A DNA stretch of 64,000 bases from Cymbidium sinense (taxonomy: Eukaryota > Streptophyta > Magnoliopsida > Asparagales > Orchidaceae): contig CM038221.1 of the NCBI GenBank assembly GCA_021442155.1, positions 144,312,264 to 144,376,263 of the forward strand. The letters are read 5' to 3'. The notes below the pieces were generated by a model. That model was not told the DNA's origin, made no database searches, and saw nothing but the letters and a program-made list of their open reading frames with translations. Every line of letters begins with the position of its first letter. Position 1 is the stretch's first letter. Below are positions 1 through 64,000 of this stretch, one piece after another. Position numbers and translations under genes: made by a program.

Positions 1-24
1 CCTCTCCTTGTTTAGAAGAACAAG

Positions 25-790
25 GTGCTGCCTAAGAGGAACATCTCCCACCATGCTCTCCTTGCCCAAGAAATCATCAATAAATTCCAGCATTCTTCTT
101 CCCAGGTTGGTTTCATGGCGATTAAAGTTGATATGGAGCAAGCCTATGATAAGATGAGTTGGCGTACATTGAGCAAGATGCTCACCTTGATGGGGTTCCC
201 TGATAGATTTAGTAAGTGGATTCTACAGTGTGTCACTCACCCTAGATTCTCCATCTTGCTGAATGGTAGAAGGTCTCGGATTGGCGTGAGTGTGGATTTA
301 GGCAGGTGTCCACTCTCACCTTACACTGTTTATTCTATGTTACAGCTTTCTTTAGCTTTTAAGCGAGAGGGCGAACACAGGTATGTGTGAAGGCGAGAGG
401 TACCTCTATCTCTAATCTCTTATATCGATGACATTGATTACCTCTCGGGCCTCTATTGCATGCCAAGCAAATTAAAGCCATCCTTGATGATTATTGTGGG
501 TGGATAGACAGGATCAAGCGGTGATAAGTCGCCATTCTCTTTAGCAAATCCTAAGAGATGGAGGACTAATCAGACTAGGCTTATTGGGTTTAGTAAGGTC
601 CAAGAGATGGAGTATCTTGGCCTTAAGTTGGCTATGAGGAAGCTCTACAAGCATGATTTCAGTTCCCTGATTTAGCGGGCCAAAGAGAAGATTATGTCAC
701 AGGGAACTCGACATCTCTCTGCAGACGGGCTACCCTTATTTCCTCAGCTCTTATACCAGGTTCGGTTTATCAGCTAACACATACAACTAT
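25..790 (+). pseudogene. LINE ORF2 fragment: reverse transcriptase core
   Basis: The translation carries RT landmarks: the motif A region KVDMEQAYDKMSW (first catalytic Asp), the stretch GFPDRFSKWILQCVTHPRFSILLNG, and a damaged motif B reading GRCPLSPY where L1-type RTs have GxRQGxPLSPY. A YxDD-type motif, YIDD, lies at 421-432 in a different frame, followed near 590-700 by RLIGFSKVQEMEYLGLKL, which matches the thumb-side YLG segment of LINE RTs. The enzyme would prime reverse transcription at nicked chromosomal DNA. The frame is broken after about residue 120, and several in-frame stops follow, so no functional protein is made. The start is not a genuine initiator; the coding sequence enters from outside the window. 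Confidence 0.85.
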
Positions 791-794
791 TCCC

Positions 795-1279
795 TTGAAT
801 GTGTTGCAGGAGATTGAGCGGTTATGTAGGTCCTTCTTATGGGACAAGAGTCCGACTCAGAGGGGCATTCACTATGTCAGTTGGGGTACTGTTTGCTTAC
901 CTATTAAGCATGGGGGGCTTGGTTTTCACTCTACCCCTGCTTGGGCTGGCCCTCTCAGGGCAAGGTTGGTTTGGGATTTTCTTCAGAAGCCCACTTCATT
1001 ACTTCACCAGTTGCATTGGAGGCTATGGGAAGATATTTGGAGTGGAAGCTTGAAGAGGGGGGACTCAAGACTTGGGGTCATTCATTCTTAGTGGGGCTCA
1101 AAGTCTTGAACCTCTCATTCATTTGGAAGATTCGATGGCACAAAGTTCAGATTTTGGATCACACATGGTTAGCTGATTGTTCCTTAACCCGGAGACCGAC
1201 TTTCTTAGATGCAGCTAGCCTTGAGGATCAGACTTTGGCACGCTTCATCCATAGGGACAGAATATGGGATATTACATAG
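795..1279 (+). pseudogene. LINE ORF2 fragment: RT connection region
   Basis: Two overlapping frames together encode the region between RT and zf-RVT in plant LINE proteins. The first contains EIERLCRSFLWDKS and SWGTVCLPIKHGGLGF, matching the FLW...W..VC.P...GGLG pattern very common in these elements. After a frame change near 1040-1060 the second continues with SFIWKIRWHKVQILDHTWL and ARFIHRDRIWDIT, then a stop. No catalytic residues are expected in this part; it links polymerase and C-terminal domains. The fragment abuts the zf-RVT piece with only a stop codon between them, so this is one ancestral ORF split by mutation rather than separate genes. Confidence 0.8.
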
Positions 1280-1306
1280 CTAGAGCAACATTTTGGTGAG
1301 GATCTT

Positions 1307-1669
1307 GTGAAGCACATTACCAAGGTGGAGCTTCATTCAGACCTAGATGAAGGCAGGACGAGCTTCTTCACCTCCCTTTGGGAAATCTCGGCGGCCTTTG
1401 ATGCCCTCTTCCCCCCTTCCCCCGCTAGCCACTCTTGGCTACAAAAGTTTCGTTTGCACCCGCGAGAGAAGTTTTTCTGGTGGCGCATCCTGAAGAATGC
1501 CTTACCAACCTACCACTGGCTCCACTCTCGAGGTCTTACTGAGGAGACTCATTGCCCCTGGGGCTGCATGGAGATTGAAGACCTGGATCATATCCTCACT
1601 ACCTGCTCTCTTACTTCCTCTATCATACAGGTTTTGTCCTCTTGGGGAGTTAACCTCCCCTTTTTCTAA
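1307..1669 (+). pseudogene. LINE ORF2 fragment: zf-RVT zinc-binding domain
   Basis: The 120-residue stretch contains the reverse-transcriptase zinc-binding domain seen in plant LINEs. Visible hallmarks are FRLHPREKFFWWRILKNALP, with the FxWR..xxxLPT core, then the metal-binding pattern CPWGC...EDLDHILTTC, giving Cys, Cys, His and Cys ligands at the usual spacing. The role of the domain in target binding is inferred in the family, not proven here. It continues the frame of the preceding fragment after a single stop near 1278 and ends at a stop near 1668. The ligands are all present, so decay has hit frame integrity rather than this motif. Confidence 0.85.
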
Positions 1670-1742
1670 TGCTCATGATCTGCTTCGGCATTGAACGGAC
1701 CACCAAGTCGACACATGGCTTGGGGTAGAGTTTATTGCAAAG

Positions 1743-2304
1743 ATGATATATCAAGTTTGGAGGACACGGAATGCAAAGACACATGGTAGCCAACATGGGA
1801 CACCAAAGGTCATTCGCTACTATTTTGGAGGCTTTTACAAATGCATCTACCTTTATTCGGGGCAATGGAGCTCCACCACCTTAGTCGTCCACTCCCCTTT
1901 CGGACTCCCCTCTGGATGGCTAAAGGTGAATGTAGATGGTACTCTCCTCTCCTCGGCACGGCATTGGAGTTATTTTCGGGATGATGCTTGTGACTTCATC
2001 CTCAGGTATCCGCTTTCTCCATTGGGATAGTGCTTTCATAGAAATACAGGCTATGCTTGCTGTTAAGAAGCTTGTTGACCCTTGGATGTATGATGAGTAC
2101 AAGGGCATCATATTGGAGGGGGACAACATTAGTGTTGTCAATTTACTTAGGAAGACCAGCCAGGTTTCTCTCCCTCCTCAAGCTCTAGACTTGGGCTTTC
2201 TAGCCTTCCACCAAGTTCCCGTTTCTCACACGTTTCCCGGGACTTCAACCGGGTGGCGGACTATCGCTTGGCTACCGAAGCAGACTTTACTTGGTTGTCT
2301 TTAG
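1743..2304 (+). pseudogene. LINE ORF2 fragment: C-terminal RNase H
   Basis: This is the RNase H type domain that ends many plant LINE ORF2 proteins. The first frame has GWLKVNVDGTLLSS, carrying the first catalytic Asp in the VDG motif. The reading then shifts, and the overlapping frame from 1936 supplies EIQAMLAVKKL (the Glu helix) and LEGDNISVVNLL (the second Asp). All three acidic landmarks are therefore still visible but in two frames, showing at least one frameshift near 1940-1990. The C-terminal end, FNRVADYRLATEA-like in a third frame near 2250, corresponds to the N.VAD.LA motif of these domains. Not functional as it stands. Confidence 0.82.
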
Positions 2305-2465
2305 ATGTTTCTACTTTACCTTCTATTTTTGTTTCATTATTTGAGGATGATAAGAAGCATGTTGCTTCTATTTAGCTTCTTATTTTAGACTCTCTAGCCT
2401 TTGCTAGTTCTTGTATTACTTTTTTACTATTATTAAATGCAATATGCAAGTTTCAAAAAAAGAAT

Positions 2466-3231
2466 GAGGGCTTGTTGTTTAGGGTTGAGAATATTTTTTG
2501 AGGGGAGGGGTTTGGACCGCTTCTGACAAACGGACGGGACTTCAATCTGCACTAGCTCCTGATCGCACAAGATGAGTTGCAATGTTGCCTCGTCAAGGTA
2601 TGAGAAGGCAGAGGGAGAAATGGGGAGAGCTATGGATTCAACCGTAAGACTTATTATGAGCGTAATTAACAATGCCCTAATGATTAATTAGTTTTCCTTT
2701 TCTTACCCAAGATTTTGAAATTTAAAATCCAAAATTATTGATTATTTTGGAAGGAATTAAACTTAATTAGTTTCACATCATATCTCTAAAAATTCTTAAT
2801 TAATTTTGGGGTAAATCAATTATCAAAACTGTATCTAATCAGATTAAAATAAATTTATGATTTTCCTTTATTTTTACATGGCTTGATTGCATTGAGATTT
2901 GTGTGGAATCTTACTAAAATCAAACTCACTTAATATGGGTATTATTTTTAGGTAAATTCAAAATTCTTGATTTAATGGTGCAGCCCGTTTCATGATCGGA
3001 GGCCATTTGGTTCAAGTCGACGTCGAATCGGGCTGATTTTAATTCAAATTTGTGCATCGTTGCTTCTGATCGCTCGATATTCACACAGACTTGTCCGAAT
3101 TGAGCAAGAACATGCTTATTTGATAAGTTTCGACATTTTGACATTAACAATACTATCAATTTCACAAACAAATGTCATTTGGGCATCACGCTTTTCAGAT
3201 AAGATCGATGGATTTTCTTCTTGATCGGTTG
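2466..3231. other. Unassigned AT-rich segment between LINE and truncated LTR
   Basis: I see no convincing gene here. The sequence after the LINE A run starts GC-richer (about 2466-2660) and then becomes AT-rich. It does not resemble the first 1.8 kb of the complete 3' LTR of element P, which should lie here if the 5' LTR were whole. The small ORFs on the - strand (2433-2672 and 2926-3171) show no family motif. It may be flanking host DNA, an unrecognised repeat, or LINE-flanking sequence. Confidence 0.5.
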
Positions 3232-3387
3232 ATCATTAAATTATGGAGATGATCATGTGGCAGCAAGAGAGAACTTGGGGAAAAAAATACAAAGTCCTCA
3301 ATCAATCCATCATCCATCCCAATTACTCCAAGCAAAATGACAACACATTTTAGCCAAAAATTCAAAGAAAGGTAGATTTTTGGCCAC

Positions 3388-3396
3388 TATTAAAAG
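3388..3396 (+). promoter_or_regulatory. Candidate TATA-like element of the 5' LTR
   Basis: TATTAAAAG is followed by GAGGGAGA and then a C/T-rich stretch from about 3415. The same arrangement, CCRCYATTAAARGRGG, is kept in the 3' LTR (23406-23414) and, on the other strand, in the LTR of element M (54821-54832). Conservation in three diverged LTRs is the only evidence; no start site is known. Confidence 0.3.
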
Positions 3397-4050
3397 AGGG
3401 AGAAATGAGGCTTCATTTCTCTTCCTTCTACTACTATTCAGCCCCTAAGAGCTCCTCAAAGCAACTAGCTGTCAGTTCCCCACCTCTCTTAAGCCAAAAA
3501 TATCAAAACTGAGTGGATTCTGGCGAGAAAATAACAAGCACCAAAAAATATATCATTCCAAAGTTAAGGCGAAGGCTATACTCATTCTAAAGCTTTCTCT
3601 TGCACCTAAGACCTCGCTCGAATCTTCACCGCCACTAAAAACCATCCCCGGCAAGGTAAATTTTGCCAAATCGTAGTCGGCCTTAGAATTCTTGATTGTT
3701 TACATGATTTTAGAAATTTATCCTAGATAATTCTGCATTTTATATTTTATATCATCCCAATTAGGAAATAGAAACTTTTTTGGTGTGAATCGACATGAAA
3801 ATGAGTCCATTTGGACAAGTTTCCATCAAAAATTTCTCATTTTTTTCCAAAATACCCTCTGTTTTTATTGTTCACCTCGGCCGTACAGAAGCAGTCGTCG
3901 GATCCCGCGGTTTGTGCGATCCTAGCCTCCAGATCAGTGGGTGCATTGGATCGTCTGATACCACGGTTCATGCAATCAAACGGGTCAAATCGAGAGCCGA
4001 TCATGCACCGATCGTGCAATCCTAGCCACTGGAACAGCGTATGTGATTTG

Positions 4051-4077
4051 GACCGTCCGATCTGTGATCGGACGGTC
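4051..4077. other. Perfect 12-bp inverted repeat in the LTR core
   Basis: GACCGTCCGATC, a three-base spacer TGT, and GATCGGACGGTC form a perfect hairpin in the GC-rich LTR core. A decayed relative is at 57687-57713 in another LTR fragment, and the 3' LTR keeps only traces near 24018. It could fold in RNA or act as a dyad binding site. Function is unknown. Confidence 0.75.
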
Positions 4078-4634
4078 AAGAGCAAACCGCACGTCGCGGT
4101 CACTCGTGTTGATGCGGATTCCCGCTCAAATGCTAACACATCCGATGGTGCATCGCCATGCGTGCACCGTTGTACCACCGCCACGTCGAATGCGTTAAGT
4201 AGAAAAATAAGATTTTCTTATTTTAGCAAATTACTTAAATTACCTGAAACTTCAAAAATTCATAAAAAATAAAATATCCAACCAAAAAATGTAAACAAGG
4301 GCTCATTGGATTCATCTTTTTGAGAGAAATCCAACAAACCCAAAATCCAGAAATTTTAATAAATGGTTTAAGCTTAATTTAGGTTTTAGTAAAATAAAGT
4401 TTTATTAATTACTCTAAAAATACAAGTTTGATTAAATAGAAATTTTCAGAGATTGGAATTAATGTTAAAGCACACTTATGATAAAAATTTTAAGTAAAAA
4501 AGAATTCTGGATTGAGAGAAATTAAAATTTTAAGTTCAAATTGTATATTTTAATAAAATAAATCAAATAAAAATTCAAAAATTTACAAAAATCTTCAAAA
4601 TGGCTTAAATCCCTTTAGTTTACATCTAAGATCC

Positions 4635-4674
<40 letters not shown>
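4635..4674. repeat. (TAA)n microsatellite in 5' LTR
   Basis: An uninterrupted run of about 13 TAA triplets. The 3' LTR has the same tract, about 11 triplets, at the matching place (24600-24632), so it was present at insertion and has drifted in length since. Confidence 0.95.
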
Positions 4675-4675
<1 letters not shown>

Positions 4676-5508
4676 TGATCTTCTGAAGCTTAATGAACCT
4701 ATAATAAAACTTAGGGTTAAAATTTAATAAATTGAGGAATTAATTAAAATGAAATAATAATCTAAATAATAAATTAAAATCAGAAATGAAATAATACTTA
4801 AGCAATCATTAATCAAATCAACCAAAAAAATATCATATAATCCTCAGAGAAAATTAAATTAAATATGATTAAACCTATTTAAGTTAATAAAACTCAATTA
4901 AATGATTAAATATTAAATCAAACTTAAAATTAAACCAATCTTGGAAACTTTAACATGGGTCAAACTAGTATAACTAAACCTACACTAAGCATGAAATCTT
5001 AATCATGTGAAACTCCTAATGAATACAAATAAATTGAAACTAATTAATCATTACATAAACTAAAAATTTAAATTAATTATAAATCCAATACATCATAATT
5101 GCTTAATATTAATCAAACCAAACCAAACCAAATGAAGCTAAAGTGAACTTAATTAATTTAATCAATCCATTTGGAATAAGAGAGTTACTTAACCATTAAA
5201 TATTTCAATCTAATAACTAAATCAAACATGTTAATGAAATTAAACAAAAATAATAAATGAATCAAATCAAATAAAACTATAATCATGAATAATCAAACTT
5301 AATTGAAATAAAATAAATAGGTAATTCTCTTAATAATAATGATGGTAATAACAATAATCCTTTAATCAAATGAAACTTAAGTAAAATACTTAACTAAGTC
5401 AGATCACTCACATGTGGGAACTAAGTCATTAATTAAACAAATCTTTAATTAATCTGATAATTGAAAATTCAATTATCCTTAATCAAACCTAATTAACTAA
5501 ACATCTAA

Positions 5509-6240
5509 TTAATGCAAACTTAATGAATTAGTCCATCATTTTAATGAAATGAACCGAATTGACTTAAATAAATCACATTAAAATTAATTCTTAAATTAAA
5601 CTCAAATTAAATCTTTAATTACTCTACTAATCAATTTAAACACACATCTTAAAATAAATCAATTAAGTTAATTAAAGTAATCACATTAAACTTAAGCTTA
5701 ATCTAACATAAATGTAATTAAATACCAATCAAATCCTAAATTAAACATAAATCATTAAGTCATTAATCATTAATCTCAATAAATATAAAACCAAATTAAA
5801 AATTAAATAAATCTTCATTTAATTTAATAATTAACTTAAACACACTCCTTAACTAAATTAATTACCCTTAAGCTAATCCAATTGAATATACACCTAATTA
5901 ATGCAAACCTAATGAATTAATCCATCATCTTAATGAACCAAATTAACTTTTTAAATCAAATTCAAACCAAACACTTAATTAATCTACTAATTAATTTGAT
6001 CACACATCTTAAATAAGCTAATTAAGCTAATCAAATTAATCATATTAAACTTAAACTTAATCAAACATAAGTATAATTAAATACTAATCAAAACCTAAAT
6101 TAAACATAAATTATTAAGTCATTAAATACATTATTAATCTAAACAAATATGAAATCAAATTGAAAATTAAACAAATCTTTATAATTAACATAAATACACT
6201 TCTTAATTAAACTAATTACATAATCACATTGAACCTAAGC
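5509..6240. repeat. Two ~390-bp tandem units inside the AT-rich LTR body
   Basis: The phrase TAATTAATGCAAACTTAATG and what follows it recur about 387 bp later (5509 and 5896) with the same order of sub-motifs, ending in CATTAAGTCATTAA and a run of ATTAA words. The 3' LTR has the same pair at about 25472 and 25831. This is an internal duplication of the LTR that predates the insertion. Confidence 0.75.
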
Positions 6241-6607
6241 AAACCCATAGACTAATAAAGCTAACCAAATCAAATTAAATTAAATCAAATCAAATTAAGA
6301 AAGGCTCTCATCAATTTAATATGTAATCAAATCAAATCTCATTCAACCTATTTAAATAAAATAAACTAATTAACTATCCAATGTATGAAATCAAAAATAC
6401 AAACCAAACTTTGATAAACATGACAAATGGATGAAGTTAAAAATAAAATCCTAATTACAAAGAATCAAACTCAAATAAAATCAAAATAAAATCTCAATTA
6501 ATCTAATCTGATCAAACTACAAATAAATGAACTATAATCAAATCAAATAAACATAAAATAAAGTCACATAACCATAATCAAAGAAAATAATTAAATATTA
6601 ATTTAAA

Positions 6608-6895
6608 AGGATATTGAATTATCAAGATTTAATTAAACCAAAACATCTAATCTAAAATTAATCAATCAAAAACACATGAATTTAAACAAACTTAAACTTC
6701 ATTAGAGATTAAGGATATTCAATTATCAAGATTTAATTAAACCAAAACATATAATCTAAAATTAATCAATAAAAAAAACATGGATTTAAACAAACTTAAA
6801 CTTCATTAGATATTAAGAATATTGAATTATCAAGATTTAATTAAACCAAAATATCTAATCCAAAATCAATCAATTAAATACTTAAACAAACTCAA
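6608..6895. repeat. Three ~108-bp tandem units in 5' LTR
   Basis: Each unit opens with GATATTNAATTATCAAGATT and runs through AACCAAAACAT to AAACAAACTTAAA. Starts are near 6609, 6712 and 6825. The 3' LTR carries the same triplet near 26499, 26604 and 26707. Confidence 0.85.
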
Positions 6896-9265
6896 ATTTT
6901 AAATTCTAAATCAAATTAAATAAATCAAATCAAATGAATTACAGAATTTCAAATGGGCTAATTAAGATATTTAAGGACCTTAGTTAGACTCTTTAAGAGT
7001 TAGGATGTAGAATAAGGTGAGTTCTATCTACAAATTGAATTCATTCTACTCTTCATTCTTGAAAATCTAAACATCATTTTAACCAAATAAAAGTGAAATA
7101 ATAAATGAAAAATAAATCATTAAATCATTTAAATTGAAATCACCCAAAGGTAAAATTTAAACAAATTCAAACTCCAATTTGAAACTTAAACTAAAGAAGT
7201 ATAATAAAGTCTTGTCACACAAGCCTTAAGCACACACATTAGAAGACTATGTCACTACTTCTAGTACTAAGTTAGGGCATTGTATGTATGATGTTGTATT
7301 TTTTGTGATATAATATTTTAGACTGGTTGTTAGGGTGTATTCCTCGTAGACTGGATGGTAGGTCGTGATTAGCCTAATCATATTTTCTATAAGGGGTTGT
7401 GCTTAAGGGGGCACTATAATAAAAATATAAATACATTTGTTGTGCAGATTACGTAGCCCCTAAGCATAACTCATGTTAGGATAATTGGGCTTGGTTACCA
7501 ATATATGGGGGTGTTAAGTCTAAATTATTCATATAACTGCTTAAATGGTGTGTTTAGCTAACATTTATTTTATAGGTGTAGCTCTATTTTTCCTATTTTT
7601 AATGTAATTTTGCATTAAGAATTTGGATTAGTGTTATGGGGGATTAGAATGAGTTCTAGCTAGAAGGCTTAATCCCTGGGGTGCCCTGTAATGCCTTTGG
7701 AGCAAATCAAATCAAAAGGAAGAGCAGGAAAAAATGAAGAAAAGAAGACCCCCATAACATATATTATTTTTATAATCCAGGTTGTATAAGGGTATAACTC
7801 AGTTACCCATCTTTTTTTCTTTTTGAGGTGTACGGTGGAACCCGACCGCACTGGCCTTTTATTCTTTTATGGTAGTCTATAAAATTATTTAATATTGTGT
7901 TTAGATTACGCACAGAATTGCATGCTTTTCTTAGTTTCTTCATGTTTGATGTTTGATGTGTGGCCTAGATGCGGTAGGCTCTTATGATAAAATTAAATTT
8001 TCTATCCCACTAATAACTTATAACTAAAACTTTAAAATAAATAATAACCTCACATAAAAGCCCAGGAATTAAATCAAGATAATAAAATTTTTAGCAACTC
8101 TTTTGCTGGATGAATGAATGTATAACATCATGCATGTCATATTCTTCCACTCTTGTTAAGAGGGGACTTCCATCTATGCCTGAGAATAAAGGCTTAACCT
8201 GTGAGAGCCTTTGATAGAAGAACACCTCTTTCTCTCTTGATTTGGCCCATAATCAAGTTCTCATGCATTTAGGCATACAAAATCTCGTAGCTAGTGTCAA
8301 AATAAAGAGTCTAGAAGAATCAAATAAATTTGATATAATTTGCATTAGATTAAGTCATGAATTCATAACACTCATGCTCTAGTCTCTTAAGGAGTGAGTT
8401 TAAAGACTTAGTCTCCTTTATAAATAAATAACAGCCTAGCCATCTTGCAAAAGCATAAGACTTGCCTACATGGATTTTAAGCATAAGAGGAGTTAGCTGG
8501 CTGCCAGTCCAAGTGGCAATAAGTCTAGCAGTCAGGTGGTTTATTCTCTCTTGTAGAGGTAAACCATATACCCATTTTTGGCCTTAGATTTACGTCATGT
8601 TTTGGCCCTCACCAAAGCTCCCTAGATTCAGGATCTAAGGTTATTATTTTCCTTCGGGCTACAAGCATAAGTCCTCACCTCTTAGGCATTTCCATAATCT
8701 TATGTTGTGGGATTATGTCCTAGTATTCTAATAAAATGTCAACTCAAATAATTAATCTCTTCAATTTCAAAAATATAAAGCCTAATTATATGGTAGATTG
8801 GATTGCTCACTAGCATCCCAGCATTTCATACTTTCTCCCTTTGGATTCCAAAAATAAGTCTTCTCATTGATCTATCTCATTTGATTTTCTAACATAGCAA
8901 TCCTTTGATCTTAGCTTTGAAATCCTTAGAGACTTTAATTTATACTTTAATCAAGAGTGTTCTTAAGGAATCCCATTCTTTGGGATGTAATTAACTATGT
9001 GGGCTTGCCTTCATAGGAAACTTAACGAACCCAGCTTAAATAAACCCTACTTTACTTTTTCCAAAAGTAGGGAAAGATCTGCATATTTGAAGACTCATCA
9101 TGTCTTAGGAGTCCTTATTAGGTGATTAGGTCCATTATAGGGTGGTGATTTCTATCTTTCGAGATAGTCCATCATTCCTTAATGTCATACCCGATCACTT
9201 CAATAAGTATCCCCTAAGATCTGTGTGGTGTTCCACATCTCAGAAATAAACACCACATATTTTTC

Positions 9266-9283
9266 TGGCAACTCCACTGGGGA
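9266..9283 (+). promoter_or_regulatory. Primer binding site of element P
   Basis: TGGCAACTCCACTGGGGA lies 8 bases after the end of the 5' LTR. It differs at two positions from TGGCGACTCCGCTGGGGA, the PBS type I recall for Ogre elements and attributed to tRNA-Arg. Element M has TGGTGACTCCGCTGGGGA at the equivalent place with the same 8-base spacer, so both the site and the spacing are supported. Confidence 0.88.
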
Positions 9284-9779
9284 TGGTTCCTCTCTCCAAG
9301 CATTGATAGTGGACTTATATTTTATATAGGCCTGAGACTATCATTCTTTCTATTGGCACTTATCTTATTTCATCCTTAAGCAAAGCTAGCCAACATCCTT
9401 TAGGTTTTAGGACCTCACTCTGTGTAGGTCTTAAAATCCCTATGGGGTTCCCCCAATAGGTGAAAATTAAAATTAATCAAACAAAGGAGATGACCAAAAT
9501 TGAGAACCTCTTCTCCATCCTGTCTTTCTAAAAGAAAATAAGAGATCTTTACACAAAATTTTGTAAGAAATTTTGAAAAAGGCACAAAACACATATAGCC
9601 AAACCTCTTTTAACAAATCCTATGATTATTATTTGGAGGTTCTTCTCAAAATCAAAATCAACCATTTTTAATGTCTTTTTCAAAAGCATATTTTCTTTGG
9701 AAATAGCTATCCCCATCCCACACACTCAAATTCGTTGGATGGAGATTCTATTTTCGAATTAAATCATAACAGAAAATTG
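9284..9779 (+). other. Leader of element P between PBS and hairpin array
   Basis: About 500 bp without a plausible gene. It begins CCATTGATAG-like sequence, contains CCTTTAGGTTTTAGGACCTC and CAAAATTGAGAACCTC, and is matched on the - strand of element M by 45400-45730 (AGGACCTCACTCCGTGTAGG type sequence in reverse complement). Hence it is retrotransposon leader shared by the two elements. Confidence 0.75.
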
Positions 9780-11425
9780 AAACTCCACTTAGCATACTTC
9801 ACATGTGCTAGAGTTGAAGTTTTCCCCCTTTTTGAAAAGTAATAAATCATACACACACAAAATAGAAGTCAAGAAACCCCCCACTTGACATACCCAAATT
9901 TGTTAAATGGGAGTTCCCCTTACTTAGGAGAAGGTAAAGCAAATTGAATGCTATTTGGAACCATTTACATATGTCTGATAGAACTCCTTCTTACTAAAGT
10001 CTTAGACTTCAAGACATGTTTGGATCTCATTTGACATGTCCAAGTATATCAAATGGGAACCCCCTTTTTGAAAATCATAAGAACAAATTGAACTCCATTT
10101 AACATACATAAGTTTGTTATATAAGTTCTTCTCTTTCAAAAATCATGAACACATTTGACTTTCACTTAACATACAAAGTTTGTTAAGTGAGAGTTTCATT
10201 TTCAAAATCATAAACACATTTGACTTTCACTTAACATACAAAATTTGTTAAGTGAGAGTTTCATTTTTAAAATCATACACATTTGGCTTTCACTTAACAT
10301 ACCAAATTTGTTAAGTGAGAGTTTCATTTTCAAAAATCATAAACACATTTGACTTCCACTTAACATACAAAATTTGTTAAGTGAGAGTTTCATTTTCAAA
10401 ATCATAACCACATTTGACTTTCACTTAACATACCAAATTGGTTAAGTGAGAGTTTCATTTTCAAAAATCATAAACACATCTGACTTTCACTTAACATGCC
10501 AAATTTGTTAAGTGAGAGTTTCATTTTCAAAAATCATAAACACATTTGACTTTCACTTAACATACCAAGTTTGTTAAGAGTTTCATTTTCAAAATCATAA
10601 ACATATTTGACTTTCACTTAACATGCCAAATTTGTTTTTCAAAATCATAAACACATTTGACTTTCAATTAACATACCAAATTTGTTAAGTGAGAGTTTCA
10701 TTTTCAAAAATCATAAACACATTTGACTTTCGCCAACATACCAATTTTGTTAAGTGAGGGTCTCTTTTCAACACACATTTTATCCCTATTTTAACATACC
10801 AAATTTGTTAAACAAAGATTTAATTTTTCATGTCAAACCACACTTGAGCTTTCACTTAACATACCAAATTTGTTAAGTGAGAGTCTCATCCTCAAAGAAA
10901 AATAAACATATCTCAAACATATTTGGGGCTTTCACTTAACATACCGAATTAGTTAAGCGTGACTCCCATCTTCAAGGAAAAGTAAATCTATCTCACAATC
11001 ACATTTGACTTTCACTTAACATACCAAATTTGTTAAGTGAAAGTCTCATCATCAAGCAAAAATCAAACACATGTGGCCTCTACTTAACATACCAAATTTG
11101 TTAAGTAAGAAGCCCCATTTTCAAATCAAAATATCACACAATCAAATTTTCACAAGAAAAATATTTCAGATACATATTCACAACCTCTTCTTAGTATACC
11201 CAAATTTGCTAAGTAGAGGTCTTTCAAACTATCAATATTTTCAAACAAGATACATAGAACACAAATATCTCCAAGAAAATCTCTCCTCAAATTTTTGAAC
11301 CCCACCCAACCTACCTAAATCGATTGAGTATGGGTTATAAATCAAAATCAAATGACAAAGACTCTCCTCAATATCCAAATCTCTCTAATAATCCCACTTA
11401 ACATATTTGAATTGTTGAGTGTGGG
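9780..11425 (+). repeat. Hairpin-repeat array in the leader of element P
   Basis: About 20 units at roughly 60-75 bp intervals, each with an inverted repeat whose arms are CACTTAACA and TGTTAAGTG around a loop of about 9 bases (TACCAAATT is commonest). Between hairpins runs a linker of the type GAGAGTTTCATTTTCAAAA...CACATTTGACTTT. Regular units are at about 10157, 10228, 10290, 10357, 10423, 10487, 10854 and 11013; more degenerate ones extend to 9787 and 11420. Element M has the same array in the same orientation relative to its genes. No long ORF runs through, so this is probably RNA-level or DNA-level structure in the leader, not protein. Confidence 0.92.
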
Positions 11426-11554
11426 CTCAAAACTCTGAACTTTTGTTACTTGCATGGAACAAATATCGAGGCAAAAATTTGATGCAAGTTATATTTTAAC
11501 AAATGCAAACATACAGCTCAGATTACTCAGTGCGGTCTTTTACAGTCAGCATAC

Positions 11555-12585
11555 ATGGCCTCTCAAAGTTTCTTCATTAGAAGTTTGACAGGCATTACAT
11601 TTGATTGGTACGCTGAACTACCCAATGGTTCACTGAAGACATTTGCTGAGTTGGAGCAGTTCTTTATTAAGATATTTATTAGAGCTCAACAAAGGGTAAC
11701 TGTGGGCAATCTCGTTGTAGCTCAACAACTCCCCAGTGAGTCCCTTATTGATTACATTCTTAGATGGCATAATTTAAGTATGAAATGAACCACAGTCCAA
11801 GACATTAAAATTCTACTCAAAAATATTCATGGTCCAATCACCTTCATGCTTAAAGGATTTACCATTAAGACATTTGAGAAATTAATCAACAAGCGGCTAG
11901 TTTACAAGGAGTGGTCAAACAGTTACCTTTCCAAGATCAGTCAGCCAAGCCCAAACCATAGAATGCATTTGAGAAAAAGCTAGGGGTAGTCATAGTAGTT
12001 GACAAGGGGAAGCAGCCAGCCAGGGTTCAGCCAGATAGACCTCGAGCATAATAACCTCCTCTACCACCTCCTTTCCCACCACCTCAGCCATCTTATCAGC
12101 CACCTTAGTTACCATAGCGACCTCCACCACCGCCTGCTCAACAGTATCCCCATCCACAGAATCAACAGCAGTATCCCCACTCACAACATTAATAGTAGCA
12201 CTTCTATCAACCATCATGTAGCAACCATTTACCTACTCTTACCGATAAATTGAATAAGCCTTATTCATTCAATAGAGAGATAGTCAAGAAGATCTTTAAG
12301 AACCTCTTAAAGAAGCCTGATTTTCAATTACCAGAGCCTAGGAGGCCGGAGGATGTGGACAAGAGTTATGATACAAACTGTTGCCCCTACCACCGCATGC
12401 TAGGTCATGTCTTAGAAGATTGCTTTACCTTTAAGGATTGGCTTGAGCGTAGCTACAAGTCAGGTGCCATTGTCATCCCTAAGGAATATTTACTAGAATA
12501 TCCCTTCAGTTCTATTAAGGTAATCCATGGGGATACATGCGATCTTCTCAAGATAGAGGAAGGTTGGGATATCTCCCTATCCTAA
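11555..12585 (+). pseudogene. gag: gag of element P (capsid domain and zinc knuckle), internally deleted and broken
   Basis: The start ATG at 11555 opens MASQSFFIRSLTGITFDWYA, continuing PNGSLKTFAELEQFFIKIF and LPSESLIDYILRWHNLSMK, the retrotransposon gag capsid signature. After a stop near 11786 a proline/glutamine-rich linker follows (about 12000-12190), and then, from 12250, CPYHRMLGHVLEDCFTFKD, the Cys-His zinc-knuckle type motif of Tat gag. Gag would form the virus-like particle that packages element RNA. Comparison with element M shows that about 2.2 kb between MAS and SLTGI has been removed in frame here. Several stops in the P/Q linker sit where Gln codons would be expected. Not functional. 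Confidence 0.85.
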
Positions 12586-13559
12586 ACTTCTGAGAAAATC
12601 ATCTCTATGATCAGAAAGTTACCCTCGCAGGTGTCTAAAGTAGCTCAAACCTCCAACTCTAAGGAAGGTTTGCAAGTTGCTAATGACAACTTGAAGTAGG
12701 TAGAATCCCCGTAGTAGTAGCAGTTCACCTTACTTGCTCGAGACAGCATAGTAACACAACCACCGTACGAGTCCAGCACTCCATCCACCATTGCAGCTAC
12801 TACTTCTTCCTCCACGAGCTCCTCTTCTACTAGCAAGAGCATTATATCAGCGGATAAGGGCACTAAACCCCTTACACTGCTTACTTTATTAAATTTTTAT
12901 TATGTACCTTCATCTAAAAAGAAATCAATGAAGAAAGCTTTCACTTACATCTTCTCTACTTCTGATACTCTAGATTTTATTCCTCTCAAAAACTCTCCAA
13001 GTCCACCAAATAATAATGATAACTCTAGTCTGATCATTCCTTTTCTAATTTAGAAATGGATTTTCCATTCCTGAATCATTTGTGTTCACCCATTGAGATT
13101 GATTTAGAGTCATCCAACTCCGATGATCCCATAGGAGAAGCTACAGGTAAACCTGATGAGCAGGCATAACTTTTCACTAAGTCATCTCATGAAGTCATTG
13201 AAGTCAAACTCCACAGTGGAAAATTTCTACCTTCTAATGTAGCACCTCAGGATAAGGGTAAATAAGTAATTGATTCTAGTGATTAAGAAGCCCTTCCATA
13301 GGATTCTCCACTCATGTATATGCTTGTGGAGGATCAGCCCAGAGTTGACTATAATGTCCTCACTCACCTAAGAAAGTTTCCTGCTAAATTAAACATATAT
13401 AATGCCCTTGTCTAATCCAAAGAGATGAGGGAGTCATTAATCAAAGCTCTTCTTGATCTAGAAATATGCTTAGCTCAGCTGACCGGTATTAGAATGAGGC
13501 ATGTTATTCAAGAGAAGCCTGTGGAGTTATATTAATAGATGAAGACCTTCTTTTGGGGA
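12586..13559 (+). pseudogene. gag-protease linker of element P
   Basis: No enzyme domain is recognisable, but the sequence is coding-derived and matches the equivalent region of element M (39321-40290). Shared pieces include an acidic segment around EIDLESS...DDPIGEA and HSGKFLPSNVAPQDKG (about 13200-13262). In element M the corresponding text is RSGKVLPPRVAPQDKGK. The region is Ser/Pro/Asp-rich and probably disordered. Many stops are present. In intact relatives it would join gag to protease within a polyprotein and be cut by that protease. Confidence 0.65.
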
Positions 13560-14016
13560 TAATTGAGTACAACCGTCCCCTCTACATCATAGTGGACATA
13601 GGCAGATTTAGGCTCTCTAGGGTATTAGTTGATCAGGGTGCATCAGTGAACATTATAAGTCTAAAAACCCTTGCCTACTTGAGGATCGATATCTCTGAAC
13701 CTTAGGAGATCAGATGATGTTGAGAAGATTCAACGAACAAGGCGAGAGGACTTTTGGCTCCATAGTGTTACCACTAGAGATAGATGATTGGAAGATAGAA
13801 GCCAAGTTTTACATAATAGATTTAGATACATCTTTCACTACTTTACTCAGTAGGCCTTGGAAACATGCAAATAACACGGTTCCATCTTCTTTGCACCAGT
13901 GCATCAAATTCAGAAGAGGTGGAATTAAGTATTGTGTCAAAGGAGACATGAAGCCATTCTTAATTAGAGATGTCAAGATTTATGAAGATGCAGCCTACTA
14001 TCTTCTTCCAAATTAA
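13560..14016 (+). pseudogene. Aspartic protease domain of element P
   Basis: The active-site motif is VLVDQGASVNII, with D-Q-G-A at 13631-13642; the catalytic Asp and Gly of the D-x-G pattern are kept. Downstream are TFGSIVLPLEIDDWKIEAKFYIIDLDTSFTTLLSRPW, the usual flap-to-core part with the LLGRPW-like ending, and KYCVKGDMKPFLIRD. The enzyme, as a dimer, would process the gag-pol polyprotein. A stop near 13704 and a frame change at about 13714 split the domain from its active site. After residue DAAYYLLPN the frame closes at 14016. Element M has the same domain at 38734-39320. Confidence 0.83.
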
Positions 14017-14908
14017 AAAATTTATTCTTATGAGCTTGGTGAATGTTTAAAAATAAAAGAAAAAGAAACAAAAGAAAAAGAAGAAAAAAAAAAGAAAAAA
14101 AAAAAGAAAAAAAAGAAAGAGAAAATGAAAATGCAAGTGAGCAAGAATCAAATAATGAGAAAGAAGTAGAGCTAGATGTTAGATTATGCCCATAGGTTTG
14201 TTTCTCCATATGAATATATGGGTAGGATGACTCAACCTCCCCCAGGTGAAGGAAGAGGTAAGTCTAGAGGCAGCCTTATAGGTGGAAGATCTCCTTGCTG
14301 GTGTCCAACAAGTAGGAGCTATGTTCCAGCTCATAAGAGTATCCCCGCTATCCACATAGACTTAGAGTCCAATTTGGAGGATGAGTCTCAAGTGGTTAGC
14401 ACACCAACCAACCCCTCTCAACAGATCCCTTTGAAGGTGACATTCGAGCCAGACAGTGATGAAGACCAAGCCTCCAAGCAAAGAATGAATGTATGTGAAT
14501 CACTATTATGTAGAATAATCAAGAAATAATTAGGAATTTTAGCTCTAACCTCACTTTCTTTCCAAAAAGTTGAAAGTTTTGTAGTTAAGGAGATCCCCAA
14601 GTCATCCACAGATGTCAAGTCAAAGATATTTTTGTTGGGAGCATCATTCTCAAGACAGAAAGCTGATGTAGAACTTGAGGATGATTCATATAAAGATTTA
14701 ACAGAATTACCTTTCAATTAGTGCTCGCCTTGTGTTCTTAATTTAGCAAAGAAGGGATTAATCCACATACTTGGTCTAAACACAGGTCAGATTACTTTGA
14801 AAGGCTATGGGGCAACCAAAGTAGATATCCTCAATTAAGATCAAGACTAGGATTCGACACAGTGGGTTCAGTCGACGATGACAACCATTACTAGTCATCA
14901 TATATCAT
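14017..14908 (+). pseudogene. Protease-RT spacer of element P
   Basis: It begins with a purine run at about 14055-14130 (Lys/Glu-rich if translated), followed by a frame with PPPGEGRGKSRG, IDLESNLEDESQVV and TFEPDSDEDQASKQ, then a further stretch with stops up to the RT. It is matched in element M by 32211-32949 on the - strand, where a solo LTR has landed in the purine run. Ogre elements are reported to have an intron between gag-pro and RT; whether this spacer contains one cannot be judged from the sequence. Confidence 0.6.
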
Positions 14909-16304
14909 TTGGAGTCTGAGAGGTACTTCTCAAATCATGCTAATTCTTATGAGGAGGTATGTTTAAAAACTTCAGATGACCCAAGAGAACTTGAAGTTAG
15001 AGATGCACCGCCAGAGTTTGAAGAAGTGATCAGATCAACAATCGATGAACTTAAAGATATCAACTTGGGAATCAAAGATAATCCACATGAGACATACATC
15101 AGCTCCTTATTAAATGAAGAAGAAACCAATGACTTAATTAGGCTATTAGCTGAGTTTAAGGATTGCTTTTGCATGGAGTTATGATGAGATGCTCAGTCTA
15201 TCCCCTAACATAGCAGTCCACAAACTAGCAATAGAATATAATGCTAACCCTATCAAGCAGGCTCCTAGATGCATGTGATTAGACATTAAACAGCAGGTCA
15301 CTTCTGAAATAAAGAAACTGATCGATGATGGCTTTATCAGAGAAGAAACATATCCTAGCTGGTTAGCCAGTGTCATCCTAGTTAAGAAAAAGAAAGGCCA
15401 AATTTGCATGTCACAATTTTAGGGATCTAAATAAGGCATGTCCTAAGTATGACTTTCCACTTCCTATACCAGAATTAATGGTGGACATTGCCTCATCTCA
15501 TGCAGTATTCTCCTTTATGGATGGGTCATCTAGCTATAACCAAATCAAGATAGCCCCCGAGGATGAAAGAAACACTACTTTTCAAACCCGATCAGAATCT
15601 ATTATTATAAGGTCATGCCTTTTGGCCTTAAAAGTGCCAGTGCCACATACCAGTGGGCCATGACTCAAATCTTTGATGAACTCATTCATCATTAAGTTGA
15701 ATGCTACGTTGATGATCTCATTATCAAGAGTAAAGAAAAGGAAGACCATCTCTTTGACTTGAGAGTAGGTTTCGAACGGTTAAGATAATACAACCTTAAA
15801 ATGAACCCCTGAAGTGTGTATTCGGAGTAGATTCAAGAAAATTTCTTGGGTTTGTTGTCCGACATTGGGGAATTAAAATTGACCCAGAGAAGATAAAAGC
15901 TATCTTAGAAATACCACCCCCTAAAAGTTTAGCTCAACTTAGATCATTCCAAGAACAGTTGGCATCTAAGACACTTCATATCCAACCTATCAGGAAGATG
16001 CCAACAATTCTCAGCACTTGTCAAAAAGGCTGCCAAGTTTAAGTGGGATGATAAATGCCAGTATGCTTTTGAAGACATCAAGCACTACCTAATGACGCTG
16101 CCAGTTCTAATAGCCCCTATCCTGGGCAAGCCATTGATCTTCTACATAGCTACATTAGATGACTCCCTTGGCACTTTGTTGGCTCAAACCAATGACGAAG
16201 GGAAAGAAAATGCTCTCTACTACCTTAGTCACCTTCTAATCCCAACTGAGGAAAACTACTCACCTATTAAAAAGCACTGCCTAGCTTTAATCTTTGCATC
16301 CTAA
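14909..16304 (+). pseudogene. pol: Reverse transcriptase and first RNase H of element P
   Basis: An N-terminal segment reads EEVIRSTIDELKDINLG and NEEETNDLIRLLAEFKD, typical of the gypsy RT lead-in (E...LL.EF.D.FA..Y.EM). Then come IKQAPRCM, SEIKKLIDDGFIREETYPSWLAS (the YP.WLSN-type motif), HAVFSFMDGSSSYNQIKIAPED (motif A, catalytic Asp), and YVDD at 15705-15716 (two catalytic Asp). KIDPEKIKAILEIPPPKSLAQLRSF is the connection. The first RNase H is seen as DSLGTLLAQTNDEGKENALYYLS and EENYSPIKKHCLALIFAS up to 16304. At least eight frame changes or stops break it. The order and motifs are clear Ty3/gypsy. Confidence 0.88.
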
Positions 16305-16579
16305 AAGCTACAGTACTACATGATTTCTCATAAGGTGAATCTGATCTCCATAATCAATCCATTGTAATATCTCATGACACGACTGATGTTAACCAGATGA
16401 TTGGCGTGGTGGTCCCTGATTTTGTCATAGTTTAATATCACATTTGTCCCCCTCCGTGTGGTGAAATGACATATTTTAGCAGATTTCTTAGTAGCACACC
16501 CACTTCCTGCTGATTCTCCTCTTAGTGACCTCCCCGATGAACAAATCATGAACTTAGGGAACACTAGCATTCTCTGCTG
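16305..16579 (+). pseudogene. Linker between first and second RNase H, element P
   Basis: The segment carries a recognisable but broken gypsy linker: KVNLISIINPL and a run corresponding to LTGRLARW..LL..FDI in Tat elements, followed by HPLPADSPLSDLPDEQIMNLG. The last phrase is a common lead-in to the second RNase H in Tat polyproteins. Element M retains the same text at about 30640-30890 on the - strand. Confidence 0.65.
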
Positions 16580-17030
16580 GGAGATATATTTTGATGGTGC
16601 AGCTTCCTCTCAAAGAGGAGAAGAACCACAATTTATTATTCTAGGGTAGGGAGGGGTAGGAATAGTTTTCCTAACTCTGGACCATGAGCTAATGAGATTC
16701 TCATATCATTTGTCCAATCTATGCACCAACAATGAAGCCGAATATGAGGCTCTGATTAGTAGTCCGGAGTTAGTCATTACACTATGCATCTGGAGTATTA
16801 ATATCTTTAGAGATTCTCAGTTAGCCATCAACCAAATCACTAGGTCTTACAAAGTTCTAAATCCTAAGCTCCATCATTACCATAAGTACACTATGAAGTT
16901 GTTGGCCCAAATCCTAGAAGTTATCATTTACAAGATTCCTCAAAGAGAGAATGCAGTAGTATATGCATTTGCCAAGCTTGCTAAAGAGTTAGCATGTCCG
17001 GAAGATGAGTCCATTCTAATTAGGGTCTAA
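16580..17030 (+). pseudogene. Second (archaeal-type) RNase H of element P
   Basis: The domain opens WEIYFDGAASSQRGE with the first catalytic Asp at 16593-16595, then CTNNEAEYEALISSPEL with the catalytic Glu helix near 16732, then FRDSQLAINQITRSYKV with the second Asp at 16812-16814. KIPQRENAVVYAFAKLAKEL gives the closing helix. All three acidic positions are in one frame and kept; a stop lies near 16647. An extra RNase H at this location is reported as diagnostic for Tat-lineage plant retrotransposons, and is thought to have been acquired besides the ordinary gypsy RNase H. It would help remove the RNA strand and polypurine-tract primer during cDNA synthesis. Confidence 0.87.
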
Positions 17031-17034
17031 AATA

Positions 17035-18356
17035 GACAAGTCTTACCCTTATGGCCCCTCGGAGATTATTAAAGGAGAGGTTTCCATTGCCAAAAAGGAT
17101 GAGGAGTTAGAATGGAGGCAACCATTCATGGATTATTTAAATATAGGTAAACTTTCTCAAGATAAATCACTAGCATGCCAAGTGAAGAAGAGAGCCCTTT
17201 CTTACGCTCTCATGAATGACACTTTGTATCGGCAGTCCTTCGATCATATATGGTTACGTTGTCTAGACAAACACGAAGTTCATAGGATCGTGACTGAGGT
17301 ACACTCAATTTTATGTCAATCAGGCCCAAAGATGAAAGCCAAGATCAAGAGACTAAGATACTCCGGCCTTTGACATGCTGGATGTATGGCTAGGAGATGC
17401 CCATAATATTAGGAACACAGTGTGGTCCTACATCAACCACCCAACATTCTACATCCTACATTGTCCTCATGGCCATTTGAGTGTTGGGGTATTGACATAG
17501 TGGGTCCGATCGATCCTCCATCTTCCAAGGGTCACCAGTTCATCCTAGCTGCCACTGATTACTTTTCCATATGGGTGGAGGCAATCCCACTTAGAGAGGT
17601 CATAGCTCAGCATGTACTCTAGTTTTTTAGGAACCATATCGTATATAGGTTTTGGGTACCTTGACGAATTATATCTGATAATAGTACTACATTCAAGAGC
17701 CCTAAAATTAATAGCTTTTCCCACATACACAACACAGATTGGACATACTATACCATATACTATCCAATGGCAAATGGGTTAGTAGGAGCCTTCAACAAAA
17801 CTCTCATTCAAATACTGAAGAAGACACTAGATAAAAATAAACAATAATGGGATGAATAATTGGTTGAAGCATTATGGGCTTACCGCACCACATACAGAAC
17901 TCCAACTCAATCTACCCCATTGTCCTTAGTATATGGGTCTGAAGCCATTCTACCATTAGAAGTCCAACTCTCATCTTAAAGATAGTCATGGGTAATAAAA
18001 TCACAACGGAGCAGAATGCCAAGTTGCGGTTGGAAGAGATAGAAGGTTTGGAGGAAAGACGCCTTCGGGCATGCTAAAACCTTGAGTTGTACAAATCCAA
18101 TATGATTCAATCTCACAATAAGTTGGTCCATCCTAGAGTTTTTCAAGTAAGAGAGACTGTTTTAGTTCTAAGGAGACCAATTATTACCTGTCAAAAGATG
18201 GGAGGCAAGTTTGAACCCACTTGGGAATGCCCTTATTCCATAGAGAAGGCTTACCAAGGAGGATCTTATCAACTTATAAATTGTAAGGGAGAGCATCAGA
18301 AGCTTCCAATCAATAGGCTCTACTTAAAAGAAATACTATCCATAAATCTTGTTTGA
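17035..18356 (+). pseudogene. pol: Integrase of element P, catalytic Glu lost
   Basis: The N-terminal zinc-binding region is degraded (EVHSILCQSGPKMKAKIKRL, later HAGCMARRCP). The catalytic core has ECWGIDIVGPIDPPSSKGH with Asp at 17494-17496 and IISDNSTTF with Asp at 17677-17679. The third catalytic position is 35 residues later in NGLVGAFNKTL, where the codon at 17785-17787 is GGA (Gly) instead of Glu. [32 protein letters not shown] follows. The C-terminal GPY/F-type domain is seen in ETVLVLRRP and KFEPTWECPYSIEKAYQGGSYQL, ending LYLKEI and a stop at 18356. No chromodomain follows, as expected for Tat. Several frame breaks occur, so it is doubly inactive. Confidence 0.88.
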
Positions 18357-18434
18357 AAATTATTATAATAAAACTTCTTTTCATATCAAATTCCGTCTCT
18401 TATGCGTTAGAAATATCTTTCACTTTCAAATCCG

Positions 18435-18620
18435 CCACGGTGTACTTAGGATAGGTATAAGAGAATCCAAGAGGCATCTTATCCCTCCATAACACAAACA
18501 TAAACTATAAAATAATCCTCCAGTACTATTAGGATAGGTGTAAGAGAACCCAGGAGGCATCATATTTCAACTAGTACAACTAAGTTAGGTGTAAGAGAAC
18601 CCAAGTGGCATTCTATTCCC
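18435..18620. repeat. Three ~75-bp tandem repeats after the integrase stop
   Basis: The phrase TAGGTRTAAGAGAAYCCARG plus GGCATC/GGCATT is repeated three times, at about 18450, 18534 and 18579. The copies carry ACTTAGGATAGG, ACTATTAGGATAGG and ACTAAGTTAGG leads. They lie in the 3' untranslated part of element P. Confidence 0.75.
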
Positions 18621-20740
18621 TCTTTGACAACACAAATAAACACATATCTTTTATCTTAGACTATTTTTATGTGAGAGCAAGCGCCCTGTGGCACTCACTC
18701 ATTAGCTGTTCTAAGTCGGGTAGACATGCTACCTTGCTAGTGTGTCACCCCAATGTTCACTTGTCTGGCATATGTGAGTCCCAAGACTTTCTGCTTGACT
18801 TGACCATTGCAAACGATAGCTGTTATTGGTTGGTAGGCTTTCTTTGCGCGGTAAGCTATCTCATGTTGACTTTGTTTAAGAGGATGTAAGCCTACATGAT
18901 TTCTTCTTGAACTATCCATCATACATTGACTAGGTCTATTTGAGGTTTAGGATAAGTGTCCTAGTGGCTCCTTTCCTCTTCAAGAGTTTGATCCCTCAGA
19001 CCCTCGCAATAGTCGCCCTAAGTCGGATAGCCCATGTCGAGTTGAAGACAAACTATCCCAACAATCAGTTCTACTTTAGAGAGATATAAGCCCACACGCC
19101 TTCTTTCTAGACTGATTATCATAAATCGATTGGCACATTAGGTTGGCTGGTTATCTCCATGATGATGGCGACCCACCCGGTAGATATGCAACTCTTAGCA
19201 GATGTGAGTCCCCGCGCTTTCTCCTTGAGTCGGCCACCGAATACCTATAGGCTTTCTTTTACAGGGTCATGGATAAATCCCCTAGCGGCACCTCCCTTGT
19301 GGGCATTCTATTTAGATCAGGTCCTTAGTGATTCCATTTAGGCACTACCCCGATTATTTTTGGATTGGACAATCCCCCTTTCCTAGTAACCACCCTTGTG
19401 GTTGGAGAATTTATTCAACGGATGCGTAGATTCTCCCTTGATCTAGTAAGTTTGAGATAGGACTAGGTTGATATGAGCTTCTTCTCAGTGTGGTTCCTCG
19501 CAAACTAACAGGGTCCACACAAACTTAAAATAAACAAAATATATCTTCGCTTATGGATTAGGAATTCAAGCCCTCAATGGCCCCTTTCCCATGCAAGCAT
19601 CCTGTATTTAGGGCAGTGTCAATAAAACTCCCTATAGGAATTGCGTGACTACTTTAAGTTGTAAAAAGTTCCCGGGTCGGCACTCTCTCAGTAGTCTCCC
19701 TTAGGTCGGGTTCAACTTGTTGTGCCACCGACAGGTTACCCCGACGGTCATCCTTGCTTTAAAAGATATAAGTCTATTATGCATTCTTTCCAGCATGACC
19801 ATTGCAAATTGACTGGCAATCTTAGGTCGAGTCTGATTTGTTGCACAAGTAACTGATCACCCAAGTGGTTCCTGATTTAGGAAGATGTGAGTCCCCGTGC
19901 TTTCTTCCTAACTCAACCATTGCAAACCGAAAGGCACCCTTTAGGTTGGTTAGTTCTACCTAACTGCTACTAGACTATCCCTTTGAATTTGTAAATCTAA
20001 GATAGGTCCAAGTTGATATTAGCTCCTTAGTAGATCCATCGTACACCAACAGGGTCCATCTAAAATTAAATTAATTCTGACTATTCTTGAGTCGATATGA
20101 GTCTACAGCGGCATTCACTCAAATAGTTGCGCTAGGTCGGGATTGATTTGTTGCACCAACGACATATCACACCAATAGCTAATCCCTACTTTGAAAGATG
20201 TAAGTCTGCTATGTTCTCTTCCTAGTATAGTCATTGCACATTGAAAGGCATCCCTCAGGCCCGATAGTCCTACCTTGTGGCTAGTAGACTACCCCTTTGG
20301 ATTTATAAATCTGAGACACGTCAAGGCCGACATAGCCCCTTCTCAGTAGGTCCATTGCGATAGGGTCCATAATATAGCACACCAAATTAAATTAAATCAA
20401 TTCAAATAAAATAAAATATAAATTAAAATAATCATTAGAACTACTCTTGAGTTAAGGTAAGATCCCCAGTGGTGCTCACTCAGTAGTCTCTTTAGGAAGG
20501 GTTTGATGTGTTGCTCATCCACCAGATCACCCTAGTGGTTTTTCCCTTCCTTTGGAAGTTTGCTATGCTTTCTTCCTAGCATAGTACTTGCACATCGAAA
20601 GGCAACCCCTTAGGTCAGATATCCTACCTTATGGCAGGTATACTATCCCTTCGGACTTATAAATCTAAGATAGGCCAAGGCCCCCGTAGCTCCTTCTTAG
20701 TGTAGTCTGTCGCACACCGACAGGGTCCATAATAAAAAAA
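18621..20740. repeat. Repeat-rich 3' untranslated segment of element P
   Basis: No gene is evident. Two sentence-like modules alternate. One contains AGGTCGGGTTNRATTTGTTG, CACC, GATCACCC and TAGTGGTT; copies are near 19706, 19826, 20136 and 20496. The other is TATAAATCTRAGATAGG... ending CACACCRACAGGGTCCA, with copies near 19450, 19990, 20300 and 20660. Spacing between copies is about 310-550 bp. Hypervariable tandem repeats in the 3' untranslated region are a reported feature of Ogre/Tat elements and a source of satellites. The small ORFs here (for example 18605-18889) have no family motif. Confidence 0.75.
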
Positions 20741-21300
20741 ATTCAAAACCAACCTCCCCAATGGATTCAAATTAAACATATCGGACAAACCAAATTTCCC
20801 CCTGGTGAGGCACAAATTAAATTAGCCTCCTTAGTGGAGATTAAATCTAAATCAAACAAATCTAACCGAGTGTACATCCTCGATAGATAGGCCCTCAATC
20901 TAGAACCCATCTCCCCGGTAGAGCCATAATAAATTAAACCAACTACCCTAGTGGAGTCTAATCAAACAAATCAAAGAAATCTAATCAAACTCTTATCCCA
21001 TGGATGGCAAACCTACTTCCACTGGCGGTTCACATACCCAATCCCTGGCGGTTTGAGCACATATCCCAGCGGATATGCCTCCATATCTAAAATAAAAAAT
21101 AAATTAAAATCAATTTAATCTTGATACCCATCAAATTATAAACCTTATCCCCAACGGATACACAATCACTCATAATCATACTCTCCATATCCCCGGATAG
21201 CTTGAACTCCACAGGAAGGTTCATGTACTCAATCCCCAGCGGATTCTTTCTTGCTCTCTTATGCCCTTGGCATAAATAGGGCTACATTGCACTAAGCTCA
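20741..21300. repeat. Cluster of PBS-complementary motifs upstream of the 3' LTR
   Basis: A motif of the form TCCCCAGYGGA recurs with variation: near 20757, 20828, 20913, 20952, 21001, 21046, 21065, 21151, 21190 and 21232. The last, ATCCCCAGCGGATTC, contains 11 bases that are the exact reverse complement of the PBS core of element M and nearly that of P. Each lies in an AT-rich linker of AATTAAATCAAA words. Whether the resemblance is functional is inference; the repetition is visible. Confidence 0.6.
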
Positions 21301-21428
21301 TGATTATATCTACCTATTGGGTGTAAGTATAGATCATTTTTATTAGTGTTTTCAATCTTCTTGATGTTGTTGATCATTTCGGTCAATGTCAATACATGTG
21401 GTGTGCCTTGTCGGTTACACCACACTTA

Positions 21429-21441
21429 TTGGGGGCCCTTT
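21429..21441 (+). promoter_or_regulatory. Candidate polypurine tract before the 3' LTR
   Basis: TTGGGGGCCCTTT directly precedes the first TG of the 3' LTR. The G run is in the place where the plus-strand primer is expected, but the tract is interrupted by CCC and TTT, so the primer may have mutated. A separate element has GGGAGGGGTA next to its LTR start (60854-60863, - strand). Confidence 0.4.
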
Positions 21442-22259
21442 TGTTGACCTCACTTTTGGAGTGAGCTCTTAACCTCCTCTTCTTAGACTTAGGACTCTTC
21501 TAAACACTAAGAACTCCTTAGTCATAAGACACTTCTAGTGATTAGGTGAACACTTAACTTAAACCTAGAGACTTAGACAAGTTAATCATAGGATTAGTTC
21601 ATGTCTTAAGACTTAAGGAAATCACCTATCCTATAGCCTAAACCTAATCTAGATATACTTTCTCAAATCAAACCCAAATTCAAATCTCAAACCAAACCTC
21701 AAATTCTAGTCTAAATTCCAAATCCATATCCTAAATTTGACTCCTAATGATTGAAACCCAAAATTAAATTCAAATCCTAAGACCCTTCCTAAGCCATATG
21801 AACCACCTTCAGAAGCTTAGCCAAAACTCCCTTTAAATCCATACAAATTCAATTGATTTCTTTATAAATCAATTGTTCCTTCATTTATATTCACAAATAT
21901 AAATGAAATCTAAATTCAAATGGCCAAAACTATATTCAAAATTAAATCCAAACCCAATCTAAGCCCTCTGAGCCAATTCTTTGGACTTAGCCAAATTCTA
22001 TCTAGATCAAGTCAAAAATAATAATTTTCTTTTGAATCAATCATTCATTCAATTATCTACCCAAATATAAATGAAATATACAATCATCAAATAAAATTGA
22101 AGGCAACCCAACTCAAACCCAACCTAGCCCTTTTGACTTGAAACTTTCAAATGAGCCAAAATCCCTTAGACTCCAAATTGATTGTCGTTGCATTTATATT
22201 TCAATCCAGGGCTCATATATAAGTTAAACTAAACTCAGATCAAACCAAATCCATACCAA

Positions 22260-23060
22260 TTGTCTCTAGGTCCACTTGACCCAAAGTGACCTAAAGGACC
22301 ATTTGAGCCAACTTCCAATCCAACCCGATTGGATTGAACCAAGCTCACCAAAACCTTCCACCATGATTATTGATCACCCTAGAATGATCAATTGCAATCA
22401 ATTGGATCAAACCAAGTCAACTTAGTCATTTGACCAAGTCAACCCTTAGCCCAAATGAACTAAAACTAGCCAAAACTCATCCTACATCAAATTGATTAAA
22501 ACCAATTATTTGAATCAACCCAAAATCCATGTTTAAATATGACTTGACCACCAATTGAGCCAAACCAAGCCCAATTGGCAATTTGATCCAAGTTGACCCA
22601 AATTGGCCTAAAGGACCAAATTAGGTAAAATCATGATCTAACCCAAATTGATTGCAATCAATGGCTCAAGTTCATTCTAAATTGATTATTGAACTTGACC
22701 AGAGCCATAATTAAACCCAATTTTATCAATCGAGCCCAATTGAGACATTTAGCCCAAATTGGCCTAAAGGGTCAATTTGGCCTAAATCCAAATTAAATCC
22801 AAATTGATTCAAATCAATAACATTCTTCAATTGAACAAGAATCAACCCATAGCCCCAATTTGGCCAATTTTGGTCAAATTGATCAACTTGACCATTTGAC
22901 CCATTTGACCTATTTGATTCCAAATGAGCCAAAATCAATTCTAAGCCAAATTAAACCAAATTGATCATACCAAAACCCTTCAAATTATTATTTGAACCTA
23001 ACCTAATTCTTGGTTTGACCCTATTTGACCAATTGGTCAACCTAACCTGATATGACCCAA
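22260..23060 (+). promoter_or_regulatory. TTGACC (W-box-like) cluster in the U3 of the 3' LTR
   Basis: At least ten TTGACC motifs occur, at about 22269, 22430, 22545, 22593, 22694, 22888, 22897, 22906, 23014 and 23024, and several GGTCAA on the other strand. TTGAC[C/T] is the W-box core bound by WRKY factors. The words are embedded in longer repeats such as CCAATTTGGCCTAAA. The same kind of region is present in two other LTRs here (54960-56300 and 58850-59800). Confidence 0.6.
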
Positions 23061-23405
23061 CGTGACCTATATGAACCTAGTTGAGCCAAATCCCTTGAAA
23101 CCAAGACATGGACCCATTCTGACCAAATCCATTTGAGATCATCCCAAAATCAACCCAACCTAATTAAATCCCTCATGGGTCCTCCCTCATATAAGATTCC
23201 ACCCAACTTCATTTAATTCTCTCCATCACATGCATTCAACTTCTCTCTATCCATAGCATTTAATGGAGCTAATCATATGGCATCAACAGAGAACTTTGGG
23301 GCAAAAATCCAAAGTCCTCAATCAGTCCATCATCCATTCTAATCACCCCAAGCAAAATGACAACACCTTGGAGCCAAAAATTCAGAAAGGTAGATTTTCG
23401 GCCGC

Positions 23406-23414
23406 TATTAAAGG
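23406..23414 (+). promoter_or_regulatory. Candidate TATA-like element of the 3' LTR
   Basis: TATTAAAGG followed by AGGAGAA and a C/T-rich stretch, in the position matching 3388-3396. A second candidate, CATATAAG at about 23186, lies upstream but is not kept in the LTR of element M, where CAAAATAG stands at that place. Confidence 0.3.
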
Positions 23415-24598
23415 AGGAGAATCTGAGGCTTCATTTTTTTCCTCCACCACTATTCACTAGAGCTCTCCAAAGCAACCAGCCACCACTTTCACACCTCTCT
23501 TGAGCCAAAAACATCAAAATCAGATGGATTCTGATGAGGAAATGATAAGCACCAAAATACATCATTCCGAAGTGAAGTCAAAGGCTATACTCATTCCAAA
23601 GCTTTCTCTTCTAGAGCTGCTTCATCCCGGAAACCATCCCTAATGAGATAAATTTTGCCAAATCATAGCCGACCTTAGAATCCTTCATTTGTGATGATTA
23701 CTTACACGATTTTAGAAATTTATCCTAAATAATCCTACATTTTATATTTTATATCATCCCAATTAGAAAATAGAAGTTTTTCGGTGTGAATCGACATGAA
23801 AATGAGTCCATTTGGATAAGTTTTCATCTAGAATTTCTCATTTTTTCTAAAATACCCTTAGTTTTTACTGTTCACGTCGGGCGAACAGCAGCAGCCGTCG
23901 GATCCTGCAGTTTGTGCGATCCTAGCCTCCAAATCGGTGGGTGCATTTCGTCAATCCCGCGGTTGATCGGCTCAATCGATGCGCGCCGCGATCCTAGCCT
24001 CTAGATTGACAAACGTGATTTCAACCGTTTGATCTGTCGACGGTGAGCAAATGTGTGTCATAGCACTTGCGCAGATTCCACTCAAATACGAATCGGCACC
24101 GACCAATGGCCTTGGCAAATGGCTACATTACAACGTCGTCATACGATCGAGTGCTAAGTAGAAAAATCAGATTTTTTTGATTTTAAAAAGTTACTTAAAT
24201 TACCTAAAACTTCAAAAATTCATAAAAAATAAAATACCTAACCAAAAATTGTAAACAATGCCTCATTGGATTTGACTTTTCGAGAAAAATCCAACAACCC
24301 AAAATCCTCAAATTTTACTGAATGGTTTGAGTTAAATTTATGTTTTAATAAAAATAAAGTTTCATTAATTATTCTAAAAATACAATTTTGATTGAATTGA
24401 AATTTTCAGTGATTGGAATTAAAGTTAAAGCACACCTATGATAAAAGTCTCAAGTAAAAAAGAGTTCTCTATTGGGAGAAATTAAATTTTTAAGTTCAAA
24501 TTATTTATTTTAATAAAATAAGTCAAATTAAAATTCAGAAATTTACAAAAATCTTCAAAATGGCTTAAATCATTTTAGTTAACATCTAAGATCCTAAA

Positions 24599-24599
<1 letters not shown>

Positions 24600-24632
<33 letters not shown>
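24600..24632. repeat. (TAA)n microsatellite in 3' LTR
   Basis: About 11 TAA triplets, the partner of the tract at 4635-4674. Confidence 0.95.
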
Positions 24633-27600
24633 TGATCTTCTAAAGCTTAATGAACCTATAATAAATATTTAGGGTTAAAATTTAACAAATTGAGGAATTA
24701 ATTAAAATGAAATAATAATCTAAATAATAAATTAAAATTAGAAATGAAATAACACTTAAGCAATCATTAGTCAAACCTCAAACAAAAAAAATATCATATA
24801 ATCCTCAGAGAAAATTAAATTAAATATGATTAAACCTATTTAAGTTAATAAAACTTAATTAAATGATTAAATATTAAATCAAACTTAAAATTAAACAAAT
24901 CTAGGAAACTTTAACATGGGTCAAACTAGTATAACTAAACCTACACTAAGCATGAGAATCTTAATCATATGAAACTCCTAATGAATATAAATAAACTAAA
25001 ACTAATTAATCATTAAGTAAACTAAAAAGTTAAATTAAATATAAATCCAACATATCATAATCGCTTAATATTAATCAAACCAAACCAAACTAAATGAAGC
25101 TAAAGTGAACTTAATTAATTTAATCAATCTATTTGGAATAAGGGGGACTTAACCATTAAATATTTCAACCTAATAACTAAATCAAACATGTTAATGAAAT
25201 TAAACAAACATAATAAATGAATCAAATCAAATAAAACTATAATCATAAATAATCAAACTTAATTGAAATAAAATAAACAAGTAATTCACTTTATAACAAT
25301 GATGGTAATAACAATAATCCTTTAATCAAATGAAACTTAAGTAAAATACTTAACTAAATCAAATCACTCACATGTGGGAAATTAAGTCATTAATTAAACA
25401 AATCTTTAATTAATCTGATAATTCAAAAATCAATTATCCTTAATCAGACATAATTAATTAAACATCTAATTAATGCAAACTTAATGAATTAATCTATCAT
25501 TTTAATGAACCGAATTGATTTAAATAAATCACATTAAAATTAATTCTTAAATCAAACTCAAATTAAATCTTTAATTACTCCACTAATTAATTTAATCATA
25601 CATCTTAAAATAAACCAATTAAGTTAATTAAAGTAATCACATTAATCAATAAACAATTAAATACCAATCAAATCCTAAATTAAACATAAAATCATTAAGT
25701 CATTAATTACATCATTAATCTAAATAAATATAAAACCAAATTAAAATTAAATAAATCTTCATTTAATTTAATAATTAACTTAAACACTTCTTAATTAAAC
25801 TTAAGCTAATCCAATTGAATAAAACACTAATTAATGCAAACTTAATGAATTAATCCATCATCTTAATGAACCAAATTAACTTTTAAATCAAATTCAAATC
25901 AAACACTTAATTAATCTACTAATTATTTGATCACACATCTTAATTAAAAAAATTTATTAAATTAATCATATTAAACTTAAACAATCAAATAAATACTTGA
26001 TTAAATCTAATCAAACCTAAATTATTAAGTCATTAATTACATCATTAATCTAAACAATATGAAATCAAATTAAAAATTAAACAAATCTTTATAATTAAAA
26101 TAAAATGCACTTCTTAATTAAATTAATTGCATGATCACATTGAACCTAAGCAAACCCATTGGACTAATAAAGCTAATCGTCCAAATTAAATTCAAATTGA
26201 GAGACTCTCATCAGTTTAATGTGATCCGTCAATCTCATTCGACTGCCAAATGATAAACTAATTAACTGTCCGTGTGGCCAGAATCAAATGCAGACCAGGC
26301 TTTGATGGAACATGACAAATGTATGAGTTTAAAAATAAAATCCTAATTACAAAAAATCAAACTCAATTAAAATCAAAATAAAATCTCAATTAATCTAATT
26401 CGATCAAACTACAACTAAATGAACCATAATTAAATCAAATAAATATAAAATTAAGTCACATTACCATAATCAAAGAAAAGAATTAAATATTAATTTAAAA
26501 GGATATTGAATTATCAAGATTTAATTAAACCAAAACATCTAATCTAAAATTAATCAATCAAAAACACATGAATTTAAACAAACTTAAACTTCATTAGAGA
26601 TTAAGGATATTCAATTATCAAGATTTAATTAAACCAAAACATATAACCCAAAATTAATCAATCAAAAACACATGGACTTAAACAAACTTAAAGTTTATTA
26701 TATATTAAGAATATTGAATTATCAACATTTAATTAAACTGAAACATCTAATCAAAAATCAATCAATCAAATACTTAAACAAACTCAAATTCTAAATCTTA
26801 AATAAAATCAAATGAATTACATAAATTCAAATGGACTAATTAAGATATTTAAGGACCTTAGTTAGACTCTTTAGTTAGATGTAGAATATCTTATCTACAA
26901 ATAGATTTCATTCTACTCTTCATTCTTGAAAACTTAAACATCATTTTAACCAAATAAAAGTGAAATAAAAAATGAAAAATAAATCATTAAATCATTTAAA
27001 TTGAAATAACCCAATGTAAAATTTAAATAAATTCAAACTCTAAATTGAAACTTAAACTAAAGAAGCCTAGTAAAGTCTTGTCACACAAGCCTTAAACACA
27101 TACATTAAAATACTAAGTCACCACTTCTAATACTAAGTTAGGGTGTTGTATGTATGATGTTGTGTTTTATTTTGTGAGTAATGTTTTATATTGAATTTAG
27201 AGTGTATACCTCATAGACTGGATGGTAGTTCATGATTAGCCTAATCATATTTTCTGTAGGGGGTTATGCTTAAGGGGTCGTTGTAATAACAATATAAATG
27301 CGTTTGTTGTGCAAGTTGCTTAGCTCCTAAGCATAACTTAAGTTAGGACAAGTGGGCTTGGTTACCCATGTATGGGGTACTAAGTCCAAATTATTCACAT
27401 AACTACTTGAGTTGTATGGTGTGTTTAGCTAACATTTATTTTGTAGGTGTAGCTAGATTTACTTTTCTTATTTTTAATGTAATTTTGCATTAAGATTTAG
27501 GATTAGTGTTATGGGGGATTATGATGAGCAGTGGCCAGAAGGCTTAGTCCCTAGGGTGCCCTATAATGCCTTTGGTGCATGTGTTTAGAAATGAAGAAAA

Positions 27601-29081
27601 GAAGACCCCCGTAGCATATACTATTTTTGTAACCCGGGTTGTATAAGAATAGAGCTACCATCTACTTTTCTCTTTTGGGATGTCATGGAACTTCTGCCTT
27701 TTATTCTTTCATGGTAGTCCATAAAATTATTTGATGTTATGTTTAGATTGCACACTAGAATTGCATGCTTTTCCTAGTTTCTTCATGTTTGATGTTTGAA
27801 TGTGTGGCCTGTATGAGGTAGGCACTTAGGATAAAATAAAATTTTCTATCCCAGTAACAACTCATAACTAAAACTTTAAAATGACTCATAACCTCCCATA
27901 ATAGCCTAGGAATTAAATCAAGATAATAAAGTTTTTCACAACCCCTTAGTTGGATGAATGAATGTATAACATCATGCATGTCATATTCTTCCATTCTTAT
28001 TAAGAGGGGCTTCCATATATGCAAGAGAATAAAGGCTTAACTAGAGCCTTTAATGGAAGAACACCTTTCTCTCTTGACTTGGCCCATAATCAAGTTCTCA
28101 TGCATTTAGGCATACAAAATCTCATAGCCTGTCTCAAAACTAAAAGTCCAAAAGAATCAAATAAATTTAATAAAATTTGCATTAGATTAAGTCATGAATT
28201 CATATCACTCATGCTCTAGTCTCTCAGAGAGTGAGTTTAAGGACTTAGTCTCCTTTCTAAATAAATAGTAGCCTTGCCATCTTGCAAAAGCTTATGACTT
28301 GCCTACATGGATTTAAAACGTAGGAGGAGTTAGGCCTCACCACTCAGTAATAAGTCCAAGTAGGTTTATTCTCTTTTGTGGAGGTAAACCATATACCCAT
28401 TTTTTACCTTAGATTTAGGCCATGTTTTGGCCCTCACCAAAGCTCCCTAGATTCAATATCTGAGGTTGTTATTTTTCTTCGGGCTATAAGCATAAATCCT
28501 CACCTCTTAGGCATTTCCACAATCTTATGTTGAGGGATTATAAGTCCTAGTATTCTATTAAAATGTCAACTCAAATAATTAACTCTCTTCAATTTCAAAA
28601 AATAAAGCCCAATTATAGGGTAGGTTGGAATGCTCAGGCTTCCCTATCATGAGCACTTCTTACTTTCTCCCTTTGGATTCCAAAAGTAAGTATTCTCCTT
28701 GATCTATCCCATTTAATTTTCTAACACAACAAATCCTTTGATAGTCTTAGCTTTGAAATCTTTGGAGACTTTAATTCTACTTTAATAGATGGTGTTCTTA
28801 AGGAATCCCATTCTTTAAGATGTAATTAACTTAGGGAGGAACTTAAACTCGACTTAAAATAAACCCTACTTTACTTTTTCATGTAAAGTAGGGGAAAGAT
28901 CTCTGGTATATTTAAAGACCCATCATGCCTTAGGAGTCTTATTAGGTGATTAGGTCCATCATAGGGTGGTGATTTCTATCTTTAGAGATAGTACATCATT
29001 CCTTAATGTCATACATGATCACTTCAATAAGTACCCCCTAAGATCTACACAGTGTCCCACATCTCAAAAATAAACACCACA

Positions 29082-30015
29082 CTATGTCGAATAAATTGCC
29101 CAAAAATTAAAACAAAATTTAATAAAATTTACATTATATTAAGTCATAACTCATGTCATACATGAATAAGTCTCTTAGGGAGTGTGTTTAAAGACTTAGT
29201 CTCTTTCTAAATAAACAACAACTTAACTATCTTGCAAAAGCATAAGATTTTCCTACATGTATTTAAAATCATAGGAGGAGTTAATTGGTGGCCACCCAGG
29301 CGGTTGTAAGTCCAATGGGTAGTTTATCTCTGTGGATGTAAAGCATATGCCATTTTTGCCTTAGAATTAGGTCATGTTCTTGGCTCTCTCCAAAGCTCCC
29401 TAGATTCAGGATTCGAGGTTGTTGTTTCCCTTTACGGGCTACAAGTATAAATTCTTACCTCTTAGGTATTTCCATGATCTTGTGTTATAAAATTATAAAC
29501 ACTTCTAAAAAATTCAACTCAAACATATAAATCACCTCAATTTCAAAAATGTAAAGCCTAACCATAGGATAGTTTAGGATGCTCACTATGCTTCCTAGTA
29601 TCATGAGCATCCCCTACTCATCTCCTTTTAGTTTCGATGAAAACTCCCTCTCTTTTGATCAAATCCCACTTGATCTTCTAAAAATAACCAATTGATTGAT
29701 AGTCCTATCTTTGAAATCTTTGGAGACAATGATCATTTACTTTAATAGAGTATTCTTTGAATCTCATTCCTTAAGATGTAAACTATGGGTGCTTGCCTCC
29801 ATAGGGAACTTGAACTGATTTAAAATAAACCCTACTTTTCTTTAGTAGGGAAGAATCTCTAGTACATTCAAGACTCATCATCTTAGGAGTCCTTAGGTGA
29901 TTAGGTCCATTGTAGGATGATGAGTTTTATCTTTCAAGATAGTATCCTATTCCTCAATGTCATACCAGATCACCCTAATAAGAACATATGCGGATCTACG
30001 TGGTGTCCCAACACA
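29082..30015 (+). repeat. Older LTR 3'-end fragment abutting element P
   Basis: Immediately after the 3' LTR the sequence again follows the last ~930 bp of the LTR, from GAATAAATT...TTAAGTCATAACTC through CTTGCAAAAGCATAAG, the CCCTACTTTTC region, and GGTGATTAGGTCC to ACGTGGTGTCCCAACACA. It is clearly more diverged than the two LTRs of element P are from each other, so it belongs to a different insertion. No PBS follows; the sequence passes into reverse-oriented pol from element M. The short ORF at 29957-30190 has no motif. Confidence 0.75.
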
Positions 30016-30069
30016 AAATGTTTTATTTTTCAGATCAATCCCCAAAAAAGGGGAGAGGTTTGAGATATA

Positions 30070-30640
30070 TTTCACCACGGGTTGCCTCCAATCTGTCTCA
30101 TCATCCTTTTTGGCAACGGTAACCTCCCATTCAAGAGAGAGTCTCTCGATGAGTTCAAAATCAATAAAGGATAAGACTTATCTATTTTGAACTCTTATTA
30201 GAATGGACTCATCTGCTAGGCATGCCAAATACTTGGTGAGCTTGGCCAATGTATCTTCTATGACATTATCTCCTCGAGAAACTTGTAGATAGTGACCTCT
30301 GGGATTTTAGCCAACCACCCCATGGTGTACTTATGGTAATGATGGAGCTTAGGCTTTAGAACTTTATAGGACCTAGCAATTTAGTTGATGACGAGCTGAG
30401 AATCCCTGATGTTGTTGATGCTGTGGACGCATAATGTAATGACTAACTCTAGACTGACAATCAAAGCCTCATATTCAGCTTCATTATTGGTGCATGGATT
30501 GGATAGATGATATGAGAATCTCATCTCATCATGGTCCAGAGTTAGGAGGACTATTCCTACCCTTGCCTTCCCTAGTAGTGTAGATCGTGATTCTTCTCCT
30601 TTTTAAGAAGAAGCCACACCATCAAAATATATCTCTTAAT
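30070..30640 (-). pseudogene. Second RNase H of element M, near the truncation point
   Basis: On the - strand the text parallels element P 16570-17110: a YFDGVASS-like opening near 30620-30640, CTNNEAEYEALIVSLEL near 30460-30510 (Glu helix), DSQLVIN near 30390-30400, and LHHYHKYTMGWLAKIPEVTIYKF near 30300-30350. After CQKG-like text it matches the VAKKDDETDWRQP-type lead-in to the integrase at about 30075-30140 and then stops matching. Stops and a frameshift are present. This second RNase H confirms that M and P are of the same lineage. Integrase is absent beyond this point, which makes the element incapable of integration by itself. Confidence 0.8.
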
Positions 30641-30879
30641 GGCGAATTCTAGTGTCCCATAAGTTCATAATTTGTTCATCGGGGAGGTCTTCACTAAGCA
30701 TGAATCAACAAGAAGTGGGTGTGCTGCTAAGAAATTCTCTTGTGCCTATCTTTTCACAACACATAGGGGTACGAATGTGATGTCAAACTATGATAAAATC
30801 ATGGACCATCGCACCAACCGTCCAAATATTGTTGATCGTGTCATGAGATATTGCATTGGATTGATTCTAGAGATCAGAT

Positions 30880-32210
30880 TTACCTTGTGAAAAAGCATGT
30901 AGTGTCGTAGCTTTTGGGATACAAAGATTGAAGCTAGTACTTTTCAATAGGTGAGTAGTTTCTCTAGGAATTAGATGATGGTGAGGTAGTAAAGCATTTT
31001 CTTTCCCTTTCATTATTTTTGAGCCAACAAATTGCCTTAGAGTCATAAATGTAGAGGATCAATGCTTGCGGGATAGGCTACTAGAAGCATCATCGAATGC
31101 TGTCTTCAAAGGTATGTTGGCACTTGTCATCCCACTTGAACATGACATCCTTTTTGACAAGTGCTGAGAATGGCTAGCATCTTCACGATAGGTTGGATAT
31201 GAAGCGTCTTAGATACGTCAATCGCCCTTGAATTGTTCTGAGTTAAGTTAGACTTTTAGGCGGTGGCATTTCTAAGATAGTTTTGATCTTCTCTGGGTCC
31301 TTTATTCCATGGTGTCGGACAACAAACCCAAAGAATTTTCTTGAAGCTACTCAATGCACTTGATTCATTTTGAGGTTAAATTATCTTAAATTTCATAATC
31401 TCAAGTCAAAGATGGTCTTCTTTTCTTTGCTTTACTAGATCATCAATATAGCATTCAACTTGATGATGAATGAGTTCATTGAAAATCTAAGCTATGACTA
31501 CTCGCATGTAGCACTAGCATTTTTAAGGCCAAAAAGCATGACTTTATAATAATAGATTCCGATCGGGGTTCAGAAAGCAGTGTTTCTTTCATCCTCAGAG
31601 GCCATCTTGAATTGGTTTATAGCGGATGAACCATCCATAAAGGAGAATGCTACATGAGATGAGATAATTTCCACCATCAATTCTAGTATAGGAAGTGGAA
31701 ATTCATCTTTAGGATATGAGTTATTTAGATCCCTAAAATGGGCACATATGTGAATTTGGCCATTCTTTTTTTAAACTGGATGATACTGGCTAACCAGGTG
31801 GAATATTTTTCTTCCCTGATAAAGCTGGTATCGATCAGTTTCTTGATTTCAGAAGTGGTCTGTTGTTTAATTTCTAATCGCATGCATCTAGGAGCTTGCT
31901 TGATTTGGTTAGCATTAGGTTCTATTGCTAGTTTATGGACTGCTACATCAGGAGATAAATCAGGCATTTCTTCATAACTCCATGCAAAATAGTTCTTAAA
32001 CTCAGCTAATAACCTAACAAAGTTATTGGTTTCTTCTTCATTCAACAAGGAACTGATGTACATTGGGCATGGATCTTATTTTATTCTTAAGTTGATTTCT
32101 TTGAGTTCATCAATGGTTGATCTGATTTCTTCTTCAAACTCTAGTAGTGCATCTTTGATTTTAGGCTCATTTGGGTCTTATGAAGTTTCTAAACATGCCT
32201 CCTCATAAGA
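30880..32210 (-). pseudogene. pol: Reverse transcriptase and first RNase H of element M
   Basis: The - strand frame 32063-31725 encodes YISSLLNEEETNNFVRLLAE, SYEEMPDLSPDVAVHKLAIE, IKQAPRCMRLEIKQQTTSEI and SFIREEKYSTWLASIIQFKK, the N-terminal half of gypsy RT, better preserved than in element P. The catalytic YxDD is YIDD at 31450-31439. KIDPEKIKAILEIPPPK-type sequence follows near 31250-31300. First RNase H text is visible at about 30900-31090. Frame changes occur after 31725. In element P the same region is 14909-16304, which supports the assignment and lets one rank which copy keeps which motif. Confidence 0.85.
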
Positions 32211-32949
32211 GTTAACATGATTTGAGAAGAACTTATCAGACCCCAAATGAGTGGTGATAACTAGGCAATGGTTTTCGTCATCGACGGGACCCACTCTATC
32301 GAATCCTAGACCTGATCTTGATTGAGAGTGTTTACTTTAGTTGTCCCATAGTTTTTCAAAGTAGTCCAACCTGTGTTTAGACCAAGGATGTGGGATTAAT
32401 TGCTTCTTTGCTAAGTTAATAACACAAAGCAATTACCAATCAAAACATAGTTGTATTAAATCTTTATATGAATCATCCCCAAGTTTTATATCAACTTCTT
32501 AACTTGAGGATGATGCTCTAAACAAAATCTCTTACATTTGTGGATGACTTGGTGGCCTCCATAATTACAAACCTTCAAGTTTCTAGGAAGAAAGTGAGGT
32601 TGAGCAAAGTTTTCAACCTCAACTATTCTACATAATGATGATTTGGATATATTCTTGCTTAACTTGGAGGCCTAGTCTTCACTATTGCTCGATGTCACCT
32701 CAAAGGGATAAGATTGGTTGGTGTCTAACCACATGAAACTCATCCTTCAAACTGGACTCTAAGTCTATGTTGATAGCAAAGATACTTACTATAACATAGC
32801 TCTACCAATAATAAAAGTCTTTCACCTAAATTGACTCTAGACTTGCCTCTTCCTTCAAGTCATCCTACCTATGTGTTCATATGGAGGAACAAACTATGGG
32901 TGATATCTACCCTAATCTTCATTGATGTTGATTCTTCACATTTTTTTTC
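32211..32949 (-). pseudogene. Protease-RT spacer of element M, up to the solo LTR
   Basis: The - strand sequence parallels element P 14160-14908, including the phrases LGLNTGW...YFEKLWDN and the segment behind PPYEHIGRMT. It contains stops. At 32950 it is cut by the start of a solo LTR; the sequence resumes at 38734. It ends in a T run (32941-32949), the complement of the purine run seen in element P. Confidence 0.65.
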
Positions 32950-35900
32950 TATTGACCTCATTTTTTGAATGAGGTTAACTTGAAAACTTAAAATTAGTAA
33001 TTAAATGTAAATAACTCAAATTGGAATATCTAATTCATTTCTTAACACTTAAGTGTTTTAAATCATAACTAAATTATATTAACTAAATTGTAAAAAATGA
33101 ACCAAAATAAATAATCAAATAAATTAATTAAAACAAATCAAAGAATTCATGAAACTAAATAATAATCAAACTTATCAATAATTTGACCCAAAAGAAATTA
33201 AAAAAATTAAATAAATAAAATTAAAATTTAAACATTAATGATGAAATAATCATATTTAGTTCAATTATAAAATTTGAACTCATGTAGACTTAAATTAGAC
33301 TAATTAGATCACTTGATATAAAATATAAATTCATATTAAAAACCCAAATCAATTGAAACAAATCAAATTAATCAAAATTTTGAAATGATAATAGAACATA
33401 AAAATTCTCCATTGATATAATTTGGTCAAATGTTAAATTTGATAATTAAATTTTATCATAACCCATTGATTTTCAAATTTTAACCAAATAAAATTTGAAA
33501 TGAGTTAATTTGTTAAATTTAAATTATCTAGATTAACCATATTAAGATGAAATATCACTTAATTAATCAATAAATCATTTGACTTAGAAATCATTTTAAA
33601 CATAAACCAAATGGATCAAATACCCAATGCACTTTAAAATTGAAAATTAATTTTAACTCATGTAAAATTATGAATGCATAAACATTTAACACTAAATTGA
33701 ACATTAATCAAAGAATGAAATATGCTAAAATCCAATTATCAATTAGTCAAATGCACTAATTAACCAAATAATATAAATCATTTAAACTTTCCTTGCCTTA
33801 TACATAAAATCAAATGACTAATAAAGAAGTCAAAAGAAGTTCCATTTGCTAACTCTAGTCATCTATTATTCTAAAGAAAACTTAAAGCAAGCTTAAACTT
33901 CTTCATAATAATCAAAATTAAAATGCAAGGAAGAGGCTCATCCAAATGTGAACACTAAAACACTTCACCTCAAACCAAATTGAAGCATCCATCAATTATT
34001 GAAAATGAAAAAACAATCCTTACTTAGTAAAAATGAGCAAACCATTAATCCATTTAAGAATGAAAAATGAAATCTCGTCCATTCCTTAAAAGGAATGGGC
34101 TTTAATAAATGATTTACTTTAAGGAACCATTGATCAAATATCTTTGATTATGGTACATCAATATGCCATCATTTAAACATATGGATCTACTAATCCATAT
34201 TTATTGTCTCAATGTTAGTTTAACAAAAAAATAAAATTTCTAAATTTAAAATATTAACATAATCTTATCATATATAATTTTATTAATGTTTAAATGGGTT
34301 TAATGAAAATTAAACCATATTACTTTCAAACCACTAATTCAATTAATATGAAAATTTGGGAAATGAAGTTAACCAAAAATACATAATGTGAAAATTTTCA
34401 TGATTTAATTCAATGAATTTTTAATCCTAAACTCCTATTTTAATTAAATAAATTAAAATTAATGAACTTAATTTATGGAAATGATCTAAATAACCTTAAA
34501 TCAACTTAATAAACCTTAGTGAACATTAAAATCATTAAAACTCAATTAAACTTAATCCTTAATTTGACCTAATTAGAATTAAACATTAAATAATTCAAAT
34601 AATTAAGAACTTAATTAAATTATAATAATCAACAAACAATCCAAAATTATGAATGAACCCTCAATGGAAATATATTTCTGTAATGAATCCATGAAAAATA
34701 AAATCCTTAATTGAATCCAATAAAAATAGGCTAAATTTAGGTTTTAATGAAATAATCAAAACCTCAATTACTCCCTAATTATAAATCTATTCAAGATGAA
34801 ACTTTGAACACTTGAAATTGGCATGTAACCCCACTTGATAGAAAATTTCAAACCCAATTGATCTCTGGATTAGGAGTTGTTGAATTTCTAAATCCCTAGA
34901 TCAATATTAATTGAATAATGGATTAATGAAATTCATTTATTCATTAAATCATTTAATAACTTAAACCAATCTTAATAAAACATTAGTAGACTCTTAGGGA
35001 ATGTTTATTAACAATCCTAAGGTAAAGAACTTAAATAATTATAGATTTAAAGATTAATGAAAATTAATAATCCATATAAAGAAAAATAAAATAAAAGGAA
35101 TTAAATAAAAGCTTAATGAACCTTAACACTTATAATTAATCTAATCTAAGAATAAATATAAAACCTTAACCTAAGCATATTAGGTTAACATAAACTGAAC
35201 TAAATCAACTTAATAACTTAATCTAGAAGGATAACATAAACATAGGGTTAAGAATCAAACCAAACCAAGTTAAACAAACCAAATTAATTTAAGTAAATTA
35301 ATTTAAATGAAACTAAACATAATTAACATAATATCATGTTAAGAATCAAACCAAACCAGCATTATCTTAAGATTTGAAATTAACAAACATAGGGTTAAGA
35401 TTTAGGGAAAATTAATTAATAAACAACTTAAAACTTATGCTATATCAAATGAAAATTTAATCAAACCTTAAGACAAATAAACTCATAATCAAACTAATTA
35501 AATCAAACAAAAGCATAAAGAATAAAATAATTCAACTTAAATGAAATAAGGAAATATGATCAATTAAATATATAACTTAAACTAAATTAAATTAAAATAA
35601 AATAAATATTGAATAAACACAAATGAAATAATATAATCACGTACATAAGAACTAATAAACTTAATACATTATTTCATAATTAAACAATTTGAATTAAGAT
35701 AAATCAATGAAACATAAAATTTAACCTAAATATTTTTCAAGTAATCATAAATCAAATTAACATAACTAAACTTAATATAAAGCTAAGGAAAAAATCAAAC
35801 TTTAACAAATTAAATGAAATTAACATAAACATTGAATAATGAATCAAGTAATCATAAATCAAATTAAATGAAATTAATATAATCAAACTTAAAGTTAAAA

Positions 35901-38733
35901 CATAAGTCAAACTTCAACTTAAATATTTTCAAGTGAACATGAAACAAATTAAATGAAATTAACATAACTAAACCTAATGTGAAGTTAAGACATAATAAGA
36001 GAAATGAACCAACCTAAATGAAATAAAACTAACATAAATCAAATTGAACTAATCAAAATAGAAATGAACCATGAATGAAACCAACATAAAACAAATTGAA
36101 CTAATCAAAGTAAAAGTGAACCAACTTAAAAAGAAATGAAATAATTTAAGCTAAACCTTAATTAAACTTCAAGCTAATAAAATTATAACTAAAACAAATG
36201 AGATAAAATGTCATTAAAGAAAAGAAAATATTAAATACCTTAAGTTAAAGAACTTAAAGATTGATTAAACATTAAGAATAATTCAACTTTAACTTTATAA
36301 ACTCATTAAACAATTAGAATTAAATTAATTAAAATAAAACAAAGTCAACATAAACCTAAACAAAAGTAAACCAAATCAAATGAAACAAAATGAATCATGT
36401 TAAAAGAATAAACTAAATGAATCAAATCAAATTTAAATTCCAAATTTCAAAAGAAAAGAAAAGAAATAAGATCAATTCAAACATAAATAACATCAAAAGA
36501 ATTAATTAAGATACTTAAGGATATTAGTTAGGCTTTTGGAAACTCCATTAGGATTTAGGATGTGGAATAAAAGTGAGTTTCACCAAAAAAAATGAGATTC
36601 ATTCTATTTCTCATTCTTGAAAACTTAAGAATTACTTTAACCAAATAAAATGAACATAAAAATGGAAATTAAATCACTAAACCATTTGATTGAAACCAAC
36701 CAAAGGTAAAAATTAAACAAATTCAAACTCCAAAGCGAAACTTGAACATAAAGGAGCCTAAAAAAGCCTTGCCACACAAACCCTCTTTTAGATCATTTAG
36801 GTCCCGGACTCTAGACTTAGGTTAGATCATTCTCATTGATTGTGTATTTTATGTCTGTGCTTTATATGTGCATTGTGTATTACTTTTGGATGCCTAGGCT
36901 TGTTTGCTCGTTAGACTAGCTGGTAGGGCGTTCTTCCTAGATTTAATACTATTTTCTATAGGGGACTGTGTTAAATGGATCGTTGTCATAAATCAAAAAT
37001 TATAAAATTGTTGTTTGCTAGTAGGTGCTGAAAAATCTCATAACATAGTCCATAGGATAGGTGGGCTTGGCAAGCAACTAATTCTAAGCCCGTATGTTTA
37101 TGAATTATAACTATTGTGTGTTGTTTGTATTTCCTAATATCTATTTTAGAGGGCTTAAGATTTCTTTTTTTTTTTAAATTTTAAAATATAAATTTGAGCT
37201 TAGAATTAGGTTAGGATCTATAGAGTCTAAGAATAGCAGGAGTTGACCCTACTAGGAGATAGTGTAGTGGTCCCCTGTGGGGCCCGATGGATATCCCTGA
37301 AGAAGGAGACTTTCCTGGAAAGAAGACCCATAGATCTAAACTTGTAGTTCTAGGTCGGGTTGTATAAGGGCAGAACTCGACTGGCCTTATTTTTTTCTTC
37401 AGGTGTAAAGTGGTAGCGCTATTTTTCTTAATCTATGCTGTGTTTGCTCTATGATGAATGCTTGGACGTAGGCTCATAGGTTAATCTAAATTTTCTACCC
37501 AACTAAATCAATAACATAAAAATAAATACAACTCATAACCTCATATAGAAGCCTAGGCATTAAATCAAGATAATAAAATATTTTGCAACCCCGTTAGCTG
37601 GATGTTGTATATATAATATCATACATAATCATCTTATTTCACTCTTATTAATGGAGGGCTTCCATCTTTGCCAAAGAGAATGGGCTTAACCTTTGAGAGC
37701 CTATGATGGAAGAACACCTCTTTCCCTTTTGATTTTGCCCATAACCATTTCTAATTGCATGGCATTAGGCATAAAATGCATACCTATGGCCTAAAATGAA
37801 TCTTGAGTCAAAATTTATTAAAATCTAAAAAATGTGCATTAATTAGATGCATCTTCATACCTTACATGATCTTACGGATTAGGGAGTGAGTTTAGGTTCA
37901 AAGATTTCTTTCCTAAAAATGCAACAACCCATCCATCTTGCATTCATGTAACTTGACTTCATGAATTTAAATACGCTTATGTGGTCTTAGTTGGAAACCT
38001 TCTCTAGGTAGGTTATAAGTCCAGAAGAGTGAGGGATAGGCTAGTTCTGTCAAGTGAGGAGAATGGCCAATGATTCCCAAGGCTAGAATTAGGTCAAACA
38101 TCTGACATGTATCAGAAGCACCTGTAGACTAGGTTCTGAAGCATCCTTTTAGGAATAAGTCTTCAACTCTAAGCTTTTCTACAGTCTTGTGCTGCTAGAA
38201 TCTAAGTCCTAGATTTCTAAAAAAATGATAACTTAAAATATATAAATAAATACCTGATTTAAAGCCCAATCATAGGATAGTTGAAATGTCTACTAGGTGT
38301 CCCAATATCAATAGACATTTCTTACTTTTTCACATTTGACTCTTGAAATTAACTCTCTCCAATTTGGACCCCTCCCAATTGAATTTCCCAAAAATCAATT
38401 CTTTGAAAGCTACCTTAGCATTCTTTAAAAATAACCACTTATTTCATTAATCGAGAGTATTCTTAGGAAGAGACCCATCCTAAGATGTAATTAACTTTAG
38501 AGGCTTGCCTTTATAGAGAACCATGATCCCAGGATAAAATAAACCTTGTTCTACTTTTTCATGTAGTTTAGGGGAAAATACTCTAGTACACAAAAGACCC
38601 ATTAGCCTTAGGAGTCTTTTATTGAAATGATCGAATCCATTATAGGGGAAGCATATTTATCTTTCGAGATAATATGTTTATCCTTATTATCGTATTTGGT
38701 CATCTAAATAAAATATTCCTAACCTCTATGTCA
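32950..38733 (+). repeat. Solo LTR, about 5.8 kb, inserted in element M
   Basis: The + strand start TATTGACCTCATTTTTTGAA resembles the LTR start of element P, and the last 2 kb (36770-38733) follows 7200-9257 with substantial divergence, including CTTTTTCATGTAGTTTAGGG and GAATCCATTATAGGG. No internal region or second LTR is present, so it looks like an LTR-LTR recombination product. It lacks the TTGACC-rich part and the GC core, so it belongs to a divergent subfamily. The flanks are both C/T-rich low-complexity sequence, so a target-site duplication cannot be called with confidence. There is a short palindrome CCATTCCTTAAAAGGAATGG at 34079-34098. No genes are seen across the interval. Confidence 0.78.
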
Positions 38734-39320
38734 TTTCTTTCCTCCGTTCCAGAGGAACACCAACATTTTCCTTTCTTTTCTTTTCTTTTTTATTTTTCAA
38801 TTTAATTTTTGTTTCTTTTTCTTTTGATTTTGAACTTTCACGAAGTTTACAAGAATAGACTTTTTGATTTGGAGGAAGATAGTAGGCTGCATCTTCATAA
38901 ATCTTGAACTCTCTAACTGAGAATGGCTTTAAGTATCCTTTGACACAATACTCGATTTCACCTCTTCTGAATTTGATGCACTGATGTAAAGAAGATGGGA
39001 CCATGTTATTTTCATGTATCAAAGGCCTACTGAGCAAAGCAGTGAAGGATGTATCTGAATCAATTATGTAGACTTGGCTTGTGTCTTCCAATCATCTATC
39101 TCTAGTGGTAACACTATGGAGCCTAAATCCCTCTCACCTTATTCATTGAATCCTCTCAACATCATCTGATCTCCTCAAAGTTTAGATATGTTGATCCTAA
39201 AGTAGGCTAGGGTTTTTAGACTCATAATGTTCACTGATGCACTTGGATCAACTAACACCCTGGAGAGTCTGAATCTACCCATGTTCACTATGATGTGGAG
39301 GGGACGGTTGTGCTCCGTTG
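38734..39320 (-). pseudogene. Aspartic protease domain of element M
   Basis: The - strand has LSRVLVDPSASVNIM near 39250-39210, corresponding to the protease active site but reading D-P-S-A, with the Gly of D-x-G replaced by Ser. The domain continues in the frame from 39091 with QVYIIDSDTSFTALLSRPLIHENNMVPSSLHQCIKFRRGEIEYCVKG and ends with YEDAAYYLPPNQKVYSCKLRE, a near match of element P. A Lys/Glu-rich tail begins near 38840 and is cut by the solo LTR at 38733. The lost Gly and frame breaks make it inactive. Confidence 0.82.
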
Positions 39321-40290
39321 TCCCTAAAAAAGTTCTTCATCGGTGAATGTAACTCCATAGGCTTCTCTTGAAAAGCATGCCTCCTCTCCAATAGTGGTCA
39401 GTTGAGCTAAGCACATTTCTGGATCAAGAAGGGCTTTGATCAATGATTCCTTCATCTCTTTGGATAAGATAAGGGTGTCATATATGCTTAGTTTAACTAG
39501 CAATTTTCTTAGGTGAGCAAGGACATTGTAGTCAACCCTGGGTGGAGCATCCTATGGAGGGGCTTCTTGATCACTAGAACCAATGACTTATTTACCCTTA
39601 TCCTGAGGTGCTACCCTAGGAGGTAGAACTTTGCCACTACGAAGGTTGACTTCAATGACTTTATAAGATAGTTTAATGAAAAGTTCTACTTGCTCATCAG
39701 GTTCACCTACAGCTTCTCCTATAGGATCATCGAAGTCAGATGACTCCAAATCTATCTCAATGGGTGAACCCGTGTGATTTAGGAATGGGTAATTCATTTC
39801 AAAATCAAAAAGGAGTGGATCATAATTATTATAATTATTAGTACTTGGAGAGCTTTCTATAGGTATGAAATCATCAAGATTATCAAAAGTAGAGAGAATG
39901 TAAGTAGAATCAGTCTTCTTCTTCATTGATTTATTAGATTTGGATGAAGGTATAAAGTAGAAATCAAGTAAAGTGAGTAGAGTGAGGGATTTGAAACCTC
40001 CCACTGCTGATACAATACATATGCTAGAAGAAGAGCCGACTGAAGGAACTATACCTTAACTATGGTAGGAGTGCTAAATTCAATCAATGGTTGAGCTAAT
40101 GTGATATCCTGGGCAACTGGAAGGTATCAATGCTACTACTGCTAGGCTTCTGCCTCTCAACTTGTCCTTAGTAACTCGTAAACCTTCCTTAGAGTAAGAG
40201 GTTTGAGTTGTTTCAGACACCTGCAAGGGTAACTTTCTAATCTTAGAAATAATTTTTTTGGAGGTTCAGAATAGGGAGATATCCCAACCT
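39321..40290 (-). pseudogene. gag-protease linker of element M
   Basis: The longest open stretch (40004-39588, 138 residues) is Ser/Asp/Asn-rich with SNKSMKKKTDSTYILSTFD, NNYNNYDPLLFDFEMNYPFL, GSPIEIDLESSDFDDPIGEA and NLRSGKVLPPRVAPQDKGK. The same phrases recur in broken form in element P at 12900-13262. No enzyme domain is evident, and it is probably a flexible part of the polyprotein. It is better preserved than in P, so it is the better copy for comparison. Confidence 0.7.
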
Positions 40291-41520
40291 TCCTCTGTCT
40301 TGAGGAGATCACGTGTATCCCCAAAGATTACCCTAACAAAACTAGACAGTTGTTCTAGTAGGTATTTCTTAGGGATGACAATGGAACCCGACTTGTAGCT
40401 ATGCTCAAGCCAATATTTAAAGGTAAATCAATCTTCTAAGACATGTCCTAACATGCAGTGGTAGGGACAAAAGTTTGGATCATGAATCTTGCCACATACT
40501 CCAACCTCCTAGGCGCTGGTAACTAAAAATCAAGCTTCTTTAAGAGGTTCTTAAAGATCTTCCTCACTACGTCCCTTTTAAATGGATAAGGTTTATTCAA
40601 TTTATAGATAAAAGTAGGTAAGTGATAGTTACCTGGTGGTCGATAAGAATATTACAATTGATGCTGCGGATGGGGACACTGCTGAGCAGGCAATAGTAGA
40701 GGCCACTATGGCAACTGAGGTGCCCGATATGATGGCCGAGGTGGTGGAAAAGGAGGTGGTAGAGGAGGTTGCTAGGCTCGAGGCCTGTCTGATTAAACCC
40801 TGGCTGGGTACTTCCCCTTATCAACTACTGTGACAATCTCTGGCTTTTTCTCAAATACTTTCTGTGGTCTGGCTTGGTTGACTAATCTTAGAAAGGTAAT
40901 TGTTTGACCTCTTCGTGTAGACTAGCCACCTTGTTGATTAATTTCTCAAATGTTTTAATGGTGAATCCTTTAAGCATGAAGGTGACCTGGCCATGAATAT
41001 TCTTTAGTAGAATTTCAATGACATACTGTTCAGATAGCTATGGTTCATATTTTATACTTAAATTACTCCATCTAAGATTGTAATCAATAAGGGACTCACC
41101 GGGATGTTGTTGAGCTACAACGAGATCACCCACAGTTACCCTTTACTAAGCTCTAGCAAACCTTTTAATAAAGAGCTACTCCAACTTAACAAATGTCTTC
41201 ACTGAGCCATTGGGTACTTCAACATACCAATCAAATGCAATGCCTGTCAAGCTACTAACAAAGAGGCAAAATAAGAGTGCATCGCTGCCACTAGCATTGC
41301 AATATTCGGCCCTAAAATGTGTTATGTGCTGTTGGGGATTCCCACTGCCATTAAAAATTTTGAAGGATAGAGGCACAAAGTCCTTAGGGTATTGAACACC
41401 ATCAAATTCCTTTGGGTAGGGTCTACCCTTTGGAACAGATGAGCCACCTCAAGCTTGCGCCATTGCATCCCTCGCCTGTTGCTCCACCATGTGTTTAATG
41501 TATTTTTCATGCATGGAGGT
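40291..41520 (-). pseudogene. gag: gag capsid and zinc-knuckle region of element M
   Basis: The - strand at 41376-41176 encodes MPLSFKIFNGSGNPQQHITH then FRAEYCNASGSDALLFCLFV and SSLTGIAFDWYVEVPNGSVK, the N-terminal part of the capsid domain that element P has lost, plus the shared SLTGI...DWY motif. A knuckle-like motif FCPYHCMLGHVLED then stop (TGA where Cys is expected) is at about 40470-40420. The P/Q-rich linker lies at about 40600-40820 and has produced an antisense ORF that is not real. Gag would assemble the particle. The stop at the knuckle Cys and others make it non-functional. Confidence 0.82.
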
Positions 41521-43417
41521 GCTATCCATCACCATCCTATACAATCTACCATTGTCTCCCTCTGCAGGAATGCATCTAGGATGATCTAAAGTGTGTGCCA
41601 ACTCTACTCTATCAGCTACTATGGGAGAAGGCTGAAACTGGAGCTGAATTATGTAATGTTGATACCACTTCCATCAACTCTTCAATCTTCTTTCCCATTT
41701 GGTCAATATGATCATCATTTTGCCTAATCTGATGGAGGAGGTGCTGAGTTGAATGGATGATGTCATCCTCTTCAACTGCAATACCTTCCTGACTATGTTA
41801 ATCCTTCTAAAGGAAATTACTAGTATTGACCATATGAACTTCGACTCGAATCCTCACAAAGATAATCCCCATATGGATCAAAGCTGACATTTCTCTCCTC
41901 ATAATCTGACTGGTCACTTCCTAAAGTTCTCTCTTCTCTGTAAAGTATTGTGATAAGATATCATCTAGGAGAGTTCTAACCGTGTCATTGACAAAGATGC
42001 ATAGCTGACCGATAGAGGGGCTGTGTTCACTGACAGAGATGCACCTAACACTGCCTGTCACTGGAGTGCTGGCTCTGGGAGGGTTGTGCTTGCTGGAAGA
42101 GATATGCTCGTGAATGCTCATGGGTGCAGTAGTGTCTCTAAGAAGATCCACTACCATGGGGACTACAGAACTATCCCCTTCCCCCTCTACAGCTGCTGCT
42201 GTGACTAGCTCTGATGGTGTTGGTGGTGGTGGTGCGACCATGATGCTGCGGAGTTGTCACTCCTTCTTCACCAATACTAAAGTAGGAGGTCAAGTTGGTG
42301 AACTCATCCTCACCTTTGTCAGTGGAGTAGATGAAGTGGGATCCTTTGGCCATAACCGGATCACCAAGGGGGCTTTCTTCTCCCCAGTTGCCGTCCTCTA
42401 TACCTTTGTAGGAATGGTTGATGGCGGGACCTGAACTAGTGATGGTGGGCAAGGAGTGGATCGGTGTGGTGGAGACAACATAGGCTCTACCCTCACTAGG
42501 GTTTTCCCCCTATGACTGGTGGTACCCATCAACACTATGCTATCAGTCATATCAGCCCTGGTGGCCTGATGACCAGGGAAATCAACTAAAGTGGAGGCCA
42601 TCAACTGCCTGGAAAACCTCTATCGCTCCCTTGTCCCTGATTGAGCTGCTACTCGGGCCTCTAATGCTCTATCACTGTGAATGTGCCAAGTAACTCTCTT
42701 GGGGATGATCGACCTCAGGTCAAATAATGTGTGAAACTCTGAATGTTTATGTGCTCTGCCTACCTAGCGTAATACCATCCATATATGGGCATATGACTTC
42801 CTCCTATCCCTAGATGAAACCTCGTGGTATGTAGGAGGTGGAGATAATGCAGCTATCCTTTGGTAGTTTTCCTCTCCATCTGATGCCGAGAGAGGGTGGA
42901 ACTAGTTGCTAGTCAAAAATAGAGAAACCTCGTGAGGAGAACCCAACTCTGTAATGTGGGATGTGGCATCTATCTCTCAGGCAGAATGCTCGTGGTGCCA
43001 TTTGATCTTGTGGCTCTTATTGCATTATTGTGTGTAGGGCATGTAAGTAAGTAGTGAGAGCTAGATCTACCTGGGGGAGAGGCTATCTCGATAGCCTTCC
43101 CTTATAGACCAACAGAGGTGGCATGCACTGAGCGATGGGAGCAACTGACTGAGTGGGAAATAGACTGATTGGCAGAATCTCAACCACCTTCCACTTTAAG
43201 GAAGGATACTGGCAGAAGGTAGGTGACAGATGACCGGCTTCACCACCTCATCCCGGCTAATAGTGGTGAGGGTCACCTCATCATAGGTAATGCAGGCTCC
43301 CTCAAATCCTCGGCCAAAGAACACTAGATGGATGGAGTCACCCTGAGGGAGGCTGGCCCAATCCAAGGCCAAATCCATCCCGAATGGAATGGTGAAAACA
43401 AACTTCTAAGAGGCCAT
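41521..43417 (-). pseudogene. ORF upstream of capsid in element M (gag N-terminal part or Ogre-like ORF1)
   Basis: From an ATG at 43417 the - strand reads MAS, a TAG stop, then KFVFTIPFGMDLALDWASLP and GDSIHLVFFGRGFEGACITY up to LPSASILP and a stop at 43196. Further frames down to 41921 give Ser/Pro/Thr-rich text, for example PPPTPSELVTAAAVEGEGDS and HEHISSSKHNPPRASTPVTG. The region is GC-richer than its surroundings, as expected for former coding DNA. Ogre elements are reported to carry an extra ORF before gag; position fits, but I do not recognise the protein. The start is supported because element P keeps the same ATGGCCTCT in the same leader context at 11555. Confidence 0.6.
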
Positions 43418-43499
43418 GTGCCTTGACTAAAAAATTACACTTGATTGAATTGTATGTCCGTATGTGTTGAAGTATAACTTGTATGATTTTGCCTTGATA

Positions 43500-45400
43500 T
43501 TTGTTCCAAGAAAGTAACATAAGTTTGGAGTTTTGAACCCATACTCAACAATTCAAATATGTTAAGTGGGGTTCATTGGAGATTTGGATGTTTTGGAGGA
43601 GAGACTTTTGCCATTTGATTTTTGATTTTAGAAACCCATACTCAACCAATTTAGGTAGGTTGGGTGGGTTCAAAATTTGAGGAGAGATTTCTTTTCTTTT
43701 GGAGATTCTTTGCATTTTATGTTTTGTTTGAAAATATGGATAGTTTGAAAGAACCTCTACTTAGAAAATTTTGGGTATACTAGGAAGAGGTTGTGATTAT
43801 GTGTTTGAAATATTTTTGCTTGTGAAGATTTGATTGTGTGATATTTGATTTGAAAATGGGACTTCTTACTTAACAAATTTGGTATGTTAAGTAGAGGCCA
43901 CATGTGTTTGATTTGTGCTTGAAGATGAGACTTTCACTTAACAAATTTGTTAAGTGAAAGACAAATGTGATTATGAGGTAGATTTGCTTTTCTTTGAAGA
44001 TGGGAGTCCCACTTAACAAATTTGGTATGTTAAGTGAAAATCCCAAATGTGTTTGAGATATGTTTGTTTTCCTTTGAAAATGAGACTCTCACTTAACAAA
44101 TTTGGTATGTTAAGTGAAAGCTCAAGTGTGGTTGATATGAAAAATTGGATCCTTATTTAACAAATTTGGTATGTTAAAATAGGGATCAAATGTGTGTTGA
44201 AAGAGACCCTCACTTAACAAATTTTGTATGTTAAGTGAAAGCCTATATGTGTTTGATATGTTTTTTTTTGAAAATGGGACTCCCACTTAACAATTTGGTG
44301 TGTTAAGTGGAAATCAAAGTATGATATGACTTGAGAATGGGATTCTCACTTAACAAATTTGGTATGTTAAGTGGGAACCCAATATGGGTTATGATTCTTA
44401 CTTGACAAATTGATTTGTTAGGTAGAACCAAATATATGCATTAAAATGAGACTCTTACTTAGCAAATTGGAATTGCTAAGTGAAAGTCTAAATGTATGTT
44501 TTTTTTGAAAATGAGACCCTCACTTAACAAATTGATTGAATATGTTAAAGTCAAATTTTATGTTTTGAAATGAGACCCCACTCAACAAATTGAAATTGTT
44601 AGAAAAGTCAAATTCATGTTTTGAAAATGAGACCCTCACTTAACAAATTGAAATTGTTAAGTGAAAGTCAAATTTTATGTTTTGGAAATAAGACACAAAA
44701 AAATTGACTATGTTAAGTGAAGGTCAAATTTATGTTTTGAAAATGAGATCCTCACTTAACAAGTTGACTATGTTAAGTCAATGTCAAATTTATGTTTTCA
44801 AAATGAGATCCTCACTTAACAAATTGAAATTGTTAAGTGAAAGTCAAATTTTATGTTTTGAAAATGAGAACCCCACTTAACAAATTGACTATGTTAAGTG
44901 AAGGCCAAATTTATGTTTTGAAAATGAGACCCCCACTTAACAAATTAAAATTGTTAAGTGAAAGTCAAATTTTATGTTCTTGAAAATGGGACCCCCTACT
45001 TAACAAATTGAAATTGTTAAGTGAAAGTCAAATTTTATGTTCTTGAAAATGGGACCCCCTACTTAACAAATTGAGTATGTTAAGTGAAGGTTGAATTTGT
45101 ATTTGGTTTAATAAGATTCTCACTTAAACAAGTTTGGATATGTTAAGTGGGAATCACACATGGCATGATTTGCTCTTGCAAAGAGGGAAGCTTCAACTCT
45201 AACATATGTGAAATTTGTTAGATGAAGTTTCAATTTATTTGAAAATGGATTCTTCATTCAATAATTTTGAGTATGTTGAATGAGCATGGTTATTTTTCAA
45301 GAATGTGCTTTTGAAAAGAACCTCCATGTGGCAATCATAGGGATCGTTAAATGGAGGGGTTTTGATTTTATGATTATGTGAGTTTCTTGAAAGGTGCTTT
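43500..45400 (-). repeat. Hairpin-repeat array in the leader of element M
   Basis: About 27 units at roughly 60-75 bp spacing, each with arms CACTTAACA and TGTTAAGTG (seen on either strand because the motif is palindromic) around a short loop, often AATTTGGTA or AATTGAAAT. Regular copies are at about 44873, 44935, 45000, 45060, 44813, 44636 and 44346. Linkers are of the type GAAAGTCAAATTTTATGTTTTGAAAATGAGACCC. It lies between the PBS (45749) and the first ATG (43417), as in element P. Confidence 0.92.
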
Positions 45401-45731
45401 TGGAAAGTGTCACTTTATGAAAGAAATTATTTTCTTTAAATTTTATAATGAACCTTGCCTCACCAAGTTAGTGGTGAGGAGGTTCTAAGTTTTTATTATC
45501 TCCCCTTTCATTGAAAAATTCTATTCTCACCTAATGGAGAACCCAATAAGGGTTTCAAGACCTACACGGAGTGAGGTCCTAAAACCTAATGGATGTTGGC
45601 TAGCTTTGCTTAAGAATGAAATAAGCTAACTGACAATGGAAGGAGAGATAATCTCTAGCTCACATGAAATTCAGGTCCACTATTGATGCTTAGAGACAAT
45701 AATCATCTACTAGAGATGGAGGGAGGAACCA

Positions 45732-45749
45732 TCCCCAGCGGAGTCACCA
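45732..45749 (-). promoter_or_regulatory. Primer binding site of element M
   Basis: On the - strand the site reads TGGTGACTCCGCTGGGGA, one base from the TGGCGACTCCGCTGGGGA form. It starts 8 bases (GATTTTTC) after the LTR end ACCACA at 45758. In element P the spacer is TATTTTTC, also 8 bases. Confidence 0.9.
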
Positions 45750-47914
45750 GAAAAATCTGTGGTGTTTATTTGTTGTGTGGGTTTGTACATTTTGTGTGTT
45801 TATGTGAGAGGACACCATGCAAATCTGACGATGAACTTGTCAGGACGATTGGGTACTACATTAAGGAATAGTGTGCTATCTCGAGAGATAGAGGTCACTA
45901 TCCTATAATGGACCTAATTGCCTAAAAGGACCCCTAAGGCATGATGGGTCTTCGAATATACCAGATATTTTCCCCCTACTTTACATGAAAAAGTAAAGTA
46001 GAGTTTATTTAAATCGGGTTTGTTAAGTTCCTATAAAGGCAAGCCTCCATAGTTAATTACATCTTAAGGGAAGTGAATCCTTTAAGAATACTCTTGATTA
46101 AACTAGGCAATTATTGTCTCCAAATAATTCAAATATAAGACTATAAAGAATTGGTTATATTCTAGAAAATCAAGTGGGAGAGATCAAAAGGGGAGAGTTA
46201 TTATCGAAGCCAAAGAAGATGAGTAGGGAGTGCTCATGATACTAGGAAGCCTAGTGAGCACTCCAATCTATCCTATGGCTGGGCTTTATGTATTTGAATT
46301 TTGAGGAGATTTATTTGTTTGAGTTGAATTTTTATCAGAAATCTAGGTCTCATAATTCCACAATACAAGATTATGGAAATGCCTAAGAGGTGAGGATTTA
46401 TGCTTGTAGCCCAAAGGGAAACAACAACCTCAGATCCTAAATCTATGGATCTTTGGCAAGGGCCAAAGCACAACCTAAATCTAAGGAGAATGTGGGTATA
46501 TGGTTTACCTCCGCAAGAGAGGGTAAGCCACAAGCAACTTATTCCGCTTGAGAGCACTAACTCCCCTACTCTTTAAATCCATGTAGGCAAGTCATATGCT
46601 TTGCAAGATGGTTAAGCTATTATTTATTTAGAAGAGAAACTAAGTCCTTAAACCCACTCCCTAAGAGACTAGATCATGAAGGGCATGAATAATGACTTAA
46701 ATCTAATACAAATTTTGTCAAGTTTTATTTAATTTTGGACTTTTTATTTTGACACAGGCTATAGGATTTTGTATGCCTAAATGCATGAGAAATTGATTAT
46801 GGGCCAAATCAAAAGAGAAAGAGGTGTCTATCCATCAAAAGCTCTTACAAGTTAAGCCTTTATTCTATGGCACAGATGGAAGCCCTCTCTTAACAAGAGT
46901 GGAAGAGTATGACATGCATGATATTATACATATAATCATCTAGCTAAGGGGGTTTCTAAACATTTTTATTATCTTAATTTAATTCCTAAGCATTTATGTG
47001 AGGTCATAAGTTATTTTAAAATTTTAGTTATGAGTTGTTAGTGGGATAGAAAATTTATTTTTCATCTTAAGAGCCTAATCGCATCCAGGCCATACAACAA
47101 TCACCAATCATAAAGAAACTATGAAAAGACATGTTATTTCTAATGCATAAGCTAAACAAAATATCAAATAATTTTATAAAGCTATCACAAAATAATAAGA
47201 GGCTGGTGCAATCGGGTACCGTCATACAACCCAAAAAGAAATGTGGGTAGCCGAGCTCTACCCTTATACATCCTGGTATAATGAAAGAATAATTACAATT
47301 ATAAAATGATAAGTGTTATGGGGGGTCTTCATTCTTCATCCTCCATTCTTCACTCTTCATCTTTCATTTCTTCACTTTGCTTTGCTTAATTTCTTTCTTT
47401 CTCTTGGTTTGATTGGGATGTTGTTTGCTCCAAAGGTATCACATGGTGTATAAGAGTTGGTCTTATAACCAATGTTCATCCTAATCCCCCATAACACTTA
47501 TCCTAATCCTAATGCAAAAATTACATTAAAAGAGAAGGAAAGTAAATCTAGCTACACCTGCAAAATAAGTATTAGCTAAACACACCATACAACCCAAGCA
47601 ATTATATGAATAATTAAGACTTAGCACCCCACACATGGGTAACCAATCCCACCTGTTTTAACTCAATTTATGCTTAGGGGCTAAGCAACCTACATAGCAA
47701 AAAGCATTTTTATATTTTTATTACATTGACCCCTTAAGCATGACCCCCTACATAAATCATGATTAGGCTAATGTCGCCTAACATTTAGACTACGCACAAA
47801 TACCCTAACATCCAATCTAAAATAATACATCACAAAACTAAGCATTCATTAAACCATGCACCGTCCTAACATAAAGCTAGAAATGGTGACTTAGTCTAAT
47901 GTGCATGTGTTAAA

Positions 47915-50900
47915 GCTTGTGTGGTATGTCATATCTAGGCTTTAGAGTTATGATTTGCTAAGTGTGAGGGATTTAATTTATAAAGGGTTGATTTCTCTTT
48001 AAGTGGTTTATCTGATTTAAAGATTTTACTTATTGTTTTCTTTTATTTCATATGGCCTACACTTAGCAACTAAATAAAAGAAGAGAAGAAAGAGAGGGAA
48101 TCTCTCTTTTATCCCTACCTTAAGTCATTTTTAAGGTAAGTTAATTAGCTTAATTTTCTTTAATGAATGGCTTATTATGTGTTTTAATTAACCCTAAGTT
48201 TAGGTTCACTCTAAATAACCTTATTCAATAAGAAAAGCACCTTAAGGTTAATTAGAATGGATTACTATCACATAACACACATTCATTTATTTCTTTCTAT
48301 CATATATGTCATGCACGTGAATAATCCTAAGCATACATATACATGCAATGTAAATCTTAGCATACCTTGATGATGAATGCAAAAAAAGTATTTTGAGTTT
48401 AAATATTTCATTTGTTGATTGAATTATGAATGCATGTCTTTATTACATAGAAAATAGAGATTTTTCATCTATTTGCTAAATACATGTTCATATGTATAAA
48501 AGTTTTAAGTGAGTATCGCCATTATTTTCTACACTAGGGGCGTAAGGTACAAGACCTACCTAGGGCTACTTAAAGCCTCACAGCCCCAGAATGTCCAGAC
48601 TAATATACCACTTTTCTTAGATACATGTAAATGTATGAATAACTATGAGGATAAGAAGATCCATGCAAAAGGTTGTACTTGATTTACTTGATTTATGATT
48701 CTTTATTCATTGGCCACATCATACATGCATATGTAAAAGAGTTTTGAGTACCATTATTTTCTACACGCATAAGGTACAAGACCTACTTACTATAGAACCC
48801 AATGTCCACTAATATACCACTATTCTCAAATACATATGAATGTCTAAAAAGAACCACATGAATAGAGGATCATGCAAGGAAGTATGTTTGGTTTGGTTAT
48901 GTGATTTACATATGTGATATGAAATTCTTCCTAACATGGAGATGCATAGGAATAGATTTAGGCAAGTGTTGTGTTCTTTTCAAATGAACTATACACTTGC
49001 AAATCCTATGTGAACCCAAGCTAAGATGGGAAAAGAGAACCTCATATTACACATCTTATACTATTATCACATGCAAGCTAATAGATATTTGTAATTAACA
49101 TTACTTAATTTATAATAATTGATTTATAGAATTTGAAAATAGCTTTTGATTTAATAGTGATAATACATATTTAATTTAAGTCAACACATGCAATTTGACA
49201 TAAAAGAGAACATTTAATTTAATTAATTTTAAAAGAAGTGAATGCATGATTTCATATGGCAAGCAATATTTAGCATGATTGGAAAGAAATAAAGGAATGT
49301 ACAAGATTTCATTCACCCCTAATTAATTCTAAGGATAATCATATTAAATAAGGTTATTTAAAATAAATCAAAATTCTTTAAAAGACATTTTTAACTTTGA
49401 GTTTGATTTGATTTAAAAATATGAGAGGTTTGCTAATCTAGCCACCCCATGTGTGAATTGATTTGGTTTAATGAAGAATATTTTAAGTTGATTTTATGTT
49501 TTAATTAGATTAAGGTATGAATTAAATGAATTAATTAACCCTTTATCTATATCACATTAAGTTAATTAACTAATTAATAATAGCCAATATGATATGCAAC
49601 CACATAAAAGTAAATTTGCAATGCTCTAAGAAATAAAAGGGGCCTAATGCAATTGGCTTATGATTAATAGTTAATTAAGCAAGAGATCTCACTTAATTAC
49701 TTCATATTCTAATGTGTGCTTAAGGCTTGTGGTATGTCTTAATTAGGCATTAATGTTGAAGTTTTCTAAGTGAAAAAGAATTCAATTTAACATAGAATGT
49801 TGGTTTCACTTTAAGTTGTTTAGTTGATTTTGTGAGTTTTAATTTGTGATTTATTTAGTTCCATAAGACCCTACACTTAACATCTAAGTGTTATAAAGAG
49901 AAGAAAGAGGGTTTCCCTCTTTCATCCCTACCTTAAGTCATTTTATAAAGCATGTTATTATGACTTAGTTTCTTTTAGTGAATGGCTTATTACATGTTTT
50001 AATCATTCCTAGGTTTGGGTTCACATTAAATAACCTTATTCAATGTGAAAGGCTTCTTAAGAATAATTGGAATGAATTACTATCACATGACACATGTTCA
50101 TTCATTTCTTTCCATCACATGTAACATGCACATGATTGGATCCTAAGTATACCTTCACATATAATATGTCTTAGCACATTTAGATGATGAATGTAATGAA
50201 GTATATTTGAATTTTATATTTCATTTAATTAGATTAATATGAATGCATGTCTTTTTTAATAGAAAAAGGAGACTTCAATCCATTAGCTACATGTACACTC
50301 AAATGTATAAAAGTTTTGAGCGGGTATGACGCCATTGTTTTGCACCAGGGGAGTGAGATAAAGACCTCCTTATGGCTACTTAAAGCCATGCATCCCCGGG
50401 ATGTCCAGACTAATATACCCACTATTCTCATATACATATAAATGTATACACAACTATAAGGATGAAGAGTCATGCAAAAGAAGAAATTAATTTGATTGAA
50501 TTATGACTTTCTATTCATTAGTCACATTGCACATACATATGTGTAAGAGATATGAGTAGGTACGATGCCATTGTTTCGCACCAAGGGAGTGAGATAAAGA
50601 CCTCCTTAAGGCTACTTAAAGTCATGCATCCCAGGATGTCCAAACTAATATACCACTCTTCTTATATACACATGAATGTACAATTAACCATAAGAAGACG
50701 AAGTCATGCAAAATGTTGTGTTTGATTTGATCGATTTAGATATGTGATATGAAATTCTTTCTAAGCCTTAGCATGGACATACATAGGAATGAATTTGGAC
50801 AAATATTGTGTTCTTTTCAAATGAACTATACATTTGTAAATCTTATCTAAGCCCATGCAAAGTAAAGAGAGAAGATTTCATACCACATATCTTAGATAAT

Positions 50901-51560
50901 AAACACATGTAAACTCATAAATGTTTCATAATTAGCATCACTCCATATATTATAATTAATTTATACATTTTTGATAGTAATTTTTGATTTAATAGTGATA
51001 ATAGACATGCCTATTTATAATTTAAGTCAACGCATGTAATTTGGCATAAAAGAAACCATTTTGTTTAATTAATTTTTGAAAGAGATGAATGCATGATCAT
51101 ATATGGCAAACAACATTTAATATGATTGGAAAGAAATAAAAGAACATATGCACATGATTTCATTCAATCTAATTAAATCTAAGGGCAATCATATTAAATA
51201 AGATCATTTAAAATAAACTAAAGCTTCTTAATATCATTTTTAATTTTAGGTTTGATTTGGTTTAAGGAATGTAAAAGTGATTTGCTAATCCTTACCCCAT
51301 TCCCCATGTTTGTGATTTAATTTGGTTTAATAAGAAATAATTAAGTGAATTTTATGAATTAATTAAGTTGGATCCTTAATTAAATCAGTTAGTTACCCTT
51401 ACCATGCTTCTTTAATTTGATTAACCACTTATTATAAGCCATAAATGATATGAACATGTGAGGAAATAAAATTGCAATGTTCTTAAAGAACCTAATGCAA
51501 TTGGCTCATAATTAATGGTTAATTAAGTTAAAGAATCTAATTAAGTAATTTTATGATTCT
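47915..51560. repeat. Two ~1.8-kb tandem units inside the LTR of element M
   Basis: Unit A starts near 47915 (GTTAAAGCTTGTGTGGTATG) and unit B near 49715 (CTTAAGGCTTGTGGTATG). Both then run through AGAGAAGAAAGAGGG, CCCTACCTTAAGTCATTTT, TGAATGGCTTATTA, TTTCTTTCYATCA and a conserved ~100-bp box that is itself duplicated within each unit (48505 and 48750; 50313 and 50553). A partial third unit is at 63183-64000. This block is missing from both LTRs of element P. Confidence 0.82.
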
Positions 51561-54204
51561 CCCATACTTATGGGTTAATCATAATTTTTTAAAGGGTCTT
51601 TATGTTGTTAAACACATAAAGAGGAACACTTAATTTGATTGTTTGTATTTAAGGTTTGATTTGATTTTATTTATTTGAATGATTTAGTTGAATTGATTTC
51701 ATTTGATTAGTGTTGGTTGCATTTGTTTTGTATTTTTTTACCTTCATGTAATTTGATTAATTAATTTTTATGTAGATGTTTTGATTCAATTAAATCTTGA
51801 TAATTCAATATCTTTTAAATTAATATCTAATTCTTTTCTTTGATTATAGTTATGTGATTTAATTTTATGTTTATTTGATTTAATCATGGTTCATTTATTT
51901 GTAGTTTGATTGGATTAGATTAATTGAGATTTTATTTTGATTTTAATTGAGTTTGATTCTTTGTAATTAGAATTTTATTTTTAATCTCATCCATTTTTTC
52001 ATGTTTATCAAAGTTTGGTTTGTATTTTGATTTCATGCATTTGATAGTTAATTAGTTTATCTTACTTAAGTAGGTTGAATGAGATTTGATTTAATTACAT
52101 ATTAAATTGATGACAGTCTTTCTTTATTTGATTTAATTTGATTTGATCAGATTTATTAATCTATGGTTTTACTTAGGTTCAATGTGATTATTAGTTTAAT
52201 TAAGAAGTGTATCTCGGTTTATTATTAAATTAAATAAGGATTTGTTTAATTATTAATTTTATTTCATATTTATTTAGGTTGATGGTGTAATTAATGACTT
52301 AATGATTTAGGTTTAATTTAAGATTTGATTGGAATTTAATTGCACTTTAATCATGTTCAAATTTATGTCTGATTAAGCTTAAGTTTAATATGATTAATTA
52401 AATTAACTTAATTAGCTTATTTAAGTGGTGTGATCAATTATTAAATTAAATAAAGGTTTATTTTAATTTTTAATTTAATTTCATATTTATTTAGGTTAAC
52501 GAAGTAATTAATGACTTAATGATTTAAGTTTAAATTAGGATTTGATTATCATTTAATTGCATTTTATGTTTGATCAAGCTTAAGTTTAATATGATTAATT
52601 TGATTAACTTAATTAGTTTAGTTAAGAGGTGTGATCAAATTAATTAGTAGATTAATTAAGTGTTTAATTTGAATTAATTTTAATGTGATTTATAAAGTTA
52701 ATTTGGTTCATTAAGATGATGGATTAATTTATTAAGTTTGCTTTAATTAAATGTTTAATTAATTAGGTTTGATTAAGGGTAATTAAATTTTTTAAATCAT
52801 TAGAATTAATGGTTTGTTTAATTAGAGATTAATGACTTATTATTATATATGACTTATTTGATTTGATAGTTTTAATTAAGCATTTACCTAAATTTTATTG
52901 ATTAAAGGGTTATCATTGTTATTATCATTTGATTAGATTAAGTGATTTAATTTTTTATTTTTATTTCAATTAAACTTGATTATTCATAATCATAGTTATG
53001 TTTGATTTTCTTCATTTATTATGTTCATTAGATTTCATTTATGTTTGATTTAGTTGTTAGGTTTATGTATTAATGGCTAATTAATCATCTTATTCCAAAT
53101 GGATTGATTTTAGATGTGATTTAATCATATCTTAATTAAGTTTACTTTAGCTTTATTTGGTTTAAATTGATTAATATCAAATGATTATGTTGAATTGGTT
53201 TTCTTAATCAATTTAATTTTAAGTTTATTTAATGATTGATTAATATTTAATTTGTTATAATTTGTTAAGTAGTTTCATATGATTAAGACTCAATACTTGG
53301 TGTAGATTTGACAAGATTAGTTTGATTTGATATTAAAGTTTCATTGATTTATTTAATTATGCATTTAATTTAAAAAAACAATCATTTAATTGAATTTTCT
53401 TAACTCAATTAGATTCAATTATGTTTAAATTTAATTTCATTTAAGGGATACATGATACTTTTCTGATTTAAGGTTTGATTACCAATCATTTGGGTATTAC
53501 ATCATTTTTTATTTTGATTTGATATTTAAATTATTTTTAGATTATGTTTTAATTAATTCCTTAATTGATTAAATTTTAATCTTAAGTGTTTATTTAGGAT
53601 TCATTAGGATTTAGAAAATCACATTATTTTCTTAAGAGCCCTAGATGTCAACTCAAGTGATTTAAGTTATTTTGAAGATTTTTGTAAATTTTTGAATTTT
53701 TGTTTGATTTATTTTATTAAAATAGACTATCTAAACTTCAAAATTTAATTTCTCCCTATCCATAAGTATTTTTTATTTGAGATTTTTATAATAGGTGTGC
53801 TTTAACTTTAATTTCAATTCTGAAAAACTTCAACTCAATATGACTTGTATTTTTAGACTAATTGGTGAAATTTGATTTTCACTAAAACCTAAATTAAGCC
53901 TAAACTATTCAGTGAAATTTGAGGATTTTTGGTTCATTGGATCCCTCTTGAAAGACGAATCCAACAAGCCCTTATTTGTAATTTTTTATTAAGTATTTTA
54001 TTTTTTTTATGAATTTTCAAAGTTTCAGGCAACTTAAATAATTTTTAAAATCAGATAATAAGTGATTTTCTAAATTAACCAACCGCACCAGCGGCGGGCA
54101 ATCACGATTGCCACCACGGCACTCATATTGGACCGCATAGCATCGCGTCAGCCGATCGGGCGGAAGAGAGATAGGGACCCGTAGATCGGACAGTTGGATC
54201 GATT

Positions 54205-54316
54205 CGCGTGATTTGGACCACACGTTCTGAGGATCCGAACTACGTGATCCATAGATCTAAACCCCATGATCACGGATTTGAACCGCGTGATCACACAATC
54301 TAAGTCATCTGATCCC
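54205..54316. repeat. ~22-bp minisatellite, five units, in the LTR core of element M
   Basis: The series GATTTGGACCACACG, GATCCGAACTACGTGATCC, GATCTAAACCCCATGATCAC, GATTTGAACCGCGTGATCAC and CAATCTAAGTCATCTGATCC follows a consensus close to GATYTRAACCRCGTGATCAC. It sits in the GC-richer core. The core of element P has no comparable array. Confidence 0.72.
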
Positions 54317-54820
54317 CAAACAATGAGATCAGACGGCGGGTGCTTTCTGACGGGTGAAATTGGCGGAATATTTTTCATCCGACGAGATTTTTTTATTGTG
54401 AACTAAATTTCATCTGATTGGGCTCATTTTTGTGGTGATTTTCACCAAAAAATCTCTTGATTCATATTAGGACTAAATATAATGAAAATTGCAGGGTTTC
54501 CTTGAGAAAATTCCTAAAAATCATGCAAGAATCAACACAAATAGAAGTTCTTAAGGCCAGCTAAAGTTTGGCAAAATTACCTAGCAGGGGATGGTTTTCA
54601 GCAGCGGTGAAGATCTAAGTGAGCTCCTAGGTACAAGAGGAAGCTTTGGAATGACTATAGCCTTCGCCTTCACTTCAGAATGATGTATTCTCCAATTCAC
54701 TTCCTCAAATCAACCCATTTTGATGTTTTGGCTCAAGAGAAGTGGGTTAGTGGTGGCTGATGGCTTTGAGGGTTCTAAGAGACTCTCTCTTATCAGATCT
54801 CTTTACTATCTTTATTCTCC

Positions 54821-54832
54821 CTCTTTTAATGG
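54821..54832 (-). promoter_or_regulatory. Candidate TATA-like element of the LTR of element M
   Basis: On the - strand CCATTAAAAGAG, followed by GGAGAATAAAG, corresponds to the sites at 3388 and 23406. Confidence 0.28.
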
Positions 54833-54959
54833 TGGCAAAAATTTGAATAAATGTGATGGGGAGGTGTTGTGATGGATGATGGCTTGATTGAAGACTTTGG
54901 ATTTAGCTCCCAAAGTCTTCATTTGATGCCATATGATCAGCTCCATTGAATAGCATGGA

Positions 54960-56300
54960 TGGGGGGAGTTGAATGCATGTGATGGGGAGAATTAAATGAG
55001 GTTGGGTGGAATCCTATTTTGGGGAGTGTTCATGAGAGATTTAATGGGTTGGGTTGATTTTGGGTTGATCCCAAATGGGTTTAGGCCATATTTGATCAGC
55101 CTCCAATGGGTCATGGCTTGGTTTCAAGAGATTTGACTCAATTTGGGTCATATGGGTCACACTAGGTCATATTGGATTAGGTTGACCAATTGGTCAAATT
55201 GGGTCAAACCAAGGCTTATGTTAGGTTCAAATGATAATTTAATGTGTTTTGGTATGATCAATTTATTTTAATTTGGCTTAGAATTGATTTTGGCTCATTT
55301 GAAATGAAATGGGCCAAATGGGTCAAGTTGACTTATTTGACCAAAATTGGCCAAATTGGCTTGGATTATGGGTTGATTCATGTTCAATTGGCTAATTGAA
55401 GATGAATGTGATCTTTGGTTCGAATCAATTTTGATTCAATTTGGATTTAGGCCAAACTGACCCTTTAAACTAATTTGGGCTAAATGACTCAATTGGGCTT
55501 GATTAATCAAATTGGGTTCAATTATGGCTTTGGTCAAATTCAATAATAAATTTGGAATGAACTTGAGTCATTGGTTGTAATCAATTTAGGTTAGATCATG
55601 ATTTGACCCAATTTGGTCCTTTAGACCAATTTGGGTCAACTTGGTAATTGGGCTTGGTTTGGCTCAATTGGTGGTCAAGTCATATTTAAATATTGATTTT
55701 GGGTTGATTTAAATCATTAGTTTCAATCAATATGATGTAGGATGAGTTTTGGCTAGTTTTGGTTCATTTGGGCTAAGGGTTGACTTGGTCAAATGACTAA
55801 GTTGACTTGGTTTGACCCAATTGATTACAATTACTTATCCTAGGGTGATCAACAATCATGGTGGAATGTTTTGGTGAGTGTGGTTAAATCCATTTTGGGT
55901 TGGATTGGAAGTTAGCTCAAATGGGTCCTTTAGGTCACTTTGGGTCAAGTGGACCTAAGTGGGTCAATTAGTTCAATTTTGGCTTGATTCAAGTTTAGTT
56001 GAACTTATATATGAGCCTTGGATTGAAATATAAATTTAACGGCAATCAATTTGGAGTCTAAGGGATTTTGGCTCATTTGAAATTTTTAAGTCAAAAGAGC
56101 TAGGATGGGTTTGACTTGGGTTTGCTTCGATTTGATTTGATGATTGTAGGTTTTATTGATATTTGGGTAAATAATTAAATGAATGATTGACTCAAGAGAA
56201 AATCCATTAGTTTTGACTTGATATGGATAGAATTTGGCTAAGTCCAAAGAATTGGCTCAAAGGGCTTAGATTGGGTTTGGATTTAATTTTGGATATAGTT
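54960..56300 (-). promoter_or_regulatory. TTGACC (W-box-like) cluster in the U3 of element M
   Basis: In + strand reading, GGTCAA and TTGACC words recur, for example near 55170-55210, 55320-55350, 55500-55620 and 55770-55810, within longer repeats such as TTGGGTCAAACCAAGGC and TTTGGCTCATTTG. It is homologous to 22260-23060 in reverse complement. Confidence 0.6.
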
Positions 56301-56768
56301 TTGGTCATTTGAATTTGGATTTCATTTATATTTGTGAATATAAATGAAGGAACAATGATTTATAAGAAAATTAATTGAGTTTGTATTTATTTAAAGATTT
56401 GGTTAAGCGCATGGAGGTAGTTCATATGGCTTAGGGAGAGTCTTAGGATTTGAATTTAATTTTGGGTTTCAATTATTTGGAGTCAAATTTAGAATATGGA
56501 TTTGAATTTGAGGTTCGGTTTGAGATTTGAATCTTGGTTTGATTTGAGAAAGTGTATCTTGATTAAGTTTTGGTTATAAGATAGGTGATTTTCTTAAGCC
56601 TTAAGGCGTGGCCTAATCCTATGATTAACCCTTCTAAATCTCTAAGCTTAGGTTAAGTGTTCTCCTAATCACTAGAAGTGTCTTATGACTAAGAAACTCT
56701 TAGTTTCTAAAAGAGTCTTAAGTCTAAGAGGAGGAGGTTTAGAGCTCACTCCAAAAGTGAGGTTAACA

Positions 56769-59700
56769 CTCACACATCTGAGCCAACCATAATTTCATTA
56801 TCTCTCGCCTTGGGCTATTGAACACCCTTAGAGCTACCCAAGATCAATTAAAGGATTATTTAGGTGTGGATGGATTGATTTTTTTAATTTTAATTTCATT
56901 AAGCCTTTAATTAATTGATTAAACACTTTGGTTATGTTTTAATTTGAATGATGATTGACTTATGGGAAAGGATCAAAGGCAAGGCCCCAATCCTAATCCC
57001 TAAATCATTTTAACATCCAATTAATTCTAATTTCCTTATTTTGAAGATTGATCACTTGATTAATCAATTAATCATTCCATTAACCATTAATTAATTTGAT
57101 TTTTAAAGATAAAGAAGACTTAGGTAATGAATTAGGAAAAGTATCCCCAATCACATTCCCTAAGTTATCTTACTATTCAAGAGGGGTAATTATGTTTAAA
57201 TGATTAAACAAGTTACTATTCATTCATTAATTATGATTAATTAAATTAAGAGAGTGATTAGGGCTTAATCAAGTGATTTTCATAATTAAGCAAGCAATAA
57301 AATCCCAGAAAAATAGGGGAGGCAGAAGTCATCCCCCTAAACATCCACATAAAATTTGAGATTAATTTAGAGCTTAATTTTGATGTAATTAAGTTAATTA
57401 AATTTTTGATAAAACCTTAATTTAGCCAAAATCACTATTCAAAACTAATTAAATATAATTTTTGTAAATGAGCCTAAGTTTATATATTTTGAATTTTTTT
57501 ACAATTAGTTATGATTTTAGGAAGTTTTAAGATTAAAAATCAATTAATTAGCCTTAATTAAAGCATTAATCCCGTTGGGCCATGTGGCAGCTGACACGGT
57601 GCTTTCCACATGGCGTGATGAGATTGGTTATTTTAGTAGTCACATCAGCGCCCTAACTCAGTTGGCGGTGGACGCGGTTTCTCTTTTGACCGTCCAATCT
57701 AAGATCGAACAGCCATGATTCGATCAGGGATTTAGGAAGGGAATCGAGGGTTCTATAGTAGGATTTGATCAAAGCCTTCATCCCAATCACGCAGGATGGA
57801 TAGCTCATCATCTATCCCATTCACGAGCGATGAAAGATGGATGTCATCCATCTTCCCTCACTCAATTTGAGCTCACCCGAGTTCAGATAATCTCTAAACT
57901 CTTCCCACACCTTCAGGGAAGGGAGACACACACATCCAACAGGTCAATTTTGCAAGAAATTTTAATTTTCTTCACAAATGACCAACCCATTTTTCCATAC
58001 AAGGATCGATTGGAGAAATTACCTCACTGGAGCTAATGTTTGATGGTGCAACGTCGGAGGTAGCTTCTCCTAGCTGAGGCGAGGCACTGTTGAGGAACTT
58101 TGAGCTTTATTTGGTGTGAGAGGCTCAGTTGACCAATTCACACACATGAAGGCTTTCGATCGAACTCAGTCTTCCCATTGCTTGGAAGCTTGGGAATTGG
58201 TTTGGTTGGCTTAAATAGGGTATGGTGATGGTGTGGTTAAGAGGAATTGAAGTTTGATTTCAAAATGAGGGAGTATTGCTCAAGATTGGGATGCCCTATT
58301 TTAGCTTTGCTCAAGAATGGGCAATGTCGAATGGAGAGGGCTTGGGGATTCTTGGAAACACTCTGAGGGGATTCAGAATTCACTTAGGAGAGCTCACAAT
58401 GCAAGTGTGTGCGAAATCATGTTCGAATTGAGGGGGTATACCCCTCAATTTCCCATCATGGATGGACAATAGTGTGCACACATTTTGCACTTGTATGCTA
58501 TCGTTCGGCCACCGGAGTTGTCTCCATCAAGTCAAGGAGGCACACCAAGGATGAGAGGAATAATGAGACGCTGTCATGGACCCAATGTGTAAGGATGCAA
58601 AGGCTTGGATCCAATGGGTGCTCGGTTTGGGTTGGAGGTGATTCAACTCACCTTCTAAAGATCCTTGGCTAGCCTAAGGTGAGTTAAGTTTGCTAGGTGG
58701 GTCAAGAGAAGGTTCCATGGAGTGTTAATGAACTGCCATGGGGATGGGAAAGTTGACTTTAGCTTGGATCCAATGGTTTTAATGTTTAAATCCTATGGTT
58801 TGATGGCTAATCCCCTTGGTGGGGCTCACTTGGCTTTTGGGCTGATTTGGAAATAAAATAAAACATGTTTGGGTCAAGTTTGACTAAGTCCTAGGGTCTC
58901 ATAAGTTGATTTGGAGTGATTTGGCTTCATTTGGTCAAAATGGATTCATTTGGGCTTGGTTGGGTTGGGTTGACTAATTAGTCAAATTGGGTCAAACCAA
59001 GGCTTGGGTTAGGTTCATATGATAATGTGGGATGTTTTGGTTCAATTAATTTAGATTGTTTTGGCCTAAATTTGGTTTTGACTTATTTGGATTCAAAAGA
59101 GTCAAATTGGTCAAGTTGACCAATTTGACCAAATTGGGTTGGGTTAGGCAATGAGTCAAGTTTAATTGGTTGATTGAAAATGATTATAGGCTTTAGTTTG
59201 GTTTAATTTGTAATTAATTTGAATTTTGGTTAATTTGACCTTTTAGGTCAATTTGGGCTAGGTCGGATCAAGTTGATCAATTGGTCAACTTGGGCTCAAT
59301 CATGGCTTTGGTCAAGTTCAATAAGTGGTTTGGAATGAACTTGATCTATTGGTTGCAATCAATTTGGGTTAAATCATGATTTGACTCATTTTGGCTTTTT
59401 AGCCAATTTGGATCAACTTAGGTCAAATGGCCAATTAGGCTTGGTTTGTTCCAATTGATGGCTTGGTTATGTTCAACCATTAATTATGAATGGGTTTGAG
59501 TCAATGGTTTCAATCAATTTGGCATATGATAGATTTTGGCTAGTTTGGGTTTCATTTGGGCTAAATGTTGACTTGGTCAAAGGATAGGTTTGATTTGGTT
59601 TGACCAAATTCAAGGTGGTTGATCACCCCATGATGATTGTTGATCATGATTAAGGTTTAGATAGGTTTAGTTCAATCCAATTTGGGTTGGATTAGAACTT

Positions 59701-60850
59701 AGCTCAAAAAGGGTCTTTTAGGTCACTTTAGGTCAAGTGAGCCTAAATGGGTCAATTAGCTTGAACAAAGTTTGACACATATTTAGTTGAACTCATATGA
59801 GCTTAGGATTGAAATAGAAATAAATTGCAATTAGTTTGGAGCCAAATGGACTTTGGTTCATATGACAATTTCAAGTCAAAAGGGCTTAACTTGGGCTTGG
59901 GTTGGGATTTGGTTTGATAATGGTGGTTTATGTTTATATGGATCAATCATTTAAGGAATGATTGAATCATGAAAGAATCCATGAGTTTTGAGTTGATTTA
60001 GATGTCATTTAGCCAAGCTCAAAGTTTTTCTAAAAAGGTTAAAATTAGGAATTTTGTTTGATTTGAATTTGGTTTTGGTCATTTAAATTTATATTTTATT
60101 TATATTTGGGAATATAATTGAAGATATAAATGGGTTATGAGAAAATCAATTGAGTTTGGAGTGATTTGGAAGCAAATTTGATTAAGCTTAGGGATGTAGG
60201 TTAAAAGGGCTAACTTGGGCATGATTTGAGACTTGGATTTGGTTTGATTTAGATTTCATTTATATTTGTGAATATAAATGATGGAATGATTGATTTATAA
60301 AGAAATCAACAAAGCTTGAGTTGGTTTGAAGGAGTTTTGGCTAATAATATGAAGGTGGTTCATATGGCTTAGGGAAAGATTTTTGAATTTTGACTTAATT
60401 AGGGGTTTCAAATATTCGAAGTTTGGAATTTACTCATGATTTAGAATTTTATTTGAGAAAATCAATTATATTGGTGTTGATTTGGATTTGACCAAGGCTA
60501 AGTCCATGAGATAAAATTAAATGGCTTAGGAAAAAAATTTAGAGTTTGAATTTAGTGGTGGATTTCAATCATTTAATATTTGGATTTGATTTTGGAATTT
60601 GAATTTGAATTTAAAATTTGGTTTGAAAGAAGGAAACAAGGATTTTATTTTGGCTATAGGGTAGGCAAGTCCTCCTAAATCCCTAAGGCACAACCTATTC
60701 ATATGGTTGACTCTTCTAAGTCTCTAGGGTTAGGTTAAGTCTTCTCCTAATCATTAGAAGTGTCTTAAGACTAAGGAACTTTTAGTGTCTATAAGAGTCC
60801 TAGACATATGATGAGGAAGTTGAGGGCTCACTCTAGGAGTGAGGTCAATA
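56769..60850 (-). repeat. Another - strand LTR, first ~4 kb only
   Basis: On the - strand it starts TATTGACCTCACTCCTAG at 60850 and shows the same order of parts as the other LTRs: lead (60850-60000), TTGACC-rich part (59800-58850, sharing TTGGGTCAAACCAAGGCTTG with 55200), a GC-richer core (58720-57560, with CCGTCCAATCTAAGATCG near 57690) and the beginning of an AT-rich body (57560-56870). It is cut off near 56769-56870, where element M begins. The ORFs at 57830-58036 and 58409-58672 lie in the core and show no domain. The last ~100 bp (56769-56870) may be something else. Confidence 0.7.
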
Positions 60851-61380
60851 ATTACCCCTCCCAATGCTGAGAGATAACTTTTGATTAAGGCTAGTCGTTA
60901 GATCACTAAATGCATAATGTTTGTGGAATGATGATGTGCCCGACCTAGATCTTATGGTTTCATCATCTCGGGCTATTGGGGTCCTTAGTCTACTTAGTTA
61001 AAGGACATAGTCGACCCAACTCAATCGAATGATCCTTGTCAGCAGCCATGGGTTGTGTCGTCCAAGTAATCCTTGTAGACCTGGGGAGATGTTTGTCTAT
61101 GGAGACAATCTTATGTCTACCTTAGCTAATAAAAGGTCTTTGTTCCTATCAAATATACCCTATGATTCATAACTCAAAGGGCTGCCATTGGGAACATGAG
61201 CCTGATCATGGTATTATAATGGTGTCATTTGGGCAAACCCGTCGAGGACTCGTCATAACCACATCATATGTGGAACTACCACCAAACTACGTGGGCAGGA
61301 CACACATCCTTATTGGCATGAGATTATTTGAGTTTGAATATAGTGATTTATTTGACTTGACATTAGCTCCTTTGTGAGCT
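60851..61380 (-). other. Possible 3' internal end of a further element, with polypurine tract
   Basis: Directly before the LTR start at 60850 the - strand reads CATTGGGAGGGGTAAT, with a purine tract at 60863-60854, as expected just upstream of a 3' LTR. The following ~500 bp is GC-richer than its surroundings and resembles 3' untranslated retroelement sequence in style. A 71-residue ORF (61162-61377, + strand) has no motif I recognise and is probably chance. Confidence 0.45.
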
Positions 61381-63182
61381 AGAGTTTTCTTAATCTGTCA
61401 TCCCTAACAAACGAGGGTGGATGGGTGGATGAATTATTTTCTTTAAGTATTTAAATAAAAAATTTCATTTAAATCAGATATTTACTTAGTTGAAATTTAG
61501 TTTTATGATGAATTAGTTTAGAGCTTAAGTATCTCTTGATAATAATATCCCCTCCGGTTGAAATTTTTAGTCAACGCGATCATTATCGGGTACATAAGTC
61601 TACTTAATCATTTAGTTTATTATTTGAGATCTATGACTATTACTTTAATAATAAAAGATCAGATCTAGATTTATATTTTAAGTATTTGAATTTGAGAATA
61701 TTAAATATAACATCATAAATATTTTGATAATTGTTATCCATCCAGTTGATATCTTCAATCAACTCAGCTATCATTGGGGTATACCTTGTCAACTCTACTT
61801 ATTTGTTAGTTGAGGATCGGGTCTATGACTTATGTGCAACTTAAATTCTTTAGAAAATTGATATCATAACAGACCTTGTCAACTCCATTGTAAATATAGA
61901 GGACTGGGTCTTATGATCTAATGTAATTTAAGTTTATTTAGAAGTTGATGATCATTTAGTAGACTTTATCAACTCTCTTTCAAGCATAGAGGATTAGGTC
62001 TACTATGTCCACATTCTATGGAGTTGAATATTTATCGTGATTTGAATAGCACATAGAGGTGTTCATTAGCTTACATGCATATAGTCATAAAGGATTGAAT
62101 CGATTCCATCATTCTTCTATCTTAACCCGTGCAACATCCTCAGACACTAAGTTTAAGCACTTAGTATAAGTGTCGGGGCCCATGCAGGTATTTTTGACTC
62201 AAAAAATCTCATCTAATTAATGAAATAATTAATTTTGAAAATCATAATTAGAATAAAATTTCTTTTAGGAAGCTCCATAATTAGTATACCATTTAATTTA
62301 GTATCGCTTTCTGTCTATTCATACAAAGAATTGCAGATCCGTGGTAAGGAAGAAATTTTAAATTGTTCTAATATTTTATTAGATCCCTTGGAATAATATA
62401 TATTGAAGTGCCAAATTTATATTTACTATCAAAATATTTATTTCACTTCAAGTTCATAATTCTGTTTGAGTTCAATCCATTTTTCTTTATTTGAAATATA
62501 ATCTTCAAATTTATTTCAAATTCATTATCATTTATAATTCAAAATTCAATTTGATATTAAATTTATTTTAGCAAGCTTAGGTAGTGCTATTTGTTTAGCT
62601 TGAATTTTGTTTGCAAGTATGAATTTTGGATAAAATTTTGACGATTTCAGTCATCCCTACTAAATCAAATTTGTTTTACTCATATACACGATGAGCATGG
62701 TGTTTTGAAGCACCTTAGCCAAATTTTAATCATGTTATGCTCTGATGAGCATAATGAGGCCTTCAATCACATGCATAAAAGCAAATATATGCAATTTCTA
62801 CACATTTAAATCTCCTTTCTCTTTTTTTTAAGTCCAAAATTTAGTCAAAATTTTAGTAGCATTTCAGCATAGGGGGCTGCATCTAACAATTTTGGCTTAC
62901 TCGGTATGCCCTATTGAGCATAGTGAGTGGTGTCTTATGACGCCATAGTCATGTCTTTGCACCCACTATGCCCTAATAGGCATTAGCGGGGTCTTGAAAC
63001 CTGCATAAAGAAGCGCAAATATATAATTTATTTTTTACACATTCAAGCATTTCTACACATCCACCAACAGCAATAATAATAACTTTGCATGAGTTCAGCT
63101 AGAAAGAATTGAATAGGAGAGATTATCAGGTTGAATATTAGGGTGGAATAGGTGGGGGAAATACAAAAAATCGAGAGGAACC
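61381..63182. other. Unassigned AT-rich segment with ~91-bp repeats
   Basis: Three imperfect units of about 91 bp, carrying ACCTTGTCAACTC and GAGGATCGGGTCTATGA type phrases, start near 61782, 61873 and 61963. The rest (62000-63182) has no recognised gene. TATACACGATGAGCATGGTG near 62683 and ACTATGCCCTAATAGGCATTA near 62961 are related short phrases that recur about three times. Possibly more retroelement 3' untranslated sequence, or a different repeat. Confidence 0.4.
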
Positions 63183-64000
63183 ATTTATTTCTTTCCAATA
63201 TGTATATCATACATATGAATGATCGTAAGCATAGCTATACATGCAATGCAAATACATTAGCATACTTTGATGATGAATGCTAAGGAATGTTGTTTAAGAA
63301 AATTTTGGATATTTCATGAAAGCATGATTTTGTTTAAATAGAAAAGAGGGACTATTTTATCCATTAATCAAATGCACATTTACATGTATGAAAGACATAA
63401 GTGAGTATGATGCCATTATTTTCTACACCAGTGGTGTAAGGTACAAGACCTACTTGGGGCTACTTAAAGCCTCACAACCTCAGGATGTCCAAACTAAAAT
63501 ACCACTTTTCTTAAATACATGTGCATGTTTAAAAAGAAATGAATGGAAGAAGAGTCATGCAAAATATTTTTATTTTTGTTTGATTTGATTATGCAATTTA
63601 CATATGTAAATATGAAGATCCTTCTTAAGCCATAACATGGAAATGCATATCAATAGATTTAAGGAAGTGTTATGTTATTTTCAAATGAACTATACACTTT
63701 GCAAATTCTATTCAAATCTATGTTAAGAGAAGAGAAGGAAATCACATAACACATTTTATGTTATATTCACATGCAAACTTATAAGTATTTATAAGTAGCA
63801 TACTTTCATTTATGATCTTTGATTTATAGATTTTGAAAATAATTTTTGATTTTGTAGTGATAATAGCCATTCATGTTTAATTTGATTTTTCAAAAGAGAA
63901 TGAAGGCATGACTTCACGTGGAAAATAACATTTAACATGCTTGGAAAGAGATAAAGTGATGTAAGCATATGATTTTATTCATCCTAATTAATTCCTAAGG
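63183..64000 (-). repeat. Third, partial copy of the ~1.8-kb LTR unit
   Basis: From about 63183 the + strand follows units A and B (48283 and 50098): CATTTATTTCTTTCCAATAT, TGATGATGAATGC, the ~100-bp box (63403-63500), TTTACATATG, and GAACTATACACTTTGCAAAT. It runs to the window edge. The ORF at 63388-63588 covers the conserved box and is not kept open in units A and B, so I do not call it a gene. It implies another - strand LTR beyond the window or a rearranged piece. Confidence 0.75.

Follow-up and report, generated by a model that had tools for sequence, protein, structure and literature searches.

The window, a stretch of 64,000 nucleotides from the Cymbidium sinense genome, contains two large LTR elements, A on the plus strand and B on the minus strand (Table 1). 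Element A occupies 24.9 kb (4183-29085). Its two LTRs, 5.1 and 4.9 kb long, differ by a p-distance of 0.106 (K2P 0.115), corresponding to an age of ~4.4 My at a rate that we take to be 1.3e-8 per site and year. Its PBS, TGGCAACTCCACTGGGGAT at 9266, may be of the tRNA-Arg type. Element A shows the size and LTR length of Tat/Ogre elements, values that the accessible part of PMC6317226 gives for non-chromovirus Ty3/gypsy elements (up to ~24 kb, with LTRs up to ~5 kb), the same part naming an archaeal-type RNase H between RH and integrase as the mark of Tat/Ogre.

No ORF of at least 200 aa (ATG, GTG or TTG start) is present anywhere in the window. A Pfam scan for the Gag-PR-RT-RH domains, covering 10 pieces of A and B, gave one match above the Pfam cut-off and two below it, all in A. 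The other seven pieces, five from A and two from B, had no match. Judged from their sequence, A, B and their relatives look like a Tat/Ogre-like Ty3/gypsy family whose inserted copies appear to be dead. Further repeats accompany the two elements, including a 104-base tandem repeat of 2.6 copies in both LTRs of A (6607-6878 and 26499-26770), an extra LTR-like stretch in plus orientation directly behind the 3' LTR of A (29090-29973, ~75% identical to that LTR), and a 217-base direct repeat in two copies at 52221-52638, in LTR-like sequence behind B.

Table 1. Position, strand and basis of the features of elements A and B in the window.
Feature	Position	Strand	Basis or remark
5' LTR, A	4183..9260	+	BLAST, 87% identity to 24143-29085
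3' LTR, A	24143..29085	+	BLAST partner of the 5' LTR
PBS, A	9266..9284	+	TGGCAACTCCACTGGGGAT, direct reading
PBS-proximal hairpins U1-U3	9600..9835 (~9602-9641, 9707-9749, 9779-9822)	+	fast evolving
More upstream hairpins with diverged arms	9870..10135 (9870-9921, 10016-10067, 10084-10135)	+	direct reading and covariance model
Central homogenised tandem units	10151..10768	+	10 units, at least 2 with truncated arms; period ~65-66 bp
Downstream hairpins D1-D8	10776..11433	+	one-to-one orthologues in B and other copies
gag remnant, A	11483..11788	+	PF03732 (Retrotrans_gag), E 0.0019, below Pfam cut-off
Deletion junction in A	11515..11571	+	B counterpart 43451-41264
Reverse transcriptase remnant, A	15382..15663	+	PF00078 (RVT_1), E 1.6e-4, below Pfam cut-off
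RNase H-like remnant, A	16650..17030	+	PF13456 (RVT_3), E 2.4e-8, above Pfam cut-off
Stretch of B from array to conserved gag, lost in A	41264..43451	-	BLAST and copy comparison
Hairpin array, B	43530..45370	-	26 model units plus U1 homologue
PBS, B	45731..45749	-	TGGTGACTCCGCTGGGGAT, direct reading

The leaders of both elements carry an array of small hairpins, each with a stem of 9-15 bp and a loop of ~9 nt, spaced mostly 60-80 bp apart (median 66). An earlier note on this DNA had described such an array of ~20 units, repeated every ~60-75 bp between the PBS and the gag ATG, and both the array and its spacing proved real. A covariance model built from 40 units and searched against the window at E up to 1 returned 23 units in sense orientation for A (9702-11433) and 26 for B (45294-43530, minus strand), with antisense matches coinciding with the positions of sense units in both leaders. 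Outside the two leaders, the whole window yielded a single match (45965-46010, E 0.97), and at this threshold the LTRs of A yielded none. Matches to the exact core CACTTAACA-N(3-16)-TGTTAAGTG number 17 across the window, each of them within one of the two leaders; no match appeared in 100 dinucleotide shuffles. A simple hairpin score of at least 10 was reached by 13 hairpins in A and 16 in B, compared with means of 1.8 and 1.6 in 20 shuffles each, and the local folding energy of the A leader was -426 kcal/mol against -233 (sd 15.5) in 30 shuffles. No Rfam match above the gathering score was found in the window. The hairpins begin at ~9600-9700, farther upstream than position 9780, where the array had been said to start; the altered arms reported at 10029-10056 (CATTTGA and TCAAATG) are present on direct reading.

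Flanking units, each with its own linkers and its own outer arms, surround a central tandem part in both A and B. This central part has a period of 65-66 bp in A and ~60 in B, and the central B-type units carry a loop sequence of their own, so that period and loop differ between the two elements; these central units appear to turn over by tandem duplication. Closer to the PBS, the 230 bases directly behind it (9293-9522) are 91-96% identical in 16 other copies, compared with 82-92% for the next block, a figure biased by the ranking of these copies on their match to the same stretch. A hairpin at 9403-9438 within this stretch is common to A and B.

The array was described as lying between the PBS and the gag ATG, which holds for the PBS side; on the gag side, the array adjoins gag in A only because A has lost ~2.2 kb that B retains between the end of the array and the conserved gag. 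This stretch is kept wholly or partly in 11 of 13 copies whose sequence was followed beyond the array (three of these 13 also belong to the first 29 copies extracted, see below), and in those 11 copies gag starts 2.1-2.3 kb beyond the array match. The other two, L036 and L042, have separate deletions past the array. The stretch retained in B probably holds the true gag start, as judged from sequence comparison.

Presence of the array across the family was examined in 3.53 Gb of genome. A query with the A array gave 7292 first-look candidates, of which 40 copies were scored and 29 copies other than A extracted; a query with the B array gave 6670, of which 40 were scored and the first 18 of 39 others by rank taken, a sample that left out four copies near the window on the same contig. 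Both queries contain the array, so the copies they recovered give no evidence on its presence. An array-free query (9266-9660) gave 5824 candidates, of which 40 were scored and the first 16 new places by rank taken. All 16 leaders, chosen by PBS-side sequence alone, carry the array, with 16-27 units each at no more than 5 mismatches in 18, compared with 0-7 by the same count in eight base-shuffled loci of ~4.6 kb. Absence of the array from other family members, which the earlier note had named as a refutation, is thus contradicted by every leader picked blind to it. In total, the array is present in all 63 other leaders counted, 16 of them picked without it. At no more than 4 mismatches, the 65 leaders including A and B contain 13-23 units in 46 A-type copies and 18-24 in 19 B-type copies. 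Element B and the 18 copies found with its array form one clade in the tree of downstream flanks; among the 65 copies, 2 lack an alignable downstream flank and 10 an alignable upstream flank. A search of viral contigs and prokaryote genomes with the exact 23-base pattern found no relatives.

Paired arm changes were assessed among the 49 model units, 9 of which are truncated or degenerate and lie outside the 40-unit alignment. In these 40 units, 85.8% of cells pair compared with 81.4% when partners are shuffled (0/500), double changes preserving pairing occur at 11 of 15 pairs compared with 6.8 (0/500), and the cells with such changes number 40 compared with 18.7 (sd 3.9; 0/500), while pair types are no more numerous than in the shuffles (155/500). 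Sliding the partner by 1-3 columns lowers pairing to 30-51%. A phylogeny-keeping null, obtained by redistributing substitutions separately for every branch of the unit tree, was applied to 45 units after dropping 8 of 53 candidates (5 judged spurious, 3 truncated). Over the inner 12 pairs, standard pairs were kept 459 times against 391 expected (sd 16; 0/300), and double changes numbered 788 against 329 with column rates kept (sd 112; 0/300) or 479 under a flat-rate null (sd 138; 9/300). Mutual information and pair types did not exceed the phylogeny-keeping null, pairs 13-21 gave no signal against it, and RNAalifold returned no consensus structure for the unit alignment. The claim that arm changes are often paired is supported in part: pairing and double changes lie above both partner shuffles and the phylogeny-keeping null, mutual information and pair types do not exceed that null. 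Likewise, the excess of compensatory changes given the unit phylogeny, whose lack had been named as a second refutation, is found in the inner 12 pairs but not in pairs 13-21.

A partner-swap test compared the fit of each 5' arm to its own 3' arm with its fit to the 3' arms of other units, 5 of 53 units being dropped. Flank units fit their own partner better in both A (12 units, 9.08 against 7.02 for others, z 4.3, 0/5000) and B (14 units, 10.79 against 8.16, z 5.6, 0/5000), the own partner being single best or tied best in just 3 of 12 and 3 of 14 units, respectively. The homogenised central units showed no such preference for the own partner (z -1.5 and 0.5). The own-partner fit was better in 31 of 31 copies, which are not independent of one another (z 3.0-6.0), with 0/2000 permutations reaching the observed value in 30 copies and 6/2000 in L020; this test used 12 hairpins, one of which (U3, entered as U3a) has a misplaced loop boundary, as it also has in the deep-state, loop-reversal and copy-tree (17 v 26, 67 v 81) counts given below. 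Because the copy tree resembles a star and changes date mostly from after insertion, informative internal changes are few, and no internal double change preserving pairing was found among close copies in the U3a version of this tree.

Comparison of changes between and within subfamilies bears on past selection in the array. Its premise is that fixed differences between subfamilies arose in active lineages, and within subfamilies changes should be mostly neutral because the inserted copies are apparently dead. The downstream block was compared in 44 A-type and 19 B-type copies, with a difference regarded as fixed where each subfamily has its own state in at least 80% of its copies. Across D1-D8, fixed differences affect 1 of 227 stem, 1 of 70 loop and 17 of 307 linker positions (Fisher p 6e-4), and minor states within subfamilies are similarly frequent in stems (823/15216, 5.4%), loops (208/4875, 4.3%) and linkers (1124/21324, 5.3%), giving p 9e-4 in a McDonald-Kreitman-like comparison of between with within. 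Other fixation thresholds gave the same picture in the downstream block without D8. Only two pairs of D1-D8 differ in their majority state, both G-U vs A-U and both standard pairs. Between B and 30 other copies, the downstream units diverge by 7.6% in stems, 6.9% in loops and 14.0% in linkers. Conservation in the downstream units covers sequence as well as structure, and the expectation that loops vary more than arms does not hold there, downstream loops being as conserved as stems. These patterns in the sequences argue that the downstream hairpins were very probably under selection while the elements were active.

The upstream block behaves differently, with divergence between A and B of 25.0% in stems, 26.7% in loops and 23.3% in linkers. 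U1-U3 display no constraint, with fixed differences in 13 of 49 stem, 10 of 47 loop and 33 of 126 linker positions. In two of these pairs both partners changed between subfamilies and pairing was kept: a U2 pair is C-G in 38 of 42 A-type and T-A in 11 of 11 B-type copies, and a U3 pair is G-C in 37 of 41 A-type and A-T in 10 of 10 B-type copies. Between subfamilies, U1-U3 also include three changes from Watson-Crick to G-U, one from G-U to Watson-Crick and two from mismatches to pairs, along with six pairs broken in one subfamily; the pairs behind all these counts were taken from A-type copies, a bias towards A-type pairing. Selection on the stems beyond slippage, as proposed in the earlier note, is thus supported for the downstream stems and loops, constrained between but not within subfamilies, and not for U1-U3. 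The comparison of subfamilies carries more weight here than the covariation tests named in that note. Private changes in single tandem units reveal no difference between stems (3/220 in A, 5/177 in B) and linkers (5/263 and 6/179).

The composition of the array differs strongly between its parts, with 5.4% G and 19.1% C in linkers, 1.4% G in loops, 2.8% G in 5' arms and 33.8% G in 3' arms, compared with G and C shares of 11.1% and 14.9% in the LTR and of 18.7% and 20.5% in gag-pol. Downstream linkers, which are distinct from one another, contain 3.9-4.6% G and 20.7-23.5% C in A, B and L029 (3.9% and 21.8% in A), and because they share this depletion it goes beyond mere copying of one linker. 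Such an asymmetry between the strands speaks for action as RNA. Upstream linkers are less depleted, with 11.6% G and 17.4% C in A and 11.8% and 18.0% in L029, values that include some hairpin arms counted as linker. Since these upstream linkers lack strong G depletion, the odds for action as RNA are lowered. The sense and antisense folding energies were set aside as evidence, since with a G-poor sense strand the shuffles of one strand are no equal control to those of the other. Upstream AUGs number 19 in each leader, compared with 27.3 and 29.9 expected by shuffling (z -2.0 and -2.6).

Stems acting as RNA should tolerate G-U changes and not A-C changes. Among the A-type and B-type copies, G-U was not favoured over A-C on terminal (149 vs 166) or internal branches (29 vs 35), a weak test in which equality is expected on the post-insertion terminal branches and the internal branches are few and short. 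G-U was likewise not in excess for events on the 45-unit tree (15 against 19), for internal changes among units (9 against 9), for internal (17 v 26) and terminal (67 v 81) branches of the copy tree in its U3a version, and for deep states (6 against 6). Counted as cells, G-U exceeded A-C by 64 to 39 in 49 of 53 units, against 242 to 221 in a control of 223 other palindromes of the window, and by 62 to 41 in a repeat count among units. This asymmetry was rejected as proof of RNA-level selection because one inherited T-G column explains much of it and the event counts show no excess of G-U.

Taken over all evidence, it is somewhat more likely than not that the hairpins act as RNA. The explanation we would put first, tentatively and at somewhat less than an even chance, is a modular array of RNA hairpins in the leader that provides repeated sites for Gag. 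Presence in all copies examined, unit turnover, conservation of downstream stems and loops, hardly pairable spacers and the place behind the PBS fit a series of RNA hairpins to which a protein of the element would bind. Retroviral signals for packaging and dimerisation map just after the PBS, and from this position Gag recognition, packaging or dimerisation emerges as the single most likely role of the array, an assignment that itself stays on the doubtful side of even. Under this explanation, each unit would fold as a hairpin in the unspliced genomic RNA, yielding ~20-26 small hairpins whose spacers, near-free of G in the central and downstream parts, would prevent mispairing between hairpins. 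The hairpins would offer many weak, repeated binding sites for the element's own Gag, and the very long genomic RNA would be packaged and paired by virtue of how many sites it has instead of through a single complex signal. A stronger version, in which the array is a natural multivalent RNA scaffold of 20-26 modular hairpins of one Gag-recognised type, renewed by tandem duplication and selected in stem and loop, we consider rather unlikely in its entirety.

Conserved sequence of stem and loop fits a DNA-binding site equally, and a function in double-stranded DNA, with each unit a palindromic site for a dimeric host factor and the array a downstream enhancer or insulator, is the rival that deserves most weight, unlikely as we judge it. 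The leader of Drosophila gypsy carries insulator sites in an array of Su(Hw) sites, and the sequence conservation of the downstream core and loop, together with the equal frequency of G-U and A-C expected if both strands count alike, agrees with such a function. A role of this kind has been proposed for the palindromes of Sireviruses in the accessible part of PMC2829016. However, a fixed recognition sequence has no need for unit-specific outer arms that match their own partner, the G poverty of spacers and loops on one strand has no obvious reason on DNA, and the two fixed pairs in U2 and U3 switched sequence on both sides. Hairpins acting as RNA could also serve another end, such as translation control by shunting or internal entry on a leader whose length precludes scanning, stabilisation against decay, or service as a shield or bait in small-RNA silencing, in keeping with the strong local structure of the A leader, the slight depletion of upstream AUGs in both leaders, and the attraction of small RNAs by palindromic clusters of maize Sireviruses, as given in the accessible part of PMC10760457. 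The AUG depletion is weak, though, with AUGs still numerous, and no observation here links the hairpins to ribosomes or small RNAs, which makes such an end improbable.

Equally improbable is the absence of any function, the array having expanded in tandem by slippage or by template switching in reverse transcription, one arm being copied from the other and paired changes thus appearing with no selection. The central units were homogenised separately in A and B and their own arms fit no better, U1-U3 lack constraint, and Tat-lineage elements often hold, in their 3' part, tandem repeats that arise at replication, according to PMC7004042. Against this stands the lower divergence of downstream stems and loops relative to linkers, seen between but not within subfamilies. 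Among 661 stem changes on terminal branches, moreover, 20 are double and 7 lead from one Watson-Crick pair to another, with ~12 doubles expected by chance; since doubles in inserted copies are near the level of coincidence, chromosomal correction from arm to arm must be rare, and arm copying by reverse transcriptase may have occurred in active lineages. Reversed loops, which copying through the hairpin should produce, are also few: among 431 nine-base loops, 25 appear reversed, and the 20 of these that are listed comprise 17 cases of the loop of the diverged unit D8 and 3 that look spurious.

Comparison with known systems places the array, read as repeated RNA sites for Gag, beside several partial parallels. 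Sireviruses, which belong to Ty1/copia, have between 8 and 32 palindromic motifs in each element, located in the LTR and upstream of env (PMC2829016), and share with the present array many short dyad-symmetric repeats with hairpin potential in a non-coding part of a plant LTR retrotransposon. Their motifs, as described there, have mostly a CGG-CCG core with a short or no loop, whereas the array here follows the PBS in the leader of a Tat-like Ty3/gypsy element, with AT-rich arms, the core CACTTAACA/TGTTAAGTG, a 9-base loop, G-poor spacers and unit-specific complementary outer arms; in location, core and superfamily it thus departs from the Sirevirus motifs. Small RNAs on structured palindrome clusters are described for maize in the accessible part of PMC10760457, which cites the related Bousios et al. 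2016. Tandem repeats of Tat/Ogre/Retand elements are reported downstream of gag-pol (PMC7004042, PMC11963269 and PMC6317226, in the parts accessible), and in the literature covered those of Tat/Ogre lie at the 3' end and are treated as by-products of replication. These fast-turnover tandem arrays come from the same or a related lineage, but in PMC7004042 and PMC11963269, as far as accessible, they lie between pol and the 3' LTR, and the array here is downstream of the PBS and upstream of gag, in the 5' leader, with conserved downstream stems and loops. Hairpins or palindromes are not mentioned in the main text of PMC7004042. Dimerisation and packaging signals of BARE are mentioned in the accessible part of PMC3735527.

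Multiple stem-loops between PBS and gag are shared with retroviral leaders, which carry the psi and DIS hairpins of packaging and dimerisation; those are few and different from one another, whereas the present array consists of 20-26 similar tandem units with a candidate function. The insulator of Drosophila gypsy likewise is an array of repeated sites between the 5' LTR and gag of a Ty3/gypsy element, but it comes from an insect and comprises protein-bound DNA sites without the long paired arms of the array here. The literature searched, which leaves most subscription journals outside its coverage, contained no description of a leader hairpin array in a plant Ty3/gypsy element. The earlier note's statement that no such array was known to it accordingly holds for plant Ty3/gypsy leaders in that literature, but palindrome arrays as such have a precedent in Sireviruses (PMC2829016, accessible part).

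Little is known of the way in which plant LTR retrotransposons tag their very long RNA for packaging. Giant Tat/Ogre elements make up a large share of certain plant genomes. A leader array present in every examined copy, constrained between subfamilies and mutating freely after insertion is an easily testable candidate for a cis-acting signal, and the comparison between and within subfamilies provides a simple way to detect past selection in the non-coding parts of dead elements.

Further copies of A (96 and 93% identity) and B (96, 95, 94 and 93%) lie in a span of ~1.3 Mb around the window, on the same contig (G000:C8) at ~143.8-145.1 Mb, a range that includes the window. Apart from one copy on C1260 (95% to A), the copies listed from other places are less similar to A and B than these, which suggests local duplication of a block containing A and B. 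In copy L005, a well-scoring unit at 4574-4625 lies on the strand opposite to that of the L005 array, and a second, inverted array may be located nearby.
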